Shown here: positions 1-64,000 of the stretch, in pieces
Layout of the letters: each line of letters begins with the position of its first letter
Position numbering within the stretch: position 1 is the first letter of the stretch
Assembly: GCA_017509065.1 (NCBI GenBank)
Contig: JAFWQM010000009.1
Span: 1 to 64,000, forward strand
Origin: Clostridia bacterium
Lineage (GTDB): Bacteria; Bacillota_A; Clostridia; Christensenellales; Aristaeellaceae
Direction of reading: 5' to 3'
DNA length: 64,000 nucleotides
The notes under the pieces: generated by a model
The model's database searches: none
What the model saw: the letters and a program-made list of their open reading frames with translations, nothing else
Told to the model about the DNA's origin: nothing
Position numbers and translations under genes: made by a program

Positions 1-64
1 CGCTCTTTGGAGGCCAAAGAGCGGTTTCCCCCAGACCCCCTTCCGAGAAAGCCGTAAGAAAGGC
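1..64. repeat. Palindromic intergenic repeat, copy 1 (cut by window edge)
   Basis: The window opens inside a palindrome whose arms read CGCTCTTTGG and CCAAAGAGCG, followed by GGTTTCCCCCAGACCCC and TTCCGAGAAAG. The same core and the same right-hand tail occur at 24802-24870, and the core occurs again at 35012-35051. The left half of this copy lies outside the window. Confidence 0.8.
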
Positions 65-77
65 AGGCAATCAGGAA

Positions 78-575
78 ATGAAAAGCAAAAAAAGAATACG
101 CATCCTAATTGGCGTTTTTCTGATTGTTCTACTTGCTCTTTTTGCTTTCCGGGTCATCCAGAACAGCCTGAACCGTAATCGTCTGCTGAAAGCGGTTCAT
201 TTGGAAAACGCAGCAGGGTTAAGACAAATCGATTATTGCAGTTGGACGGACCCGCTAAAATACAAAGACAGTTATGAAATCATGGCGTTTTCAGTGGATG
301 TGCAAAACTGGAAAGTGCCGGAGGAGTGGACAAAAGAACCAAACCCCATCGACTTGTCTGAATTGGAGACTTCACTTCAAATCGTCTTGGATTATCAGGG
401 AATTCTCGGTCTGAGTCTTGGCGGAATTGAATGTTCCGCCTGGTTTTTTACAGATGGCAGAGACGCCGGAAAGCCGTTTGAACAGCGGGAGTTTTATCTG
501 GGTTATGTGTTCGATAACTATGGCAAGCCCTTGATTTTTATTTATCATGGGCACCACTTGTATGGGATTGAATAA
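78..575 (+). CDS. Small membrane-anchored protein of unknown function
   Basis: This 165-residue protein starts with a basic stretch (MKSKKRIRI) followed by one hydrophobic segment at about residues 8-25, so it is probably anchored in the membrane or exported with the remainder outside. The rest is soluble, with a tryptophan-containing middle part and a GIECSAWFF segment. I recognise no family. The frame ends 25 bases before the YigZ start and both genes run in the same direction, but nothing in the sequence ties their functions together. The start follows AGGAA at close range. The gene sits immediately next to a palindromic repeat. Confidence 0.6.
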   Translation: MKSKKRIRILIGVFLIVLLALFAFRVIQNSLNRNRLLKAVHLENAAGLRQIDYCSWTDPLKYKDSYEIMAFSVDVQNWKVPEEWTKEPNPIDLSELETSLQIVLDYQGILGLSLGGIECSAWFFTDGRDAGKPFEQREFYLGYVFDNYGKPLIFIYHGHHLYGIE

Positions 576-600
576 CCTGATTTTTTATGGAGCGTATCAC

Positions 601-1251
601 ATGCCAGGCGACTACAAAACATTAAAACAAGCTGCTTGTGACGAATTTATCGTCAATAAGAGCCGCTTCATCGGCTACGCCTCCCCCTGCCAAACGGAGG
701 AAGAAGCGCTGGCGTTTCTGAAATCCATCCGGGAAAAACACCGGGACGCGACGCACAACTGCTACGCCTATGTGATCGGGGAGAACGCTGGCATCATGCG
801 GTACAGCGACGACGGAGAGCCGGGCGGCACGGCGGGGATGCCCATGATGGAGGTCATCAAGGCCTGCCAAGTGGTGAACTGCTGCGTGGTGGTGACCCGG
901 TATTTCGGCGGGGTGCTGCTGGGGGCGGGGGGCCTGGTGAGGGCCTATTCCCACGGCTGCGCCATCGCCCTGGACGCGGCCCAGGTGGTCAGGATGCAGC
1001 TGTCCCGGCGCTTGCTGCTGGACGTGCCTTATCCCCTGTGGGACAAGGTGAGCTACGCCATGAAATCGCTGCCGCTGCTCATCGAGGACACCTCCTTCGG
1101 CGCGTCCGTGGAGGCGACCGTTTTGATCCGGGTCAAGGACCTGGAAGAAGTAACAGCCAAGCTCACCGCCCTCACCGACGCCAAGGCGGAATGGCTTTCC
1201 CTGGATGAACTGCATTATCCCTGGCCTGAAAACGGAGAAGAAACAAAATGA
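601..1251 (+). CDS. yigZ: YigZ/IMPACT family protein
   Basis: A 216-residue protein of the UPF0029/IMPACT family. The N-terminal domain carries the family hallmarks SRFIGYA near residue 19, HNCYAYVIG near residue 57, SDDGEPGGTAGMPM near residue 70 and VTRYFGGVLLGAGGLVRAY near residue 97; a DUF1949-like C-terminal domain follows. Family members are linked to translation control but their bacterial role is not settled. The longest open frame begins at 547 inside the previous gene. The ATG at 601 has GGAG eight bases upstream and gives the normal N-terminus, so I use it. The stop overlaps the next start by four bases (ATGA), indicating translational coupling. Confidence 0.93.
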   Translation: MPGDYKTLKQAACDEFIVNKSRFIGYASPCQTEEEALAFLKSIREKHRDATHNCYAYVIGENAGIMRYSDDGEPGGTAGMPMMEVIKACQVVNCCVVVTRYFGGVLLGAGGLVRAYSHGCAIALDAAQVVRMQLSRRLLLDVPYPLWDKVSYAMKSLPLLIEDTSFGASVEATVLIRVKDLEEVTAKLTALTDAKAEWLSLDELHYPWPENGEETK

Positions 1252-2000
1252 ACGAATTGCAAAAGCGTTTTCCGGAATTATATGCCAGGCTTTACCCGGA
1301 AGGAAGATTTCAGGATTTCTACAGACAAAAAGCGGAATTGCGCGCCATCCTGCCCCAACTCTCTTATGATGAGCGGTGGGAACGGCTCTTTGCCGAACAA
1401 GAAAGTGAAGCATACAAAGAATGGATAACGTATCGAATGAAGATCATGAACGAAATCCTTTCTTCTGACAACCACGATGAAAAGCGGCAGTTAAATGCGT
1501 TCATCAAACTGGAAGCAGAATTGAGCAAAGATACGCTGGCGCTGTTTGACAAAAAGGGAAACCCAGATCATTTCGTGCAGAGCATGGGCGGCTATCCCGA
1601 TCAAATCGCCGGATATGTGCTGCAAACCATTGGCCTCTATTGCGATGCGGTTTCCCCGCAAAAGCTGAAAGCAATCCGCCTCTGTTTCGACACCTCCCTC
1701 TCGCTGGACGAGGACAAAACGTACGACGGTGAAATGCAGCCCACCATCGACTTGACCTTTGACCGGGACACATATCATATCGACGTTGGCGCGTCGTGGA
1801 ACGCTCCCATCGAACTGGAACGGGATGGCCGGAAAAACGCCCAGATTTGGGCGGAGTCCGTCTGGCCCGAATATCTCCGGGAAACGTCCCCATCCCCGAA
1901 AGAAATCAGGCAGGACGGGGAGGACGTGCGGCAGACCGTCGCAAAGCAATACCCTGATATTCCTGTAATGGTTGAATTTCATGAAGCGAAAGGGGAGTAA
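1248..2000 (+). CDS. Uncharacterised 250-residue cytoplasmic protein
   Basis: A soluble protein with no signal peptide or membrane segment. The N-terminal half is charged and likely helical (MNELQKRFPELYARLYPEGR onwards). The C-terminal half is acidic and richer in beta-type sequence (TIDLTFDRDTYHIDVGAS). I do not recognise the family. Its start codon overlaps the YigZ stop in an ATGA arrangement, and the GNAT gene begins four bases after its stop region, so the three genes are very likely one operon. That suggests shared expression but gives no function. Confidence 0.75.
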   Translation: MNELQKRFPELYARLYPEGRFQDFYRQKAELRAILPQLSYDERWERLFAEQESEAYKEWITYRMKIMNEILSSDNHDEKRQLNAFIKLEAELSKDTLALFDKKGNPDHFVQSMGGYPDQIAGYVLQTIGLYCDAVSPQKLKAIRLCFDTSLSLDEDKTYDGEMQPTIDLTFDRDTYHIDVGASWNAPIELERDGRKNAQIWAESVWPEYLRETSPSPKEIRQDGEDVRQTVAKQYPDIPVMVEFHEAKGE

Positions 2001-2003
2001 AGC

Positions 2004-2471
2004 ATGGTACGATTCGCCGTGCCCCAGGACGCGGAGGCGATCAACGTCCTGCGGAAAGAAGTGAACGACCTGCACGTGGCGGGCCGTCCGAATCATTTTA
2101 AGGCTGGATTTGGGAAAGAACTGCAAGAACATGTATACATGTACCTGGCGGGTGGCTTCGGCTATGCCGCGGTGGACGAGGAGGACGGGCAGATCATCGG
2201 CATGGTGATGGTGGACTACATCGACCGCCCGGAAAGCCCCTACCGCTACGCCGAGCGCTTCGCCCACATCGCGGAAATCTGCGTGGATGAAGCGCATCGC
2301 CGCCAGGGATCGGGCAAGCGGCTGCTGGACTTCGTGAAAGCCGACGCGAAAGCAAAGGGCTTTTCCCGCATCGAACTGGACGTGTGGGCGTTCAACGACG
2401 CGCTGGCTTTTTACGAGGCCGAGGGCTATACCGTTTTCCGGCGTTACCTGGAACTGAAACTGGATGAATAA
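2004..2471 (+). CDS. GNAT family N-acetyltransferase
   Basis: A 155-residue single-domain acyl-CoA transferase of the GNAT superfamily. Beta strand 4 and the acetyl-CoA pyrophosphate loop are visible as ICVDEAHRRQGSGKRLLDFV (an R-R-Q-G-S-G-K version of the Q/RxxGxG/A motif) at about residues 92-111. It continues into a typical ELDVWAFNDALAFYEAEGY end. The acceptor substrate cannot be told from sequence. It is the third gene of the small operon that starts with YigZ and is followed by a bidirectional terminator. Confidence 0.9.
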   Translation: MVRFAVPQDAEAINVLRKEVNDLHVAGRPNHFKAGFGKELQEHVYMYLAGGFGYAAVDEEDGQIIGMVMVDYIDRPESPYRYAERFAHIAEICVDEAHRRQGSGKRLLDFVKADAKAKGFSRIELDVWAFNDALAFYEAEGYTVFRRYLELKLDE

Positions 2472-2520
2472 AAACCAGATAACTGTCTCTGAGCAGGAAT
2501 AATTTTCCATCATTACTGAA

Positions 2521-2574
2521 AAACAAAAAACTGGCACGGGATTCCAGCCGGATTGGCAGAAGCCCGTGCCAGTT
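2521..2574. terminator. Bidirectional terminator between convergent genes
   Basis: Twelve-base arms AACTGGCACGGG (2529-2540) and CCCGTGCCAGTT (2563-2574) form a strong hairpin. On the minus strand it is followed by a T-rich run, so it should end the ABC importer transcript; on the plus strand it can end the YigZ-GNAT operon. Confidence 0.85.
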
Positions 2575-2606
2575 ACATTTTGGATAACAAATTCAGACCG
2601 GCTTTA

Positions 2607-4205
2607 TTATCTGCGTTTTTTCTGTTTCGTTTTCATCCGCAGCAGATACAGCCCCATCAGTACCCACGCGGCGGCGATGGAGCAGAGCATCGCCACGGCG
2701 GTTCCGGGCAGTGGGCCGAGGCTGGCCTTGGCATCCTGGATGGAGCCGGCCTGTCCGCTGATCTGGTCGAGGCGGTAGAGGGAGTTGATCTGGCTGTACA
2801 GGTTTTCAATAAAGGCGTCATCCACCGTCTTTTTCCGGCGGACAGCCTTGGCAGTTTCCTCGATCAGCTGGCCCGCCGCGTCGCGCAGGGAGGCCGAGCC
2901 GTTGAAAACGGCGGTGGTGAAGGTGTTGGCAGTGTTGTTCATGAGCAGCTCCGCCGCGTCCAGCTTCACGAAATAATGCAGATCGTTGTCCTCGCCTTTG
3001 CGGGAGAGGTAGTCCTGATACGCTTCCGATTGCTGGGCTTTCAGCGTCACCGGCACATAGCCCTCGGTCTGCGCGTAACCCGCCTGCACGCTGTCGGTGA
3101 GCAGGAACTGGGTGAACAGCCAGCTTGCCAGCACTTCCTGGGGATCGTCCTTATTGAACACGCAGACTGACGGTCCCTGGGAAATCATGGCGGGATGGGC
3201 AGGATCGAACTGTGGAATGGGCCGCACGACAAGTTCAAAGTCTCTCACCTGGTCGGCTGCGATGTCCAAATGCGGCGCGTTCGGCCCCATCCAGGAAGCC
3301 CCGGCGGTGGAGTCCACGGCGAAAATGCACTGGCCCGCGTTCAGGAAGTTGCCGGGATAGCTGGAGATTTTGAAGGTGGAGAAAGCGCCGGTGGCCACGT
3401 GGTCGCGGATGGTGAACAGGATTTCCTTCGTCGTGTCGTTGAAGATTTGAATCTCTCCGGCATCGGTGGAGTAAGGCGCGTTCTTCTGCCGCAGCATCTG
3501 GATCATCATGTTGTCGGTGGATTTATAAATGAAGGGGATCATGGTCTTCTGGCCGTTCACCAGGTAGTTTCCTTCTTCATCCTTGGCCGTTGCCGCGTCG
3601 GACACCTCCCACACGAAGTCCCAGGTGATTTCGTCGGGCAGGGTGTAGCCCAGCTTTTCCACCAGGGTTTTGTTGATGTACATGGCTTCGGTGGAGCGCA
3701 TGTAGGGGAGGGCGTAGTAGTACGCGCCGAGCTTGCATTCCGCCAGAAACTGCGGCACGATCTCCTCCAGCGTCGGCCCGTCGAAGCGCAGCTCGCTGCC
3801 GCCCAAGCCATATTTGGCGTTGGCGAACAGGTCGTCCAGCGGCGCGATCACGTGGTTGCCGGTCAGGTAGGTGGCGATGTGGTCGGGGTAGGTAATGCAC
3901 ACGTTGGGCGTTGTTCCGGTGGCGATGTTCGTCACCACGTCGTTGTAGATGCGGCTGTAATCGGTGTACAGGCGCATGTTCACCTGAATGTTGGGATACA
4001 GGGCTTCAAAGTCTTTGATGGCCTGCTCATACACAGCGGTCTGGCTTTTATTGGTGTCGTTCTTGGCCCAGAAGGTGATTTCGTAGTTCCGGGAGGTGTC
4101 GAAGGTGTCCGGCACGGTGAACGCCACGGTGTCCTGGCTGCCGTGGCAGCCGGTCAGGAGGAAGCACAGGGCCAGCAGCAGGGAAAGAATCAAATATTTC
4201 TTCAT
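2607..4205 (-). CDS. Sugar ABC transporter substrate-binding lipoprotein with C-terminal membrane segment
   Basis: A 532-residue CUT1-type extracellular solute-binding protein. The start at 4205 gives a perfect lipoprotein signal with the lipobox LLTGC (Cys20) and overlaps the upstream permease stop by four bases (ATGA); the longer frame starting at 4424 would run inside the permease gene. The body (residues about 30-480) has the bacterial type 1 binding-protein pattern, including EITFWAKND and a conserved IPFIYKSTDNM stretch. Oddly, a hydrophobic segment near residues 500-522 (LPGTAVAMLCSIAAAWVLMG) is followed by a basic tail (KTKQKKRR), so the protein looks anchored at both ends. Substrate is probably an oligosaccharide. 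Confidence 0.9.
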   Translation of the reverse strand: MKKYLILSLLLALCFLLTGCHGSQDTVAFTVPDTFDTSRNYEITFWAKNDTNKSQTAVYEQAIKDFEALYPNIQVNMRLYTDYSRIYNDVVTNIATGTTPNVCITYPDHIATYLTGNHVIAPLDDLFANAKYGLGGSELRFDGPTLEEIVPQFLAECKLGAYYYALPYMRSTEAMYINKTLVEKLGYTLPDEITWDFVWEVSDAATAKDEEGNYLVNGQKTMIPFIYKSTDNMMIQMLRQKNAPYSTDAGEIQIFNDTTKEILFTIRDHVATGAFSTFKISSYPGNFLNAGQCIFAVDSTAGASWMGPNAPHLDIAADQVRDFELVVRPIPQFDPAHPAMISQGPSVCVFNKDDPQEVLASWLFTQFLLTDSVQAGYAQTEGYVPVTLKAQQSEAYQDYLSRKGEDNDLHYFVKLDAAELLMNNTANTFTTAVFNGSASLRDAAGQLIEETAKAVRRKKTVDDAFIENLYSQINSLYRLDQISGQAGSIQDAKASLGPLPGTAVAMLCSIAAAWVLMGLYLLRMKTKQKKRR

Positions 4206-5077
4206 CCTTTGGTGCCTCCCCTCGAAACGCCCGCCATAACCTTCTTGCGGAAAATCAGGAACAGGATAATCAGCGGCAGGGAAATGACCACCACCGCGGC
4301 CATCATGGCGGGAATGTTCTCGCGGCCGAAGCCGTTCTCGCGAATCTCCTGAATGCCGTTGGAAACCAGGTAGTATTTCGGGTCGTCGGTAATCAGGCGC
4401 GGCCAGACGTAGCTGTTCCAGCACTCGATTACCTTCAGAATGGTGATGGTCACCAGCGTGGGCTTGGCGATCGGCATCATCACGGTCAGCAGGTACTTAA
4501 AGTCCGTGGTGCCGTCCACCCGCGCGGCGCGGTACAATTCATCCGGTATCTGCTCGAAGTTTTCTTTCAGCAGGTAGATGTAGAATACCGAAGTCACGGA
4601 GGGTAAAATCAAACCAGTGAATGTATTGCGCAGGTGCAGGTTGGTGATGGTGACGAAGTTGGTAATAATCACCAGTTCATTGGGAATCATCATCAGCGAC
4701 AGGAACAAGGTGAAGGCCAAGTGCTTTCCCGGAAAGTCCAGCCGGGCGAAGGCAAAAGCGGCAGGGATAATGACCACCATCATGAGGGCCGTCGTGACCA
4801 GGGTAAAGACCAGGGTATTCAGGAAGTACCGCCCCAAGTCCACGGTGGTAAAGGCGTCCACATAGTTCTGGAAGGTGGGGGAGAGGGTGAAAAATTTCGG
4901 GATGTATTCCGCGTTGTAGGTGCTGTAGCTCTTCACCGAGGTCAGCAGCATCCAGTAGAAGGGGAACAGCACAATTAGCGCCCATATTGTCAGGAAAAAG
5001 TAATCCGCGCAGTGGAATACTTTTTTCCTAGCGGCGGCGCGGCGCTCGATTTGGTCAAAGTCCAATTTCTTGTCCAT
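4202..5077 (-). CDS. CUT1 sugar ABC transporter permease, MalG type
   Basis: A 291-residue inner-membrane permease with six predicted membrane spans. The cytoplasmic EAA loop that docks on the ATPase is visible as ELYRAARVDGTTDFKYLL followed by MPIAKP. It forms the channel together with the permease encoded just upstream (stop at 5091, 13 bases away). Four-gene order ATPase, permease, permease, binding protein on one strand shows a full importer. Confidence 0.93.
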   Translation of the reverse strand: MDKKLDFDQIERRAAARKKVFHCADYFFLTIWALIVLFPFYWMLLTSVKSYSTYNAEYIPKFFTLSPTFQNYVDAFTTVDLGRYFLNTLVFTLVTTALMMVVIIPAAFAFARLDFPGKHLAFTLFLSLMMIPNELVIITNFVTITNLHLRNTFTGLILPSVTSVFYIYLLKENFEQIPDELYRAARVDGTTDFKYLLTVMMPIAKPTLVTITILKVIECWNSYVWPRLITDDPKYYLVSNGIQEIRENGFGRENIPAMMAAVVVISLPLIILFLIFRKKVMAGVSRGGTKG

Positions 5078-5090
5078 CCGCTCCGCCTCC

Positions 5091-5981
5091 TTAATACTGC
5101 ACGTTCTTCTTGCTGATGAGCAAGTTGATGCAGGTGATGGTCAGCACGATGGCAAACAGAATCAGCGCGGCGGCGGAGGCGAAGGAGGGATAGCCGCCGC
5201 TGTTACCGTAGAGCATATCGTACACATAGCCCACGATGGTGTTCATGCCGGCAGCGTTCAGGTCGGTGCCGAAGAGGGCCACCGCGTCGCTGTAGGCCTT
5301 GAAGGCGCCGATGAAGCCGGTAATCACCAAGTAAAAGATCATGGGGGAGATCATGGGCAGGGTGATTTTGTAGAAGATGCGGAAGGAGCGGGTGCCGTCC
5401 ATGCGGGCGGCGCTGTAGTATTCCGGGTTCACCGAGGCCAGGGCGCTGGTGAGAATCAAAATCTTAAAAGGCATGACCACCCAGATGGTATAGAAGCACA
5501 GCACGAACATCTTCGCCCAGTAGGGGCCGTCGATGAAGTCCACGCTCTGCCCGCCAAACCATTGAATCATCAGGTTCACCAGGCCGTCGGTGTAGGCGTT
5601 CTTCTTGAAAAGAATCATGAACACTAGGCCTACCGCCAGGGTGTTGGTGACGTAGGGCAGGAAATAAACGGCCTGATACAGGTTCCTGATCGGCTTAATC
5701 GCATTCAGCCCCAGGGAAATCAGCAGGGCGATGCCGGTGGAAAGCGGTACGGTGATAATCACCAGAATGAAGGTGTTCTTCACCGCCTGCAAAAAGTAGG
5801 GGTCGCGGAGTACATAGGAATAATTATACAGACCCACGCCTAAATAGGTCTGCGACGCGGAGTTGTAGCCTTCCTCGAAGGAGTACACCAGCACGTCGAT
5901 GAGTGGGTACACCATAAAGCAGCCCAGGAACAGGATGGCGGGCAGTAAATACAGCCAGCCCTTCATACTTTTTTTGCTCAT
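5091..5981 (-). CDS. CUT1 sugar ABC transporter permease, MalF/UgpA type
   Basis: A 296-residue permease beginning with a basic cytoplasmic end and a first span at about residues 9-30 (LYLLPAILFLGCFMVYPLI). The EAA loop is YYSAARMDGTRSFRIFYKIT followed by LPMISP. It pairs with the MalG-type permease downstream. The gap to the ATPase gene is only 12 bases, so the genes are cotranscribed. Confidence 0.93.
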   Translation of the reverse strand: MSKKSMKGWLYLLPAILFLGCFMVYPLIDVLVYSFEEGYNSASQTYLGVGLYNYSYVLRDPYFLQAVKNTFILVIITVPLSTGIALLISLGLNAIKPIRNLYQAVYFLPYVTNTLAVGLVFMILFKKNAYTDGLVNLMIQWFGGQSVDFIDGPYWAKMFVLCFYTIWVVMPFKILILTSALASVNPEYYSAARMDGTRSFRIFYKITLPMISPMIFYLVITGFIGAFKAYSDAVALFGTDLNAAGMNTIVGYVYDMLYGNSGGYPSFASAAALILFAIVLTITCINLLISKKNVQY

Positions 5982-5993
5982 TGCCGCCCCTCC

Positions 5994-7094
5994 TTACTGG
6001 CCACCGAAGGGAATGCGCAGGTCGTTTTCGGCATTGAACAGGAACACTTTCTCCCAAAGCAGGCTGAAACGTACGGTCTTGGCGCTCCTGTCCACCTTGT
6101 TCCTCGCTGGGATGATGGAGCGGACAGTCACATTGCGGGTGTTCGGATGGGTGGACACCACGCTTGTGTCCCGGCCCATGACCTCCACCCGGGACAGGTT
6201 CAGGGTGAAGGGGCCGTTCTCATCAAGGACGAAGCCTTCGGGCCGGATACCCACGGATATCTTCTGGTCTTTCACGCCGGGCACGTCCAGCACCGCTTCC
6301 GACCCGATGAACAGCTTCCCGTCCTTTACGTTCCCGTCAAACACGTTGATGGGCGGCGTACCCAGGAACATGGACACGAACAGGTTCACGGGGTTGTCAT
6401 ATACCTCCTGCGGCGCTCCGATCTGCTGCACCACGCCGTCCTTCATTACCACGATCATGTCCGAAATGCTCATGGCCTCGTCCTGGTCGTGGGTGACGAA
6501 AATGGTGGTCACGCCGGTTTCCTGCTGAATGCGGCGGATTTCTTCACGGGTCTGGAGTCGCAGCCTTGCGTCCAGGTTGGACAGCGGCTCGTCCATGAGC
6601 AGGACTCTTGGCGTTTTCACCAGCGCCCGGGCGATAGCGACGCGCTGCTGCTGGCCGCCGGAAAGCTCGCTGGGCTTACGCTCCAGCAGGCCGTCGATCT
6701 GAACCAGCTTTGCGGCGGTAATCGCCTTTTCCTTCATGGCGGGCTTGGTCATCTTGTCCGCGCCTTTCAAGTTTTGCAGCGGGAACATGATGTTTTCCAG
6801 TACCGTGAGATGCGGATACAGCGCGTAGTTCTGGAACACCAGGCCCACGCCCCGGTTTTCCGGCGGCAAGCGGGTCACGTCGTCGTCGCCGAAGAAAATC
6901 TGTCCGCTGGTAGGCGCTTCCAGGCCGCAGATCAGGTTCAGCGTGGTGGATTTTCCACACCCGGAGGGCCCCAGCAGGCCGATCAGCTTGCCGTCCGGGA
7001 TTTCAAAATCGAAGTTGTTCACCGCGATCACGTCGCCGCCGTTCTTCGTGCGGCTGGGAAACCGCTTCGTCAGATTTTTCAGCACAACCTTCAT
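5994..7094 (-). CDS. Sugar ABC transporter ATP-binding protein (MalK/UgpC/MsmX type)
   Basis: A 366-residue ATPase that drives the importer. Walker A GPSGCGKST lies near residue 43, the Q-loop in LVFQNYALYPH near residue 88, the ABC signature [15 protein letters not shown] near residue 143 and Walker [12 protein letters not shown] near residue 164, with the switch His in FVTHDQDEA. A C-terminal TOBE/OB regulatory domain (ISVGIRPEGF) places it in the carbohydrate MalK group. It is the first gene of the operon, directly behind a good promoter at 7139-7167. Confidence 0.95.
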   Translation of the reverse strand: MKVVLKNLTKRFPSRTKNGGDVIAVNNFDFEIPDGKLIGLLGPSGCGKSTTLNLICGLEAPTSGQIFFGDDDVTRLPPENRGVGLVFQNYALYPHLTVLENIMFPLQNLKGADKMTKPAMKEKAITAAKLVQIDGLLERKPSELSGGQQQRVAIARALVKTPRVLLMDEPLSNLDARLRLQTREEIRRIQQETGVTTIFVTHDQDEAMSISDMIVVMKDGVVQQIGAPQEVYDNPVNLFVSMFLGTPPINVFDGNVKDGKLFIGSEAVLDVPGVKDQKISVGIRPEGFVLDENGPFTLNLSRVEVMGRDTSVVSTHPNTRNVTVRSIIPARNKVDRSAKTVRFSLLWEKVFLFNAENDLRIPFGGQ

Positions 7095-7138
7095 ATGCGT
7101 TCTTTCCTTCCTGACAGATTCAGGCTTTATCCACTCTT

Positions 7139-7167
7139 ATTTTATTCCTGTAAAGCGTAAAAGTCAA
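7139..7167 (-). promoter_or_regulatory. Sigma-A type promoter of the ABC importer operon
   Basis: On the minus strand TTGACT is followed after 17 bases by TAAAAT, about 45 bases before the ATPase start. Spacing and match are good for the housekeeping sigma factor. Confidence 0.7.
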
Positions 7168-7252
7168 TGGTTGACCGGACTGTTCTCTCCAATAAGCCTG
7201 CAAGTCCCGTTCCGTCAGATGAATTTTTTGTTGCCCATTCATCCAGCAGGAT

Positions 7253-7654
7253 ATGACCGTTGAAGCGCAAAAGATCCTATCCGCTATGATGCGGGTGGAG
7301 CGACGGTATCCTTACGGCCTCGGCGTCACGCTAATCGTGCGTATGCTGCATGGAAGCAAAGACCAGCGGATCCTGGATTTGGGTCTGAATGAGTTTCCTA
7401 CCTACGGCATCATGCGCGATACGGACCGAAAAATCGTCCGGGAATATATTGACCACCTGATACAGGAAGGTTATTTGACCCGGTCTTCGGAATCTCCTGT
7501 CCTGCATACCACGGAAAAAGCCTGTGCAGTGCTGTATCACGGGGAGAAGGTATTCATCGCCCAGCGCAGGGAGAAAGCTTCCGCCCTAAAAAAGCCGATA
7601 AGCCAACCTTTCCCCCTGGGATTTTCCCAGCTTTCTCGGGCCAGAAACCTCTAA
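7253..7654 (+). pseudogene. Isolated RecQ RQC-domain fragment
   Basis: The 133-residue frame matches the RQC winged-helix domain of RecQ helicases: EAQKILSAMMRVERRYPYGL at the start, LGLNEFPTYGIMRD in the middle and the LTEKA-type end before VLYHGEKV. In RecQ this piece follows the helicase core and zinc-binding cysteines and precedes HRDC. None of these is present here: the upstream DNA holds the promoter of the divergent ABC operon and the last 25 residues no longer resemble RecQ. I therefore read it as the relic of a recQ gene. A stand-alone RQC DNA-binding protein is possible but I see no good ribosome binding site at 7253. Confidence 0.7.
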
Positions 7655-7750
7655 CTTCCGTAACCCCATATTGACTGGCGAATGTTGTCAGTTTTATCAA
7701 ATGTTGATTTTTCGTTTATTGGTGTCCAGAGGACGAAGTCCTTTGGCGCA

Positions 7751-7820
7751 GGGTCTGCGGCCGCGGAGGCCCCAGCGTTTCCTTTGTTGGATGAATAATA
7801 GCAGAATGGAAACACTTTTT
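7751..7820. repeat. Dispersed repeat, copy A
   Basis: A stretch containing GCGGAGGCC, CAGCG and CCTTTGTTGGATGA closely matches 23383-23445. Both copies contain a GC-rich self-complementary part followed by an AT-rich tail with GAATG. A small hairpin (CCAGAGGAC, 7726-7734, against GTCCTTTGG, 7738-7746) precedes this copy. It fills most of the gap before the penicillin-binding protein gene. Confidence 0.6.
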
Positions 7821-7854
7821 ACATTCCCGGAGCGAGCGCATTGCGCAGCGGGGA

Positions 7855-7884
7855 TTGTTTTTTGCCCCGGTTTTGTGGTATACT
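7855..7884 (+). promoter_or_regulatory. Possible promoter of the penicillin-binding protein gene
   Basis: TTGTTT (7855-7860), an 18-base spacer and TATACT (7879-7884) stand about 60 bases upstream of the GTG start. Confidence 0.45.
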
Positions 7885-7942
7885 TGCAGTGCGGACCCAC
7901 TTGACAATCAAACTGCGATTGGGATCATGCAAGGAGAAAAAC

Positions 7943-10918
7943 GTGAAACGGAAATGGAATGAACCGGAGATGCCGGCAGATGATCAGTACGGGCAGGAAG
8001 AACTGCCATCTGAAGAATATCTGACCGATACCTCCGACGATCAGGGGGAAGCTTATCCTGCCGATGAAGGCCTGTACGGCGCGGAGGAGCAATACCCATA
8101 TGAAGCGGACATGGAGGAGAGCGGCGGATATATGCCGCAGGAGCAAACAGCCTACATATCCGCGGAGAACGCGGGCTTTTCCAGCGAGTGGCTCGGGGAG
8201 GAACAGTACATAGAGCCGGAGGAACAGTTTCCCAGGCGCACGATTTTCAAGCCCCGCACGCGGAAGCCCTCGTTCATCCTGGCCGTGCTGGTGAACTCGT
8301 TCCGCACGATGATCCTGCTGGTGCTGATTTTTATGCTGGCAGGGCTTGGCGCTGTAATCGGCGTGGCGAAAGCTTACATGGAAACCGCTCCCGCCCTTGA
8401 CCTCACCGCTATCGACGATCAGGCGCAGACGTCGTTTATTTACGACGCTGCGGGGAACCTGATTACCGACTACAAGGGCACTGAAAACCGCATCATGGTG
8501 TCCATCGACACAATGCCGGAAAAGCTGCGCAACGCTTTTGTGGCGGTGGAGGACGCGCGGTTTTATACGCACAACGGCATCGACGTGAAACGCATCGTAG
8601 GCGCGTTCATCAGCAATTTCGTAACAGGCGGCCAGCAGGGCGGCTCCACGATCACCCAGCAGCTGATCAAAAACACGCTCCTGTCCAGTGAGCAAAGCTA
8701 CAAGCGCAAGATTCAGGAAGCCTACCTGGCGATGCAGCTGGAAGTGACATACAATAAAAGAGAGATCCTGGAAGCTTACCTGAACACGATTTATCTGGGC
8801 GAGGATTATTACGGCGTGAAGGTCGCTGCGTATAATTACTTCGGCAAAGACAACCTGAACGACCTGACGCTGCGGGAATGCGCCATGCTGGCGGGCATGA
8901 CCCGCAACCCCTACTACTATAACCCCCGCCGCAACTACTACACCCGGCAGAGCGACACCACCGACTATAAGAAGATCACCAACGACCGCACGGACTACGT
9001 GCTGCGCTGCATGTACGAAAACCAATTCATCTCCTACGACCAGTACATGGACGCGCTGGATCCTCAAAAAGCGAACGTGCTGCGGAATTCCCCGTCCTCC
9101 ACGGAATTGTACAAATACCCGCATTACGTGGAATACGCCATCCGCGACGTGGTAAAAGCCCTGCTGACCATTAACGGGCTGGAAGACACTTCGCAGAACC
9201 GCGCGAAAATGGAACAGAAGCTGCGCACCGGCGGCTACCGTGTGTATCTGACGCTGGATACCGAAATCCAGAATACCGTGGAACAGACCTTGCAGAACTA
9301 TTCCGACTATCCCGCCCTGCGCGACCCGGCGAACAGTACCTACCGCGCACGGAACAATGACGGCACCTACGATGAAATCCCCCAGCCCCAGGCAGCGGCG
9401 GTGGTGCTGGATTACCGGACGGGCGAGCTGAAAGCCATCGTGGGCAGCCGAACAGCTCCTACCAAGCGCAAGACGCTGAACCGCGCGTCTGATATGAACA
9501 TGCCCGTCGGCTCGGCAATCAAGCCCATCGCGGTGTACGCCCCGGCCATTGAGTTGGGCGCGGGCGCGGGCACGGTGCTGTACAATATGCCGCTGCCCAT
9601 TTCGGGCTGGCGGGGCAGCGACGGCAAGGATTCCTGGCCGCAGAATTACGGCGGCTCCTCCTACCGCGGCCCTGAAACCATGCGCACCGCTATCACCCGC
9701 AGCGACAATACCGCGGCGGCCTATGCCCTGATGGAATTCGTGGGCGTGGCGCGCTCAGAGAATTTCCTGGAGCTCCTGGGCGTATCCAAAGAACACATCA
9801 ACAGTACGCCCTTCGGCTTGGCGCTTGGCAGCAGTGGCATTTCCCCCGTTGAAATGGCGGTGGCCTTCGGTGTGCTTGGCAACGGCGGCGTATATCAGAG
9901 CCCCATTACCTTCACGACCATCGTCGACAGCAGCGGCACAGTCATCTACGACGCGCGCACCATGCGGCAGCAGTGGCGGGTGTTCAAGCCTTCCACCGCG
10001 TGGCTGACCGTAGACATGATGAAGGACGTTGTTTCCTCGGGCACAGGCACCGCGGCCAAAATCAGCGGCCAGACCGTGGCGGGCAAAACAGGCACCAACT
10101 CCGACCAGAAGGGCGTGTTCTTCTGCGGCATGACCGGCTGGTACTGCGCTTCCGTATGGATCGGCCACGATAACTATAAAGCGCTTTCCTCCAAAACCAC
10201 CGGCGGCAACAGCGCCGCCAAGCTGTGGAAAGCGTTCATGCAGCCCATTCATCAGGGCTTGTCCAACCGAGAGATCATGGGGGGCGACCCCGCTGATTAC
10301 GGGCTGGTGAAGGTGACCACCTGCAATGTGTCCGGCGATCTGGCGACCGATGCCTGCCGATATGACACGATGGGCTACGGCACCACCACGGATTACTGGC
10401 CGGCCGAGAACGTGCCTACCGTGACTTGCCGGATGCACTATACCTTGGACGTGTGCGACCAGACCGGTATGCTGGCCACCGGCTTCTGCCCTTCCCACCA
10501 GGTCAAAGGCGCGGTGCTCCTGCCCATGGGCCATCCGCTGTATGATTTCACGGGTACCCAGTATTCATCCGTGCTGACCGACTATTTGGGCGAATTTGCC
10601 GATTTGCGCCTGACTGGCGACATAAATGTCAATGACTCGATCATACAAAGCCGATCCTGCACGCTGCACCAGACGCCCGTATTCACCTATCAGCAGACAA
10701 TACTGGATCAGCAGTTTATCCCCGACGCGGAGCGCCTGCTGGAGCTTGCGCGCCAGCAGCTCATGAACATGCCCCAGGAGCATCCGGGATACGGCGAGCT
10801 TTACTACGCCATCGAACGCCTGGCCGGTACGCTTGCCTCCAATCCGTCCAGCGACGTGCTGACCGCCGCCATGGCCGTCCTGACCCAGGCCATGGCGAAC
10901 GCACAGGGAAGCTGGTAA
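7943..10918 (+). CDS. Class A penicillin-binding protein (PBP1A type)
   Basis: A 991-residue bifunctional peptidoglycan synthase. An acidic cytoplasmic N-terminus of about 100 residues precedes one membrane span near residues 108-130. The GT51 transglycosylase domain shows VAVEDARFYTHNGID and GGSTITQQLIKN. The transpeptidase domain has the Ser-x-x-Lys box SAIK after MPVG, the SDN box and the KTGT box (AGKTGTNSDQ). The C-terminal ~150 residues carry cysteine-rich linker sequence and a short repeat-like tail. The longest open frame starts at 7841, but the GTG at 7943 has AAGGAG six bases upstream and I prefer it. It is probably a single-gene transcript ended by the hairpin at 10948-11016. Confidence 0.95.
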   Translation: MKRKWNEPEMPADDQYGQEELPSEEYLTDTSDDQGEAYPADEGLYGAEEQYPYEADMEESGGYMPQEQTAYISAENAGFSSEWLGEEQYIEPEEQFPRRTIFKPRTRKPSFILAVLVNSFRTMILLVLIFMLAGLGAVIGVAKAYMETAPALDLTAIDDQAQTSFIYDAAGNLITDYKGTENRIMVSIDTMPEKLRNAFVAVEDARFYTHNGIDVKRIVGAFISNFVTGGQQGGSTITQQLIKNTLLSSEQSYKRKIQEAYLAMQLEVTYNKREILEAYLNTIYLGEDYYGVKVAAYNYFGKDNLNDLTLRECAMLAGMTRNPYYYNPRRNYYTRQSDTTDYKKITNDRTDYVLRCMYENQFISYDQYMDALDPQKANVLRNSPSSTELYKYPHYVEYAIRDVVKALLTINGLEDTSQNRAKMEQKLRTGGYRVYLTLDTEIQNTVEQTLQNYSDYPALRDPANSTYRARNNDGTYDEIPQPQAAAVVLDYRTGELKAIVGSRTAPTKRKTLNRASDMNMPVGSAIKPIAVYAPAIELGAGAGTVLYNMPLPISGWRGSDGKDSWPQNYGGSSYRGPETMRTAITRSDNTAAAYALMEFVGVARSENFLELLGVSKEHINSTPFGLALGSSGISPVEMAVAFGVLGNGGVYQSPITFTTIVDSSGTVIYDARTMRQQWRVFKPSTAWLTVDMMKDVVSSGTGTAAKISGQTVAGKTGTNSDQKGVFFCGMTGWYCASVWIGHDNYKALSSKTTGGNSAAKLWKAFMQPIHQGLSNREIMGGDPADYGLVKVTTCNVSGDLATDACRYDTMGYGTTTDYWPAENVPTVTCRMHYTLDVCDQTGMLATGFCPSHQVKGAVLLPMGHPLYDFTGTQYSSVLTDYLGEFADLRLTGDINVNDSIIQSRSCTLHQTPVFTYQQTILDQQFIPDAERLLELARQQLMNMPQEHPGYGELYYAIERLAGTLASNPSSDVLTAAMAVLTQAMANAQGSW

Positions 10919-10947
10919 ACCTTAAAAAGAATACGCAGTTTTCTCGG

Positions 10948-11016
10948 AAAAAAAACAGACGCCAGCCGCGTTATCTCCCTGTTTCCGATGGGGATACGCT
11001 CCGGCGTCTGTTTTTT
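10948..11016. terminator. Bidirectional terminator between convergent genes
   Basis: CAGACGCC (10956-10963) pairs with GGCGTCTG (11003-11010); A-run on the left and T-run on the right make it work for both the plus-strand penicillin-binding protein gene and the minus-strand GH31 gene. Confidence 0.85.
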
Positions 11017-11022
11017 CTGCGG

Positions 11023-13401
11023 TTATAGCGTTATTTCAATGGATTCGCCGCGATAGATGATCGTCTTGACTGTTTGCCGGTCAGCAGCAGAGATCAGGAA
11101 CGTTTGCTCGTGTGGCATGCCGGGATAGGTCCCGCGCCGCGCGCCGATGGTCAGCAGGCGCTTTTCATCGTTCCAGGTAAAGTCTGCCGCGGAGGATTCA
11201 CCGTGCTCATAACCATAACCGTCGCTTGCGTCGTCATAGAGCCGCAAACAACCGTTCCTGCCGGGATATACCCAGATTTCCAGCGGCAGGTCTTTCAGCT
11301 CCGCTGTGGATTGCGCTTCGCCGCCCCAGGTCAGGATCGCGCCGGCGCGGACGAAAACGGGAATGTGATCAAGCGGCGCTGTAACGGCCACGGTCTGGCC
11401 GCCCGGATAATACTGACCGCCGTACAGGTCATACCAGCCGCATCCTTCAGGCAGGTATACATGTTCAGAATCGTCACGGTTTTCGATCGTCTGAGAGCCG
11501 GGCAGGTAATACATGGGCCGGGTCACCGGCTTGACCAGCAGCGCGTCGCCCAGCATCATCTGGTCGTTCACTTCTCTCAGCCGCTTATCCTGCGGGAACA
11601 CGAGAGCCGGCACCCGCAGCATGGGAATCCCTTCTGCACGCAGCAGCGCCATCAACGAATAGAGGTACGGCGCTAAATGATAGCGCAGGCGGATGGTTTC
11701 GGCCATCGCGTCATAGAAAGGCTCGCCCGCCTCGCCCAGCCGCCAGATTTCCCTGGGCGTTCCCGTTCCGTGGGAACGCATCATGGGCAGGAAGGCGGCG
11801 TACTGCGCCCAGCGGACATACAGCTCCCGGTAGCCAAGGTCCTCCATGCCCGCATTATAATCGCCGTCAATAAACCAGGCTTTCCACCTGCCGGGGAAGA
11901 AAGCGCCGATATCGGTGGACCAGAACGCTTCGCCCGCAGCACAGAAGTTCAGCCCCTCGGGCACGTGGCGGCGCAGGGTTTCCCAGGTGGCGCTGACATC
12001 GCCGCTCCAGGTCACGGTTGCGTAGCGATGCTGCCCGGCCCAGGAGGAGCGGGTCAGGTTGCATACCCGCTTTTCATCCGTTTCCGACCGCTGGCCCTCC
12101 CAGATGCCGCGGGAATGGTGCAGGCTGTACAGGCCGATTTTGGCCGGGTCAAGATAGCGCCGCGCCTCTTCCATGTTCATTGCGGCGCGCAGCGCGGGCT
12201 CAGGCTTGATGCCCCCGTGCCAGTCGCTCTCAAACGGCTCGGAGCAGTCGCACCACCAGGCGTCGATTCCGTGGCGGAACAGCCCGTCCCGGGCCTGCTG
12301 CCAGTACAGCGCGCGGGCTTCGGGCCGGAATGCGTCGTAGATCAGCCGGTTGCCCAGCATGAAGCCCTGCTCCAGCATGGCCTTGCGGTCCAGGTTTCTG
12401 TCGCCCTGCATGCTGGGCCAGATGGAAATCATCAGCCGGACGCCCATTTCGTGCAGCCTGACCGTGAAAGCGTCAGGGTCGGGGAAGCGGCTTTCGTCGA
12501 AGTGCTTCCAGCCCCATTGCCCCTCCGGCCAGCTCTGCCAGTCCAGCACGATCATATCCAGCGGGATCTTCCGGCGGCGGTATTCCGCGGCGACATTCAC
12601 CATTTCCTCCGCGTCCACATACCGCTCCTTGGATTGGATATAGCCCAGGGCATACTTTGGCAGCATCGGCGTTTCGCCGGTGAGCAGCCGATACTTTTTC
12701 ATGGCGGAAGCGTAGTCTCCCTCGCCGTAGAAGAAGTACCAGTCCAGCTCGTCTGCGCAGTCCGCCCAGAGATAGGAGCCTTCCTCGTCGTCATGAAAGG
12801 CCATCATGCAGCCCATGTCAAACAGGATACCCCAGCCTTTGGTGGAAACCAGCACGGGCACGACGGCCTTCATGTTGTGCTGATACAGCACGCGGCTGTG
12901 GCCCCGCAGATTGCCGATGCCCTCCTCATGGGAGCCGAGGCCGTACAGACCTTCATCCGGGTCAAATACAAACTGCTGCCGAGCCTCGTAAGCGGTGCGG
13001 TCCTGGACGGTTTCGGCGGGCACTGCATAGGCGCGGACGCCGTCAACGCTCTTTTCCTCCCGAACAGGCGCGCTCAGGTCATACTGGTTGATCATCACTG
13101 GCTTTTCCTGCAAGGCGCAGGGGCGCTTTATCGGTTCACGCAGAATCGCGACGCCGTTTTCGTCGGTAAAAGTCAGGACGCCGTCCCGGATGACGACCCG
13201 GACGCCGCCCGCGGTGAGCGCCGTTTCCGTTTCCGTGGAAACGGCCTGGATATCCAGGGCTTCAAGTGGCTCCACTACGGGGCTTTGATCCGAAAGGAAA
13301 TGGTCGCGCAGGGTGCGCGTGACGCGGACGATGCCCGCATCCGGGAAAACCAGCCGGGTGCGGATACCGTTGTGCGAGTATACATATGCTTTGGACGACA
13401 A
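11023..13401 (-). CDS. Glycoside hydrolase family 31 (alpha-glucosidase/alpha-xylosidase type)
   Basis: A 792-residue intracellular retaining alpha-glycosidase without signal peptide. An N-terminal beta-sandwich (to about residue 230, including GLYGLGSHEE) precedes the TIM barrel. The nucleophile is Asp385 in WWCDCSEPFE, and the upstream PLDMIVLDWQSWP strand is typical of GH31; C-terminal beta domains follow. Substrate could be alpha-glucoside or alpha-xyloside. Start choice: AAGGAGG lies seven bases before a TTG at 13401, whereas the ATG at 13437 lies upstream of this ribosome binding site and inside the preceding gene. It ends the minus-strand gene run. Confidence 0.92.
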   Translation of the reverse strand: MSSKAYVYSHNGIRTRLVFPDAGIVRVTRTLRDHFLSDQSPVVEPLEALDIQAVSTETETALTAGGVRVVIRDGVLTFTDENGVAILREPIKRPCALQEKPVMINQYDLSAPVREEKSVDGVRAYAVPAETVQDRTAYEARQQFVFDPDEGLYGLGSHEEGIGNLRGHSRVLYQHNMKAVVPVLVSTKGWGILFDMGCMMAFHDDEEGSYLWADCADELDWYFFYGEGDYASAMKKYRLLTGETPMLPKYALGYIQSKERYVDAEEMVNVAAEYRRRKIPLDMIVLDWQSWPEGQWGWKHFDESRFPDPDAFTVRLHEMGVRLMISIWPSMQGDRNLDRKAMLEQGFMLGNRLIYDAFRPEARALYWQQARDGLFRHGIDAWWCDCSEPFESDWHGGIKPEPALRAAMNMEEARRYLDPAKIGLYSLHHSRGIWEGQRSETDEKRVCNLTRSSWAGQHRYATVTWSGDVSATWETLRRHVPEGLNFCAAGEAFWSTDIGAFFPGRWKAWFIDGDYNAGMEDLGYRELYVRWAQYAAFLPMMRSHGTGTPREIWRLGEAGEPFYDAMAETIRLRYHLAPYLYSLMALLRAEGIPMLRVPALVFPQDKRLREVNDQMMLGDALLVKPVTRPMYYLPGSQTIENRDDSEHVYLPEGCGWYDLYGGQYYPGGQTVAVTAPLDHIPVFVRAGAILTWGGEAQSTAELKDLPLEIWVYPGRNGCLRLYDDASDGYGYEHGESSAADFTWNDEKRLLTIGARRGTYPGMPHEQTFLISAADRQTVKTIIYRGESIEITL

Positions 13402-13414
13402 ACTGAGTCCCTCC

Positions 13415-13801
13415 TTACGGTATCCGTGTAAATCCAATGCTGCCTTTTGCCCGATGGCCGGTGACGGAGATATGGTAAACGCCGGATTCCGGGATCACCA
13501 GCGTGAACCCGCCGTCGGTCTGGCTTGTTCCGGTATAGATTGGTTCTTTTCCCTCCTGACCGACCGAAATGTCCACGCTCCCGCTCTTGTGAGCGAATTC
13601 CACCCGCAGCTGTTCGCCTTCCGGGAGCGTCAGATCGCAGGTCTGTTCCTTATTCAGGATGGTATACTCCATCTGGAAGCCGGTTTCGTTCGCTGTCTTT
13701 GAACCGTCGAACGCGCTGTTGTTCCCGCATCCCGTGAGCAGGATGATCGTCAGCGAGAGAAGAAGAATCAGCGCTGCTGCGCCGCCCGTCTTTTGCTTCA
13801 T
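13415..13801 (-). CDS. Small lipoprotein of unknown function
   Basis: A 128-residue protein with a clear lipoprotein signal (hydrophobic core then LLTGC, Cys25). The mature part is short and predicted to be beta-rich (TLVIPESGVYHISVTGHRAKG), resembling small extracellular beta-sandwich domains that bind or shield surfaces. No family recognised. It lies between a flavin oxidoreductase gene (43 bases upstream) and the GH31 gene, whose start is 13 bases past its stop, so it probably shares a transcript with the glycosidase. Confidence 0.75.
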   Translation of the reverse strand: MKQKTGGAAALILLLSLTIILLTGCGNNSAFDGSKTANETGFQMEYTILNKEQTCDLTLPEGEQLRVEFAHKSGSVDISVGQEGKEPIYTGTSQTDGGFTLVIPESGVYHISVTGHRAKGSIGFTRIP

Positions 13802-13844
13802 GTTTCCGTCCTGTCTTTCATGGTCATTTGTTTTGTCACTCAGT

Positions 13845-14531
13845 CTAAGATACCGTTCCGTTCACAATCTGGGCGTACTGCTCCTCGGGGATCATGGGGG
13901 AAGTGATTTGTAAAAGCAATCCGCTGTCGATTGTGCCGGTTTCAGCGTACTGCCGTCCGGCCTGCCTGACCAGCTTTAATCTCGGCGCAGTGATGATTTC
14001 CGCCTCCGGCGCGCTGAACATAGGGCTTTCCGGCACCGTGATGATTGTGCGGCGCTCCGGGAAGCACAGGCTGAACTGCATCACCGCGGGCTCAAAGTTG
14101 TGCCTGCTGTTGGGGAAGCCACAGCCGCAGATCATCAGGTATCTGAGGTGCGAAAAATCCGCCTGGCACACGTGCTCGTACCGCTCGCCCGATTTCCGCA
14201 TGGCCATGGAGGACAGCGGCATCGTGCGGTCGAGCAGCGCTTTGAGCGGCGCGGGCATTCCATAGCAGTAGAGCGGGAAGCTGAACAGCAGCAAATCGCT
14301 GGCCAGGATTTTGGACAGAATCTCCCGCATGTCGTCGTCATGAACGCATACGCCGCCGTTCCGCTTGCAGACAAAGCATCCGGAACAGTATTCGATGTGA
14401 CGGTCAATGACGTGAATGATTTGAATCTCCTGCGCCGCCGCTTCTTTCATCCCGTCCAGAAACGCCCGGGTGATGCGCAGGGTGTCGCTGTTTTCCCGCT
14501 TGGGGCTTCCGTTGAATACGAGAATTTTCAT
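13845..14531 (-). CDS. Flavodoxin-like NAD(P)H-dependent FMN reductase
   Basis: A 228-residue protein with the FMN phosphate loop near the N-terminus (VFNGSPKRENSDTLRI) and the flavodoxin-fold segment SFPLYCYGMPAPLKALLDR. A cysteine cluster (CSGCFVCKRNGGVCVHDDDM, residues about 49-68) matches the iron-sulfur-flavoprotein/multimeric flavodoxin group of anaerobes. It should pass electrons from a reduced cofactor to small acceptors. It begins 9 bases after the stop of the Xre-superoxide-reductase fusion gene, so the two are almost surely expressed together and may form a redox pair. Confidence 0.88.
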   Translation of the reverse strand: MKILVFNGSPKRENSDTLRITRAFLDGMKEAAAQEIQIIHVIDRHIEYCSGCFVCKRNGGVCVHDDDMREILSKILASDLLLFSFPLYCYGMPAPLKALLDRTMPLSSMAMRKSGERYEHVCQADFSHLRYLMICGCGFPNSRHNFEPAVMQFSLCFPERRTIITVPESPMFSAPEAEIITAPRLKLVRQAGRQYAETGTIDSGLLLQITSPMIPEEQYAQIVNGTVS

Positions 14532-14540
14532 TGCTTTGTC

Positions 14541-15134
14541 TCACTTTCGCGGGATTCTCAGCTGATACAGCCCATGGCGGTTGCAGTAAGCATAGAGATA
14601 TTTTACGCGGCTTGTCTTGAACCTGGCTTCGGCGTTTCCCTCGGGGTAAAGCTTGACGAACTGCGTCCCTTGGTCGGACACCGCGCACAGAAAAGAGATA
14701 TAATGTTCCTTCGTCATGGGGTGCTCCATCGAAACGAAGTATTCATCCTCCACGATTTCCGTCCGGATGATATGGTCCGCGTCCGTTTCCTCCGCTTCCT
14801 GCGGGGGCAGGGTGATGCCGCAGCAGCTGATCACCGCCTCCCCGGTGGCCTGGACCACATTGCCGCACATCGGGCAGACATAGATTTTGCTTCGCATCAT
14901 GTTGGCCGCTCTGTTCCTGTTCTGCACCGCGTCGCCTGAGAGCAGCTCGATCACCGAAATATCAAGCGCTTCCGCCAGCGGCTTAAGCAGGCTGATGTCC
15001 GGAAATCCCCTGCCCGTTTCCCATTTACTCACCGCTTTGGAGCTGACGTGTATTTTCTCCGCAAGTTCCTCCTGGGTCATTCTCTTGCCTTCGCGCAGCC
15101 TGCGGATGGCCGCGCCGGTCACATAATTATCCAT
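14541..15134 (-). CDS. Xre-type regulator fused to a desulfoferrodoxin/superoxide-reductase-like domain
   Basis: A 197-residue two-part protein. Residues 5-66 are a Cro/C1 helix-turn-helix (MTQEELAEKIHVSSKAVSKW). Residues 84-108 copy a desulforedoxin centre (CPMCGN at 87-92 and the Cys104-Cys105 pair before G). Residues 118-190 copy the superoxide reductase centre: candidate iron ligands His121, His138 (HPM), His144 (EHYI), Cys184 and His187 (CNRHG). In superoxide reductases these five ligands hold the catalytic iron. I infer an iron-containing transcription factor that senses superoxide, peroxide or iron, or an enzyme that regulates itself. A palindrome covering its own ribosome binding site (15137-15160) is a likely control point. 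Confidence 0.85.
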   Translation of the reverse strand: MDNYVTGAAIRRLREGKRMTQEELAEKIHVSSKAVSKWETGRGFPDISLLKPLAEALDISVIELLSGDAVQNRNRAANMMRSKIYVCPMCGNVVQATGEAVISCCGITLPPQEAEETDADHIIRTEIVEDEYFVSMEHPMTKEHYISFLCAVSDQGTQFVKLYPEGNAEARFKTSRVKYLYAYCNRHGLYQLRIPRK

Positions 15135-15136
15135 GG

Positions 15137-15160
15137 CTTTCGCCTCCTTTACGGCGAAAG
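15137..15160 (-). promoter_or_regulatory. Palindrome over the ribosome binding site of the Xre fusion gene
   Basis: CTTTCGCC (15137-15144) and GGCGAAAG (15153-15160) are perfect eight-base arms around an eight-base loop. In the transcript the ribosome binding site AAAGGAGG lies in the loop and the 3' arm, and the ATG follows two bases later. It could act as an operator for the Xre dimer or as an RNA hairpin that limits translation. Confidence 0.6.
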
Positions 15161-15184
15161 TGTATCACATAAAGAAAACAAAAG

Positions 15185-15706
15185 CTACCCACGCTGCGTA
15201 GAGTCGGAGGTGAGTTCCAGCTCCAGGCATTTCCAGCGTTCGCCCAGAATGGGATAATACTCTTCTTCCGCCTGCGGCGCGTCGCGGAAGCCCGCTGCCC
15301 GGTAGCACCAGTAGGCCGGCGCGTTATTTTCAAACACGCCCAGCGTGATCTTTTCCGCTTTCAGAATGTCAAAGGCGTATCGCTTCGCCAGCTCCAGCAT
15401 CCCGTGGCCGTATCCCTTGCCGCGCTTGCTGCTGTCCACGATCACGAATCCGAAGCGGAGGACGGTCTTATTTTCATCCGTGAACCGCATGATCATATGC
15501 CCGACGATACCGGTTTCGTCAAAGGCCGTCAGCTCGTAGAAACTGTCGGATTCGTCGAAGGCATGATAGTGGCGTTTCAAATCCTCCGCCGTGATGGGAT
15601 AATGATCGAATCTGTCCGCGCACCATTTCCGGAACGCCAGTTCATCCCCGACCCAGGAGACGATGGTTTCCGCGTCGCAGTCTTTATATGGCCTCAATCG
15701 AAGCAT
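15185..15706 (-). CDS. GNAT family N-acetyltransferase
   Basis: A 173-residue GNAT protein related to ribosomal-protein and amino-acid acetyltransferases of the RimJ/RimL style (MLRLRPYKDCDAETIVSWV at the start). The acetyl-CoA loop is SSKRGKGYGHGMLELAKRYA. The GTG at 15724 lies inside the upstream gene; the ATG at 15706 is preceded by GAGGTGG at good distance and is the better start. Ten bases separate it from the RpiB-like gene upstream. Confidence 0.88.
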   Translation of the reverse strand: MLRLRPYKDCDAETIVSWVGDELAFRKWCADRFDHYPITAEDLKRHYHAFDESDSFYELTAFDETGIVGHMIMRFTDENKTVLRFGFVIVDSSKRGKGYGHGMLELAKRYAFDILKAEKITLGVFENNAPAYWCYRAAGFRDAPQAEEEYYPILGERWKCLELELTSDSTQRG

Positions 15707-15716
15707 GGTTGCCACC

Positions 15717-16358
15717 TCACACACAATACCGCTCGATCAGCGAAACGATCTCCGGCCTGCTTCCATACCGGAAAAGATCCTCCCGCACCGCTTTCCATTG
15801 CAGCGCTTTCATGATCAGCTTTCTGTCGTACTGGTCAAGCGCTTCGGGCAGCGTTTTCTTGGTGACGCGGTTGATTTCCTTTAACGCTTCCGTGTCGCGC
15901 CTTTTCCTTTCCGCGTCCTCCGGCGGGAAGCCGCAGCCGAATTCCCCTTCAAACAGCTTGTCCAGCGTGCACTGCAAATTGATTTCTCCGAGCCATCCGT
16001 AGTTGAGCCCCAGCGGGAGGGACGCCGCGTTGCCGCCGTTGATCCGTCCGAACAGGAAAGCGTCCTGGGGCGTCTGTACGAACCCGCACAGCACGCCCGG
16101 CAGGCTGTTGCAAGCCAGCATCATCCCCTGGCCGGAGGAGCAGCCGGTGACGACAAAATCCACCACGCCGCAGGACAGGAGCAGGCTGATATTCAAAGCG
16201 GTTTCGATATAGGAAAACGAAGCGCTTTCGTTTAGGAAAACGCCGTAATTGACGGCGGTGTCCCGACGCCCGTTCTTTTCCAGCGCCTGACAGACGCAGC
16301 GATACAGGGCTTCGTTTTTTTCGCGCTGGGACGAAGCCTGAATGACCCCGATTCTCAT
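15717..16358 (-). CDS. RpiB/LacA/LacB-like sugar-phosphate isomerase family protein
   Basis: A 213-residue protein whose first 150 residues follow the RpiB/LacAB Rossmann-type pattern: MRIGVIQASSQREKNEAL, DFVVTGCSSGQGMMLACNSL (counterpart of the VCGTGIG/anion loop) and NGGNAASLPLG (counterpart of NDANVL). The family interconverts aldose and ketose phosphates. The C-terminal 60 residues are a charged helical extension (DAERKRRDTEALKEINRVTK) longer than in RpiB. An open frame reaches to 16544, but the ATG at 16358 has AGGGGA upstream and begins the conserved domain. It starts 37 bases after the neighbouring acetyltransferase-like gene. Confidence 0.82.
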   Translation of the reverse strand: MRIGVIQASSQREKNEALYRCVCQALEKNGRRDTAVNYGVFLNESASFSYIETALNISLLLSCGVVDFVVTGCSSGQGMMLACNSLPGVLCGFVQTPQDAFLFGRINGGNAASLPLGLNYGWLGEINLQCTLDKLFEGEFGCGFPPEDAERKRRDTEALKEINRVTKKTLPEALDQYDRKLIMKALQWKAVREDLFRYGSRPEIVSLIERYCV

Positions 16359-16395
16359 ATTCCCCTGATGGCTCCTTTTAGAACCCGCGCTTCCG

Positions 16396-17505
16396 TCACA
16401 GCGCTTTTTCGTACTGACGGTACACCCGGTACAGATGCGAAGCCAGCTTTTCCGTGTTGGCGATGGACGGGATGCTGGTTTCATCCACGGTCGATCCTTC
16501 CACCCACTGAATGCCCAGCTGTTTCCCGCCGAGGTACGCTTCATATAACATGGCGGTGCTCACGCCCTTGTGCTGGTATTCCGGCACCACGAACTGCATG
16601 CTGCATCTTCCGCCGTGAATCTTGCTCTTGCCCAGCAGGTATTTCAGCCAGCCGAAGGGCAGGACGCGGCCCCGCATTTTTTTCAGCACCTGGTTGTAGT
16701 CCGGCACCGCGAACACCAGGCCGATGGGCCGCGTGCCCGCGTAGGCCATCACCGCCAATTCCGGGCGGTAGAAGCGGCGAATGCGCTTGGACTGGCGCAC
16801 CAGGTCGCCGTACACCGGCACGTTCCATTCCCATTCGGGCGGGAAGGATTCTCGCAGGATGCGGGCGACGTTCCGCAGCACGCGCTCCTGGTTTTCCTTG
16901 GTAAGCTGCACATGCTCCACCCGGAAGCCGAAGCGCTTTTTCGCGCGGGGCACGATTTCTTCCATCGTGTGGGTGTCGAATTCGTCCATCCGCATGAAGT
17001 AAGCCAGATGGTCGCGGTGCTTGACAAAGCCGCATTTTTCAAAATAGTCGGCGTAATAGGAGGGATTGTAAGGGTTGAACAGCACCGGCGGGCCGTCGAA
17101 GCCCTCCACCAGCAGGCCCTTGCTGAACTCATCCATTCCCACGGCGGCAGGCCCGATTACCCGTTCCATGCCCTCCTCGCGCAGATACGCGCAGGCGGCG
17201 TCCAGCACGGCTCGGGCGTAGTCCGGCCGCTGGGCGGATTCAAACAGCCCGATGTAGCCGCACTTGCGGTTCAGCCGTTCGTTCAGCCTTTCGTTGATCC
17301 CCGCCATCACGCGGGCCACCGGCTTGTCCCCGTCGTACACCAGGAAGAAGCGCCGCGGCCCGTCAGGCGTCTGGCAGAGCGAACGCAGCTGTTCGCTGAT
17401 CAGCGGGGCGACCCAGTTCGGGTCGTCCTTGTACAATTCAAAGGGCAGCATCACAAAGGGCCGCAAAGCCGACCGCGTCTGCGCCAGTATCTCCACACGA
17501 ATCAT
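16396..17505 (-). CDS. GNAT-superfamily-like conserved protein
   Basis: A 369-residue cytosolic protein. The N-terminal part (VMLPFELYKDDPNWVAPL, then RVMAGINERLNERLNRKCGYIGLFE) resembles the family of long GNAT-like proteins that carry a degenerate N-terminal acyltransferase half, with PYNPSYYADYFEKCGFVKH in the middle and a second GNAT half ending in MQFVVPEYQHKGVSTAML. The last motif is the usual acetyl-CoA loop region. Substrate unknown. It is transcribed after the Fbp-type ATPase gene with a gap of 40 bases, so it may be the tail of that operon. Confidence 0.75.
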   Translation of the reverse strand: MIRVEILAQTRSALRPFVMLPFELYKDDPNWVAPLISEQLRSLCQTPDGPRRFFLVYDGDKPVARVMAGINERLNERLNRKCGYIGLFESAQRPDYARAVLDAACAYLREEGMERVIGPAAVGMDEFSKGLLVEGFDGPPVLFNPYNPSYYADYFEKCGFVKHRDHLAYFMRMDEFDTHTMEEIVPRAKKRFGFRVEHVQLTKENQERVLRNVARILRESFPPEWEWNVPVYGDLVRQSKRIRRFYRPELAVMAYAGTRPIGLVFAVPDYNQVLKKMRGRVLPFGWLKYLLGKSKIHGGRCSMQFVVPEYQHKGVSTAMLYEAYLGGKQLGIQWVEGSTVDETSIPSIANTEKLASHLYRVYRQYEKAL

Positions 17506-17545
17506 GTATGCACCTTCTTCCGGTGATTGTTCGTATCCGTCCGGG

Positions 17546-18619
17546 TCAGGTCTGAATCTTCAGCATCTGCTCCAGCAGGCCGTTGTCCTCAAAGACCATA
17601 AAGCCGCGAATGTTCATCCTGACCTTCTGGCCTTCCGTCAATCCCCTGTACTCATAGCCGTTGGCGATGACGCGGACCAGTGTGTCTCCCACGCGTACGC
17701 GGCAGTCGTCCACGTCGCCCAGATAGTACTGGGATTCGAGGATGCCTTCCAGTTCGCCGTCGGGGGTGAAATAGATGCTCTCGGGCCGGATGGCCACCTC
17801 CACGTTGCCGGTACGCGGCCCGTCGTAGGCGATGGACTGGCCGTTCATGGCGGGGAACACGATGCGCCCGTTCGCCGCTTCGCCCTTGAAGAAATCCACC
17901 TTGCCCAGGAAGTCGGCCACGAACTGGTTGGCGGGCTGGTTGTAGATCTCCTCGGGCGTGCCGCACTGCTGCACCACGCCGCGGTTGATGAGGAAGATCC
18001 GGTCGCTCATGGCCATGGCCTCGGTCTGGTCATGGGTGACGTACACGACCGTGATGCCCAGCTTTTTCTGAATGTCCTTGATTTCAAAGCGCATGGACTC
18101 GCGCAGCTTGGCGTCCAGGTTGGAGAGCGGCTCGTCCAGCAGCAGCAGCTTCGGGGCCGCCACCAACGCGCGGGCCAGGGCCACGCGCTGCTGCTGGCCG
18201 CCGGAAAGCTGGTTGGGGAAGCGCTGGGCGTACTGGCTCAGGTGCACGATCTCCAGCACCTTTTCCACCCGCTCTTTAATCTCGTTCTTGGATACCTTCT
18301 TGATGCTCAGCGGGTAGGCCACGTTGTCATACACGTTCATGTGCGGCCACACGGCGTAGCTTTGGAACACCATGCCGATGCTGCGCTTTTCCGGGGGCAC
18401 GAAGGTTTTTCCGCCGGACACCAGCGTATCGTCAATGTACAATTCGCCCGACGTGGGCTTTTCAAACCCAGCGATGATGCGCAGCATGGTGGTTTTGCCG
18501 CAGCCGGAAGGCCCCAGCAGGGTGACGAATTCTCCTTCCCGGAAGGTTTCGTTGAATTCCTTGAGCACCACGTTATCGCCAAACGTTTTGGTGACGTTTT
18601 TAATGGTTACGGTTGCCAT
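17546..18619 (-). CDS. ABC transporter ATP-binding protein (FbpC/PotA type)
   Basis: A 357-residue ATPase with Walker [10 protein letters not shown] near residue 39, [15 protein letters not shown] near 137, Walker [12 protein letters not shown] and a TOBE domain at the end ([11 protein letters not shown]). It pairs with the fused permease encoded at 19346-21844 in an importer for ferric iron or a similar small cargo; polyamine or phosphonate cannot be excluded from the ATPase alone. The flavin reductase gene lies between the two, 54 bases upstream. Confidence 0.92.
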
Positions 18620-18673
18620 ATCGCGGTCATATCCTTTCCCTTTGCTGATTTTTACGAAATCTTACGCTCGAAT

Positions 18674-19333
18674 TCAGTATTCACCCATATCGATTTTCTT
18701 GCGCAGGACGCCCGCGTAATCGTGGGCCGTTTTCGTGTCTTTCTCCGGGTTGATCTGGTGATGGATATTGTACAGCAAGCCCTGCTCTCCCGTTTTATCG
18801 TCTAAATAGGCTTCGTCGATGTGCGCTCCCAGCACCTCCAAGCAAACCACCGTGTGATCGTCCCCCGGCACGATTTCCTTTTCCCACAGGTATCGGCATT
18901 CGAGATTCATAAAGCATTCCCGCACCATGGGGGCGTTCACCCAGGCGGCGGGCTCCGCCGTCAGGCCGGAAGCCGTGATTTCGTCCGCTTCCAACTGATT
19001 GTTCCGAATGGTGGCCATGCAGGCGTCATAATGTTCCGGGGACATGAAATTGATCACGGCTTCCCGTTTTTTTTGCAGCGTAGCGTACAAATGGCCGTTT
19101 TTGTTCACGCTGCCCAAAATGGCGTAGTACCCGTTTCCGTGGTTCGCGCTGTTAAAAGTTGTCCAGCCCTGCATGCAGGCGTTGGGCAGGCCGTTTGATT
19201 TGTACGTGGTCACCAGAAATATGGGCGAAGGCACGCTCATCACGAATTCCTTCCACGAAAAGCCGATGGATCGGGCGTATTCCGCAAATGTGCCTTTGAT
19301 CTTTTCAGGCGTTTCCCGATACGAACGTTTCAC
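18674..19333 (-). CDS. Flavin reductase-like FMN-binding protein inside the Fbp-type operon
   Basis: A 219-residue protein of the flavin reductase-like/FMN-binding split-barrel superfamily. Recognisable parts are SVPSPIFLVTTYKSNGLPNA near residue 34 and INFMSPEHYDACMATI. These proteins bind FMN and use NAD(P)H to reduce flavins or, in some cases, ferric iron. The gene starts 12 bases after the permease and stops 54 bases before the ATPase, so it is part of the importer operon. I infer a role in reducing imported ferric iron in the cytoplasm; this is context, not shown by residues. Confidence 0.82.
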   Translation of the reverse strand: MKRSYRETPEKIKGTFAEYARSIGFSWKEFVMSVPSPIFLVTTYKSNGLPNACMQGWTTFNSANHGNGYYAILGSVNKNGHLYATLQKKREAVINFMSPEHYDACMATIRNNQLEADEITASGLTAEPAAWVNAPMVRECFMNLECRYLWEKEIVPGDDHTVVCLEVLGAHIDEAYLDDKTGEQGLLYNIHHQINPEKDTKTAHDYAGVLRKKIDMGEY

Positions 19334-19345
19334 GATCAGTCCTCC

Positions 19346-21844
19346 TTAAATCGAGAATTCGCCCTTGGTGAGGCGGTTCAAAACAAAGTTCAGGAACACG
19401 ACGATCAGCAGGATGCCGAAGGCCATGGCGCAGCTCATGGGCTGGCTGGTGAACGTCCAGTATTCGTAAAGCTGGAAGCCGATGGTCTTGGTGGTGGAGG
19501 AATAGAGCAGCGTGGTCATGGAAAGCTCATAGAAGCTGGGAATGAAGATCAGGAACCAGCCTGCCGCGATGCTGGGGAAAATGAGGGGGCCGGTGATTTT
19601 GAACATCGTGCGCAGCCAGCTTGCGCCGGCGATCTGGCTGCATTCCTCCAGTGATACGTGGATCTGGCTCATGGCGGAGACCACCGTGCGCATGCCCATC
19701 ATCAGGTATTTGATGAGGTAGGCGATGATCATGATGTAGGCGGTGTTGTAGATGTTGATGCCGAAATTGCCCTTCATGGTCATGATGAGGCCAAGGGCGA
19801 TGACCACGGACGGAGTGCCGGAACCCAGCGTAATCAGGAAATCGGGGATTTTCCGGCCCTTTACCCGCGTGCGCTGCAAGAGGTAGCTCATCGTGCAGGC
19901 GATGGCGATGCCGACGGTGGCGGTGACGGCGGCGAAAACGAGCGAGTTTTTCAGGCAGTTCATGGTCTCCGTGCGGCCGAACACCGTCGTCCAGTTCGTC
20001 CAGGTGAAGTTGTTCGCCGCGAACATACCTTTGCCGATGTCAATCTTAAATGACGTGGTAAAGATGATGGTGAAGGGGATAAAGATCATGATGACGGCAA
20101 ACACGCTCACGATCACCGTCAGCGGAACGCGCCAGGAACGCAGGTCCACGATGGCAGGACGAACGGACTTGCCGGACACGGTGATATACTGCCGCTTTGC
20201 CAGCACAACGTCCGAGATAAACAGGATGATCAGCGCCAGCACCATCAGGAAAACAGCCATGCCCGTGGCGTCGTTCAGGGCCTGCTGGCCGAGTGATACA
20301 TACTCCACAATACGGGTGGTCACGGTATGCACGCGGCCCGGGCTGCCGATGATGGAAGGGATGCCATAAGCGCTCGCAGCGCCGACGAACACCAGCAGGG
20401 CACCCGCGATCAGGGAGGGCATCATCATGGGCAGGGTGATGGTGAACAGCGTTTTCAGCGGCGACCCGCCGCTGATGCGGCTGGCTTCCTCCAAAGAGGG
20501 GTCCATCTTTTCCATGGCGCGGCTGATGGTGATAAAGGCGTAAGGATAATAGAAGCTGACCAGCACCCAGATCACGCCCGGCAGGGTGTACACGTTCAGC
20601 GGCCCCGGCGCGTCGCTCAGATGGAACAGCACGCGCAGCCACTGGTTGATGGTGCCAACGTTGGGATTCAGCAGCCGCAGCCAGGCCATAGCGCCCACAT
20701 ACGGCGGCACCATGTAGGTGAGCACGAACAGGGCGCGGAAGAATTTCTTGCCGTACAGGTTCGTGCGGCCCACCAGCCAGGCCAGCGGGAAGGCCAGCAG
20801 CGTGCCCAGCACCATGGTGCAGAACGCCGCGATCAGCGTGTTGATCAGCGCGTCCAGGTTCAGCTGATAGGTGTAGAGACGCGTAAAGGTTTCCAGCGAG
20901 AAGCTTCCCTCCGGGAAGAACGCTTTGATGACCATGTACACCAGCGGCATGAGCTGGAACAGGAGCAGGAAGTCCACGATCAAAAGGATGATGATCCATT
21001 TCACATCCACGATCCAGCTCTTGTCCCACATCATGAGCAGGGTGAGCAGCACCGCATCCAGGGCGATGATGATGCCCACCAGCACGGCGGTGCGGCTGTT
21101 GCTGACAATCAGCTGCCACAGCCAGCTGACTTCCCCCTTCGCGATCATGCGGAAGGCGTCCAGCTGCTTTACCTTGTCGCGCACGCCCTTTTTCAGGGTG
21201 TTCACCGCATCGGTGGATTCAGCGGAACCAGCGCTGGTGAAATACATCTGCATCAGCATGGCCTGGCGCTCCTGCCCCTGGAGGTCGGCGGCCTTTTCAG
21301 CAACGGACGGAAGAGCGGCGGTTTCGTCGGTCACGCCGTTTAGCATGGCCTCGCGGAACGCGGCCAGGTCTTTTTCGGACAGGGCGGCGATTTCCTTCTT
21401 CTGCGCCGTGCTCACCTTTGGCCCGTTGACCAGGTAGGTGGAATAAAGCAGCTCATAAATCAGCCGCTCCCGCTCCCCTTCCGACGCGGCGGCCAGGATG
21501 CTTTCCACCTCTGCCGCGCCGCCGGCGCTCTGGCTTTCCCAGGCCGCGTCCAGCAGCGTGCGGGCCGCTTCGTCCACCTGCGCCCGCTGTTCCTCGGGCA
21601 GGGCGGCAAGCTGAGGCTTCAATTGTTTTTCCCAGGCGTTCGCCACGTCCTTATGCAGGCTGTAAATAGCGCTGTAGGCCGATTCGGCGCTGAACCCGGA
21701 AGTATCGTAGGCCCGCTGCCCTGAAACGCCAAGCACGATAATGGCAATGCCCAGCGCAAAAACCAGCGCCAGACCAATCTTGGTCATCAGAGGCGCGCGG
21801 GACTGCCTCGGCAGTTCCTTCTGCGCCGCTGTCGCGTTTTTCAT
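19346..21844 (-). CDS. Fused double-permease of Fbp-type ABC importer with extracytoplasmic N-terminal insert
   Basis: An 832-residue membrane protein that carries two complete permease units in one chain, as in FbpB/ThiP. The two EAA loops are SLEEASRISGGSPLKTLFTI and SLEECSQIAGASWLRTMFKI. Unusually, after a first span at residues about 20-42 there is a polar, alanine- and glutamate-rich helical region to about residue 235 before two more spans (about 245-305) and the first permease unit. This insert is likely outside the cell. The ATG at 21844 has AAAGGGG eight to nine bases upstream; the GTG at 21853 is too close to it. Confidence 0.9.
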   Translation of the reverse strand: MKNATAAQKELPRQSRAPLMTKIGLALVFALGIAIIVLGVSGQRAYDTSGFSAESAYSAIYSLHKDVANAWEKQLKPQLAALPEEQRAQVDEAARTLLDAAWESQSAGGAAEVESILAAASEGERERLIYELLYSTYLVNGPKVSTAQKKEIAALSEKDLAAFREAMLNGVTDETAALPSVAEKAADLQGQERQAMLMQMYFTSAGSAESTDAVNTLKKGVRDKVKQLDAFRMIAKGEVSWLWQLIVSNSRTAVLVGIIIALDAVLLTLLMMWDKSWIVDVKWIIILLIVDFLLLFQLMPLVYMVIKAFFPEGSFSLETFTRLYTYQLNLDALINTLIAAFCTMVLGTLLAFPLAWLVGRTNLYGKKFFRALFVLTYMVPPYVGAMAWLRLLNPNVGTINQWLRVLFHLSDAPGPLNVYTLPGVIWVLVSFYYPYAFITISRAMEKMDPSLEEASRISGGSPLKTLFTITLPMMMPSLIAGALLVFVGAASAYGIPSIIGSPGRVHTVTTRIVEYVSLGQQALNDATGMAVFLMVLALIILFISDVVLAKRQYITVSGKSVRPAIVDLRSWRVPLTVIVSVFAVIMIFIPFTIIFTTSFKIDIGKGMFAANNFTWTNWTTVFGRTETMNCLKNSLVFAAVTATVGIAIACTMSYLLQRTRVKGRKIPDFLITLGSGTPSVVIALGLIMTMKGNFGINIYNTAYIMIIAYLIKYLMMGMRTVVSAMSQIHVSLEECSQIAGASWLRTMFKITGPLIFPSIAAGWFLIFIPSFYELSMTTLLYSSTTKTIGFQLYEYWTFTSQPMSCAMAFGILLIVVFLNFVLNRLTKGEFSI

Positions 21845-21909
21845 CCGATGCACCCCTTTGCGAAAAGAATTGCAATCGTAGCATCTGTTCAGACGATGGA
21901 AGAAAACAT

Positions 21910-22041
21910 GAAGTCAGTTAGGAGTGAGGAGTTAGGAGTGAGGAGTATTATAAAGCCGAGCATTGAAAGAAATCATAGCTTTCGGTCATTGAAAACACGA
22001 TACAACTCCTCACTCCAAACTCCTCACTCTATACTGACTTA
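21910..22041. repeat. Long imperfect palindrome with tandem-repeat arms, copy 1
   Basis: The left arm (21910-21946) is built of two tandem copies of TTAGGAGTGAGGAG after GTCAG. The right arm (22003-22041) reads CTCCTCACTCCAAACTCCTCACTC and ends CTGACTTA. The arms face each other across about 55 bases of AT-rich DNA. It lies between binding-protein and permease genes of one transport system. Elements of the same build but different wording occur at 25722, 27681 and 32286. Confidence 0.75.
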
Positions 22042-22075
22042 GCTGAACGGTCACGAATTGCATACATACCCAAAC

Positions 22076-22102
22076 GGGGGAAGCCGTCTTGCGGCTCCCC
22101 CC
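22076..22102 (-). terminator. Hairpin after the binding-protein gene (attenuator-like)
   Basis: GGGGGAAGCCG and CGGCTCCCCCC form a GC-rich hairpin 26 bases past the binding-protein stop codon. The following bases on the minus strand are only weakly T-rich, so it probably trims or stabilises the abundant binding-protein transcript and only partly stops transcription into the permease gene. Confidence 0.55.
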
Positions 22103-22127
22103 GCGGAAGCGATATATGAGAAACTGA

Positions 22128-23207
22128 TTACTTGGTGGTTACGATCTCGGTCCAGGCGGTGTTGATGGCTTCACGGTTGCGGAACGCGTTCTCCCAGTCA
22201 ACGCCCAGGTCTTTTTCGATCAGGCCGTCGGTGTCCACGGACTCATAGGGGATTTCCTTCATGCCGGCGAACACGGAGTGCATGTAGCCCTGCAGGATCA
22301 GCTTCTGGGCATCTTCGCTCAGCAGCCACTTCTCAACGGCTTCGCAGGCTTCGATGTTCACGTTCTTGCTATGGTCTTCGGCCACGGTCATCACGGTGGA
22401 GGGAATCAGGATAACGCCGTCCTCGGGATAGATGCACTTGAGGTTGGTAATGGGGGTGCCCTTGTCGGCTTCTTCCTTGAGTACTTTCAGGATGGATTCT
22501 TCCAGGATCATGATGGCCGCGCACTCGCCGCTCTGCAGCTTGGCGATGGCGGTGGAGCCGGACTCGATCATGACTTCGTTGGCAGCCAGGCCCTTGAGGA
22601 AATCCTGGCCATAGTGGTTATCCTGGATCAGGGACGCCACGGCGGCGTAAGTGGTGCCGCTGGAGAGCGGGTTGCCCATGGAGATGTAGCCCTTCAGCGC
22701 GGTATCAAACGCGAAGTCCTTGAAGGTCTTGGGGATGTTCACGCCCTTGGCATTCCAGTCAGCTTCCATCTCGGGGTTGTAGGCCAGCACCATGTTGCAC
22801 ACGCGCACGGGATACCAGTAGCCTTCTTCGTCATAGGGGAAGCGCAGCAGCTCGCCGGGATTGTCGATCTCGATGGGCTGCAGGTAGCCCGCATCTTTCA
22901 GTTCCAGGGAGAAGGCGGGTTCGGCCACCAGCATCATGTCGCAGCCCAGGGTGCCAGTTTCCATTTCGCCGTAGATCTTGGTGATCAGCGAGCTGGTGCC
23001 GCCATAGAAGAAGAAGCTGCCGTCATTGCCGGGAACCAGGTTCGGGAACTCAGCCTTGATCGCGGCATCCATCATGTCGATGACGAACGGATACATGGAA
23101 GAGTAGATGACCAGTTCGCCTTCCACGTCCTCGTTCACGGCCAGGGCGCTGCCCATCAGGCCGCCCACCATCATCAGCGCGAGAACCAGTGCCAGGATTT
23201 TCTTCAT
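22128..23207 (-). CDS. Fbp-type ABC transporter substrate-binding protein
   Basis: A 359-residue exported binding protein. Residues 1-23 are a signal peptide ending ALA. The fold class is shown by GELVIYSSMYPFVIDMMDAA at the start of the mature protein, by PVRVCNMVLAYNPEM and by the hinge region. This is the FbpA/FutA/PhnS group that binds ferric iron or small phosphonates and related cargo. I do not see an obvious tandem tyrosine iron site, so cargo remains open. It is the first gene of the operon, with a promoter at 23270-23298 and a ribosome binding site CGGAGG. Confidence 0.88.
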   Translation of the reverse strand: MKKILALVLALMMVGGLMGSALAVNEDVEGELVIYSSMYPFVIDMMDAAIKAEFPNLVPGNDGSFFFYGGTSSLITKIYGEMETGTLGCDMMLVAEPAFSLELKDAGYLQPIEIDNPGELLRFPYDEEGYWYPVRVCNMVLAYNPEMEADWNAKGVNIPKTFKDFAFDTALKGYISMGNPLSSGTTYAAVASLIQDNHYGQDFLKGLAANEVMIESGSTAIAKLQSGECAAIMILEESILKVLKEEADKGTPITNLKCIYPEDGVILIPSTVMTVAEDHSKNVNIEACEAVEKWLLSEDAQKLILQGYMHSVFAGMKEIPYESVDTDGLIEKDLGVDWENAFRNREAINTAWTEIVTTK

Positions 23208-23269
23208 AGCAAATTACCTCCGTTTTTTAGTTGTAACGTTTTTGCCGGCCATGCCGACTTTTCGGTCTT

Positions 23270-23298
23270 ATTTTATCATATTCTATCCATGATTGCAA
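23270..23298 (-). promoter_or_regulatory. Promoter of the Fbp-type importer operon
   Basis: On the minus strand TTGCAA, 17 bases, TAAAAT. About 60 bases of leader follow, containing a short GC-rich inverted repeat around GCCGGC. No clear Fur box was seen. Confidence 0.65.
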
Positions 23299-23382
23299 GA
23301 TATTTTTCATTGCCGCACGGTTTTCAGCCATGAAAACGTCACCATCCAAGTATCGAAGTCAGTTACAGAATGGAACGCTGGG

Positions 23383-23445
23383 GCTGCGGAGGCCGCAGCG
23401 GTCCCTTTGTTGGATGATTTATAGCTGAATGATAACATGAAAAAG
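23383..23445. repeat. Dispersed repeat, copy B
   Basis: Matches 7751-7820 over GCGGAGGCC, CAGCG, CCTTTGTTGGATGA and the following TAGC-GAATG tail. The GC-rich part is itself a small palindrome (CTGCGG against CCGCAG). It sits in the gap between a plus-reading promoter region and the esterase gene end. Confidence 0.6.
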
Positions 23446-23485
23446 CACTCCGCCGCGGCGGGATGCCCTGATATTTACTGTTGTT

Positions 23486-24694
23486 TTACGGCTTCACTGC
23501 GCCGATCATGCGGGCAAAGTTGTAAAAGCCCAGATACCATACGCTGAAATCGTGGCCGCCCGGTACGTACTGCAGGATAAAGTTTTCTTCGTTCAGCCCG
23601 TCGGTCAGGGGATCCAGGTTGTCCACGGCGGCTTTGGTGCTGGCGAGGGCGATGTTGTCCTCGGTGCCGCAGATGCTGTAGAACACGCGCACGGGCAGGT
23701 CGGGATACGCGTTGATCACCGCGGCGGTAATAGGCGCGGTGTTGGTAGTGGGACAGGCGGAAAACGCGCCGAACGCGCTGAATACGTCCAGGCACCGGCC
23801 AAGTCCCAGGTTGATCGTCTGCATCCCGCCCATGGACAGCCCGGCGATGGCACAGCGATCGCGGTCGTGAATGTCCACGGCGTATTTATCCGCCAGCGCG
23901 GGCAGCAGGTCGGTTCTCAGTTCCTCGTCGAAGCGGTAGAAAGCTTCATAATCGTTGGTCTTGCCAGCGCGGCCGTTCGGCGTGACCACGATGAACGGGT
24001 GTATTTCCCCATTGTCGATCAGGTTGTCCATGATCTTTTTTACCCGGGAATCGTTGCCCGTCATGCCCCACTCCACCTCACTGCCGCCGATGCCGTGGCA
24101 GAGGATGAGCAGGTCGTAGGTCTGGGAGGCGTCGTAGCCATAGGGCAGGTAGACAAACGCTGTTTTTTCATACAGCGCGCCGTCGTTAAACAGGTCGTGG
24201 GCCTGGTAAGTGAATTTTTCGATGGTTCCGCCGTTGGCGCATGCCCTGGTATACTGGACGGGAACGCTGTCCTCATACGCCTCGGAGCGCTCGGCGCGTT
24301 TGGCCGCTTCAATATCGGCGGTGGAAGTGAACACCTGCCAGGAAACGAATTCGCCGCTTCCTTCAAAGGTAAAATACAGGTCGTGTACACCGCTGAGATC
24401 GATGCTGCACCGGGCTTCCTTTGTGAAAGAATGGATCACCGCGGTGGCAATAGGCTTGCTCTCCATGCTGTCCGCGTAGGCGCGGATAATCAGCTTGCTG
24501 TCCGTCGTGGCCTTGAAGCGCATCATGGACGCGCCTTCGGAAAAATCAAGGCCGCTGAAAGAAATCCACTGATCAGGCTGTGCAGGATCAGCCGTCATCA
24601 GCGCGGGCACCTCCAGATACGGATTGATCGCCTCCGCTTCCGCGAAAGAAAACATAAGCGTCAGCAAAAGCAGGGCTGTGAGCCACTTTTTCAT
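23486..24694 (-). CDS. Exported esterase of the alpha/beta-hydrolase (feruloyl/acetyl esterase-like) family
   Basis: A 402-residue secreted hydrolase. A signal peptide (to about residue 21, ending EAEA) is followed by a beta-rich domain of about 130 residues that may bind carbohydrate, then an esterase domain resembling XynZ/EstD-type feruloyl and acetyl-xylan esterases. The nucleophile is Ser287 in [20 protein letters not shown] supplies the oxyanion strand and PGGHDFSVW the catalytic His. It should cut ester decorations from plant polysaccharide outside the cell. A second in-frame ATG at 24703 is also possible, since GAGGAGG lies just upstream of both. Confidence 0.88.
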   Translation of the reverse strand: MKKWLTALLLLTLMFSFAEAEAINPYLEVPALMTADPAQPDQWISFSGLDFSEGASMMRFKATTDSKLIIRAYADSMESKPIATAVIHSFTKEARCSIDLSGVHDLYFTFEGSGEFVSWQVFTSTADIEAAKRAERSEAYEDSVPVQYTRACANGGTIEKFTYQAHDLFNDGALYEKTAFVYLPYGYDASQTYDLLILCHGIGGSEVEWGMTGNDSRVKKIMDNLIDNGEIHPFIVVTPNGRAGKTNDYEAFYRFDEELRTDLLPALADKYAVDIHDRDRCAIAGLSMGGMQTINLGLGRCLDVFSAFGAFSACPTTNTAPITAAVINAYPDLPVRVFYSICGTEDNIALASTKAAVDNLDPLTDGLNEENFILQYVPGGHDFSVWYLGFYNFARMIGAVKP

Positions 24695-24733
24695 TAAAAT
24701 CATCTTCCTCCTCATTGCGAATTTGGCTTAACG

Positions 24734-24762
24734 ATTATATCAGAATACACCCGGACAGACAA
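24734..24762 (-). promoter_or_regulatory. Promoter of the exported esterase gene
   Basis: On the minus strand TTGTCT, 17 bases, TATAAT, about 30 bases before the ribosome binding site. Confidence 0.7.
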
Positions 24763-24781
24763 GGGAAAATTCTGAGCGGGA

Positions 24782-25001
24782 GTTACGATTCAGTTATTCT
24801 TGGGGGAACCGCTCTTTGGTGCCCAAAGAGCGGTTCCCCCAGACCCCTTCCGAGAAAGGCTGTAGAAAGGGAATGGGGTTTTACTGAAAGATCTAACCTA
24901 CTGTATTTGTTTCCCTTTATGGTTTTCTTGGAAAGGGGTCTAGGGGGAAACCATTCTTTGGCCTTCAAAGAATGGTTTCCCCCAGATATGTGAATGGTAA
25001 C
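24782..25001. repeat. Composite palindromic repeat, copy 2
   Basis: Two related palindromes (24802-24840 with GGGGGAACCGCTCTTTGG, and 24943-24983 with GGGGGAAACCATTCTTTGG) stand in inverted order around AGACCCCTTCC...GGAAAGGGGTCT arms. Its right edge CCCCCAGATATGTG continuing into AATGGTAAC is an exact inverted match to the left edge of the copy at 34994. This takes up most of the 365-base gap between the esterase and sigH; no gene is visible there. Confidence 0.8.
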
Positions 25002-25059
25002 GAGCTGGAAAAACCGGCAGAACGATGGCCACCGCACCCATGCAAAAACCGGGAAGAAA

Positions 25060-25710
25060 TCAGTTCTCGTTTTCTTCCCGGAATTTGAACAGCTTGCGCT
25101 TCACCCGCTGCAGGGCGTTGTCGATGGATTTCACGTGGCGGCCCAGCAGCTCGGCGATTTCCTGATAGCTTTTGCCGTCCATGAATGCGTCCAGCACCTG
25201 GCGCTCCAGGTCGGAGAGCACTTCGGAAATCTGGGTCTGGATGCGGGCCAAATCCTCCTGGCTGATATACAAATCTTCGGGGTTGGTCACGCGGCCCTCG
25301 ATCACGTCCAGCAACGTGCGGTCGGACTCCTCGTCATAGAGCGGCTTGTTGAGTGACACATAGCTGTTGAGCGGCACGTGCTTCTGCCGGGTCGCGGCCT
25401 TGATGGCGGTGATGATCTGACGCTTCACGCACAGCTCCGCGAACGAACGGAACGTGGAAAGCCGGGAGGGCTGAAAATCGCGGATGGCCTTGTACAGGCC
25501 GATCATGCCCTCCTGCACGATGTCCTCGTGATCCGCGCCGATGAGGAAATAGCTGCGGGCCTTGGAGCGGACAAAGTTCTTGTATTTATCCAGCAAATAA
25601 GCCAGGGCCTGGCCGTCGCCCTCCTGAGCCAGTACGACCACATCCTCGTCCGTTTTGTCCAGGTACTGTTCAAACTCGTTCTGTTCGTCCGGGGAAGGAA
25701 AATCAGTCAT
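25060..25710 (-). CDS. sigH: RNA polymerase sigma factor SigH
   Basis: A 216-residue sigma-70 factor of the SigH (Spo0H) group that directs early-sporulation or stationary-phase genes. Region 2 shows EDIVQEGMIGLYKAIRDFQP, the helix that contacts the -10 element is followed by RQIITAIKAATRQKH, and region 4 is LSDLERQVLDAFMDGKSYQEIAELLGRHVKSIDNAL. Gene order mrnC-thyX-rlmB-sigH on one strand matches the Clostridia arrangement around sigH. GGAGG precedes the ATG. Confidence 0.95.
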   Translation of the reverse strand: MTDFPSPDEQNEFEQYLDKTDEDVVVLAQEGDGQALAYLLDKYKNFVRSKARSYFLIGADHEDIVQEGMIGLYKAIRDFQPSRLSTFRSFAELCVKRQIITAIKAATRQKHVPLNSYVSLNKPLYDEESDRTLLDVIEGRVTNPEDLYISQEDLARIQTQISEVLSDLERQVLDAFMDGKSYQEIAELLGRHVKSIDNALQRVKRKLFKFREENEN

Positions 25711-25721
25711 GAGAATCCTCC

Positions 25722-25829
25722 GGTATTAGGGATTAGGGACCAGGAAATAGGGATTAGGCAGTAGGCAATAGGCACGAGGGAGAAGGCAATCGTCCTCGGT
25801 TTCCTAATCCCTATTCCCTAATCCCTTCA
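25722..25829. repeat. Long imperfect palindrome with tandem-repeat arms, copy 2
   Basis: The left arm repeats ATTAGGGATTAGGGA and TAGGGATTAGG-like units; the right arm is TCCTAATCCCTATTCCC followed by TAATCCC. It fills the whole gap between rlmB and sigH. Architecture equals the elements at 21910, 27681 and 32286 although the unit sequence differs. Confidence 0.75.
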
Positions 25830-25831
25830 AC

Positions 25832-26914
25832 TCACGCTCTCCCGTTCATTGCCGCGTACATCAGGATGCCCGCGGCGACGGAAGCGTTCAGGGAACCGAC
25901 GCCGCCCCGCATGGGCAGGGACACGCGGTAATCGCTGGCTTCCAGCACCAGGCGGCTCACGCCCTCGCCCTCCGCGCCGATGATCAGCGCCATGGGGCCG
26001 GCAAAGTTCACCTTGCGGTAATCCTCGCCGTCCATATCGGCGGCGTAGAGCCAGATGCTCTGCTTTTTCAGCATCTCCAGGGTACGGGTCAAGTTTGTGA
26101 CCCGGGCTACTTTCACGGTCTCGATGGCCCCGGCGGAGGCTTTCACCGCGGAGGGCGTCAGGCCTACAGCCCGGCGTTCCGGCACGATCACGCCGTGCGC
26201 GCCCACACACGCGGCGGTGCGGATGATGGCGCCCAGGTTCATGGGGTCGGTCACGCCGTCCAGCACCACTAAGAAGGGTTCCTCGCCCTTTTCCTTGGCT
26301 TCCGCCAGCATGTCCTCCACATCGTAATAGCGGTACGCGGAGGCATAGGCCAGCATCCCCTGATGATGGGGCGTAATCTCGTCCAGGCGCGAGCGCTCCA
26401 CCATCTGCACGGGGATGTGGCGCTCCTTGGCCATGGCGATGATTTCCTTGGCGGTGCCGCTCAGGTCGCCCTTGGCTACCAGCAGCTTTTCAATGTCCCG
26501 CCCGCTCTTGATGGCTTCACGAATGGGATTGCGGCCGGAGAGCAGGTTTTCCGGGGGCAGCAAGCGTTCTTCCGGCTCGGTGCGGTATTCGGGTTTCGGC
26601 GCGGGCTTGAGAGCCGGACGGTCAAAGCGCTCGGGACGCTCGGGGCGCGGACCTGGCTTTTTGAAATCATTTTTCCGGGGGCCGTCAAAGGACCTGTCCT
26701 TTTTAAAGTCCCGGCCCTTGGGCGCGTCAAATCGATTGCCCGGCTTGCCGCCGCGCTTCAGGTCAAAACCGTCTTTGCCGTTTTCCCGGCGCTGCTTGTC
26801 CTGCTGGGCAGTGGACTTGCGGTAGCGGGTGCCCTCTTCTTCCCACTTTCCCTCGGAGCGCAGGTGGTCGGCCCGGGTCATTTTCTTCTTGGTGAAATCC
26901 TTGTAAAAAGCCAT
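25832..26914 (-). CDS. rlmB: 23S rRNA 2'-O-methyltransferase RlmB-like (SpoU/TrmH family)
   Basis: A 360-residue RNA methyltransferase. The C-terminal SPOUT domain shows VVLDGVTDPMNLGAIIRTAA, IIGAEGEGVSRLVLEASD and VSLPMRGGVGSLNASVAAGI, the three SpoU motifs of the group that methylates the G2251 region of 23S rRNA. The first 120 residues are a very charged, low-complexity extension rich in Arg, Lys, Pro and Asp (for example DFKKDRSFDGPRKNDF), much longer than usual and probably RNA-binding and disordered. The ATG at 26914 has AGGAGA six bases upstream, better than the ATG at 26920. Confidence 0.92.
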   Translation of the reverse strand: MAFYKDFTKKKMTRADHLRSEGKWEEEGTRYRKSTAQQDKQRRENGKDGFDLKRGGKPGNRFDAPKGRDFKKDRSFDGPRKNDFKKPGPRPERPERFDRPALKPAPKPEYRTEPEERLLPPENLLSGRNPIREAIKSGRDIEKLLVAKGDLSGTAKEIIAMAKERHIPVQMVERSRLDEITPHHQGMLAYASAYRYYDVEDMLAEAKEKGEEPFLVVLDGVTDPMNLGAIIRTAACVGAHGVIVPERRAVGLTPSAVKASAGAIETVKVARVTNLTRTLEMLKKQSIWLYAADMDGEDYRKVNFAGPMALIIGAEGEGVSRLVLEASDYRVSLPMRGGVGSLNASVAAGILMYAAMNGRA

Positions 26915-26938
26915 GGTCATTCTCCTATCGAAAGAAAA

Positions 26939-27652
26939 TTATAAAGTTGCAAACTTGTTCCGAACTTCTGCTGCCTGTCCGCAACTCTTGGCCCCTTCCG
27001 GGCACGCGCCGCGGACGCAGCCTGGGCCGGCGGACTCGAAGATCACCGGGGCCACCTGCTTGCACTGGCGCAGCATTTCCGTCGCTAAATCTCTGATCTC
27101 CCACTGGGCTCTGTTGCAGCACCGAAGGGAGAAAAAGTGCAGCAGCTCCCGGGCGTTCATGGTCAGGGTGATGTGGGTTTCGCAGGCGTTGGGCAGCACG
27201 AACCGGGCGTCCTCGTTGGCGTTCTCTCCCAGTTTTTCCTGCCAGCCCTGATACCATGCCTGCATCTGTGCCATCTGGCTTTCAAATTCCCGTACCGCGT
27301 CCTCGCCCAATTCTTTAATACGGGGCGGGATGATGTAGCCAAAGCCCTTTTCCAGGCTCACGTACCGCTGGCTCTGCACCGAAAAGCTGGCGATGCGGTG
27401 GCGGGTGATCTGGGCCAGCAGCGCCCGGCTGACGCCGGAAACGCCGAAGGTAAAGGAAGCGTGCTCCAAAACGGACAAATGCCCCGACGCCACGATGCGC
27501 CGCAGGAACGCCGCCTGGTCTTTTTCATCCACCAGCGCTTTCAGCTGGTCGTACTCCATGGCGGAATAGCACGTCCGTGCCGCCAAAGCGCAGGTCTTTT
27601 CCGGGTCGGGGGTATAAGCAAGCAGTTCAACATGCAGTTGTTTTTCCGGCAA
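26939..27652 (-). CDS. thyX: Flavin-dependent thymidylate synthase
   Basis: A 237-residue enzyme that makes dTMP from dUMP using FAD, NAD(P)H and methylene-tetrahydrofolate. The ThyX signature RHRxxSxxxxSxR is present as RHRIASFSVQSQRY near residue 85, and the C-terminal substrate region shows NARELLHFFSLRCCNRAQWEIR. It lies between mrnC and rlmB, 24 bases before rlmB, a position known in Clostridia. A short cysteine-containing tail (GCVRGACPEGAKSCG) is seen in many homologues. Confidence 0.96.
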   Translation of the reverse strand: MPEKQLHVELLAYTPDPEKTCALAARTCYSAMEYDQLKALVDEKDQAAFLRRIVASGHLSVLEHASFTFGVSGVSRALLAQITRHRIASFSVQSQRYVSLEKGFGYIIPPRIKELGEDAVREFESQMAQMQAWYQGWQEKLGENANEDARFVLPNACETHITLTMNARELLHFFSLRCCNRAQWEIRDLATEMLRQCKQVAPVIFESAGPGCVRGACPEGAKSCGQAAEVRNKFATL

Positions 27653-27680
27653 GGTATTCTCTCCCTACTTGTCTCTAAAA

Positions 27681-27822
27681 TATGATTTAGAGTACAGAGT
27701 GCAGAGTACAGGGTTCAGATTATTTACAAAATTATAAATCCAGAGATCAAATACAACTGTGAAAAGCGTATTTGGGAAATCATTATAAATCTGTACTCTG
27801 TACTCTGTACTCTGCACTCTCG
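27681..27822. repeat. Long imperfect palindrome with tandem-repeat arms, copy 3
   Basis: The left arm holds GAGTACAGAGTGCAGAGTAC; the right arm holds three tandem CTGTACT-type units followed by CTGCACTCTC. They are complementary across about 65 AT-rich bases. The right arm runs into the 3' end of mrnC and encodes its last residues and stop codon. Confidence 0.78.
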
Positions 27823-28220
27823 TTATTCACCAGAAACGGCGTCAACTCCTGAATCCTCCCGTTCTGTCCCGTCAGATACAGATATCCAAGCAACGCTTCC
27901 AATCCCGTTGCCCCGGCGTAATCGGCGGTGGAGGCGGACTTGGGGGCGCTGTGGCGGGGGTGGGCGTTGCGGCCGCGGCGCACGATGTCGGCTTCCTCGT
28001 CCGTCAGTAGCGGCAGGAGGCGGGTAAGCTCCTTCGCCTGGCTCACAGCGCTGACGGCCTCGTTGGACGCCCGGTGCATGTCCTTGACCAGCAGGTTCTT
28101 TTGAAGCAATCCCGTGCGCACGATCAGCGCGTGAACGCTGTCGCCGACATACGCCAATTGCAGCGGCGACAGCATCCGGGCCTGTTCGGGGGAAAGGGTC
28201 GGCGAAAAGTCGGTCATCAT
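27783..28220 (-). CDS. mrnC: Mini-ribonuclease III
   Basis: A 145-residue enzyme that processes 23S rRNA precursor ends. It carries the RNase III catalytic helix without a double-stranded RNA-binding domain: LQLAYVGDSVHALIVR near residue 20 with its conserved Asp, RGRNAHPRHSAPKSASTADY and the second acidic helix ATGLEALLGYLYL. The final 14 residues (NNESAEYRVQSTDL) are encoded by the arm of an intergenic repeat and look like a later addition. The start overlaps the AraC stop (TAATG). Confidence 0.93.
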   Translation of the reverse strand: MMTDFSPTLSPEQARMLSPLQLAYVGDSVHALIVRTGLLQKNLLVKDMHRASNEAVSAVSQAKELTRLLPLLTDEEADIVRRGRNAHPRHSAPKSASTADYAGATGLEALLGYLYLTGQNGRIQELTPFLVNNESAEYRVQSTDL

Positions 28221-29092
28221 TATTTCAGGGCGGTCTTGCTGTAGGCGGAGGGGCTCATGCCCACGATGTTCTTGAAGGTCTTACTGAAGTGGTAGGGATC
28301 GTTCATGCCCACTTCAATGCCCGCCTGGCGCACGGTGTAGCCCTCTTTGAGCAGCACCTTGGCCCGCTCCATCTTGCAGAAGAGCTGGTAGCTCTGCGGC
28401 GGCATGCCAACTTCAGAAACGAAGCGCTTGCGGAACGTTTCCACCGGCATGCGGGACAGGGCAGCCATGTCGCTGAGGGAAAAGCTGTCGCGGTACTGGT
28501 TCTTGCGCATCGCGTCCACGACCTTGGCGATCTCATGGCTGAGCACGGCGTCCATCGCCACAGGCTGGCCGGAATGGGAGGCCAGCATGGCCCAGAGCAG
28601 CTGCTGCAATTGCGCGCTGGAAGCATCCTCCGCCGCCGCCACGCGGACGGTGGCCTGCACGATGTGTTTGGCCAGGTTCAGCTGGCTGGGCAGCGCGCCC
28701 TGCTTCATGATGCGGTGCGGAAGCGCGCCCATGCGCTGCAGGAACGCGCCGCTGAGCGTGCCGCCCACCATGATCCACAGCACGCGAGCCTCCTGGTGCA
28801 CGTCCAGGCTCACGCCCCGGCTGCCCGGCGGCAGCATACAGCAGTCGCCCTGGCGCAGGGACAGGGTGGTTTCTTCGTTCACAAGCTCCAGGTTCCCGCT
28901 CTCCACGGCCAGCCAAAGCCAGTGCTCCATGGTGCGCAGGTTCTGGACGCCGTTCTGCAGCATGGCGGAACCGGACGCGGCGATATACACGCCGCTGGCC
29001 CCGGCCAGCGCGTCCGGCACGTGGGTGCCCTCCACCAGCACGGCAGGCATGTCCACATCCGGTTTATTCTGGAATAATAAAGAGTCTGCCAT
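28220..29092 (-). CDS. AraC family transcriptional regulator
   Basis: A 290-residue regulator. The N-terminal cupin-like sensing part (about residues 1-150, with LRQGDCCMLPPGSRGVSLDV) is typical for sugar-sensing AraC proteins; residues about 190-290 form the double helix-turn-helix (SLSDMAALSRMPVETFRKRF, then VRQAGIEVGMNDPYHFSKTFK). The ATG at 29092 follows GGAGGG by six bases, better than the TTG at 29098. A near-perfect promoter lies upstream. No sugar gene is beside it, so its target is unknown. Confidence 0.92.
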   Translation of the reverse strand: MADSLLFQNKPDVDMPAVLVEGTHVPDALAGASGVYIAASGSAMLQNGVQNLRTMEHWLWLAVESGNLELVNEETTLSLRQGDCCMLPPGSRGVSLDVHQEARVLWIMVGGTLSGAFLQRMGALPHRIMKQGALPSQLNLAKHIVQATVRVAAAEDASSAQLQQLLWAMLASHSGQPVAMDAVLSHEIAKVVDAMRKNQYRDSFSLSDMAALSRMPVETFRKRFVSEVGMPPQSYQLFCKMERAKVLLKEGYTVRQAGIEVGMNDPYHFSKTFKNIVGMSPSAYSKTALK

Positions 29093-29123
29093 GGTCAACC
29101 CTCCAAATCATTATTACATTCCA

Positions 29124-29152
29124 ATTATACATCCCAAATGATACATTGTCAA
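29124..29152 (-). promoter_or_regulatory. Promoter of the AraC-mrnC-thyX-rlmB-sigH run
   Basis: On the minus strand TTGACA, exactly 17 bases, TATAAT. This is a consensus housekeeping promoter; the first gene behind it is the AraC regulator. Confidence 0.8.
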
Positions 29153-29300
29153 TGGAGGTCACCAAAATTAACAACAAGTGATGAAGAAACACCCTGGAAA
29201 ATGTTCAATATGTCAATAAATTTTCCAATTTCCCCGGAAAGATTCTTCGTGCGCGTCACGTCATATTGGTGTATAATGGGAGGAAGGAGGTTATCACGCT

Positions 29301-30167
29301 ATGCCAAAGATTGTCCACCCGATCACCGACGCGGAAGCGGGACGCACGGTGAAATCCGTCGCGCTGAAGGAAATGTGGCTTTCCCGCGGCAGGTTCAGCA
29401 GCCTGAAATTCAGCGGTGGGATTCTGCTGAACGGTGAACCGGTTCACGCGGACAGGCGGGTGCAGGCAGGGCAGACGCTGACAGTTCAATGGGCAGATGA
29501 ACCGACTTCCGCTCTGACGCCCTGCGAAGCGCCGCTGGGCGTTCCTTGGCAGGACGAACACTATCTCGTGATTGACAAGCCTGCGCCGCTGCCGACCCTG
29601 CGCTCCGCGCGGCAGGAAGGGCCGACGCTGGAAAGCGCCTTGTTCGCTTATCTGGGCTGCCCGGACAATTATCTGTTCCGCCCGGTGAACCGCCTGGATA
29701 AAGGCACCAGCGGCCTGCTTGCCGTCGCCCGGGACGCGCATAGCCAGCAGCTTTTGCAGCGGCAATTGCACTCGGACGCCTTTATCCGGGAATATCTGGC
29801 GGTCTGCGAAGGACATCTTCCCTGTTCCGAAGGGGTGATCGACCTGCCGATCGGCAAAGTGGGGGAGGGCGTGAAGCGCGAAATCCGGCCTGACGGCAAG
29901 CCCGCTGTGACCCATTACAAAGTGGAAATGGAAACGGAAAAATGTTCCATCGTCCGCCTGCGGCTGGAAACAGGCCGGACGCACCAGATCAGGGTTCATC
30001 TTGCCGCGCTCGGCTGTCCCGTTATGGGGGATTATCTGTACGGCACGCCGCATCCGGCCCTGCCCGGGCGCTTCGCCCTCCACGCCTGCTTCCTGCAGTT
30101 CATTCACCCCTTTACCGGGGAAAAGGTCAGCGTGTCATCGCCGCTGCCGGAAGCGCTTTTATTATAA
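29301..30167 (+). CDS. RluA family pseudouridine synthase
   Basis: A 288-residue enzyme that converts uridine to pseudouridine in rRNA or tRNA. An S4 RNA-binding domain occupies about residues 14-75 (FSSLKFSGGILLNGEPV) and the catalytic domain carries NRLDKGTSGLLAVARD near residue 131 with the catalytic Asp; the usual HRLD reads NRLD here. LETGRTHQIRVHLAALGCPV follows. Target position unknown. A TATAAT at 29272 stands close upstream without a good -35 box. Confidence 0.93.
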   Translation: MPKIVHPITDAEAGRTVKSVALKEMWLSRGRFSSLKFSGGILLNGEPVHADRRVQAGQTLTVQWADEPTSALTPCEAPLGVPWQDEHYLVIDKPAPLPTLRSARQEGPTLESALFAYLGCPDNYLFRPVNRLDKGTSGLLAVARDAHSQQLLQRQLHSDAFIREYLAVCEGHLPCSEGVIDLPIGKVGEGVKREIRPDGKPAVTHYKVEMETEKCSIVRLRLETGRTHQIRVHLAALGCPVMGDYLYGTPHPALPGRFALHACFLQFIHPFTGEKVSVSSPLPEALLL

Positions 30168-30208
30168 ATTATTGTCAGCTTTCTTTCGCTTCCTTTTCTA
30201 TATAGTGT

Positions 30209-30237
30209 TTGACAGAAATTACAATATCCTATATAAT
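30209..30237 (+). promoter_or_regulatory. Promoter of the CapA-like gene
   Basis: TTGACA (30209-30214), 17 bases, TATAAT (30232-30237), 33 bases before the start codon. Consensus quality. Confidence 0.8.
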
Positions 30238-30269
30238 GTGTTACGAAATTATGCTGAAGGAGGCTTCCC

Positions 30270-32282
30270 GTGAAAAAGTATCTGACGATGGGAGCGCTGC
30301 TGTGCCTGTTTCTGCTTCTGCTGGTTCCCGCCCGGGCGGAGATCCAGGGTTATTCAAAAGGGCAGGGGTACAATTACGTTTATTTTGGGCAATACCCCTA
30401 CGAAAAGGACGGGACGGTGCAGCCCGTGCTGTGGCGCGTGCTGAGCGTGCAGGACGGCCGGGCCCTGATGCTGACGGAGTATATCATCGATACCGACCAG
30501 GTGATTTTCGTGACAGATAAAAAGACGATCGAAGATCATTCCTATCGCCGTATCGAAACCTTTGAGGAAAGCGACCTGTTCCCCAAGCTGAACACCGAAT
30601 ACCTGGACAGGCTGCTGGGCAGCGACCCCATCCGGAACGCCCTGGTGCCTCGGCCGAACGGAGCCACGCTCTTCCTGCTTACCGACGAGGAATATGTAAA
30701 CACAGACTACGGCTTTGAAAAATCCCGCTGGGCGGAATGGCCCGCCCGCATCAAGTCCCACGAAGCCCAGGGCACGCCCTACGCCATCAAGCAGCGCGGC
30801 CTGTACGTGGCTTACCAGAACGATATGTCGCCCTACTGGGTGGCGGCGGTCAAGAGCCCGACGGACTATAAGCTGCAGATCGTGGGCTTCAACGGCCATC
30901 TGAGCTATGGCGCGTACACCCGCGTGAACATCGGCCTGCGCCTGGCCGTACAGCTTGACCTGACGCAGATCGAAATCACCGGCGGCCAGGGCACCAAGCA
31001 GTCGCCCTATCAAGTGAAGTACAGCGGTTCCGCCGCGACGGTCGGAGAACTGGTGCCGAACCCGGTCGAGGAAGAGCTTCCGCCTTCTTCGACGGAACAG
31101 CCGGTTTCTTATTGGTCCGATACGCAGCCTGTCTACAGCCAGCCCACGGCTGCCCCCGCGCCGGTGAATCAGTCCGGGTCCGCGCTGCTCTATACCCTGG
31201 CTCCCGCCCAGGCGACGCAGGCACCTCTTCCGACCGCCGCGCCGACCGCGGAACCAACCGCTGAACCTACCGCTGAACCCGCGCCCGCTGCCGGGAACAC
31301 CGTAACGCTGTCCTTCGTGGGCGACTGCTCCATCGGCGATTCCGCGCAGTTTACCACCGCCAAGTCTTCCTATCACGTGTGCCTTAAAAACAACGGCTTT
31401 GCCTGGCCCTTCTCGCTGGTGAAGGACTATCTGGCGAACGACGACCTGACGGTGGCGAACTTGGAGGTGGTGTTCACCACCCGCACAAAGCACCAGGATA
31501 AAATGTACTATCTGAAAGGCGACCCCAACTTCGTGCAGGTGCTCAACGAAGGCAGCATCGAAATCGTGAACACGGTCAACAACCACTGCATGGACTTCAT
31601 GGACGGCGGCTATACCGATTCCCTCGCCGTGCTGGACGGCGCGGGGATCAAGCACTTCGGCACCATCAATCCGGGCCTCGCCAATCCGCATGACGATCTT
31701 GGACTGGTGGATGTGAACGGTATCCTGTTCGGCTTCGTCGGCTGGTCCTACCCGCAGGAATACGACCTCAAAAATATCTCCAACCGCATCCTGATGCTCA
31801 GGAGCCAGGGGGCAGAGATCGTCGTCGTGAGCCTGCATTGGGGCCGCGAAACCTATATGACCCCCGAGTCCTGGCAGTACACCTTTGCCAAGAACGTGCT
31901 GGACGCGGGCGCGGACATGATCTGGGGCCACCATCCCCACGTGATCCAGCCCATCGGCATCTACCAGGGCAAGCCCATTCTGTTCTCAACCGGCAACTTC
32001 ACCTTCGGCACCATGAGCGACGTGAACCCCGAGACCGGTATCTTCCAGGTGACCTACGAAAAGACCGCGAACGGACCAAAGCTCAAAGAGCTGCGGGTGA
32101 TCCCCTGCACCACGCAGAAGAGCCCCGATTTCAGGCCCAAGGAGCTGACCGAGCAGAAGGCCCGCCAGCAGGTGTTCAAGGACCTGACCTTCAAAAAAGC
32201 GCCGTACATGATTGATAATCCCCCCGCGTCCTTCCTGGAAACCGGCATCATCCAGTTTGAAAACGGGAAGATGGTGGAATAA
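30270..32282 (+). CDS. Exported CapA/PgsA-like protein with N-terminal DUF6273-like domain
   Basis: A 670-residue secreted protein (signal peptide to ARA, about residue 23). Residues about 30-245 resemble the DUF6273-type domain found in many surface proteins of Clostridia (VYFGQYPYEKDGTVQPVLWR, then AVKSPTDYKL). A linker of Pro, Thr, Ala and Glu repeats (PTAEPTAEPTAEPAP) follows at about 320-335. Residues about 345-640 form a CapA metallophosphatase-like domain: SFVGDCSIGD, VANLEVVFT, NTVNNHCMDFMDGG, LHWGRE and WGHHPHVIQP, the expected metal-binding boxes. The family takes part in poly-gamma-glutamate or capsule handling; the exact reaction here is unknown. A consensus promoter precedes it. 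Confidence 0.85.
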   Translation: MKKYLTMGALLCLFLLLLVPARAEIQGYSKGQGYNYVYFGQYPYEKDGTVQPVLWRVLSVQDGRALMLTEYIIDTDQVIFVTDKKTIEDHSYRRIETFEESDLFPKLNTEYLDRLLGSDPIRNALVPRPNGATLFLLTDEEYVNTDYGFEKSRWAEWPARIKSHEAQGTPYAIKQRGLYVAYQNDMSPYWVAAVKSPTDYKLQIVGFNGHLSYGAYTRVNIGLRLAVQLDLTQIEITGGQGTKQSPYQVKYSGSAATVGELVPNPVEEELPPSSTEQPVSYWSDTQPVYSQPTAAPAPVNQSGSALLYTLAPAQATQAPLPTAAPTAEPTAEPTAEPAPAAGNTVTLSFVGDCSIGDSAQFTTAKSSYHVCLKNNGFAWPFSLVKDYLANDDLTVANLEVVFTTRTKHQDKMYYLKGDPNFVQVLNEGSIEIVNTVNNHCMDFMDGGYTDSLAVLDGAGIKHFGTINPGLANPHDDLGLVDVNGILFGFVGWSYPQEYDLKNISNRILMLRSQGAEIVVVSLHWGRETYMTPESWQYTFAKNVLDAGADMIWGHHPHVIQPIGIYQGKPILFSTGNFTFGTMSDVNPETGIFQVTYEKTANGPKLKELRVIPCTTQKSPDFRPKELTEQKARQQVFKDLTFKKAPYMIDNPPASFLETGIIQFENGKMVE

Positions 32283-32285
32283 ACA

Positions 32286-32384
32286 GGAGTGTACAGAGTA
32301 CAGATAGCATGGCGCGTAAGCCGCACTGTCTGTATAATTGAACGACTATATCAATCTGCACTCTGTACTCTGAACTCTATAGAT
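32286..32384. repeat. Long imperfect palindrome with tandem-repeat arms, copy 4
   Basis: The left arm GAGTGTACAGAGTACAGAT (32288-32306) faces TCTGCACTCTGTACTCTG (from 32355) across about 50 bases. Unit wording is close to copy 3. It starts two to three bases after the CapA-like stop codon. Confidence 0.72.
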
Positions 32385-32410
32385 TTTTGTATATTTTAAG
32401 GAGAAAGCCA

Positions 32411-33340
32411 ATGAAAAACGTTTTCCGCGCCGCTCTGCTGATCCTGATGCTGCTGTCGCTGCTGGTACTGGTGCCCTCCGGGGCCATCGTGGCCGAAGCC
32501 GAAGTGACTGAACTGCCTCTGGACATGAAAGAGGGTATCAGAAGCGCCATCGCGCCCTGGCCGCAGTATTACCTGTCCGACTGGGAATACCAGGATCCCT
32601 CGCTCCATATCAGCATCGAACAGGGCCGCGTCTATGATACCAATTATCTGGTGGCGCACGTGACCATCGCCAGCGCCAGCCAGATGCGCTCCATGTTCAT
32701 GGGCAGCTACGGCAGCCCCTCCGAGGAATGGGGTACCACGCTGGCCAAGAACGCCAAGGCCGTGCTCGCCATCAGCGGCGATTCCTTCCATAAGCACAGC
32801 AATATCGGCCTGGTCGCCAAGCAGGGCAAGGTGTACCGCAACAAATGCGACCGGCTGGAGGACAAGTCCGGCCTGCGCTACGACGTTCTCATCATCGATG
32901 AAAACGGCGATCTGCATATTCTGCCCCAGGCGACCAGCGCTGAAGTGGACGCTTTCCCCGGCACCATCGTCAACGGCTTCACCTTCGGCCCCGGCCTGGT
33001 GATCGACGGCGTGAAGCAGAGCGGCTTCAAAAACATGAACAACGCCTCTGACAAGCCTGCTCAGCGCATGTGCATCGCCCAGACCGGCCCGCTCGAATAC
33101 CTGTGCATTTACACCGAGGGCCCCGAGGATACGGGCTCCGTGGGTCTGACGCTGGAACAGTTCGCCGAATTCGTTTCTTCCTTTGAGAATGTGCAGAACG
33201 CCTACAACCTGGACGGCGGCGTGACCACCTGGATGGTCTTCAAGCAAGGCACCAACAGCTATGCCAAGATCAACGGTACCAACCCCAAAAAGCGCCCCAT
33301 CGCCGACATCCTCTATTTCGCTACCGCGTGGCAGGAGTAA
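32411..33340 (+). CDS. Phosphodiester glycosidase (NAGPA domain) family exported protein
   Basis: A 309-residue exported protein with a signal peptide (MKNVFRAALLILMLL to about residue 25). The rest has NAGPA/DUF2233 features: AVLAISGDSFHKHSNIGLVAK near residue 120, TIVNGFTFGPGLVIDGV and the GGVTTWMV end (YNLDGGVTTWMV). The family removes N-acetylglucosamine-1-phosphodiester-type groups or acts in exopolysaccharide assembly. The open frame begins at 32387, but the ATG at 32411 has AAGGAGA upstream. It follows the CapA-like gene past a palindromic repeat. Confidence 0.88.
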   Translation: MKNVFRAALLILMLLSLLVLVPSGAIVAEAEVTELPLDMKEGIRSAIAPWPQYYLSDWEYQDPSLHISIEQGRVYDTNYLVAHVTIASASQMRSMFMGSYGSPSEEWGTTLAKNAKAVLAISGDSFHKHSNIGLVAKQGKVYRNKCDRLEDKSGLRYDVLIIDENGDLHILPQATSAEVDAFPGTIVNGFTFGPGLVIDGVKQSGFKNMNNASDKPAQRMCIAQTGPLEYLCIYTEGPEDTGSVGLTLEQFAEFVSSFENVQNAYNLDGGVTTWMVFKQGTNSYAKINGTNPKKRPIADILYFATAWQE

Positions 33341-33377
33341 TACTCCACTCTTCCCAACATAAAGAAGGAACCCTCCT

Positions 33378-34349
33378 ATGGAATCAATCATCACTGTTTT
33401 TGGCCTTCCCGTCACGCCCTATGCCCTGTGCCTGGTGATTTCGCTGGGAATAGGGCTGTTATGCTTTTTCCGGGACGGAAAGAAGCGGGGCATCAGCGCG
33501 GACGCCCTGTGGCGGACTTCGCTGCTGGCGCTTCCACTTGGGCTGATCGGGGCGCGCCTGTTCCACTTTACGGGGAATTTCTTTTACTATGAGGAAATGG
33601 GCTTTGACGCCCTGCTTCGGCTCTGGGACGGCGGCTTCGCCCTGTGGGGCGCTGTGGCTGGCGTGGCGCTGGCTGCGCTGATCGCGGGGAAAACGAGCCG
33701 CATTTCTGTTGCCTCCCTGTTGGACGCGCTGGCGGCTCCCGCCGCCTTGAGCATCGGCCTTGCCCGGTTCGCGGAATGTTTCAGCGGCGAGGGCATCGGC
33801 CCTTATGTGGAAAACGAACTGTTTGCCCGCTTTCCCTTCGCGGTCTACCGCCCGGATTACGAGGTGTGGAACTGGGCGGTGTTTATGCTGGAAGGCATTG
33901 CCGCTCTGCTCATCGCCTTCGTTTTAAAGCGGAAAAATCGTCCCGCCGGCGACAGTGCGCGGCTGTTCCTGCTTTTGTATTCCGCCTGCCAGATCACGCT
34001 GGAAAGCCTGAGACGCGACCATTGCCTGCGCTGGCTGTTCGTGCGCGTGAGCCAGCTGACCTGCCTGTTCGTGATCCTGGGCCTTATGCTGGCTGCCGTT
34101 ATCCGTTTGCTTCGGAGCGGGCGGAAAGTAAAGCCCGTTCAGGTCTGGCTGCCCTGGCTGGCCGTCGCGATGCTTTCAGGCGTCGTTGTCGCCATTGAGT
34201 TTTCCTTTGACGGCAAGATCCTGCGCGACCTGCCCGTCTGGGCCGGGTATCTCATCATGGCCTGCTGTTCGTTCGGCATCGGCCGGGCGGCGTATGGCCT
34301 GGTATTTCGGAAACAGGCGGATGCAGCGCTGGAAGGGGGCACGCAATGA
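33378..34349 (+). CDS. Lgt-like (prolipoprotein diacylglyceryl transferase family) membrane protein
   Basis: A 323-residue membrane protein with about seven to nine spans. Family features: GGFALWGAVAGVALAAL in place of the GGLxxyGxxxGG signature, an Arg followed by FAECFSGEGIG in place of RxGNFxNgE, and ESLRRDHCLRWLFVRVSQL. These are the positions that hold the catalytic Arg and Glu in Lgt, but the Asn-Gly parts differ. The C-terminal part has extra spans. It may be a divergent Lgt or a related transferase; it overlaps the next gene by four bases. Confidence 0.75.
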   Translation: MESIITVFGLPVTPYALCLVISLGIGLLCFFRDGKKRGISADALWRTSLLALPLGLIGARLFHFTGNFFYYEEMGFDALLRLWDGGFALWGAVAGVALAALIAGKTSRISVASLLDALAAPAALSIGLARFAECFSGEGIGPYVENELFARFPFAVYRPDYEVWNWAVFMLEGIAALLIAFVLKRKNRPAGDSARLFLLLYSACQITLESLRRDHCLRWLFVRVSQLTCLFVILGLMLAAVIRLLRSGRKVKPVQVWLPWLAVAMLSGVVVAIEFSFDGKILRDLPVWAGYLIMACCSFGIGRAAYGLVFRKQADAALEGGTQ

Positions 34350-34990
34350 CTGAACCGCTGCCCATCCGGGACAGGCTGGCGGAGCTGAAAGCGTGCCGCA
34401 GCCAGCGTCCTGATTTGCGGACGGAGGAAATCATCGCGTTTCTTTTTCGGGGAACGCCCGGCCTGCCGGATAACTGGGAAGAACGTATGCTCGTGACCCT
34501 CGACGGCCCCTGCGCTTCGGGTAAAACGACCCTGGCGGAAGCGCTCGCCGAAGCGCTGGATGCCGCCATTATCCACACTGACGACTTTGTGGTGCCCCAC
34601 GCGCAAAAGACTGCCGAACGCCTGGCGATCCCGGGCGGAAACTGCGATTGGGAGCGCCTGTGCCGGGAAGTCATCATTCCCTGGAAGGCGGGGCTTTTCC
34701 CACGTTACCGGCGCTATGACTGCCGACGAGCCTGTCTTCTGCCCCTGGAGAGCGTCGGCGCGGGCCGGATCCTGATACTGGAAGGCAGCTACTGCAATCT
34801 GCCCGCCATCCGGCAGTACGCTGACCTGCGGCTTTTCATGGTTACTCCTTTGGAGGAACGCATGGAACGCCTGCGCCGCCGCGAATCTCCGGAGTCCCTC
34901 CGGCAGTTCCGGGAAAGATGGATACCGCTCGAAGACGCGTATTTTGACGCCTTCGGCCTGCCGGACAGCGGATGCGTTCCGGTCAGATAA
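34346..34990 (+). CDS. Uridine-kinase-like P-loop phosphotransferase
   Basis: A 214-residue P-loop protein. Walker A is VTLDGPCASGKTTLAEAL near residue 50, the lid and acceptor region show IIHTDDFVVPHAQKTAERL, and RILILEGSYCNLP is the Walker B/base strand typical of uridine kinase and phosphoribulokinase-like enzymes. Substrate unproven. The ATGA overlap with the Lgt-like gene indicates a shared transcript. Confidence 0.82.
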   Translation: MTEPLPIRDRLAELKACRSQRPDLRTEEIIAFLFRGTPGLPDNWEERMLVTLDGPCASGKTTLAEALAEALDAAIIHTDDFVVPHAQKTAERLAIPGGNCDWERLCREVIIPWKAGLFPRYRRYDCRRACLLPLESVGAGRILILEGSYCNLPAIRQYADLRLFMVTPLEERMERLRRRESPESLRQFRERWIPLEDAYFDAFGLPDSGCVPVR

Positions 34991-34993
34991 CAG

Positions 34994-35074
34994 GTTACCA
35001 TTCACATATCTGGGGGAACCGCTCTTTGGGCTCCAAAGAGCGGTTCCCCCAGGAATATGAATCGTAATGATAAC
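34994..35074. repeat. Palindromic intergenic repeat, copy 3
   Basis: A nearly symmetrical 81-base element: left edge GTTACCATTCACATATCT, core GGGGGAACCGCTCTTTGG facing CCAAAGAGCGGTTCCCCC, right edge with ATATGAATCGTAAT. The left edge is an exact inverted copy of the right edge of the element at 24782-25001. It lies between the uridine-kinase-like gene and the promoter of darA. Confidence 0.82.
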
Positions 35075-35109
35075 AGCCGCAGGGCTTGCCTTCGCAAACA
35101 GGATTTCGG

Positions 35110-35138
35110 TTGATATTTCCGGGCTGATGTAGTATAAT
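35110..35138 (+). promoter_or_regulatory. Promoter of the darA-holB-ricT operon
   Basis: TTGATA (35110-35115), 17 bases, TATAAT (35133-35138). About 95 bases of leader precede the start codon of darA. Confidence 0.72.
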
Positions 35139-35236
35139 GAATACAGGACCGTGGCTTTGTATGATCCCGCCGCGGCGTCGTCAGAACAAAGAATACAGGC
35201 GCTGCGCCTGAGGAAGTAAGGAAGGGAGAATGGGAC

Positions 35237-35566
35237 ATGAAATTAATCATCGCGATCGTTCAGGATGAAGACGCCTCCCGGCTGATTGGGCACCTGATGA
35301 ACGACGGGTTCAGCGTGACCAAGCTGGCCACCACCGGCGGTTTTCTGAAATCTGGCAACACCACCATTTTGGCCGGCGTGGAAGACGGCCGCGTGCAGGA
35401 CTGTCTGGGCATTATTGAAAAGGTATGCAAGAGCCGCAAGCAGATCGCCACGTCGCCGGTTACCATGGGCGGGTCTTCCGGCATGTACGCGTCCTATCCC
35501 ATCGAAGTCACCGTGGGCGGCGCGACAGTATTCATTTTAGCGGTGGATCAGTTTGTCAAGTACTGA
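35237..35566 (+). CDS. darA: Cyclic-di-AMP receptor of the DarA/PstA type
   Basis: A 109-residue PII-like protein that binds c-di-AMP as a trimer. Family features are MKLIIAIVQDEDASRLIGHL at the start, TKLATTGGFLKSGNTT near residue 28 and the C-terminal VGGATVFILAVDQF. Downstream signalling in homologues concerns osmolyte and potassium balance. It heads an operon with holB and ricT, the same neighbours as in Bacillus. The last 14 bases overlap the holB frame. Confidence 0.95.
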   Translation: MKLIIAIVQDEDASRLIGHLMNDGFSVTKLATTGGFLKSGNTTILAGVEDGRVQDCLGIIEKVCKSRKQIATSPVTMGGSSGMYASYPIEVTVGGATVFILAVDQFVKY

Positions 35567-36566
35567 TGCCGCAAGCGGGCTGACGCTTCGGGAATGCGCG
35601 GCGGGGAGTGAACCGCTCCTCGCCCTTTGGCGTGACTTTTTAAACGGGCGCATGGCCTCCGCCGTGCTGCTGATCGGAGAGAGCGGCGTGGGCAAGCGCA
35701 CGTTCGCGCGGTTGCTTGCCCAGGCAATGCTGTGCGGCGGCACGGATAATGCGGAAAAAAAGCCCTGCGGAGCGTGCAGTGGGTGCAGGCGATTCGCCGC
35801 GCGGACGCATCCGGACGCCCTGTTCCCCGCGCCGCTGCCCAGGGAAAAGACCATCAAGATCGACGCCCTGCGCGGGATGATCGACACCCTCAGCCGCCAC
35901 AGCCTGGAGGGAGGGCAGCGCGTGGTGCTGATCGAAAACGCCGAGCTGATGACGCCGCAGGCACAGAACTGCCTGCTGAAAACCCTGGAGGACGGGGCGG
36001 CGGATACGAATTTCCTGCTTACCTGCGACGTGGAATCCGCCCTGTTGCCCACTATCCGCTCGCGCTGCCGGTGCGTGCGGGTGCAGCCGTGGGAAGCGGA
36101 CAGGATCGAAAAAGCGCTGCTCAGGCGCGGGGTCCCGGCCGATCGGGCCAGGGCACTGTCCGTTTACTGCGAGGGCAGTCTGGGCCGCGCTTTGCAGATG
36201 CAGGGCGACGATTCGTACTGGCAGGCGCGGGATACTGTGAAGCGCAGCTTTTTATCGGTGCGCGGCACAGCGTCGCTTCCCGCCGCGGCGCAAGCGCTGA
36301 AAGACCAGAAGGACAACGGGGACAGGCTGCTGGACATTCTGGAACAGGAGATACGCGCCCTGCTCCACGCCGAAACCCTCGGCAATTCCGACCGGCTGGA
36401 TGATTTTCCCTCCGCCTGGCAGAGCGCGCCGCCCGCCTCGCTGCGAAGAATACTGGAGGCGGTTTTGACCGCCCGCCGCTGGAAAAACGCCAATGTGGGC
36501 TGGGCGGCCTTATCAGAAGGACTTATGCAGACCATTTCGGAGGAAACGAAAACATGGCAAGTGTGA
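35553..36566 (+). CDS. holB: DNA polymerase III delta-prime subunit
   Basis: A 337-residue clamp-loader subunit. The AAA+ P-loop is VLLIGESGVGKRTFARLL near residue 31, the four-cysteine zinc module CGGTDNAEKKPCGACSGC near residue 56, and sensor-1 region ENAELMTPQAQNCLLKTLED. It starts with TTG at 35553 (GGTGG eight bases upstream) within the end of darA, in another frame; the ATG at 35566 is not in the frame. The last codons overlap ricT by 13 bases. The overlaps suggest tight translational coupling of the three genes. Confidence 0.93.
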   Translation: MSSTDAASGLTLRECAAGSEPLLALWRDFLNGRMASAVLLIGESGVGKRTFARLLAQAMLCGGTDNAEKKPCGACSGCRRFAARTHPDALFPAPLPREKTIKIDALRGMIDTLSRHSLEGGQRVVLIENAELMTPQAQNCLLKTLEDGAADTNFLLTCDVESALLPTIRSRCRCVRVQPWEADRIEKALLRRGVPADRARALSVYCEGSLGRALQMQGDDSYWQARDTVKRSFLSVRGTASLPAAAQALKDQKDNGDRLLDILEQEIRALLHAETLGNSDRLDDFPSAWQSAPPASLRRILEAVLTARRWKNANVGWAALSEGLMQTISEETKTWQV

Positions 36567-37585
36567 TCGGCGTTCGATTCAAGAACGCGGGCAAGCTTTA
36601 TTATTTTGATCCCGGCGTTTTCTGGCCTACCGCCGGGGACGCGGTGATCGTGGAAACGGTGCGCGGCATCGAATACGGCGAAGTGGTGACGGGGGTGAAG
36701 GAGGTCAGCGACGAGCTGATCACTCCGCCGCTCAAAAAGGTGATCCGCATTGCCACCGCCGATGATGCCCAGCACGACGCGGAAAACCGCGTCCGGGAAA
36801 AGGACGCGCTGGCCCTGTGCCAGAAAAAGGTGCAGGAGCATAAGCTGCAAATGAAGTTGGTGGGCTGCGAATACACATTCGACAACAGCAAGATCCTGTT
36901 CTATTTCACGTCCGACAAGCGGGTGGACTTCCGCGCGCTGGTAAAGGACCTTGCCGCCGCATTCCATACCCGCATCGAGCTGCGTCAGATCGGCGTGCGT
37001 GACGAAGCCAAAATGATGGGCGGCCTGGGCATGTGCGGCAGGCCGGTTTGCTGCGCCCAGTTCCTGGGCGATTTCCAGCCCGTGTCCATCAAGATGGCCA
37101 AGGAACAGAACCTGTCCCTGAACCCCACGAAGATTTCCGGCATCTGCGGGCGGCTGATGTGCTGCCTGAAATACGAGGAAGACCACTACGAAGCGACCCG
37201 CAGGCGCATGCCCCGCGTGGGCCGCGAGGTGGTTACGCCCGACGGGACCGGCACGGTGGTCGATCTCAACATCCTGAAGGAAACCGTGCGCGTGCGCATC
37301 CCTAAGGGCGACGGCGCAGAGCAGAAGGATTATCCGCTGGAACAGGTGCAGCGCGCGCAGTCCGCCCGTCCCGCCAAGCGGCAGCAGACCGAGGAAACGG
37401 ACGAAGAAATGAATCTGGCTGACGAAGAATCCGTGGAGGAATTCGCGGGCGAAGAAGGCCTGACGCGCGATGAAGCGCTGGCTGAACTTGAGGAATTCGC
37501 CGAAAAGGATGTCGCGGAGGAAGAACTGACCGACGCGGAGCTGGATTCCGAAGAAGAGGAAGAAACGGAAAACAATGAAAACTGA
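36554..37585 (+). CDS. ricT: PSP1-domain protein RicT/YaaT
   Basis: A 343-residue protein with a PSP1 domain (residues about 60-150) and the conserved cysteine groups GLGMCGRPVCCAQFLGDF and ISGICGRLMCCLKYEEDHY. In Bacillus the homologue joins the Fe-S containing Y-complex that regulates RNase Y and sporulation. The C-terminal 60 residues are highly acidic (ESVEEFAGEEGLTRDEALAE and similar). A GGAGG lies ten bases before the ATG. The stop codon overlaps the next start. Confidence 0.93.
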   Translation: MASVIGVRFKNAGKLYYFDPGVFWPTAGDAVIVETVRGIEYGEVVTGVKEVSDELITPPLKKVIRIATADDAQHDAENRVREKDALALCQKKVQEHKLQMKLVGCEYTFDNSKILFYFTSDKRVDFRALVKDLAAAFHTRIELRQIGVRDEAKMMGGLGMCGRPVCCAQFLGDFQPVSIKMAKEQNLSLNPTKISGICGRLMCCLKYEEDHYEATRRRMPRVGREVVTPDGTGTVVDLNILKETVRVRIPKGDGAEQKDYPLEQVQRAQSARPAKRQQTEETDEEMNLADEESVEEFAGEEGLTRDEALAELEEFAEKDVAEEELTDAELDSEEEEETENNEN

Positions 37586-39311
37586 TCGATGGCTTTCGTG
37601 GATCGTTCCCTGTCTGGCGGCGCTGGCGCTTGCCGCGCTGCTGCCCCTGAGCGCGGCGCTGGCGGATGAAATGCCGGTGCCCCGTTCTTTTGATACCCTG
37701 TGCTCGCCCGCGAAGGGCGAACGCTCCGCGCCGGTTTACAGCCAGCCCAAAACCTCCTCCGACAAGCTGATGACGCTTTCCGAGGGAGAAACGCTGACTG
37801 TCATCGGATACAACGGCAAGTATTATCTCGTGGACGCGGACGGGACAACCGGCTATGTGCCGCAGGGAAAGGTGAAGCTTTCCGGCGCGCCGAGCGCCGA
37901 TGAAATCCCCGAAGCCATCGACCCCGACCTTGCGCTTTCTGATCCCGTGCCTTTCCGGAAGGAAACGCATCTGGAGCTCACGGGCTCCATCCACGCGGAC
38001 AGGAAGCTGGACACCGTGTATCTGTACCTGTGGAACGAGCGCACGTTCGAGGTGGAATACTGCTTTATCGCTTCGCTGGATAAGCCCGCGGATACGGTCA
38101 GCCCATCCAAGCTGAAAGCCGCGCTGAACCTGACAAAATGGACGGGCGGCAGAAAGACCCTGACCATCCAGGGCAGCGCGAATGGCGAACGGGTGGTGCT
38201 GTTCCGTTCGCCCGCGTATATCTGCGGGGAAAACAGCGAGCCCAAAAACGTGACCGCCATGTGCTCCCTGCCGGACAATCTGCGGGACACGAAACTGAGC
38301 ACGGTGGTCCGCGGAGGCGTGACGGTGGATATTCCCGCCGCCGCGCAAGCCGTGCTGCTGACGATGGAATGGAACGTGCGCCCCGACTCCTTTACGGCGG
38401 AGCTCTTCAACGCGGCCGGCCAGCTGATTTCCTCGGAAACCCATACGACCGTGTATTATAATGACTGGATCGCCCTGACGCCTGACGCCTGCCGCGCCGT
38501 GATTACGCCGATGGGAAGCGATGTGAGCCTCTCTACCGTGCGGGTTTACGCCGACGACTATTCCCGCCACGCGGTGCAGACGTGGCAGGAGACCCAGGAA
38601 AAGCTGGATCTGCTTCTGGTCAGCACGCATCAGGACGACGAACTGCTGTTCCTCGGCGGCACGTTGGCGGATTACCTCGCGCGGGGAGCGCGGGCGAATG
38701 TGCTCTATGTGGCGGAAGGGGAGCGCATGCGGATGCGCGAAGCCCTGAACGGGCTGTGGACGGAGGGCCTGCGGAACTATCCCATCGTGCTGGGCCTGCC
38801 GGACGAGCAGAGCATGAGCCTGACTCAGGCGGAATCCAGATGGGCCAAGTATGACCCGCAGAAGCTGCTCGTGCGGGCATTCAGGCAGTATAAGCCCGAA
38901 GTGATCGTCACCCAGGATTTTAACGGAGAATACGGCCACGGCCAGCACAAGGCCGCCGTGAAAATGACGGCGGAGGGCATAGCGCTGGCGGCAGACCCCA
39001 ATTACGATCCCGAGTCCGTGCAGATGTACGGGACCTGGCAGGTAAAAAAGCTGTATGTCCACTGCTACAAGGAAAATCAGGTCGTGATGGACTGGAACAG
39101 GCCGCTGGACGAAACAGGCGTGATCACCCCCCTGTTCCTGACGAAAGAAGCCTATGATAAGCACCGTACCCAGCAGGCGTACTTCAGCATCCAGAAATCC
39201 GACAAGGAATACGACAACTCCCGCTTCGGCCTGTACTTTACCGCTGTCGGCCCGGATGAAAACAAAAACGATTTTCTGGAGCACATTGACTGGCAAAGCG
39301 GCGGGGACTGA
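37575..39311 (+). CDS. Exported PIG-L (LmbE-like) de-N-acetylase with SH3-like domain
   Basis: A 578-residue exported protein. A signal peptide (to about residue 30) is followed by a bacterial SH3-like domain at about 45-100 (SAPVYSQPKTSSDKLMTLSE), a beta domain to about 335 and a PIG-L domain from about 344. The zinc motif is H352-Q-D-D-E356, with NGEYGHGQHK later as the second His group. Such enzymes remove acetyl from N-acetylglucosamine-type sugars. The SH3-like part suggests binding to the cell wall. The start overlaps the ricT stop, so it is on the darA operon transcript. Confidence 0.87.
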   Translation: MKTDRWLSWIVPCLAALALAALLPLSAALADEMPVPRSFDTLCSPAKGERSAPVYSQPKTSSDKLMTLSEGETLTVIGYNGKYYLVDADGTTGYVPQGKVKLSGAPSADEIPEAIDPDLALSDPVPFRKETHLELTGSIHADRKLDTVYLYLWNERTFEVEYCFIASLDKPADTVSPSKLKAALNLTKWTGGRKTLTIQGSANGERVVLFRSPAYICGENSEPKNVTAMCSLPDNLRDTKLSTVVRGGVTVDIPAAAQAVLLTMEWNVRPDSFTAELFNAAGQLISSETHTTVYYNDWIALTPDACRAVITPMGSDVSLSTVRVYADDYSRHAVQTWQETQEKLDLLLVSTHQDDELLFLGGTLADYLARGARANVLYVAEGERMRMREALNGLWTEGLRNYPIVLGLPDEQSMSLTQAESRWAKYDPQKLLVRAFRQYKPEVIVTQDFNGEYGHGQHKAAVKMTAEGIALAADPNYDPESVQMYGTWQVKKLYVHCYKENQVVMDWNRPLDETGVITPLFLTKEAYDKHRTQQAYFSIQKSDKEYDNSRFGLYFTAVGPDENKNDFLEHIDWQSGGD

Positions 39312-39355
39312 CACGCAGGCGCTGTGAAAACAAGATTAGAAGGACAATCAAGAAC

Positions 39356-41962
39356 ATGAAAAGAAAACGGATGGCAATGATCTGCCTGGTCTGCGCGCTG
39401 CTGCTCGCCGCGCCCGCGCCGGCGGAGCAGGCGGATACCTGGCAGTGCCTGAACTGCTGGACGGAAAACGAGGGAAATTACTGCGGTGAGTGCGGGTTCA
39501 TCCGCGGTGGCTGGCAGTGCCACGGCTGCGGCAATCTGAACGAAACAAAGTACTGCACCAACTGCGGCAAGCCCCGGCTGGTATCCGTGTACGAATCGGG
39601 TATGGACTGCTTTGACGGGGCGCAGTACGCGGAAGCGCTGCCCGCCATCCGATACGCGGCGGAGCAGGGCCACGGCGGCGCGCTGTTTGTTTTGGGCGAA
39701 TACTATGCGAAGGGCCTTGGCGGGGAACAGATAAACCTTGACCGCGCAGCGGATTGTTACCTGCAATCCGCCGAGAACGGCAACGCCTCCGCCTGCTGGA
39801 TGATCGCGCATTACTATGAGAACGGCGTGTCGGTTGCGCGGGACGACGAAAAAGCGCTGCTTTACTACGAGAAAGCGGCGGAAGCGGGTTATGCCTGGGC
39901 TTATGCCGGCGCGGCGCGGTATTACGCTAAGAGTGACGCAAAGAAAGCGCTGGACTGCTATCAGAAAGCGGCGCAGGCGGATTGTCCGGACGCGCTGTAT
40001 CAGCTGGGCCTGGCGTATGAGCAGGGAGAGCTGGTGGAGCAGAGCGACGCAGAAGCGCTTTCATATTATGAACGGGCGGCCGCCCTGGGTCATGGCGAGG
40101 CATGTGCTAAGGCGGGATATTATTACGGAACCGGCAAAGGCGTTTCGCGGGACGATGAAAAAGCCCTGAGCTATTATCGCAGGGCCGCGGAAAAAGCCGT
40201 GGACACTGCATATTATAATATCGGCCTGTTCTATGAAACCGGCCGGAGCGTGAAACAGAACAGTGAAGAAGCCCTCAAGCATTACCGCGTCGCGGCCCGC
40301 CTGGGAAACGCGGAAGCCGTGGCGAAGATCGGCGTCGCTTATGCGGAGTGCTGGGGCGGTTTGCAGGACAGCCAGGCCGCGTTCACCTGCTATGAACAGG
40401 CCGCAGACGCCGGTGTCGCCTGGGCCGCTTACAACCTGGCCGTCTGCTATGAAGAAGGCCGGGGAACGTCCCCAAGCTTTATCGACGCCCTGGGCCGCTA
40501 CCGTCAGGCGGCGGAGGGCGGCGTGGCCGAAGCGTATTACCGACTGGGCCAGCTCGACGCGCAGGGCAAGGGCGTAAGGCAGGATGACCGCAACGCGCTG
40601 GAGAACTATTGCCAGGCCGCAAAGCTGGGCCACGCGCAGGCGAGCCTGATAGCGGGCTACGGTTATGAAAACGGCATCGGCGACAGCGTAGACCTGAAAG
40701 CCGCGATCACATATTATACGCAAGCCGCGGAGGCCGGTATCGCGGAGGCATACACCGGCCTTGGGCGGGTATATCTTGCACAGTGCGAATACGAAAGCGC
40801 AGCGGAAGCGTTTCAAAAAGCCGCGGACGCGGGCAGCATGGAGGCGCATGAGCGCCTGGGTATGCTGCTGCTCCATCAGGATTTCGGCTTCCAGGATGTA
40901 GACGCGGCGGAAAAGCACTTGCAGATCGCCGCGGGCATGGGCGATATGGACGCTGTGGCCGCGCTGGGCGAAATGTACCTGAACGCCTCCTACGGGAAAA
41001 AGGACGATGAGCGCGCGCGTGATTTCCTGACCGTCGCCCTGCATCAGGGCAAAACTGCCGCTGCGGTCCTCCTGGGTGACCTGTATAACGACACGGACAA
41101 CGCCTTGTATGACGTTCGCAAAGCCGCGCAGTATTACGAATTGGCGGCGGAGAACAGCGACGACCTGAAAGCCCTGCGCCGCTTGGGTGAACTGTACAGC
41201 GACGCGGACGCGGGCATGCTGAATCCGAAAAAAGCCGTTGGTTACTATGAGCGCGCCGCGGCGAAGAATGACCTGGAATCCATCAAAAGCCTCGCCGACC
41301 TGTACTGGACCTGTTCCGCCATCCGCGATACGGAGGCGGCCGTTGCCTGGTACCGGAGAGCGGCGGAGATGGGCGATGCGGAATCCTGGCTAAAGCTCGG
41401 CGTGCTGTATCAGTACGGCGACAATGTGGAGCAGGACGCCGCCGAAGCGCTGCATTGTTTCCAGGAAGCTGCGGACCTCGGCAATGCAGACGCCGCCAAG
41501 CGCGCGGGCGACCTGTGCAGTTATGATCATTATGGGATGGTGGATTTGCAGCAGGCCATCGCGTATTACGAGCAGGCCGCGGGCAAAGGCCAGGTGAACG
41601 CGATCCAGCGCCTGGGCGACCTGTACAGCTATGAAGGATACGGAAAGCTGGATCTGAAAAAAGCCGTTTCCTATTATGAGCAAGCGGCTGCGCTCCGGGA
41701 CGTGGAATCCATGAAGCGTCTCGGCGCGCTGTTCGATTACTTTGACGAGCTCCGCGACCCGGCGCTGTCCGTCGCCTGGTACGAAAAAGCGGCAGAATCG
41801 GGCCATGTTCCTTCCATGCTCCTGGTAGGCGACGCCTACCGCGACGGCATCGGCGTGAATCCCGATCCGGCAAAGGCGGCCGCATGGTATCACAAAGCCG
41901 TGAACGCGGGCAGCGCTGAAGCGCAGAGCCGCCTGGACGAGCTCAGCATGCAATGGAAATAA
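39356..41962 (+). CDS. Exported double zinc-ribbon protein with about twenty Sel1-like repeats
   Basis: An 868-residue protein. A signal peptide (residues 1-23, ending APAPA) precedes two zinc ribbons in residues about 30-80 (CLNCW, CGECG, CHGCG, CTNCG). The remainder is a chain of about 20 Sel1-like repeats of near 36 residues with the AxxxYxxAAxxGxxxA pattern, for example ALSYYERAAALGHGEACAKA. Sel1 repeats form a curved helical scaffold for protein contacts. Zinc ribbons behind an export signal are unusual since they normally sit in the cytoplasm. It is 44 bases behind the PIG-L gene and ends at a clear terminator. Confidence 0.88.
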   Translation: MKRKRMAMICLVCALLLAAPAPAEQADTWQCLNCWTENEGNYCGECGFIRGGWQCHGCGNLNETKYCTNCGKPRLVSVYESGMDCFDGAQYAEALPAIRYAAEQGHGGALFVLGEYYAKGLGGEQINLDRAADCYLQSAENGNASACWMIAHYYENGVSVARDDEKALLYYEKAAEAGYAWAYAGAARYYAKSDAKKALDCYQKAAQADCPDALYQLGLAYEQGELVEQSDAEALSYYERAAALGHGEACAKAGYYYGTGKGVSRDDEKALSYYRRAAEKAVDTAYYNIGLFYETGRSVKQNSEEALKHYRVAARLGNAEAVAKIGVAYAECWGGLQDSQAAFTCYEQAADAGVAWAAYNLAVCYEEGRGTSPSFIDALGRYRQAAEGGVAEAYYRLGQLDAQGKGVRQDDRNALENYCQAAKLGHAQASLIAGYGYENGIGDSVDLKAAITYYTQAAEAGIAEAYTGLGRVYLAQCEYESAAEAFQKAADAGSMEAHERLGMLLLHQDFGFQDVDAAEKHLQIAAGMGDMDAVAALGEMYLNASYGKKDDERARDFLTVALHQGKTAAAVLLGDLYNDTDNALYDVRKAAQYYELAAENSDDLKALRRLGELYSDADAGMLNPKKAVGYYERAAAKNDLESIKSLADLYWTCSAIRDTEAAVAWYRRAAEMGDAESWLKLGVLYQYGDNVEQDAAEALHCFQEAADLGNADAAKRAGDLCSYDHYGMVDLQQAIAYYEQAAGKGQVNAIQRLGDLYSYEGYGKLDLKKAVSYYEQAAALRDVESMKRLGALFDYFDELRDPALSVAWYEKAAESGHVPSMLLVGDAYRDGIGVNPDPAKAAAWYHKAVNAGSAEAQSRLDELSMQWK

Positions 41963-41972
41963 ATCAAGGTTT

Positions 41973-42001
41973 ACCGGAGGATAAAGCCCTCCGGTTTTTT
42001 A
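41973..42001 (+). terminator. Terminator after the Sel1 repeat gene
   Basis: ACCGGAGG and CCTCCGGT stem with a short loop, followed by a T-run. Confidence 0.9.
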
Positions 42002-42045
42002 TTCCGTAAAAATGATAAAATCTTATGCGAACGGCGTTTCTGCTA

Positions 42046-42074
42046 TTGACGGCGGCATGGACTGAATATATAAT
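42046..42074 (+). promoter_or_regulatory. Promoter of the membrane pyrophosphatase gene
   Basis: TTGACG, 17 bases, TATAAT, followed by an 83-base leader and GGGAGG before the ATG at 42157. Confidence 0.78.
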
Positions 42075-42156
42075 AGGAAAGAAATTGGGGCCTGGCATGC
42101 AGAACATGACAATACCCTGCAATTATCATCATTTTCAGAATGGGAGGTTGTCCCCT

Positions 42157-44307
42157 ATGTCCTTGGTATGGTACATACTTGTACTGTGCGTGGTGGCCGC
42201 GGCCATCGCCTACGTTGTGTACAACTATCAGCGCATCCGCAGGATGCCGGAAGGCACGCAGGAAATGGTCGAGATGGCTGGCATCATCCGCTCCGGCGCG
42301 AACACCTTCATGAAAACAGAATACCGCACCATCGTGATCGTGGTGATCCTGCTTGCGGCGGTGTTCAGCCTGTTCGTTGAAAAGACGAGCGGCATCACGT
42401 TCCTGTTCGGCGCGCTGATGAGCTCCTGCGCGTGCGTTGTGGGTATGCGGTCTGCCACCTACGCCAACGTGCGCACAGCCAACCGGGCCCGTGAAAGCCT
42501 GTCCATCGGCGAAACGGTGAAGGTCGCGCTCTGCGGCGGATCCATTTCCGGCCTGTGCGTGCAGGGTCTTGGCCTGCTTGGCCTGGTGGCCGTGCTGATG
42601 ATCTTCGGCAGCGTGCGCCACGACGTGACGGGCGGCGGCTACATCACCTCCCTGGCGGGCGTCAACCCCACCATCATGCGCATTTCCACCTATTCCCTGG
42701 GTTGCTCCCTGGTCGCCATGTTCAACCGCGTGGCGGGCGGCAACTATACCAAGGCGGCGGACATCTCCGCCGACATCCTGGCGAAAGTCCGCAACGACCT
42801 GCCCGAGGACGACTCCCGCGTGCCCAACGTGATCGCGGACTTTATCGGCGACAACGTGAACGACATCGCGGGCAACTGCTCCGACCTGCTGGAATCCTTC
42901 GTCGCCACCATCTCCGCTTCCCTGATGATCGCCGTCATCCTGTTCCAGCAGTATGAAGGCAAGTTCACCGAAGCGAAGGAAGTGCTGGAGAAGGTGTTCA
43001 GCGGCACCATCACCTATCCCGTCCTGCTGGCGGGCGTGGGCCTGCTCAGCTGCCTGCTGGGCCTGTTCTACGCCGACCGCAAGAAGATGAGCGACAATCC
43101 TTCCCGGGAACTCAACCTGGCCACCTGGATCTCCGCGGGCCTGACCGTGGTGCTGGGCTTCATCGTCACCGCTATCTGCTTCGCCGGTGTGGACGGCGCG
43201 GTGCTGAGCAACGAATACGGCTGGACCGCGGGCTGGGTATCTCCCTGGATCTGCACCGTGCTGGGCATTGGCAGCGGCGTGGCCATCGGCTCTATCACCG
43301 AGTATTACACCTCCACCGAATACAAGCCCACCCGCACCCTGGCCGAAATGGCCCCCGAAGGGGAAGCCTTCGTGGTCACCAAGGGCGACGCTGTGGGTTC
43401 CCGCAGCGTGCTGCTGCCCGTGCTGATGATCGGCATCGCGCTGTTCGTGTCCGGCAAGCTGGCGGGCATCTATGGCGTGGCTGTCGCCGCCCTGGGCATG
43501 CTGGCCTTTGTCGGCGCGACCGTATCCATCGACGCCTTCGGCCCCATCGCCGACAACGCGGGCGGCCTGGCGGAAAGCTGCCACCTGGACGCCAACGTGC
43601 GCGTGATTACCGATAAGCTGGACGCCGTGGGCAACACCACCGCCGCCGTGGGCAAGGGCTTTGCCATCGGCTCCGCCGCCTTCGCCACCGTGTCCCTGAT
43701 CGTGTCTTACGTGGGCAACTACTCCGCCGAAATGAGCCTGAACATCGCCTCCTTCGTGGTGGTGTCCGGTGCGATCATCGGCGGCGCGCTGGTGGAATAC
43801 TTCTCTGCCATGCTCACCGACAACACCATCGAATCGGCCAAGCTGATGGCGGACGAGGGCGACAAGCAGCTGACGCCCGAAGTGCTGGCCGGGGAAAAGA
43901 CCCCGGACTACAACCGCATGATCGAGCTGGCCGCCAAGCAGGCCCTGAAAAAGATGCTGGTGCCCTCCATCCTGGCGATGGTCATTCCCGTGATCGGCGG
44001 CTTCCTGTTTGGCGTGGACTTTGTCGGCGGCCTCCTGATCGGCGCGACCATCGTGGCCATTCCCCGCGCTATCTTTATGGGCAACTCCGGCGGCGCGTTC
44101 GACAACGCCAAGAAGTACATCGAATCCGGTGCGCTGGCAGGCCACGGCAAAGGCACTGCCGCGCATAAAGCCGCCGTCACCGGCGACACCGTGGGCGACA
44201 CCCGCAAGGACGTCGTGGGCGTGGCGCTGGATATCTTTATCAAGACCATGTCCACCGTCGCCAACACCCTGGTCAGCGTGTTCCGCAACATCACCCTGAT
44301 CCGGTAA
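42157..44307 (+). CDS. hppA: Membrane-bound K+-dependent cation-pumping pyrophosphatase (divergent)
   Basis: A 716-residue integral protein with about sixteen spans that couples PPi hydrolysis to Na+ and/or H+ export. The family core GDNVNDIAGNCSDLLES, DAFGPIADNAGG and GDTVGDTRKD is present. GNTTAA at 492-497 with Ala496 and Gly499 is the K+-dependent version. The usual substrate box D-x7-K-x-E reads D202-x7-K210-x-R212, so the final acidic residue is Arg, a real departure. The long open frame begins at 42025 but the ATG at 42157 follows a good ribosome binding site. A terminator follows. Confidence 0.93.
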   Translation: MSLVWYILVLCVVAAAIAYVVYNYQRIRRMPEGTQEMVEMAGIIRSGANTFMKTEYRTIVIVVILLAAVFSLFVEKTSGITFLFGALMSSCACVVGMRSATYANVRTANRARESLSIGETVKVALCGGSISGLCVQGLGLLGLVAVLMIFGSVRHDVTGGGYITSLAGVNPTIMRISTYSLGCSLVAMFNRVAGGNYTKAADISADILAKVRNDLPEDDSRVPNVIADFIGDNVNDIAGNCSDLLESFVATISASLMIAVILFQQYEGKFTEAKEVLEKVFSGTITYPVLLAGVGLLSCLLGLFYADRKKMSDNPSRELNLATWISAGLTVVLGFIVTAICFAGVDGAVLSNEYGWTAGWVSPWICTVLGIGSGVAIGSITEYYTSTEYKPTRTLAEMAPEGEAFVVTKGDAVGSRSVLLPVLMIGIALFVSGKLAGIYGVAVAALGMLAFVGATVSIDAFGPIADNAGGLAESCHLDANVRVITDKLDAVGNTTAAVGKGFAIGSAAFATVSLIVSYVGNYSAEMSLNIASFVVVSGAIIGGALVEYFSAMLTDNTIESAKLMADEGDKQLTPEVLAGEKTPDYNRMIELAAKQALKKMLVPSILAMVIPVIGGFLFGVDFVGGLLIGATIVAIPRAIFMGNSGGAFDNAKKYIESGALAGHGKGTAAHKAAVTGDTVGDTRKDVVGVALDIFIKTMSTVANTLVSVFRNITLIR

Positions 44308-44330
44308 TTCTTTCTCCCGGAATAAACGTT

Positions 44331-44371
44331 TCCCCCGGACAGAGAGCGTTTCTCTTTCCGGGGGATTTGTT
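44331..44371 (+). terminator. Terminator after hppA
   Basis: TCCCCCGGA (44331-44339) and TCCGGGGGA (44357-44365) form a stable stem, followed by a T-rich tail. Confidence 0.85.
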
Positions 44372-44398
44372 TATCCTGTTTTGCTGAGGATCATCCGG

Positions 44399-45214
44399 TT
44401 ATTTTTTCTTCACTGGATAGCATATCTCGGTCACGAACTCATCCGGGTTCTGCGTTTCATGTGGGCTGACATGGTAGATATTGAACATCGGCCCAGCGGA
44501 TTCATACCCGTTCGCTTCCATCCACGCCACCACTGCGGCGTAAACATCCGTGATCTGGGTGTAGCTTCCCTGATAGATGCAGCTTGCCGCCGTTACCTCG
44601 GGCAGCGTTTGAAACTTCACGTGCTCGGTGTCGGGATAGCTGCCCTTCACAGTCTTCCACGCCATCATTTCCACGTTTTCTTCCTTGTATTCTCCGTCAA
44701 GGTATGTTACCGCACAGAGGCAGGGATCGGCTTCCGCGACGTGCATCCGGCAGGTTTCTTCCACCAGCACGCTCCAGATTCGTCCCTCTTCTTCATAGCG
44801 GGGAAGGGTCATCCGCACGGTGGCGGCGTAGCGTTCGGGAATGGTTTTGATGGTCACATCATAGCTCATGTTTTCTTCCTTTCTCAGCCTTTTTCTGGCC
44901 GCGTCCAGAAGCATCAGCTTGCGCGCCGTGTCACGGGACAGGGCTTCCAGTTCTCCCTGTCGCGAGGAAAAAAACCGCTCCATCTGTTCCCGGTCGTCGT
45001 ACACCGCGAGGATCTTCACGATATCGGCCAGAGAAAAACCCATATCCTTCAGCGCCGTGATTCGGCATACCGTCGGAAGCTGATCTTCTCTGTAATACCT
45101 GTAATCCGTGAAGCAGTCGGTTTCCGCGGGCTTTAGCAGACCGATCTCGTCATAGTGGCGCAGCATTCTGACGCTGACCCTGGACAGCTTTGAAAATTCT
45201 CCGATTTTCAGCAT
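44399..45214 (-). CDS. MerR family regulator with GyrI-like ligand domain
   Basis: A 271-residue regulator. Residues 1-70 are the MerR winged helix-turn-helix (MLKIGEFSKLSRVSVRMLRH), a helical linker follows, and residues 118-271 form a GyrI/Rob-like effector domain (VTIKTIPERYAATVRMTLPR; GYESAGPMFNIY). Such proteins respond to amphipathic drugs or cationic compounds. AAGGAGG precedes the ATG. The promoter upstream has the 19-base spacer and central dyad expected for MerR control, so it probably regulates itself. Confidence 0.9.
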   Translation of the reverse strand: MLKIGEFSKLSRVSVRMLRHYDEIGLLKPAETDCFTDYRYYREDQLPTVCRITALKDMGFSLADIVKILAVYDDREQMERFFSSRQGELEALSRDTARKLMLLDAARKRLRKEENMSYDVTIKTIPERYAATVRMTLPRYEEEGRIWSVLVEETCRMHVAEADPCLCAVTYLDGEYKEENVEMMAWKTVKGSYPDTEHVKFQTLPEVTAASCIYQGSYTQITDVYAAVVAWMEANGYESAGPMFNIYHVSPHETQNPDEFVTEICYPVKKK

Positions 45215-45255
45215 GGCGGTACCTCCTTATGCTGATTCCTTTTGAGCTCAGATAG

Positions 45256-45286
45256 ATCATAATGCCTGCCACAGTGGGAGAGTCAA
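45256..45286 (-). promoter_or_regulatory. MerR-type promoter with 19-base spacer
   Basis: On the minus strand TTGACT and TATGAT are separated by 19 bases, with the small dyad CCACAGTGG near the centre of the spacer. Long spacers of this kind are the known mark of MerR-controlled promoters. Confidence 0.6.
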
Positions 45287-45314
45287 GGGTATATTCTGAA
45301 AAAAATATAGGGAA

Positions 45315-45347
45315 AAACCGCGTCCCTTCCCAGAAAGAACGCGGTTT
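45315..45347 (-). terminator. Terminator after the phosphofructokinase gene
   Basis: AAACCGCGT (45315-45323) and ACGCGGTTT (45339-45347) form a stem; on the minus strand it is followed by TTCCC and an A/T-rich run. Confidence 0.8.
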
Positions 45348-45387
45348 CTTCATCTGTTCATGACCCATTGCTGAAACGGTCCGGCGA

Positions 45388-46650
45388 TTACTTCCCGCGG
45401 GGAGCGCTCCAGTCGTAGTTCTTCAGGTTGATGCAAAGGTGGCGGGGGAGACCTTCGACCATCATGGGGGTGTAATGGCCCTGAATCAGAGGACGCACAT
45501 AGTCCAGGAATTCTTCGGTCACATAGTTGCCTTCCTTGTTGATCCACTTGCGCGGAACGACCTTTTCGCCGTTGGCGATGCGGTGCACGTCATAGACGCC
45601 GGTCGCGCTCTGGTAAGGATCGTCGGACACGCGGTCAATCACGACCATCACGCCGGAGGAGCCTTCGTCAGCGGCCTTCACGGTAGCGCCGCCCACGTTG
45701 AACGCTTCGTCCACGTCGATCTTGCTGGCCAGGTGCGCCGCGGCGCGCTGGAGGGTGGAGAGTTCGATGGCGCGGGTCTTGCAGCCCAGTTCATTCTTGA
45801 CCACTTGGGCCAGGTAGGCGGCGGTGCCGCTCATCTGGATGTGGCCGAAAGCGTCGAGGGAATCAGCGCCGGCGTACTCGCAGACGTACTTGCCTTCAGA
45901 GGTCTTGATGCCTTCGGAAACGACGGCGACGATGACATCCTTCTTTTCCAGCAACTTCCGGACTTCGTCCACAAAGCCCTGAATATCGAAGGGCAGCTCA
46001 GGCAGATAAATCAGGTCGGGGCCTTCGCAGTCTTCGCTCTTGGACAGCGCGGCGGCACCGGTCAGCCAGCCCGCGTTGCGGCCCATGATCTCCACGATGT
46101 TCACGTTCTTCTTCTTGTAGGAGAAGCCCATAGCGTCGCAGATGATTTCCTTGGTGGAGGTGGCGATGTACTTGGCGGCGCTGCCGAAGCCGGGGGTATG
46201 GTCGGTGATGGCCAGGTCGTTGTCGATGGTCTTGGGGCAGCCGACGAACTTCTGCTTCGCGCCGGTCAGCAGGGAGTAGTCAAACAGCTTGCGGATGGTG
46301 TCCATGGAGTCGTTACCGCCGATATAGATGAACACTTCGATGTCCAGTTTGTCCAGCAGCTCAAAGATGCGCTCGTAGACGGCTTTGTCCTCGTGGATTT
46401 CCGGCAGCTTGTAGCGGCAGGTTCCCAGGAAAGCGGAAGGCGTGCGCTTGAGCAGTTCCAGATCCAGCTCGTTCTTGATATGGTCGGACAGGTCGACATA
46501 CTGTTCATCCAGGAAACCCTGAATGCCGTAGCGCATGCCGTACACTTTGCTGTAGCCGCGCTCCATCGCAGTTTTGAACACGCCCGCAAGGCTGGCGTTG
46601 ATGACGGCAGTGGGGCCGCCGGACTGACCTACGAGAACATTACCTTTCAT
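45388..46650 (-). CDS. pfp: PPi-dependent-type 6-phosphofructokinase
   Basis: A 420-residue enzyme for fructose-6-phosphate phosphorylation. The nucleotide/PPi site reads GGNDS (residues 111-115) with Asp114 where ATP enzymes have Gly, and PKTIDND with Lys140, two marks of PPi use. The usual GGDDS is GGNDS here. Substrate and dimer residues (MGRNAGWLTG) are present. PPi use saves ATP in glycolysis. A consensus promoter and a leader of about 210 bases precede it. The gene lies 1.1 kb past hppA, the other PPi enzyme in the window. Confidence 0.9.
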   Translation of the reverse strand: MKGNVLVGQSGGPTAVINASLAGVFKTAMERGYSKVYGMRYGIQGFLDEQYVDLSDHIKNELDLELLKRTPSAFLGTCRYKLPEIHEDKAVYERIFELLDKLDIEVFIYIGGNDSMDTIRKLFDYSLLTGAKQKFVGCPKTIDNDLAITDHTPGFGSAAKYIATSTKEIICDAMGFSYKKKNVNIVEIMGRNAGWLTGAAALSKSEDCEGPDLIYLPELPFDIQGFVDEVRKLLEKKDVIVAVVSEGIKTSEGKYVCEYAGADSLDAFGHIQMSGTAAYLAQVVKNELGCKTRAIELSTLQRAAAHLASKIDVDEAFNVGGATVKAADEGSSGVMVVIDRVSDDPYQSATGVYDVHRIANGEKVVPRKWINKEGNYVTEEFLDYVRPLIQGHYTPMMVEGLPRHLCINLKNYDWSAPRGK

Positions 46651-46866
46651 GCGTTTTTCCTCATTTCTTTTTTCTTATAAAGCTATCGATCACCGGAGGA
46701 TGACCAATGCAAGGGCAGCGGAACGAATGACGCGCCTGCGTTCCCCCTTCGGATTACGATCACGCGGGAAGGCGGGGAAAGGGGAAACACCGCTTCAGAC
46801 CTGTCCGGACCAGCGAAATATCTCCCACAAAACCCGAACATCCGTCAGAAAAATCCAACGGTGCAT

Positions 46867-46895
46867 ATTATACTACCGTTGCTTTGGTTTGTCAA
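46867..46895 (-). promoter_or_regulatory. Consensus promoter of pfp
   Basis: On the minus strand TTGACA, 17 bases, TATAAT. Transcription should start near 46860, giving a leader of about 210 bases. Confidence 0.85.
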
Positions 46896-46961
46896 ACAGA
46901 ATGTAGATTTAATATTGAAGGAAAACACTGAAAGTTTATTGTCGATATGCTCTGTATATAC

Positions 46962-46990
46962 TGGACAAGACCCCGTACAGCCTGTATAAT
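46962..46990 (+). promoter_or_regulatory. Promoter of the GH17 gene
   Basis: TGGACA, 17 bases, TATAAT; the start codon is 57 bases further and preceded by a ribosome binding site AGGGAGGA. Confidence 0.78.
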
Positions 46991-47046
46991 AAGAGCAGGT
47001 GAAACAGCCGGTTTTTCATACTGATTTCTGACAGGGAGGAAAAACC

Positions 47047-48450
47047 ATGAACAGGCGTATTGCAATATTTGGCATTCTGCTCGGTATCATCTTCACGTTC
47101 ATCGCCCCCCTTGCTCTGGCGGACGGTTATCCGCCTTACGAAATGTCGCTGACCTATATCCCAAAATGGGGGAAAGGAAACTTCATCGCGGGCGAAGTAT
47201 ACACCGAGGGCTGGAAAGTCGGGTATAACGGCCTGTGCGTGAAGGCTTTTCTCCAGGTGGAGGGCAGCGGCGAATGGTGGCCGAAGCCGACGGCTGAAAT
47301 GCCGTACGTGCCTGTGCGGGATGGGAAGTTCGGCATTACCTTCAATACCGGCGGGGACGATATCCACGCCACGCGGATCGCGCTGATGCTGGTTCGCGCA
47401 AGGGATGCCAGGCTGCTGGATTACGAATTGGCCAACGCGGCGGCTCTGTGCGTGGTCACCATTGACCGGGAACCGACGGGAGAAATCACGATCAATCATT
47501 CTTACCGGGCGGAGTATGTCGACACATCGACTTACGGCTTCCGCGACGGTATCAACATCGGCTTCTACACCCAGCCCGGCACGGCGCCCGGCGATCCGCT
47601 TTCGGAAGCGCACATCGAAGCGGTGCTGCGCTGCGCTGCCGCCTTTACCTGTGAGGTGCGGTTCTATTCCACCACCGGCGAAATCGCCAAGGCGTATCCG
47701 ATTGCCAGAGCGATGGGTCTGAGGGTCGCGGCCACCGCCTGGCTGGATGGCGGCGAGAATGACCAGGCCGAGCTGGACGCGCTGATCTCCCTGTGCAACC
47801 TGGGCTTTGCCGGCACGGCCATCGTGGGCAATGAAACGCAGTATGCCAAGCGCATTTCCGAAGAGACGCTGCTCGAGGACATTGCATACGTACGCGCCGG
47901 GATCCTCGATAAAAACATCCCTGTGACCACTGCGGACAATCTGGACGCTTTCCTGAACAGCCCCCGTCTCCGGGACGCGTGCGACGTGCTGTCTGTGAAT
48001 GTTTATCCCTATTGGAGCGGCATGAGCGCTGAGGACGACCTGGAAGCGGCGCTGGCCGGGGCACTGAACCAGCTGGCCGCGTGCGTGGACGAAAAACCGA
48101 TCATTCTGACGGAAACCGGCTGGCCCTCCGACGGTTCCTACCGGGCGGGTATCGAAGGACAGCGGAGAAACCTGAACGCCGCCTGGAACATGTCCTGGGC
48201 GAGCGACGCGAAGGTCGTGCGGGAATACTGGTTCTCCCTCGCGGACGAGCCCTGGAAGGAAGCGGATGAAACCGGCGTCGGCGCGTACTGGGGGCTGCTC
48301 GACAAAGACCTGAACATCAAGCCCATCATGTATGAAACGGTCTGGCAAAACTACAACGGGGACGATTACGTGACCGATCTGGATATAGAGGACGTGCTGA
48401 TTTACGCTCCTTTCAATTACAGACAGCCAAATGATTATGATGTGCAGTAG
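47047..48450 (+). CDS. Exported glycoside hydrolase family 17-like enzyme
   Basis: A 467-residue exported protein with a signal peptide (to ALA, residue about 26). The N-terminal ~130 residues are beta-rich, perhaps a binding domain. The catalytic half shows the GH17 pair: acid/base Glu263 in VGNE and nucleophile Glu356 in ETGWPS, both in sequence contexts typical of beta-1,3-glucanases (SVNVYPYW in between). Likely substrate is a beta-1,3-glucan of plants or fungi. It stands alone behind a strong promoter. Confidence 0.85.
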   Translation: MNRRIAIFGILLGIIFTFIAPLALADGYPPYEMSLTYIPKWGKGNFIAGEVYTEGWKVGYNGLCVKAFLQVEGSGEWWPKPTAEMPYVPVRDGKFGITFNTGGDDIHATRIALMLVRARDARLLDYELANAAALCVVTIDREPTGEITINHSYRAEYVDTSTYGFRDGINIGFYTQPGTAPGDPLSEAHIEAVLRCAAAFTCEVRFYSTTGEIAKAYPIARAMGLRVAATAWLDGGENDQAELDALISLCNLGFAGTAIVGNETQYAKRISEETLLEDIAYVRAGILDKNIPVTTADNLDAFLNSPRLRDACDVLSVNVYPYWSGMSAEDDLEAALAGALNQLAACVDEKPIILTETGWPSDGSYRAGIEGQRRNLNAAWNMSWASDAKVVREYWFSLADEPWKEADETGVGAYWGLLDKDLNIKPIMYETVWQNYNGDDYVTDLDIEDVLIYAPFNYRQPNDYDVQ

Positions 48451-48467
48451 ACAATGCTGTTTTCCTC

Positions 48468-48496
48468 TTGCTCTTTCCTGCGTTATCTGGTAAAAT
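48468..48496 (+). promoter_or_regulatory. Possible promoter of the ROK gene
   Basis: TTGCTC, 17 bases, TAAAAT, 54 bases before the ATG. Confidence 0.55.
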
Positions 48497-48550
48497 GGAA
48501 GCAGATAGAAACAAATGCGTTTTCTGAAAACACAAACGGAGGATGTTCGT

Positions 48551-49477
48551 ATGAAACTGAGAGTGGGCGTTGACCTGGGCGGTATGTCGGCCAAACTGGG
48601 CGTGGTGAACGAGCAAAACGAAATTGTGGAGCACAAGGTCATTCCGACGGAAAAAGGCATCACCTTTGAGGAAACCATCGCCAGGCTGGCGGACGGTATC
48701 CTGAGCATGGGCGACGTGGGCGTCGTGGGATTCGGCGTGCCCAGCAGCCTGATGCCGGGCACCGATATTGTGATCTATGCCAACAATCTTGGCTGGAAGA
48801 ACAAGGATATCAAGGGAGAGCTGGCAAAGCACCTGGGGGATATTCCCGTTTATGTCGCCAATGACGCGGACTCCGCCACCGTGGGCGAATATTTCCAGGG
48901 CGCTGGCCGGGGTTACCAGAGTGTGCTGATGCTCACCCTGGGCACCGGCGTTGGCGGCGGCTTTGTCTATAACGGCCATCTGTTCCGCGGCGGCAACGGC
49001 TGCGGCTTTGAGCCCGGCCACATGACCATCCGCGTGGACGGCATCCCTTGCACTTGCGGCAAGAAAGGATGCTTCGAGAGCTACGCCTCCGCGTCTGCGA
49101 TTATCCGGGAGATGAACAACAGCGAAGCGCCTTCCCTGAAAGCTTTCATTGCCGAAAACGGCGGCAAGCCCACCGCGCGCATGCTCTTTGACGCGGTGCG
49201 CCAGGGCAATACCGCCGCGCAGGATATTCTGGACAATTATGTGAAGTATCTGGCTGTTGGCATCGGCAACCTTGTCACCGTCCTGCGGCCGCAAATCGTG
49301 CTGATCGGCGGCGGCGTCAGCGCGGCAGGCGATCTGCTGTACCGTCCCCTGCGCGCCATGATGAAGGACACTGTGTTCGGCTACGACGTGATCGGCTGCC
49401 CCGAAATCGTGCCCGCCACCCTGGGCAATGACGCGGGCATCATCGGCGCGGCGATGCTGGATCAGGTGCTGATCTGA
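48551..49477 (+). CDS. ROK family sugar kinase (glucokinase type)
   Basis: A 308-residue kinase. The phosphate-1 motif is VGVDLGGMSAKLGVV near residue 4, the sugar-binding glutamate/histidine region is NGCGFEPGHMTI and the ROK zinc/signature motif is CTCGKKGCFESYASA. Hexose, most likely glucose, is phosphorylated by ATP. The frame reaches to 48515, but the ATG at 48551 has GGAGG upstream and no extra N-terminal helix-turn-helix exists, so it is an enzyme, not a repressor. Confidence 0.93.
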   Translation: MKLRVGVDLGGMSAKLGVVNEQNEIVEHKVIPTEKGITFEETIARLADGILSMGDVGVVGFGVPSSLMPGTDIVIYANNLGWKNKDIKGELAKHLGDIPVYVANDADSATVGEYFQGAGRGYQSVLMLTLGTGVGGGFVYNGHLFRGGNGCGFEPGHMTIRVDGIPCTCGKKGCFESYASASAIIREMNNSEAPSLKAFIAENGGKPTARMLFDAVRQGNTAAQDILDNYVKYLAVGIGNLVTVLRPQIVLIGGGVSAAGDLLYRPLRAMMKDTVFGYDVIGCPEIVPATLGNDAGIIGAAMLDQVLI

Positions 49478-49608
49478 CAATTGAACAGGGAATATGTGGT
49501 TTTCAGTCATTGAGTCGGGACAAACGCGGCGCTTTGTGCCATAATAATTCCGTGGTCAGGAAAACGACGAAATCGCCTGACGCAGGTTTCTGAGAGGAGG
49601 AACAGTCA

Positions 49609-50097
49609 ATGGATCAGATTACCAACGAACTCAAAAAAATGGTCAAAGCCGGTATGGGCGCTGTGGCTGCCGGCATGGAAAAAACGCAGGAGGCCATTGA
49701 TACCTTCGCCAAGAAAGGCGAGCCGATCTATCAGCAGGCCAAATCTGCGGTATCCGACGCCGCCGACAAAGTAAAGCAGGCTGTGAATGAAGGCATCCAG
49801 AGCATGAACTGCAAGCCCAAGGCGGAGGAAATTATCGGCAAGGTGAAGGATTTGACCCAGGAAGAATGGGAGCAGATTCGCGGCGCGGTGGATGATTTCT
49901 TTGCCAAGGCGAAAGAAGCCGCCGAAAAGGCAAAGGAAGAAGCCGAGGCGGCCCCCGACGGAGCGGCGGACGCGGAAGCGGCCGAAGCGTCTGCGGAGGA
50001 AAAGGAAGCCGACGATCCGGCGGAAACCGTGGACCCCATGGATATCGCGGAATCCATGCAGACCGGCGATACCTCCGATGATCACCCGGAAGAATAA
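49609..50097 (+). CDS. Small acidic helical protein of unknown function
   Basis: A 162-residue protein that is helical and coiled-coil prone, with heptad-like Ala/Lys/Glu sequence (MVKAGMGAVAAGMEKTQEAI, then VSDAADKVKQAV). The C-terminal 50 residues are strongly acidic and low-complexity (AEAAEASAEEKEADDPAE). It resembles apolipoprotein- or phasin-like proteins that cover lipid or polymer surfaces, but I do not assign a family. It has its own ribosome binding site (GAGGAGG) and a hairpin after it. Confidence 0.7.
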   Translation: MDQITNELKKMVKAGMGAVAAGMEKTQEAIDTFAKKGEPIYQQAKSAVSDAADKVKQAVNEGIQSMNCKPKAEEIIGKVKDLTQEEWEQIRGAVDDFFAKAKEAAEKAKEEAEAAPDGAADAEAAEASAEEKEADDPAETVDPMDIAESMQTGDTSDDHPEE

Positions 50098-50121
50098 CCT
50101 GGGTAAAAAAACAATCATTTG

Positions 50122-50153
50122 AACGGTACAGTCAGACATTTGGCTGTACCGTT
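50122..50153 (+). terminator. Hairpin after the acidic protein gene
   Basis: AACGGTACAG and CTGTACCGTT arms around a 12-base loop, then GTTTATG. The T-run is weak. Confidence 0.6.
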
Positions 50154-50160
50154 GTTTATG

Positions 50161-50187
50161 AAAAAACGGCGTGACCGAAGTCACGCC
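50161..50187 (-). terminator. Terminator of the FMN-binding-like gene
   Basis: On the minus strand GGCGTGAC-TTCG-GTCACGCC followed by G and six T. The TTCG tetraloop and T-run make a strong intrinsic terminator. Confidence 0.9.
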
Positions 50188-50239
50188 TTAAAAACATGGA
50201 AAGAATTATTATTTCCTTCGTGCAAGTTGCTTTTCCGGA

Positions 50240-51088
50240 TTATTCAGCCTTGGGAGCGAAGAAGCTGATCGGGGTCGCGCCGGTCATGGCGTCGGCGGCG
50301 AGCAGGGTGATCGGCACGTCTTCGATGCTCAGGGTGGTGAATTCACCGACGCGGCCGCTCTCGGTCACATACTTGAAGGTGAGGGCATGATGGCCGTCCG
50401 CATCGCCGGGGATGTTCCTGGTAATATACACCACTTCGTCGGGGGCAAGGCCATTTTCGATCCAGTTCGGGCCGTCATCGCCTTCCGCGTTGTAGGCGAC
50501 GTAGAGTTCCTTCACGGTTTCGCCGGTCTTGTTGTACACGGTGTAGTGGCCGGTCTGGATGTTGGCAGCCACGTCAGCGGCGGCAATGATGCCCTTGAGG
50601 TAGCCCAGGGTGTCGGCCAGGGTCGCGCCGGAAATCACATCCACGCCGGCGGCGTCGGCCTTGTCAAAGGCATACTCTTCCAGTTCGTAGATGGTCTTGC
50701 CGGCCACGAAAGCTTCGATGGCCTGCCAGCTCACCAGCAGCTCCTGGGTCGCGCCGCCGCGGGAAGCCATGTTGCCGCTGTAGAAGGCGTTGTTCACGCG
50801 CTTGGAGCCGAGCACTTTGCCATCTTCATTGCCGACAATGTTCGCGCCGAAAGCTGCGTCGCTGTTGGGCACGCCCACGACGCCTTCGCCGCTCATCACC
50901 TGGTATTCGTCGATCCAGGCGGCGAGAACGGTTTCATTCTGCACGGCGACGGTGATCACGGCGAACGCCTGCTGACCGTGCGCGGCGTACTGCACCTGAC
51001 CCAGCTTCACAGGGGCTTCTTCAGCCACGGCGGCGAACGAACACAGAATCATCAGACAGGCCAGGGTCAGCGCAAGGATTTTTTTCAT
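50240..51088 (-). CDS. Exported FMN-binding-like protein with two possible flavinylation motifs
   Basis: A 282-residue exported protein; the start at 51088 gives a clean signal peptide (to AEE, residue about 24) behind AAGGAGG nine bases upstream, while the longer frame begins at the promoter. Residues about 28-170 follow an FMN-binding (NqrC/RnfG-like) domain layout ending in DVISGATLADTLGYLKGI, where D150-V-I-S-G-A-T156 matches the ApbE-type motif D-x-x-S/T-G-A-S/T. A second copy, D266-A-M-T-G-A-T272, occurs near the end. If both are used, two flavins would be linked to one secreted protein. No apbE gene is in the window. Confidence 0.75.
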   Translation of the reverse strand: MKKILALTLACLMILCSFAAVAEEAPVKLGQVQYAAHGQQAFAVITVAVQNETVLAAWIDEYQVMSGEGVVGVPNSDAAFGANIVGNEDGKVLGSKRVNNAFYSGNMASRGGATQELLVSWQAIEAFVAGKTIYELEEYAFDKADAAGVDVISGATLADTLGYLKGIIAAADVAANIQTGHYTVYNKTGETVKELYVAYNAEGDDGPNWIENGLAPDEVVYITRNIPGDADGHHALTFKYVTESGRVGEFTTLSIEDVPITLLAADAMTGATPISFFAPKAE

Positions 51089-51134
51089 CGGAATATCCTC
51101 CTTTATTTTTTGAGCTTTTCGCTCTCTTGTGTTC

Positions 51135-51163
51135 ATTATACAGTATCCACGGCGGTATTTCAA
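51135..51163 (-). promoter_or_regulatory. Promoter of the FMN-binding-like gene
   Basis: On the minus strand TTGAAA, 17 bases, TATAAT, about 45 bases before the ATG. Confidence 0.75.
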
Positions 51164-51333
51164 TTGCTAAATAGTGGAAACTGTATATTTCATATTCTAT
51201 TCACAGACGGTAAAGAGAGGCTAATAAGATTAAGAAATACTTACTTCTGCTGATAAAGCAGAACGGACGCTTCGGGAAGGAGCGCTGAGTGCTTTTCAGG
51301 GAAGAAGAAACTGTTTTTTACCATAAAGCATAA

Positions 51334-51373
51334 ATAAACCGCCGCGGAATCAATGCCGCGGCGGCTTGTTTAT
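51334..51373 (-). terminator. Terminator after the MoaF-like gene
   Basis: ACCGCCGCGG and CCGCGGCGG arms with an AT-rich outer stem. It ends the minus-strand GH95 operon. Confidence 0.8.
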
Positions 51374-51408
51374 CGTGAAAAATACATCATGGCGCGGTCT
51401 CTTCCGCG

Positions 51409-52230
51409 TTAGATCGTGTTGGGACTATCCGCGGTTTCAGTTTCCAGCGTTTCCGTATAGATCCTTCCCTCCGCATGGATGAAGCCCCACACGCGTTTCC
51501 CTGGTGCGACGCGAAGAAAGTTCCGCCCGATGTCGGTCAGGTTTTCGATGTCCATGAGCAGCAGCAGGTTGCTGCCTCCGGCAGCCGGATTGCGGCGGTT
51601 GATGTTGTCCTCCGTCACGCCCATCAGGTAAACGCCCTCGCGTATTTTCACGTATACAGCGGGTTCCTCGTAAATCGGGTCGTCGATCAGCGGCGAATCA
51701 TCTCCGTCGGGACGGCGCAAAGCCTGGGCGCGGCAGAAGTGATCCAGATAGATGTGGGCGTTCACGAAGCCGTTGTAGTATGTCCAGGCGATCTTTTTCC
51801 CCGTCAGGTCGCAGGTGAAGCAGTGCCGCCGCCAGGGCAGCTCCTGTCCGTCCCGCTTGACGGCGCCGAAGGTATAGTCCGTTTTCGCCAGGTTGGGCCG
51901 GGCGGGAAACCCGCCGAAAACCGTGCGCGCGCGAGTGACCAGACCGTTGTCTTCGTCTATTACCAGCGTGACGCAGCAATAACCCAGCGGGTCCGGCTCC
52001 TCGTACGCGATCAGGCGCAGGGTGTTCCGCATGGTCAGGCTGCCGTAGTGCAGCCAGTCGGGCGTTTTTCCCTTCTTCATGCGGATCAGGTCTTCACCGG
52101 TTGAAAAGCTGTACAGCTCTTCCTCGCCGCTGTCGTATACAATGTGCATTGCGGTTCCAGCCAGACGGTAATCCAGCGTGCGGATAAATCGCTCGTCTCC
52201 CGCGAAATGAATGCCGTTCGCGGTGGGCAT
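51409..52230 (-). CDS. MoaF-like (calycin fold) protein, paralogue 1
   Basis: A 273-residue soluble protein. Two halves with calycin-type features are visible; the second holds DLTGKKIAWTYYNGFVNAHIYLDHF and YVKIREGVYLMGVTED, with NLLLLMDIENLTDIGR at the end. These match the MoaF C-terminal domain and resemble phenolic acid decarboxylases in layout. The same pattern occurs in the two genes at 56553 and 57466. It lies 14 bases behind GH95. AAGGGGAG precedes the ATG. The name MoaF comes from the family; a role in molybdenum cofactor is doubtful here. Confidence 0.75.
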   Translation of the reverse strand: MPTANGIHFAGDERFIRTLDYRLAGTAMHIVYDSGEEELYSFSTGEDLIRMKKGKTPDWLHYGSLTMRNTLRLIAYEEPDPLGYCCVTLVIDEDNGLVTRARTVFGGFPARPNLAKTDYTFGAVKRDGQELPWRRHCFTCDLTGKKIAWTYYNGFVNAHIYLDHFCRAQALRRPDGDDSPLIDDPIYEEPAVYVKIREGVYLMGVTEDNINRRNPAAGGSNLLLLMDIENLTDIGRNFLRVAPGKRVWGFIHAEGRIYTETLETETADSPNTI

Positions 52231-52244
52231 GCCGATCTCCCCTT

Positions 52245-54596
52245 TCAGCGAAGAAGGTATTCTTTCCCGGCCTGCGCCTGGAATTTAAAGCCGTACTCCG
52301 TTGTTTCCATTTGCACAGGCTGGCCGGAAAGAAGGATTTCGCTCACGCTGTCCGCACGGATCTCGATCGTTCCGTCCAGTTGAGGCCGTAGGATCGCTTC
52401 GGTCAGCTTTCCGTCCTCCCAGCTTATATCCGCTTTCACCGCGCCGCGCGCGGCAAGGCCCGTCACGCTGCCGCTCTGCCAGGCGGGCGGCAGGGCGGGG
52501 AGCAGATGAATGATACCGGTATGGCTCTGAATCAGGGCTTCGGCGATACCCGCCACCGCGCCAAGGTTGCCGTCAATTTGGAAAATACGCCGTCCGTTGA
52601 AGAAGCTGTCCGCCGCCTTGCCTACCATCTTGTCAATGGCCTTTCCAGTGGTTTCACCGTCCAACTGCCGCGCGTACTGGCAGATGCGCCAGGCCAGGGG
52701 CCACGCGCCACCGTCGGCTCCGTGATCCACACGCAGGTCGATGGACTTCCGCACGGCGCGCATCAGCTCGGGGGTGTCCTTCCAGTTCATCTGAGCGCTG
52801 GGATAGGCGGCGTAGAGGTGGGAAATATGGCCCATGCCCGGGGTTTTCTCCGGCACCTCCGTGCGCCATTCCAGCAGCTGCCCCTTGGAGCCGATCTGAT
52901 CTTCGGGCAGCAGCGCGGCGGCGCGGCGGAATTCCTCCGTCCATTCGTCCTGAGCATCCAATAATGTATCCGCCTCGATACATGCGCCGAACAGATCCCG
53001 CAAAATCTGATTGTCCATGGCCGGGCCGGCGCAGATGGGGGAGTCGTAGCCGTCGGGCAGGAGATAGCGGTTTTCGGGCGACAGGGAGGGGCAGGTGACC
53101 AGGTGGCCCGTGCCGTCGTCGGTAAGGAAGTCCACGAAGAAGATGGCGAATTCCCGCATGACGGGCTGCCACTCCCGCAGGAAGTCCAGGTCGCGGGTGA
53201 AGAGGAAATGCTCCCACAGGTGCATCGCCATCCACGCGCCGCCCGCCGTCCAGGAGGTGGAGGCCATATACTGATCCTGCGGCGCGGTGTCGCCGTAGTA
53301 GTCCGTGTTATGGTGGCAGACGGAGCCTCGCGCACCGTACATCACGCGGGCGGTCTTTTTGCCGCGCTCGCAGACGGTCTTGATGAGGGAGAACATGGAC
53401 TCGTGGGTCTCGCTGAGATTGCAGACCTCGGCGGGCCAGTAGTTCATCTGAATGTTGATGTTGGTGGTGTATTTGCTGTCCCACATGGGCGCGAAATCCT
53501 TGCACCAGATGCCCTGCAGGTTCAGCGCGGCGGAATCTTCCCTGCCACCGGAGAGCATCAGATACCGTCCGAAAGCGAAATACAGCGCGGCCAGGCCGGG
53601 GTCGGACTGCCCTTCTTTCACGGCGGCAATGCGTTCGTTTACAGGCGCGTCGGAAGCATTGGGCAGGGTCAGCACGCAGCGCCGCATGAGCATCTCGAAA
53701 TCGTCGGTGTGGCGTCTGAGCAATGCGTCAAACCCCTTTTTCCGCGCGGCGTTTACGGTATCCAGCGCCCAGGAAAGCGGGTCTTGCTCCCGGTTGTCCG
53801 TGGCGGAAGCCAGGTAAAGACAGACGCAGGAAGCATTTTCCGTATACAGCTGCGTATAACTGTCGGATACGTCGCCGTCGGAATCCATGGCCAGCGCCAG
53901 GCCGAACACGGTGCCGCCCGCGTTGCCGGATGCGGTGAGTGTGCTTTCGTCCACTGTGTGGTTGGTGTCCAGGAACATGCTGCCCCAACCGCCCGCGCGA
54001 ATCATCTTGCCGGGGCGGCGCGGGTCAGGCACCATGCCCTCAAAGATATAGCCGCGGTCATAGCGGACATTCAGCAGCAGCGTGCCGGGCCGGTCGGCGG
54101 TGAAGCGGATGCACATCACCTGATCGGGGTGGGAGATAAAGCATTCGCGGGCAAAATGCACGCCATTCTCTGTCCACGTCACACGATGAATGCCGCGCAT
54201 CAAGTCCAGTTCCCGCCTGTAATCCTCCGCGCCTTGGCTGTTGGGGGCCCAGCCCGCCGAGAAGGGGGAGAGGCAGTTGACGCCAATGTCCAGCTCGCCC
54301 AGGGATTCGTAATGCCGCATGGAGTACGGCGCGCCCAGCATGTACCGCTGGATCAGGTCTTCCGCCTCGCGAATCTCCCCGGCGAACACGCGCCTGCGGA
54401 TTTCCGGCAGCGCGTCCTTCAGGCGCGGATTGTCCCGCTCCATGGCCTTGCCGTACCACAGGCTGTCTTCATTCAACTGAATCCGTTCCACTTTGGTGTG
54501 TCCGTACACCATCGCGCCCAGCCGTCCGTTGCCCAGCGGCAGCGCGTCGCACCAGGCGTCCGCGGGTTTCCCATACCACATTTTCATTTCCGTCAT
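52245..54596 (-). CDS. Glycoside hydrolase family 95-like alpha-L-fucosidase/galactosidase
   Basis: A 783-residue cytoplasmic enzyme. The N-terminal domain begins WYGKPADAWCDALPLGNGRL and continues IQLNEDSLWYGK, the classic GH95 start. The (alpha/alpha)6 catalytic domain has NINIQMNYWPAEVCNLSE, and the C-terminal beta domain follows. Family members remove alpha-1,2-L-fucose or alpha-L-galactose residues with inversion. The ATG at 54596 follows GGAGG; an upstream ATG at 54635 would overlap the binding-protein gene. Sixteen bases separate it from that gene. Confidence 0.93.
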   Translation of the reverse strand: MTEMKMWYGKPADAWCDALPLGNGRLGAMVYGHTKVERIQLNEDSLWYGKAMERDNPRLKDALPEIRRRVFAGEIREAEDLIQRYMLGAPYSMRHYESLGELDIGVNCLSPFSAGWAPNSQGAEDYRRELDLMRGIHRVTWTENGVHFARECFISHPDQVMCIRFTADRPGTLLLNVRYDRGYIFEGMVPDPRRPGKMIRAGGWGSMFLDTNHTVDESTLTASGNAGGTVFGLALAMDSDGDVSDSYTQLYTENASCVCLYLASATDNREQDPLSWALDTVNAARKKGFDALLRRHTDDFEMLMRRCVLTLPNASDAPVNERIAAVKEGQSDPGLAALYFAFGRYLMLSGGREDSAALNLQGIWCKDFAPMWDSKYTTNINIQMNYWPAEVCNLSETHESMFSLIKTVCERGKKTARVMYGARGSVCHHNTDYYGDTAPQDQYMASTSWTAGGAWMAMHLWEHFLFTRDLDFLREWQPVMREFAIFFVDFLTDDGTGHLVTCPSLSPENRYLLPDGYDSPICAGPAMDNQILRDLFGACIEADTLLDAQDEWTEEFRRAAALLPEDQIGSKGQLLEWRTEVPEKTPGMGHISHLYAAYPSAQMNWKDTPELMRAVRKSIDLRVDHGADGGAWPLAWRICQYARQLDGETTGKAIDKMVGKAADSFFNGRRIFQIDGNLGAVAGIAEALIQSHTGIIHLLPALPPAWQSGSVTGLAARGAVKADISWEDGKLTEAILRPQLDGTIEIRADSVSEILLSGQPVQMETTEYGFKFQAQAGKEYLLR

Positions 54597-54612
54597 GATT
54601 TGCCTCCTTTGC

Positions 54613-56286
54613 TCAGTTCGTGATGTATTCGTCATAGGCTTGCTGCAAAAGCGATTGATAATCCCGCATCCCCAGCACGTCCAGCATGGACAGGTAAGCG
54701 TTCCAGTCGCTGTCCAGGTTCATGTAATCTGTAATGAAGTAAATGGTGCTCTGGCGCACGTACTGCCCGATGGCGGACTGATAATTCACCAGCTTCTTGG
54801 ATGCTTCCTCGGACGAAACGATGTTGGGATACACGCTGTCCTTTCCGGGGCTGTACTGTTCATATAATTCAGCGCATTTCCACAGCTCGTTTTCCCCGTT
54901 GAAGGTGCCCTCACCTACCAGCGCGCCTTTGCGGAAGCTGTCGAAGTTGGAGCAGATCTGCACGTCGGCGGGCCAATACTGCTGTTTGTCGCGGGGGATG
55001 CCCTGGTTTTCCCAGAGGAAGCGGTAGATGGCGGGGGAATCGTCGATGCCCATTCCGTCGTCCGCCTCGCACCACACCCAGTCAATTCCCTCCTGGCCGA
55101 AGTTCTGCACCAGCGTGCCTTCGGAGCTCGCCAGCAGGTCAAACAGCTGGATAGCGATATCTGGATAACGGCAGTCACGGGTCAGGAGGCCGTTGCAGTT
55201 GTAGAAGTAATCATAGCCGCTCTGGTAGCTCATGCGCGTGCCGTCCGGGCCGGCCAGCGGCGGCAGGCAAACCCATTCGCTGTAGGTACCGTTGTCGAGG
55301 ACGTGGTCTTCCACCTTGGGAAAGTAGCCGCTCGCCACCGCTCCGACGAGATGCGGTTCGGCTTCCAGGCGGGCGCTGAGCTGCCGCCCGTTCTGGGTGA
55401 ACGCCTGGCTGTGCAGCAGACCTTCCCGGCATAGATCGCGCAGGTAGCGCAGCGCTTCGCGGTAACCCTCCTCCGCCCAGGTACACTTGACCTGGCCATC
55501 GTCCACATAGCAGCCGGGGGCCACGGTCTGGTTGGTGGAGCCGAAAATTGTGTTGTTGTGCACGAAGGAATTGCTCAGGAACGTGATCGGGTCGGTGGCC
55601 CAGCCTTCCGCGATCTGGCCGGTGAGGGGGATTTCATCCTTCAAGCCGTTGCCGTTGGGATCGCTTTCCAATACTTTCCGCAGATAATCGCGGAATTCCT
55701 CCGTCGTTTCCGGCAGCTTACCGCCGCAAAGCGCATCAATCCAGGGCTGGTATACCCACATTCGGGCCTGGTGGGTGAGGTGGAAACATTCGTTCACCGA
55801 GCCGAAGCAGTAGATATGGCCGTCCGGCATGGTCAAATCTTCCCGCCGCCCCGGGCCGCAGATGTCGTTCAACCTGTTCCAGTTTTCGCAGCCCTTTAAG
55901 TATTCGTCCAGCGGCAGCACCACGCCCTCGATCCCGTACAAAGCGCATTCGGCCTTTGACCAGCGGGTGCAGAGCAGGATGTCGGGAAGCTCCGCTTCCG
56001 TTTCCACGCACAGGTTCAACTGCCGCTTGGCATCGCTGCCGCTGAATTCCCGCGTGATTTCCAGGCGCACGTTGGCTTTTTCCTCGATCCAGTCCAGCAC
56101 ATAATTATCGGAAACGCTCACGCTGTCCACGGCGTTGACCACCCAAGCCGTCAGCGTGACGGGGCTTTCCAGCGGGAAGAAGCTGCCGCTTCCCAGGATC
56201 GCCGCCGGGGCGGACTGTTCCCCGGACGCTGCGTATGCGATCAGCGTCGCCAGCACAAGCAGCAGGCACAGCCATCTTTTTTTCAT
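54613..56286 (-). CDS. Oligosaccharide ABC transporter binding protein, LplA type
   Basis: A 557-residue exported binding protein; a signal peptide of about 22 residues without lipobox cysteine (ending YAASGEQ). The type is shown by LDWIEEKANVRLEITREF, DILLCTRWSKAECALYGIEG and the repeated Trp-rich hinge. LplA-type proteins serve the LplB/YtcP-type permeases encoded at 61564-63478, which have a second binding protein gene of their own. The chosen ATG at 56286 follows AAGGTGGTGG; the longer frame would begin upstream of the promoter. Confidence 0.9.
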   Translation of the reverse strand: MKKRWLCLLLVLATLIAYAASGEQSAPAAILGSGSFFPLESPVTLTAWVVNAVDSVSVSDNYVLDWIEEKANVRLEITREFSGSDAKRQLNLCVETEAELPDILLCTRWSKAECALYGIEGVVLPLDEYLKGCENWNRLNDICGPGRREDLTMPDGHIYCFGSVNECFHLTHQARMWVYQPWIDALCGGKLPETTEEFRDYLRKVLESDPNGNGLKDEIPLTGQIAEGWATDPITFLSNSFVHNNTIFGSTNQTVAPGCYVDDGQVKCTWAEEGYREALRYLRDLCREGLLHSQAFTQNGRQLSARLEAEPHLVGAVASGYFPKVEDHVLDNGTYSEWVCLPPLAGPDGTRMSYQSGYDYFYNCNGLLTRDCRYPDIAIQLFDLLASSEGTLVQNFGQEGIDWVWCEADDGMGIDDSPAIYRFLWENQGIPRDKQQYWPADVQICSNFDSFRKGALVGEGTFNGENELWKCAELYEQYSPGKDSVYPNIVSSEEASKKLVNYQSAIGQYVRQSTIYFITDYMNLDSDWNAYLSMLDVLGMRDYQSLLQQAYDEYITN

Positions 56287-56375
56287 GGGGAATCCACCAC
56301 CTTTTCCGATACGCTCACCGCCGAACCGGATGGATATCTTCGATGCCTCCATTATACACGATTCGCTTTGGAAAA

Positions 56376-56407
56376 GATATATGCATCATTTTTCATGATA
56401 TATGCAT
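56376..56407. promoter_or_regulatory. Direct repeat in the divergent control region
   Basis: GATATATGCAT occurs at 56376-56386 and again at 56397-56407, centres 21 bases apart (two helical turns), in an AT-rich region between the two divergent operons. The minus-strand promoter -10 (TATAAT at 56351-56356) is next to it. This fits an AraC-type activator binding site. A plus-strand -10 (TATGAT) lies at 56494-56499. Confidence 0.5.
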
Positions 56408-56552
56408 TCCTTGTTTTCCTGATAAAAAATATTCAATCCTTTCGATTTGTCAAAATTTATGCAAATTTCTCCCACACAGCCCATGATTTGTGCTATGATG
56501 CAGACGAATGAGAACCGAAACGTTTCGGACATACGATAAGGAGGCCCACGAA

Positions 56553-57452
56553 ATGCCTGGCCCTGAAATCCGTTTTCCCAATCCTTTCCTGCCCGAAGCG
56601 CCCTGGAACGGGCTTGAGCAGTTCCGCGAGCCGCTGTGCTACGACCTGAAAGGCCATGCGTTTCAGCTGGTGATGGACAACGGCTGCCGCTACGCCCTGC
56701 ATTTTCTGTCCGAGGAAATGATCGCCTGGGGAGAGCAGGGAAAGGCGCTGCGCTGGGACACCTATGAATGCCTAAAGCTGGATGATGTGACCTACTTCGT
56801 CAACTGGGAAGTGTTCGGCATGGAGCTTCGCACCTGCATCACCCTGGTGCTCGACCTGAAAGCGAATCTGGTCACGGCGGTGCACGCGAAGATCGGCGCG
56901 GTGAAAACGGCCCCGTATCTGGTGACGAACGAGATCATCTTCGGCGCGATCAAGATGCCGGGTCAGCCGCTGAATCCCATGCGCCACGCCTTCACGCCGG
57001 ACCTGACCGGAAAGAACATTTTCTGGCGCTATTCCTCCAACTTCGGTATCACCCACGCTTTCATCACTGAGCATTTCCTCCGCGTGCCCATCGGTCAGCC
57101 GAGGGAACTGCCGCCGGACGCCACGCCGGAGCAGGTCGCGGAGCGGGACAAGGAATACGAGCGCCGCAAAAACCACCTGTTTGAAATCCCCGCTTTCTAC
57201 ATCAAGATTCGCGAGGACGTGTATTTCTTCGGGTTCATCGAGGAAACCGAGTGTCGCCAGAATCCCACCCTCTGCGGCAATAGCCTGATCATGGTGATGG
57301 ACACCAACAAAATCCACGACATCGGCCGCTGCTTCGCCAGCGATTATGAGAACCACTATGCCCCGCAGAACTTTGTTTTCTCCGCTTTCGGCGCGTTCCA
57401 CAACACGCCCGACCTGATCGACGGCATGCCCAGCCCGTACCGGATTTTCTGA
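56553..57452 (+). CDS. MoaF-like (calycin fold) protein, paralogue 2
   Basis: A 299-residue protein whose second half reads DLTGKNIFWRYSSNFGITHAF and IPAFYIKIREDVYFFGFIEE, closing with MDTNKIHDIGRCFA, the same signature as paralogues 1 and 3. The first half has a related strand pattern, so the protein looks like two calycin repeats. AAGGAGG lies eight bases before the ATG at 56553, in preference to the ATG at 56508. It heads the plus-strand operon and is 13 bases ahead of paralogue 3. Confidence 0.75.
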   Translation: MPGPEIRFPNPFLPEAPWNGLEQFREPLCYDLKGHAFQLVMDNGCRYALHFLSEEMIAWGEQGKALRWDTYECLKLDDVTYFVNWEVFGMELRTCITLVLDLKANLVTAVHAKIGAVKTAPYLVTNEIIFGAIKMPGQPLNPMRHAFTPDLTGKNIFWRYSSNFGITHAFITEHFLRVPIGQPRELPPDATPEQVAERDKEYERRKNHLFEIPAFYIKIREDVYFFGFIEETECRQNPTLCGNSLIMVMDTNKIHDIGRCFASDYENHYAPQNFVFSAFGAFHNTPDLIDGMPSPYRIF

Positions 57453-57465
57453 GGAGGGGACAGCG

Positions 57466-58374
57466 ATGAGCCACAAAGAACATGTTATAGGAAAAGAAAT
57501 CTATAATCCTGTTTCTCCCCGCCCCTCTGTGGGCGGCATGAAGCAGTACAAGGTCGCCTCCACCCTGGAGCTTTCGGGCAGGACACTGATTGCCCATCTG
57601 GACGGGCTTGAGCCGGTGTGCGTGCAATTCCTGGACGGAGAAAACCTGCTGTGGGGCCATCCGGGAGAAGCCATGCGCTGGGAAAACTACGAAGCTGCCA
57701 AGGGAGACGAGCGGCTGTATCTGATCAAATTCGTGCTGTCCGGGTCAAAGCCGATCACGCATATCACGCTCATCTGGGACGAGGACACGCGGCTCGTCAC
57801 CTGTGTCAGGGCCGTGCTCGGCGCGGACGCGGAGCAGCCTCGGCTGGTGGACAGCCAGGTGTATTTCGGCGCACAGAAAATCCCCCACGAGCCGCTGACG
57901 GAAAAGCGGCACGGATACACGGAAGATTTGCTGGGCAAGCGCATCGTGTGGCGCTATAACCCCAACGACGAGATCATGCACTGTTACTGCGGCACGGATT
58001 ATTTCCGGCTCGGCCTGTCCAGAAAAATACTGGTGGAGAACGCTTCGGAGGAAGCGAAAGCGCATTATCAGCGCTTCATTGAGCGGCAGGGCATTTATCC
58101 GGTGTACGAGGAACCGGCTTATTACATCAAACTGCGCGAGGGATTCTATCTGTATTCCGTGACGGAAAAGAACGTCAACCGCCTGCTTCCGAAGCAGGGC
58201 GGCAACCAGCTGCTGATTCTGCTGAACGCGCTTCGCGTGCGCTACATCGGCCGGGTGTTCGGGTATCACGAGGACGGCACGTTGGAAAACGACTTCATCG
58301 GCGCGATCGGAAAGTTCTGGCCGGAGCCCGACGAGGTGGAAGCATTGCCTTATCCTGTTTATCAGGCGGAATAA
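57466..58374 (+). CDS. MoaF-like (calycin fold) protein, paralogue 3
   Basis: A 302-residue protein with DLLGKRIVWRYNPNDEIMHCY and YEEPAYYIKLREGFYLYSVT in the second half, then LRVRYIGRVF. The core differs from paralogues 1 and 2, so this is an old divergence. A ribosome binding site GAGGGGACAG precedes it. A 244-base gap follows, containing an eight-base inverted repeat (GTGCAATT at 58390-58397, AATTGCAC at 58423-58430), so GH4 may have its own promoter. Confidence 0.75.
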   Translation: MSHKEHVIGKEIYNPVSPRPSVGGMKQYKVASTLELSGRTLIAHLDGLEPVCVQFLDGENLLWGHPGEAMRWENYEAAKGDERLYLIKFVLSGSKPITHITLIWDEDTRLVTCVRAVLGADAEQPRLVDSQVYFGAQKIPHEPLTEKRHGYTEDLLGKRIVWRYNPNDEIMHCYCGTDYFRLGLSRKILVENASEEAKAHYQRFIERQGIYPVYEEPAYYIKLREGFYLYSVTEKNVNRLLPKQGGNQLLILLNALRVRYIGRVFGYHEDGTLENDFIGAIGKFWPEPDEVEALPYPVYQAE

Positions 58375-58389
58375 AAAACATAACGTTTC

Positions 58390-58430
58390 GTGCAATTAAC
58401 GTTTTTTTAGATATGGGAAAAGAATTGCAC
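58390..58430. promoter_or_regulatory. Inverted repeat before the GH4 gene
   Basis: Perfect GTGCAATT and AATTGCAC arms, 25 bases apart, with two copies of AACGTTT between and beside them. Could be a regulator site or a weak hairpin after the MoaF-like genes. The remainder of the gap to 58618 is AT-rich, with a TATAAA at about 58528. Confidence 0.4.
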
Positions 58431-58618
58431 AGTCATTTCTGACCTTCATCCTGAAAAATGGGTGATATGGCGTAATTTTTTCCAAAAATAAAATTTTGTA
58501 TATTTACTTTTGGGCAAAAAAGGTGTATAAAAGAAGTATCAGAAAAACCAATTTGTCAGTTAAGCATCCCCGGGAAGGATCGGGATGGAACTTATTTGCA
58601 GCAGAAAGGCGAAACGTT

Positions 58619-59941
58619 ATGCCAAAGAAAATCGTTTTCATCGGTGCGGGCAGCTTCATCTTTACCCGCAATCTGTGCCGCGACATCCTGACCTTTGACG
58701 CCCTCCGGGACGCGGAACTGTGGCTGGTGGATATCAACGCGGAACACCTCGAAATGGCCCGCCGCATGGTGCAGCGCTACGTGGACGCAGGAAACTATCC
58801 CGCCACCGTGCATTGCACCCTGGACCGCAGGGAAGCGCTGCCGGGCGCCGACGGCATCCTGTGCACCATCCAGGTGGGCGGCTGGGAAGCGCTGAAGGAC
58901 GAGCTTGGCATTCCCTCTCAGTACGGCATCGAGGCCGCCATCGGCGACACCCGCGGCGTGTGGGGCATCTTCTGCTACCTGCGCACGGTGCAGGCCATCG
59001 TGGACATTGCCAAAGACGCCATGGAACTGTGCCCGGACGCGGTGTTCCTCAACTACACCAATCCCATGGCCATGCTCTGCCGCACGGTGCAGACCCTGTT
59101 CCCCAAGCTGAACTATATCGGCCTGTGCCACAGCGTGCAAGAAACGATCATGCTGCTGGCCAAATGGCTGGGCGTCACGCCGAAGGACATGACCTACACC
59201 TGCGCGGGCCTGAACCACACCGCCTTTTACCTCACCCTGAAATGCAAGGGCGAGGACGCTTACCCCATGCTGCGCAAGATCGTGGACGATCCGGAAATCT
59301 ACAAGACCGAGCGCGTGCGCATCGAAATGTTCAAGCACCTGGGCTACTTCGTCACGGAAAGCTCCTATCACAACAGCGAATATAACGGCTGGTTCCGCAA
59401 GCGGGATGATCTGATGATGAAATACTGCCCGCCGGTGAGTTTCAGGGGCGAGCCCGCCGAGCATATGAGCAAACGTATCCAGAACGGCGGCTTCTTCCGT
59501 GGACGTTCCCGGATGGACATGCTGGAAAAGTGGTTCGGCGAGGAAATCACCCTGAACCGCGGCCATGAGTTTGCCAGCTACATCTTCAATGCCGTTTTCG
59601 GCGACGGCACGCCCTTTGAATTCAACGGCAACGTGCGCAACTTCCACCTGATCGACAACCTGCCCTACGGCGCGTGCGTGGAGGTGCCCATCCTGACCGA
59701 TCCCAATGGCTTAAAGCCCACCCGCATCGGCATGATGCCTCCTGAACTGGCCGCGCTGAACACCATCGAGAGCCAGGTGGAGGAGATGGCTGTGGAGGCA
59801 TATCTGAACCGGGACAAGTCTATGATCTATAAGGCGGTCTATTACGATCCTTACACAGCGGCCAAGCTGAGCCTGGATGAAATGGACGAAATGACCGGGA
59901 AGATGCTGGACGCCTGCGGGAAGTATCACAGCTTCTGGTGA
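58619..59941 (+). CDS. Glycoside hydrolase family 4 (alpha-galactosidase/alpha-galacturonidase type)
   Basis: A 440-residue NAD+- and Mn2+-dependent glycosidase. The Rossmann start is KIVFIGAGSFIFTRNLCRDI; NYTNPMAML and CHSVQE follow. The metal ligands are Cys170 (CHSVQ) and His200 (GLNH). GH4 works by oxidation-elimination. The CHSVQ type covers alpha-galactosidases and the LplD alpha-galacturonidases; the LplABC-type context favours the latter, but residues alone do not decide it. The ATG at 58619 has AAAGGCG upstream; the longer frame starts in AT-rich DNA. Confidence 0.9.
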   Translation: MPKKIVFIGAGSFIFTRNLCRDILTFDALRDAELWLVDINAEHLEMARRMVQRYVDAGNYPATVHCTLDRREALPGADGILCTIQVGGWEALKDELGIPSQYGIEAAIGDTRGVWGIFCYLRTVQAIVDIAKDAMELCPDAVFLNYTNPMAMLCRTVQTLFPKLNYIGLCHSVQETIMLLAKWLGVTPKDMTYTCAGLNHTAFYLTLKCKGEDAYPMLRKIVDDPEIYKTERVRIEMFKHLGYFVTESSYHNSEYNGWFRKRDDLMMKYCPPVSFRGEPAEHMSKRIQNGGFFRGRSRMDMLEKWFGEEITLNRGHEFASYIFNAVFGDGTPFEFNGNVRNFHLIDNLPYGACVEVPILTDPNGLKPTRIGMMPPELAALNTIESQVEEMAVEAYLNRDKSMIYKAVYYDPYTAAKLSLDEMDEMTGKMLDACGKYHSFW

Positions 59942-59962
59942 ACATAATAAGGTGGGATTTGA

Positions 59963-61521
<1,559 letters not shown>

Positions 61522-61563
61522 TCACAAAGGCCAAAGAAACATGAAAGGGAGGTGATGGGAATT

Positions 61564-62508
61564 ATGTCCAACCAGGTCATCATTCCTAAGAAAACATTCC
61601 AACAGCGCTTGAGGAGAGACCTGAAACGGTACAAGATCGTCTATTTTTTGGGCTTCCTGTGCCTGGCCTACTATATCATCTTCCACTATCTGCCCATGGG
61701 CGGCATCATCATCGCGTTCAAAGATTTCCGCGCGGCGCGCGGCATCTTCGGAAGCAAGTGGGCCAATCCCTGGTATAAGCATTTCGAGCAATTCTTCACC
61801 GGCTACTACTTCGGCCGTCTGCTGAGGAACACGCTGCTGATCAACGTCATGGACCTGATCTTCGGCTTCCCCGCGCCTATCATCCTGGCGCTGCTGCTCA
61901 ACGAGCTAAAGTCTTCCGCCTACAAACGCACCGTGCAGACGGTGACCTACCTGCCCCACTTCATTTCACAGGTGGTCGTGTGCGGCATCGTGCTGGACTT
62001 CTTCTCCTCCAGCGGTATCGTCAATCAGCTCATCCAGTCATTGGGCGGCACAAAGGTACAGTTCATGCTGGAACCCGGCTGGTTCCGCCCCATCTACGTG
62101 GGGTCCGGCATCTGGCAGGGCGTGGGCTACGGCTCTATCATCTACCTGTCCGCCCTGGGCGGCGTGGACGCCGACCTGTATGATGCCGCCACCATCGACG
62201 GCTGCAACCGCTTCGGCCGCGTGCTCCATGTGACGATCCCGGGCATCCTGCCCACGATCATCATCATGCTGATCCTGCGCGTGGGCAGCATGCTCAGCGT
62301 GGGCTTTGAAAAAATCATCCTGCTCTACAATGAAACCATCTACGAAACCGCCGACGTGATTTCGTCCTACGTGTACCGCACAGGTCTGGTGAAAGGAAGC
62401 TACAGCTTCGCCACCGCCGTGGGTCTCTTCAACTCCCTGTTCAACTTCCTGCTGCTGATTATGGTCAACGCCATCAGCCGCAAGGTCAGTGAAGTATCGC
62501 TGTGGTAA
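61564..62508 (+). CDS. Oligosaccharide ABC transporter permease, LplB type
   Basis: A 314-residue permease with the LplB-type first span YFLGFLCLAYYIIFHYLPMG and the EAA loop DLYDAATIDGCNRFGRVLHV followed by TIPGILP. GGGAGG lies eleven bases before the ATG at 61564. No ATPase gene is in the locus; in such systems a shared MsmX-type ATPase (for example the one at 5994) usually serves. Confidence 0.93.
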   Translation: MSNQVIIPKKTFQQRLRRDLKRYKIVYFLGFLCLAYYIIFHYLPMGGIIIAFKDFRAARGIFGSKWANPWYKHFEQFFTGYYFGRLLRNTLLINVMDLIFGFPAPIILALLLNELKSSAYKRTVQTVTYLPHFISQVVVCGIVLDFFSSSGIVNQLIQSLGGTKVQFMLEPGWFRPIYVGSGIWQGVGYGSIIYLSALGGVDADLYDAATIDGCNRFGRVLHVTIPGILPTIIIMLILRVGSMLSVGFEKIILLYNETIYETADVISSYVYRTGLVKGSYSFATAVGLFNSLFNFLLLIMVNAISRKVSEVSLW

Positions 62509-62524
62509 AGGGGGGTAGCAAGCA

Positions 62525-63478
62525 ATGAATCAAAGCATTTCTTCGGGCAAAGTCAAAAACCCGCATGACCACAGCCACAGGAACTGGAACTACGGCTTGC
62601 CCTCCGTCGGCAGCAGGATATTCGACGCCGTCAACGTCACCATCATGTTCCTGCTGATGCTGGTCACGGTGTATCCCTTCCTGTACGTGCTCTTCGCATC
62701 CATGAGCGATCCCCTGAAGCTGTATTCCCATACCGGATTGCTGCTGGCCCCCAAGGGCTTCTCCCTGCGCGGCTACCAGTACGTGCTGAATTACCGCTCC
62801 ATCTGGAACGGCTACCTGGTCACCCTGTTCCTGTCCACCGTTGGCACCGCCTGTACGCTGGTTTCCTCCCTGCTGTTCGCCTACGTGCTCAGCAAGAAGG
62901 ACAGTATGCTCCACAGCTTCTTCACCTTCACCGCCATCTTCACCATGTATTTTAATGGCGGTATGATCCCCACCTACCTGATCGTGAAGGAAGTGGGCCT
63001 GCTCAATTCTCTGTGGGCTCTGATCATCCCCGGCCTGATCAGCACGTACTACGTCATTATCCTGCGCACGGCCATCATGGGTGTGCCCAAGGAAATGACG
63101 GAATCGGCCGAGCTGGACGGCGCCAATGAGTTCATCGTGCTTGTGCGCATCCTGCTCCCGCTGATCGTTCCCACCATCGCCGCCATCGGCCTGTTCATCG
63201 TGGTGGGCTACTGGAACAGCTGGACCAGCGCCCTGCTCTACATTCAGGACACCAAGAAGATGCCCCTGCAGATGGTGCTGCGCCAGATCCTTGTGAACAA
63301 CGATATGTCTGCCGCTGCCGGCACCGGCGCCAGCAACCGCTCCGGTGAAGACTCGGCCACCCGCCTGCTGCTCAAATATGCCACCATCATTGTGTCCACC
63401 GTTCCCATCATCTGCGTCTATCCCTTCCTGCAGAAGCACTTCACCAAGGGCATCATGATCGGCGCCCTGAAGGGCTGA
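62525..63478 (+). CDS. Oligosaccharide ABC transporter permease, YtcP/LplC type
   Basis: A 317-residue permease; first span VNVTIMFLLMLVTVYPFLYV, EAA loop EMTESAELDGANEFIVLVRI then LPLIVP. It is 16 bases behind LplB and forms the channel with it. The C-terminal ...RSGEDSATRLLLKYATII stretch is usual for this group. Confidence 0.93.
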   Translation: MNQSISSGKVKNPHDHSHRNWNYGLPSVGSRIFDAVNVTIMFLLMLVTVYPFLYVLFASMSDPLKLYSHTGLLLAPKGFSLRGYQYVLNYRSIWNGYLVTLFLSTVGTACTLVSSLLFAYVLSKKDSMLHSFFTFTAIFTMYFNGGMIPTYLIVKEVGLLNSLWALIIPGLISTYYVIILRTAIMGVPKEMTESAELDGANEFIVLVRILLPLIVPTIAAIGLFIVVGYWNSWTSALLYIQDTKKMPLQMVLRQILVNNDMSAAAGTGASNRSGEDSATRLLLKYATIIVSTVPIICVYPFLQKHFTKGIMIGALKG

Positions 63479-63544
63479 CGCCCCGTTTCACCCGTATGCT
63501 GCATGGCTGAAAGTCATGAGCAAATATAAAAGGAGGTTCATCCC

Positions 63545-64000
63545 ATGAAAAAACTCATCGCTCTGGTGTGCGCACTGGCTTTGCTGGTGACCGCCATCCC
63601 CTTCGCTCTTGCGGAAGATCCCATTGAGATCACCTGGTTCCGTCAGGAGCTGAATCGCAATGCCGTCGCTTATTACAGCGATACCGCCTGGTTCCAGGAA
63701 CTGCAGAACCGCCTGGGCATCAAGATCACCATCCAGGGCCCCGGCGTCTCCTCTGACGACTACAATACGGCCGTGAACGCCATGCTGGTTTCCGGTGAAT
63801 ATCCGGACATCCTCAGCTACAACTTCGACGACTATTCCGGCGGCTGGCTGGCTGGCGTGGAAGACGGCATCATTGTGCCCATCAGCGAGATCCCTGAATA
63901 CAAGGAAAAGGTTCCCAACTGGTTCAACGTGATCGAGTCTAATCCCGCTGTGCGCCGCGGCGTCACGCTGGAAGACGGTTCCGTGGTCACTTTCGCCCAC
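63545..64000 (+). CDS. Second LplA-type binding protein (partial, runs off the window)
   Basis: The start of a binding protein gene: ATG at 63545 behind AAAGGAGG, then a signal peptide (MKKLIALVCALALLVTAIPF, ending ALA) and a mature protein beginning EDPIEITWFRQELNRNAVAY. The first 152 residues are present with no stop. This second binding protein would recruit another sugar for the same permeases. It is in the same group as the one at 54613. Confidence 0.9.
   Translation, partial: MKKLIALVCALALLVTAIPFALAEDPIEITWFRQELNRNAVAYYSDTAWFQELQNRLGIKITIQGPGVSSDDYNTAVNAMLVSGEYPDILSYNFDDYSGGWLAGVEDGIIVPISEIPEYKEKVPNWFNVIESNPAVRRGVTLEDGSVVTFAH

What the first reader, a model, noticed from the sequence alone, without database searches (positions are those of the whole stretch)
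51409..64000. Three MoaF-like calycin paralogues inside a GH95/GH4/esterase/LplBC glycan locus
Seen: genes at 51409, 56553 and 57466 share the pattern D-L-x-G-K-x-I-x-W-x-Y followed by E/I-P-A-x-Y-x-K-x-R-E-x-x-Y and end x-x-I-G-R; each looks like two related halves. They are placed on both arms of a divergent locus with GH95, GH4, an esterase and an FMN-type protein. Known: MoaF and phenolic acid decarboxylases share the calycin fold. Inference: these proteins are unlikely to serve molybdenum cofactor; they may process a product of the esterase (for example a hydroxycinnamate) or a modified sugar, so the locus could encode a new route for decorated plant oligosaccharides. I know of no described function.
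Basis: partly seen in the sequence, partly recalled or inferred. Interest (0 to 1): 0.8.

Follow-up and report, generated by a model that had tools for sequence, protein, structure and literature searches.

The report
MoaF-like trio in gut glycan loci
Three related proteins of unknown function in a gut-type bacterium belong to an add-on gene module, together with a flavin protein and a ferulate-type esterase, that is plugged into a sugar-uptake locus and may process the phenolic groups attached to plant fibre.

Summary
Three paralogues of about 33% identity (MoaF1 51409-52230 -, MoaF2 56553-57452 +, MoaF3 57466-58374 +) sit on both arms of a divergent LplBC/GH95/GH4/CE1/flavoprotein locus. MoaF3 is predicted with high confidence as a two-barrel calycin; best PDB match is the uncharacterised MoaF 4q51, then phenolic acid decarboxylases (PAD). 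New here: (1) relatives often sit in clusters of two to five copies near glycan importers; (2) many are fused to an NADH:flavin-reductase-like domain, one to a PNPOx flavoprotein; (3) at the window's orthologous locus, MoaF, PNPOx and the feruloyl-esterase-like CE1 are all present (5 of 5) or all absent (2 of 2), while importer and GH4 are constant; (4) the C-barrel keeps an invariant W-x-Y...H...E set whose Y and E line up, weakly, with PAD Tyr13 and Glu64. I read this as a co-inherited accessory module; most likely chemistry: acid-base/redox conversion of a phenolic (hydroxycinnamoyl-type) group released in the cytosol. The module is well supported; the substrate is inference. CE1 occurs only in the window's locus type, so a sugar substrate remains a serious rival. 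No paper assigning MoaF a reaction was found in the held library.

The parts
51409..52230 (-). MoaF1, 273 aa; divergent MoaF-like paralogue
   Evidence: no Pfam hit; own group with G002 and G010 orthologues
52245..54635 (-). GH95 glycosidase (no signal peptide seen by eye); Thr at the position of Thr370 of the alpha-L-galactosidase 4ufc
   Evidence: PMC4491172 passages
54613..56352 (-). solute-binding-type protein, by clustering only (its cluster holds L073:5225-6853 with SBP_bac_1); no Pfam hit itself
56353..56507 (.). intergenic stretch between the two divergent gene runs
   Evidence: coordinates
56553..57452 (+). MoaF2, 299 aa (ORF open from 56508)
   Evidence: own group
57466..58374 (+). 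MoaF3, 302 aa; predicted two-barrel calycin
   Evidence: own group
58619..59941 (+). GH4-family glycosidase (ORF open from 58496)
59963..61129 (+). CE1 esterase with CBM48-like N-part (CBM48 below Pfam cut-off); feruloyl-esterase-like
61126..61521 (+). PNPOx_N / NimA-NimC-like flavoprotein, 131 aa (ORF open from 61060)
61552..62508 (+). LplB-type ABC permease
62525..63478 (+). LplC-type ABC permease
63545..64000 (+). probable solute-binding protein, cut by the window end; by clustering only
   Evidence: no Pfam hit

Best explanation
The three MoaF-like proteins are two-barrel calycin enzymes that form, with the PNPOx/NimA-type flavoprotein and the CE1 esterase, an accessory module added to an oligosaccharide-import locus. 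Proposed working: LplBC imports a plant oligosaccharide that carries a hydroxycinnamoyl ester; CE1 releases ferulate or p-coumarate in the cytosol; the C-barrels of the MoaF proteins hold the phenol with the invariant Trp/Tyr pair and use the invariant Glu as acid-base to go through a quinone-methide-like intermediate (decarboxylation, hydration or isomerisation); the flavoprotein, and in other lineages an NAD(P)H:flavin-reductase-like domain fused to MoaF, supply electrons for a reduction. Shown: fold of MoaF3 (predicted), paralogy, clustering, co-inheritance, fusions, invariant residues. Inferred: cytosolic ester release, phenolic substrate, acid-base role, flavin reduction.
Against: CE1 is missing from all MoaF loci outside the window's locus type (found in 5 of 30 loci). 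Sequence-profile match of MoaF to PAD is weak (C-half of A3 E 0.005, probability 7%; 0.3-2.6% for the other three halves), PAD's Tyr11 is replaced and no counterpart of Arg41 was found, and none of the three proteins matches the PAD family in Pfam. The PAD fold match lies on the N-barrel while the invariant residues lie in the C-barrel. No NAD-domain fusion or PF13460-type hit was found in the window's 20 kb. Co-inheritance rests on 7 related loci. No substrate test exists.
Confidence: 0.4

Rival explanations
1. The MoaF proteins act on the sugar itself: lyases, dehydratases or isomerases for an unusual or oxidised sugar (for example a 3-keto or unsaturated sugar related to GH4-type NAD chemistry), with the reductase/flavin partners doing sugar redox.
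For: Widely shared companions are glycan genes: LplC in 16 and LplB in 15 of 30 loci against 4 of 20 controls each, MGH1-like GH in 8 of 30 against 0 of 20; a 1111-aa ORF joins MGH1-like GH, NAD domain and MoaF; GH4 lies within 10 kb of MoaF in 5 of 24 genomes (my count), two of them (G063, G111) with no CE1 found in the locus; Trp replaces the Tyr of 4q51, as in sugar-stacking sites (inference).
Against: GH4 and the importer stay when MoaF is absent (G110, G264), and what leaves with MoaF there is the esterase and the flavoprotein. GH4 alone is not significant: 6 of 30 loci against 1 of 20 controls, p 0.14. Fold kin with known chemistry is PAD.
Confidence: 0.3
2. The MoaF proteins are non-catalytic ligand binders or sequestering proteins (calycins), for example for phenolics, flavin or a sugar.
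For: Lipocalin-like barrels often bind rather than convert (general knowledge); several deep paralogues with diverging N-barrels.
Against: Invariant His, Tyr, Trp over 98 rows and Glu over 97 readable ones and recurrent fusion to a redox domain suggest catalysis.
Confidence: 0.17
3. The module reduces a linear tetrapyrrole (dietary chlorophyll breakdown product) rather than a phenolic: biliverdin-reductase-like domain plus PNPOx flavoprotein plus calycin binder.
Confidence: 0.04
4. Molybdenum cofactor function, as the family name says.
For: Family name only.
Against: No Moco family turned up among the neighbours that I annotated; a C. necator paper calls moaF 'MoCo-unrelated' (PMC11540253 passage).
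Confidence: 0.02

Closest known systems
MoaF family (PF10703/PF17409), structure 4q51 of Burkholderia cenocepacia
   Different: About 22% identity; Trp for the first Tyr; clustered paralogues in glycan loci; fusions to flavin-reductase-like domains. 4q51 is annotated only as putative/uncharacterised
Phenolic acid decarboxylase (PF05870)
   Different: No PF05870 match; Tyr11 replaced, no Arg41 counterpart; 0 of 245 genomes of G009's class have PF05870
NADH-flavin reductase-like proteins (4r01, BLVRB, ChuY)
   Different: Fused to MoaF; not found in the window's 20 kb
Feruloyl esterases CE1 with CBM48 (6rzo, 7b5v)
   Same: E 4e-59 and 8e-59; Ser and His regions aligned to 6rzo
   Different: In an ABC-import locus with MoaF; substrate untested
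GH95 alpha-L-galactosidase of the Bacteroides ovatus xylan locus (4ufc)
   Same: Thr at the Thr370 position
   Different: The same Thr is in 2rdy and 7kmq, so it does not settle specificity; ABC importer

Membership tests
MoaF (PF10703 + PF17409) | Score over the curated Pfam cut-offs | tested here: met
   MoaF2 and MoaF3 met for both models; MoaF1 not met (no hit)
MoaF (PF10703 + PF17409) | Two-barrel fold of 4q51 | tested here: met
Molybdenum cofactor biosynthesis | Moco genes in the neighbourhood | tested here: inconclusive
   None among the neighbours annotated; whole genome of the window not held
Phenolic acid decarboxylase | PF05870 match | tested here: not met
   No PF05870 hit for the three proteins at E 0.1
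Phenolic acid decarboxylase | Calycin barrel fold | tested here: met
Phenolic acid decarboxylase | Tyr11, Tyr13, Arg41, Glu64 set | tested here: inconclusive
   Tyr13- and Glu64-like kept, Tyr11 replaced by Trp, no Arg41 counterpart found; alignment weak; placing the B. subtilis numbers on the PADs used is my own reading; no coordinates to superpose
Phenolic acid decarboxylase | Decarboxylates p-hydroxycinnamates | not testable with these tools
   needs enzyme assay
CE1 feruloyl esterase | Homology to solved feruloyl esterases with catalytic Ser and His regions | tested here: met
CE1 feruloyl esterase | NCBIfam xylanase/feruloyl-esterase equivalog cut-off | tested here: not met
   198 bits against 1200; the model is 694 positions long and describes a bifunctional protein
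GH95 alpha-L-galactosidase | Thr at the Thr370 position (His in the fucosidase AfcA) | tested here: met
   the paper says the determinant is not settled
PNPOx / NimA-NimC flavoprotein | PF01243 over cut-off | tested here: met
   44.8 bits against 28.1; 2ig6 E 3.5e-40

The most novel reading that the evidence does not exclude
A portable anaerobic 'phenolic module' of gut clostridia: a feruloyl esterase frees hydroxycinnamate inside the cell, and a set of PAD-like double-barrel MoaF enzymes forms a quinone-methide intermediate that is reduced by a flavoprotein, with the flavin reductase built into the enzyme in other lineages. It would be a new enzyme class and a new route by which fibre degraders remove phenolics carried in on oligosaccharides.
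Probability: 0.25. Interest if true: 0.82.

Novelty: new variant of a known kind. Interest (0 to 1): 0.6.

Why it matters
MoaF is a Pfam family with a solved structure but no reaction that I could find in the held library. The gene module described here (MoaF clusters, flavoprotein, flavin-reductase fusions, feruloyl-type esterase in an otherwise constant import locus) gives a concrete, testable assignment with a short list of proteins and substrates. If right, it explains how anaerobic fibre degraders deal inside the cell with phenolic decorations of hemicellulose, which bear on feed digestibility and on the fate of dietary phenolics.

Tried and rejected
Moco role: no Moco family among the annotated neighbours. 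PAD under its own family: 0 of 245 genomes of G009's class. Statistical link of GH4 to MoaF: 6 of 30 against 1 of 20, p 0.14, not significant by itself; GH95 and CE1 5 of 30 against 0 of 20, p 0.067 each; GH3 2 of 30 against 0 of 20, p 0.36. First PAD comparison used wrong-strand translations for three of the five PADs and was discarded; repeated correctly. In global mode hhalign gave almost empty alignments for the two fusion-family halves. The first greedy gene caller chose antisense ORFs and was replaced by a codon-usage caller, which still missed MoaF3 of G002 (seen by tblastn), so the tree lacks it; from the tree I also dropped loci L011 and L062 as duplicates and rows with a match span under 200 or over 420 residues (45 rows kept; the tool warns of one long branch, L067_4235). 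MoaF in plasmids: no match for MoaF2; the fusion protein matched 196 plasmid records, none covering 80% of it, and the ten listed match only its first 209-234 residues. MoaF in viral contigs: none. The VIA lists do not exclude other folds. My note gives 12 PNPOx hits in 11 genomes near MoaF; recounted it is 11 of 29 hits in 10 of 24 genomes.
Full report
WHAT IS IN THE WINDOW. The minus arm reads MoaF1 (51409-52230), GH95 (52245-54635) and a solute-binding-type protein (54613-56352); the plus arm reads MoaF2 (56553-57452), MoaF3 (57466-58374), GH4, CE1 esterase, PNPOx flavoprotein, LplB, LplC and a second binding-type protein cut by the window end (the two binding-type proteins have no Pfam hit and are named by clustering). 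The three MoaF-like proteins are pairwise 33-34% identical (E 6e-38, 5e-34, 3e-53). MoaF2 and MoaF3 pass Pfam's cut-offs for PF10703 and PF17409; MoaF1 has no Pfam hit. The two halves of the family are related by profile comparison (E 4e-6, probability 87%), although this was not seen with the second alignment (2.4%, same call).

RELATIVES COME IN CLUSTERS. One scan of genome contigs gave 15 loci: 14 in clostridial records (some contigs or assemblies twice; one named for roe-deer rumen) and one, weak, in an actinobacterial record (that the RUG names mean rumen and others termite gut is my recollection). All 12 genomes then probed hold matches, 11 of them two to nine pieces (one gene can give several pieces). 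In a sample of 300 genomes of G002's family, 17 have matches, 11 of these more than one piece. In a sample of 391 genomes of G009's class searched with the fusion profile, 19 match, but only four of them (G009, G365, G392, G476) in the MoaF part; the others match the flavin-reductase-like part alone. So the family is sporadic. Of the 30 MoaF loci that I scanned, 17 hold two to five MoaF ORFs; several of the rest lie on short contigs. In a 45-row tree the three window proteins fall in three separate, well-supported groups, each with orthologues in other genomes: the split of the paralogues is old and kept.

NEIGHBOURHOOD WITH CONTROL. I scanned 30 MoaF loci from 25 genomes (window included; 3-20 kb each, six of them under 9 kb) and 20 control regions of 20 kb, taken at coordinates that I chose by hand on long contigs of 8 of the same genomes, with profiles built from the loci. 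Present in MoaF loci / controls: PNPOx 11 of 30 / 0 of 20 (p 0.0015); NAD domain 11 / 0 (p 0.0015); LplC 16 / 4 (p 0.018); LplB 15 / 4 (p 0.031); MGH1-like GH 8 / 0 (p 0.011); GH95 5 / 0 and CE1 5 / 0 (p 0.067 each); GH4 6 / 1 (p 0.14); GH3 2 / 0 (p 0.36). These p-values ignore relatedness, and the profiles were trained on the loci. Of 29 PNPOx hits in 24 MoaF genomes, 11, in 10 genomes, lie within 10 kb of a MoaF hit (my count). LplBC is common in these genomes (1 to 42 LplB hits per genome), so its link alone is modest.

A NATURAL EXPERIMENT. The window's LplB has six orthologues of 78-82% identity in 300 genomes of G002's family; the next is 59% (at most seven candidates per genome were scored). 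Four of these loci (G001, G002, G003, G010) carry MoaF genes, PNPOx and CE1, as the window does. Two (G110; G264 contig C55) keep GH95, binding-type protein, LplC, LplB, GH4, GH3 and a carboxylesterase-type gene in much the same arrangement but lack MoaF, PNPOx and CE1, by gene calls and by tblastn of the window proteins. So the pattern is 5 of 5 against 0 of 2. Close CE1 orthologues (70-81%) occur in 4 of the 300 genomes, exactly those four; the next are 43-45%. G264 holds a different MoaF cluster elsewhere (NAD fusions beside a PNPOx, L074); G110 has no MoaF match at all (not among the 17). A MatE transporter lies in the G002 and G010 loci. MoaF, PNPOx and CE1 thus behave as one inherited unit placed in a locus that also exists without them. 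The sample is small and its members are related.

ACTIVE-SITE CLUES. W162, Y164 and H172 (MoaF3 numbering) are invariant in 45 of 45 and 53 of 53 rows, and E234 in 44 of 44 readable and 53 of 53. All lie in the C-barrel. In 4q51 the aligned residues are Tyr, Tyr, His, Glu. In a forced global alignment of the A3 C-half with five PADs, W162/Y164 fall on a Tyr-x-Tyr of PAD and E234 on its Glu, but the profile score is weak (probability 5-7%, E 0.002-0.005), and the A4 halves did not align globally. That these PAD residues are the Tyr11, Tyr13 and Glu64 of the B. subtilis enzyme is my reading of the motif. In PAD the two Tyr hold the p-hydroxyl group and the Glu is the general acid on the way through a quinone methide (passages of PMC10176493 and PMC10915792). 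I found no counterpart of Arg41. The N-barrel is more variable: the place of V90 of MoaF3 is Glu in 18 of 45 rows, and what I take for the same place is Glu in 53 of 53 fusion rows, so the paralogues probably differ in function.

WHAT THE LOCUS MAY EAT. The esterase is nearest to feruloyl esterases and a CE1 with CBM48 (6rzo E 4e-59, 7b5v E 8e-59; Ser and His regions aligned). The GH95 has Thr where the B. ovatus alpha-L-galactosidase has Thr370 and a fucosidase has His, but so do 2rdy and 7kmq. L-galactose and ferulate both occur on heteroxylan side chains (L-galactose: passages of PMC4491172; ferulate: a title in its reference list; the joint side chain is recalled). No signal peptide is visible by eye in GH95 and CE1. 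A feruloylated heteroxylan side-chain oligosaccharide is therefore a fitting, unproven substrate.

HOW IT PROBABLY WORKS. Import; release of the hydroxycinnamate in the cytosol; MoaF acid-base step on the phenol; reduction through flavin. Everything beyond fold, co-inheritance and fusion is inference. The main weakness is that CE1 is confined to one locus type, while the MoaF/flavin association and glycan importers are shared more widely; a common sugar substrate therefore stays at 0.3.

LITERATURE. Five searches of the held open-access library were about MoaF; five more were about PAD, 3-keto-glycosides, xylan side chains and hydroxycinnamates. None of the listings showed a paper that assigns a reaction to MoaF; one search listed 40 of 70 hits, most of them other meanings of the letters, and I opened only two of them for the gene (PMC12322963 and PMC11540253, one passage each; the latter calls moaF a MoCo-unrelated fluoride transporter). 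The library lacks most subscription papers, so absence there is no proof. The origin of the name in the Klebsiella monoamine regulon is recalled, not checked. A 2024 'alternative broad-specificity' glycan pathway by 3-keto-glycosides is known to me by recall and by its mention in listings only.

VERDICT. Observation right; interpretation partly supported and sharpened: from 'three odd paralogues' to a co-inherited, flavin-linked module. Interest 0.6.

Noticed in passing
window 50240-51163 (-): 307-aa protein with a signal-peptide-like start and SGAT/TGAT motifs of the FMN-binding kind (recalled motif); Pfam FMN_bind only at E 0.34. May be a divergent covalent-flavin protein; not among the conserved neighbours.
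   Followed up: partly
L066:8417-11752: Single 1111-aa ORF joining MGH1-like glycosidase, NAD(P)H-binding domain and MoaF; could be a real fusion or a sequence error at a gene border.
   Followed up: partly
L071:575-5290 and L068:5973-10512: In G111 and G063 a lone MoaF lies near a GH4 and a conserved 243-249-aa protein (no Pfam hit for the G111 copy), in G111 also a MatE transporter: a second MoaF-GH4 arrangement with no esterase found.
   Followed up: partly
L105:1440-7150 and L106:4750-9760: LplB-LplC-binding protein-MoaF-PNPOx gene order in two other genomes, a minimal version of the module.
   Followed up: partly
L074 (G264): A PNPOx and two NAD-MoaF fusions follow directly on a polysaccharide-biosynthesis gene run.
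   Followed up: no
L077:338-2245 and L070:9610-11418: About 600-635-aa proteins with MoaF in one half and, for L077, a first half without Pfam hit; the first half may be a diverged second MoaF.
   Followed up: no
window 47047-48450 (+): 467-aa protein with signal-peptide-like start and a GH17 match just under the cut-off (27.4 against 28.2 bits).
   Followed up: no
window 42025-44307 (+) and 44399-45214 (-): Membrane pyrophosphatase and a MerR/GyrI-like regulator; ordinary.
   Followed up: no
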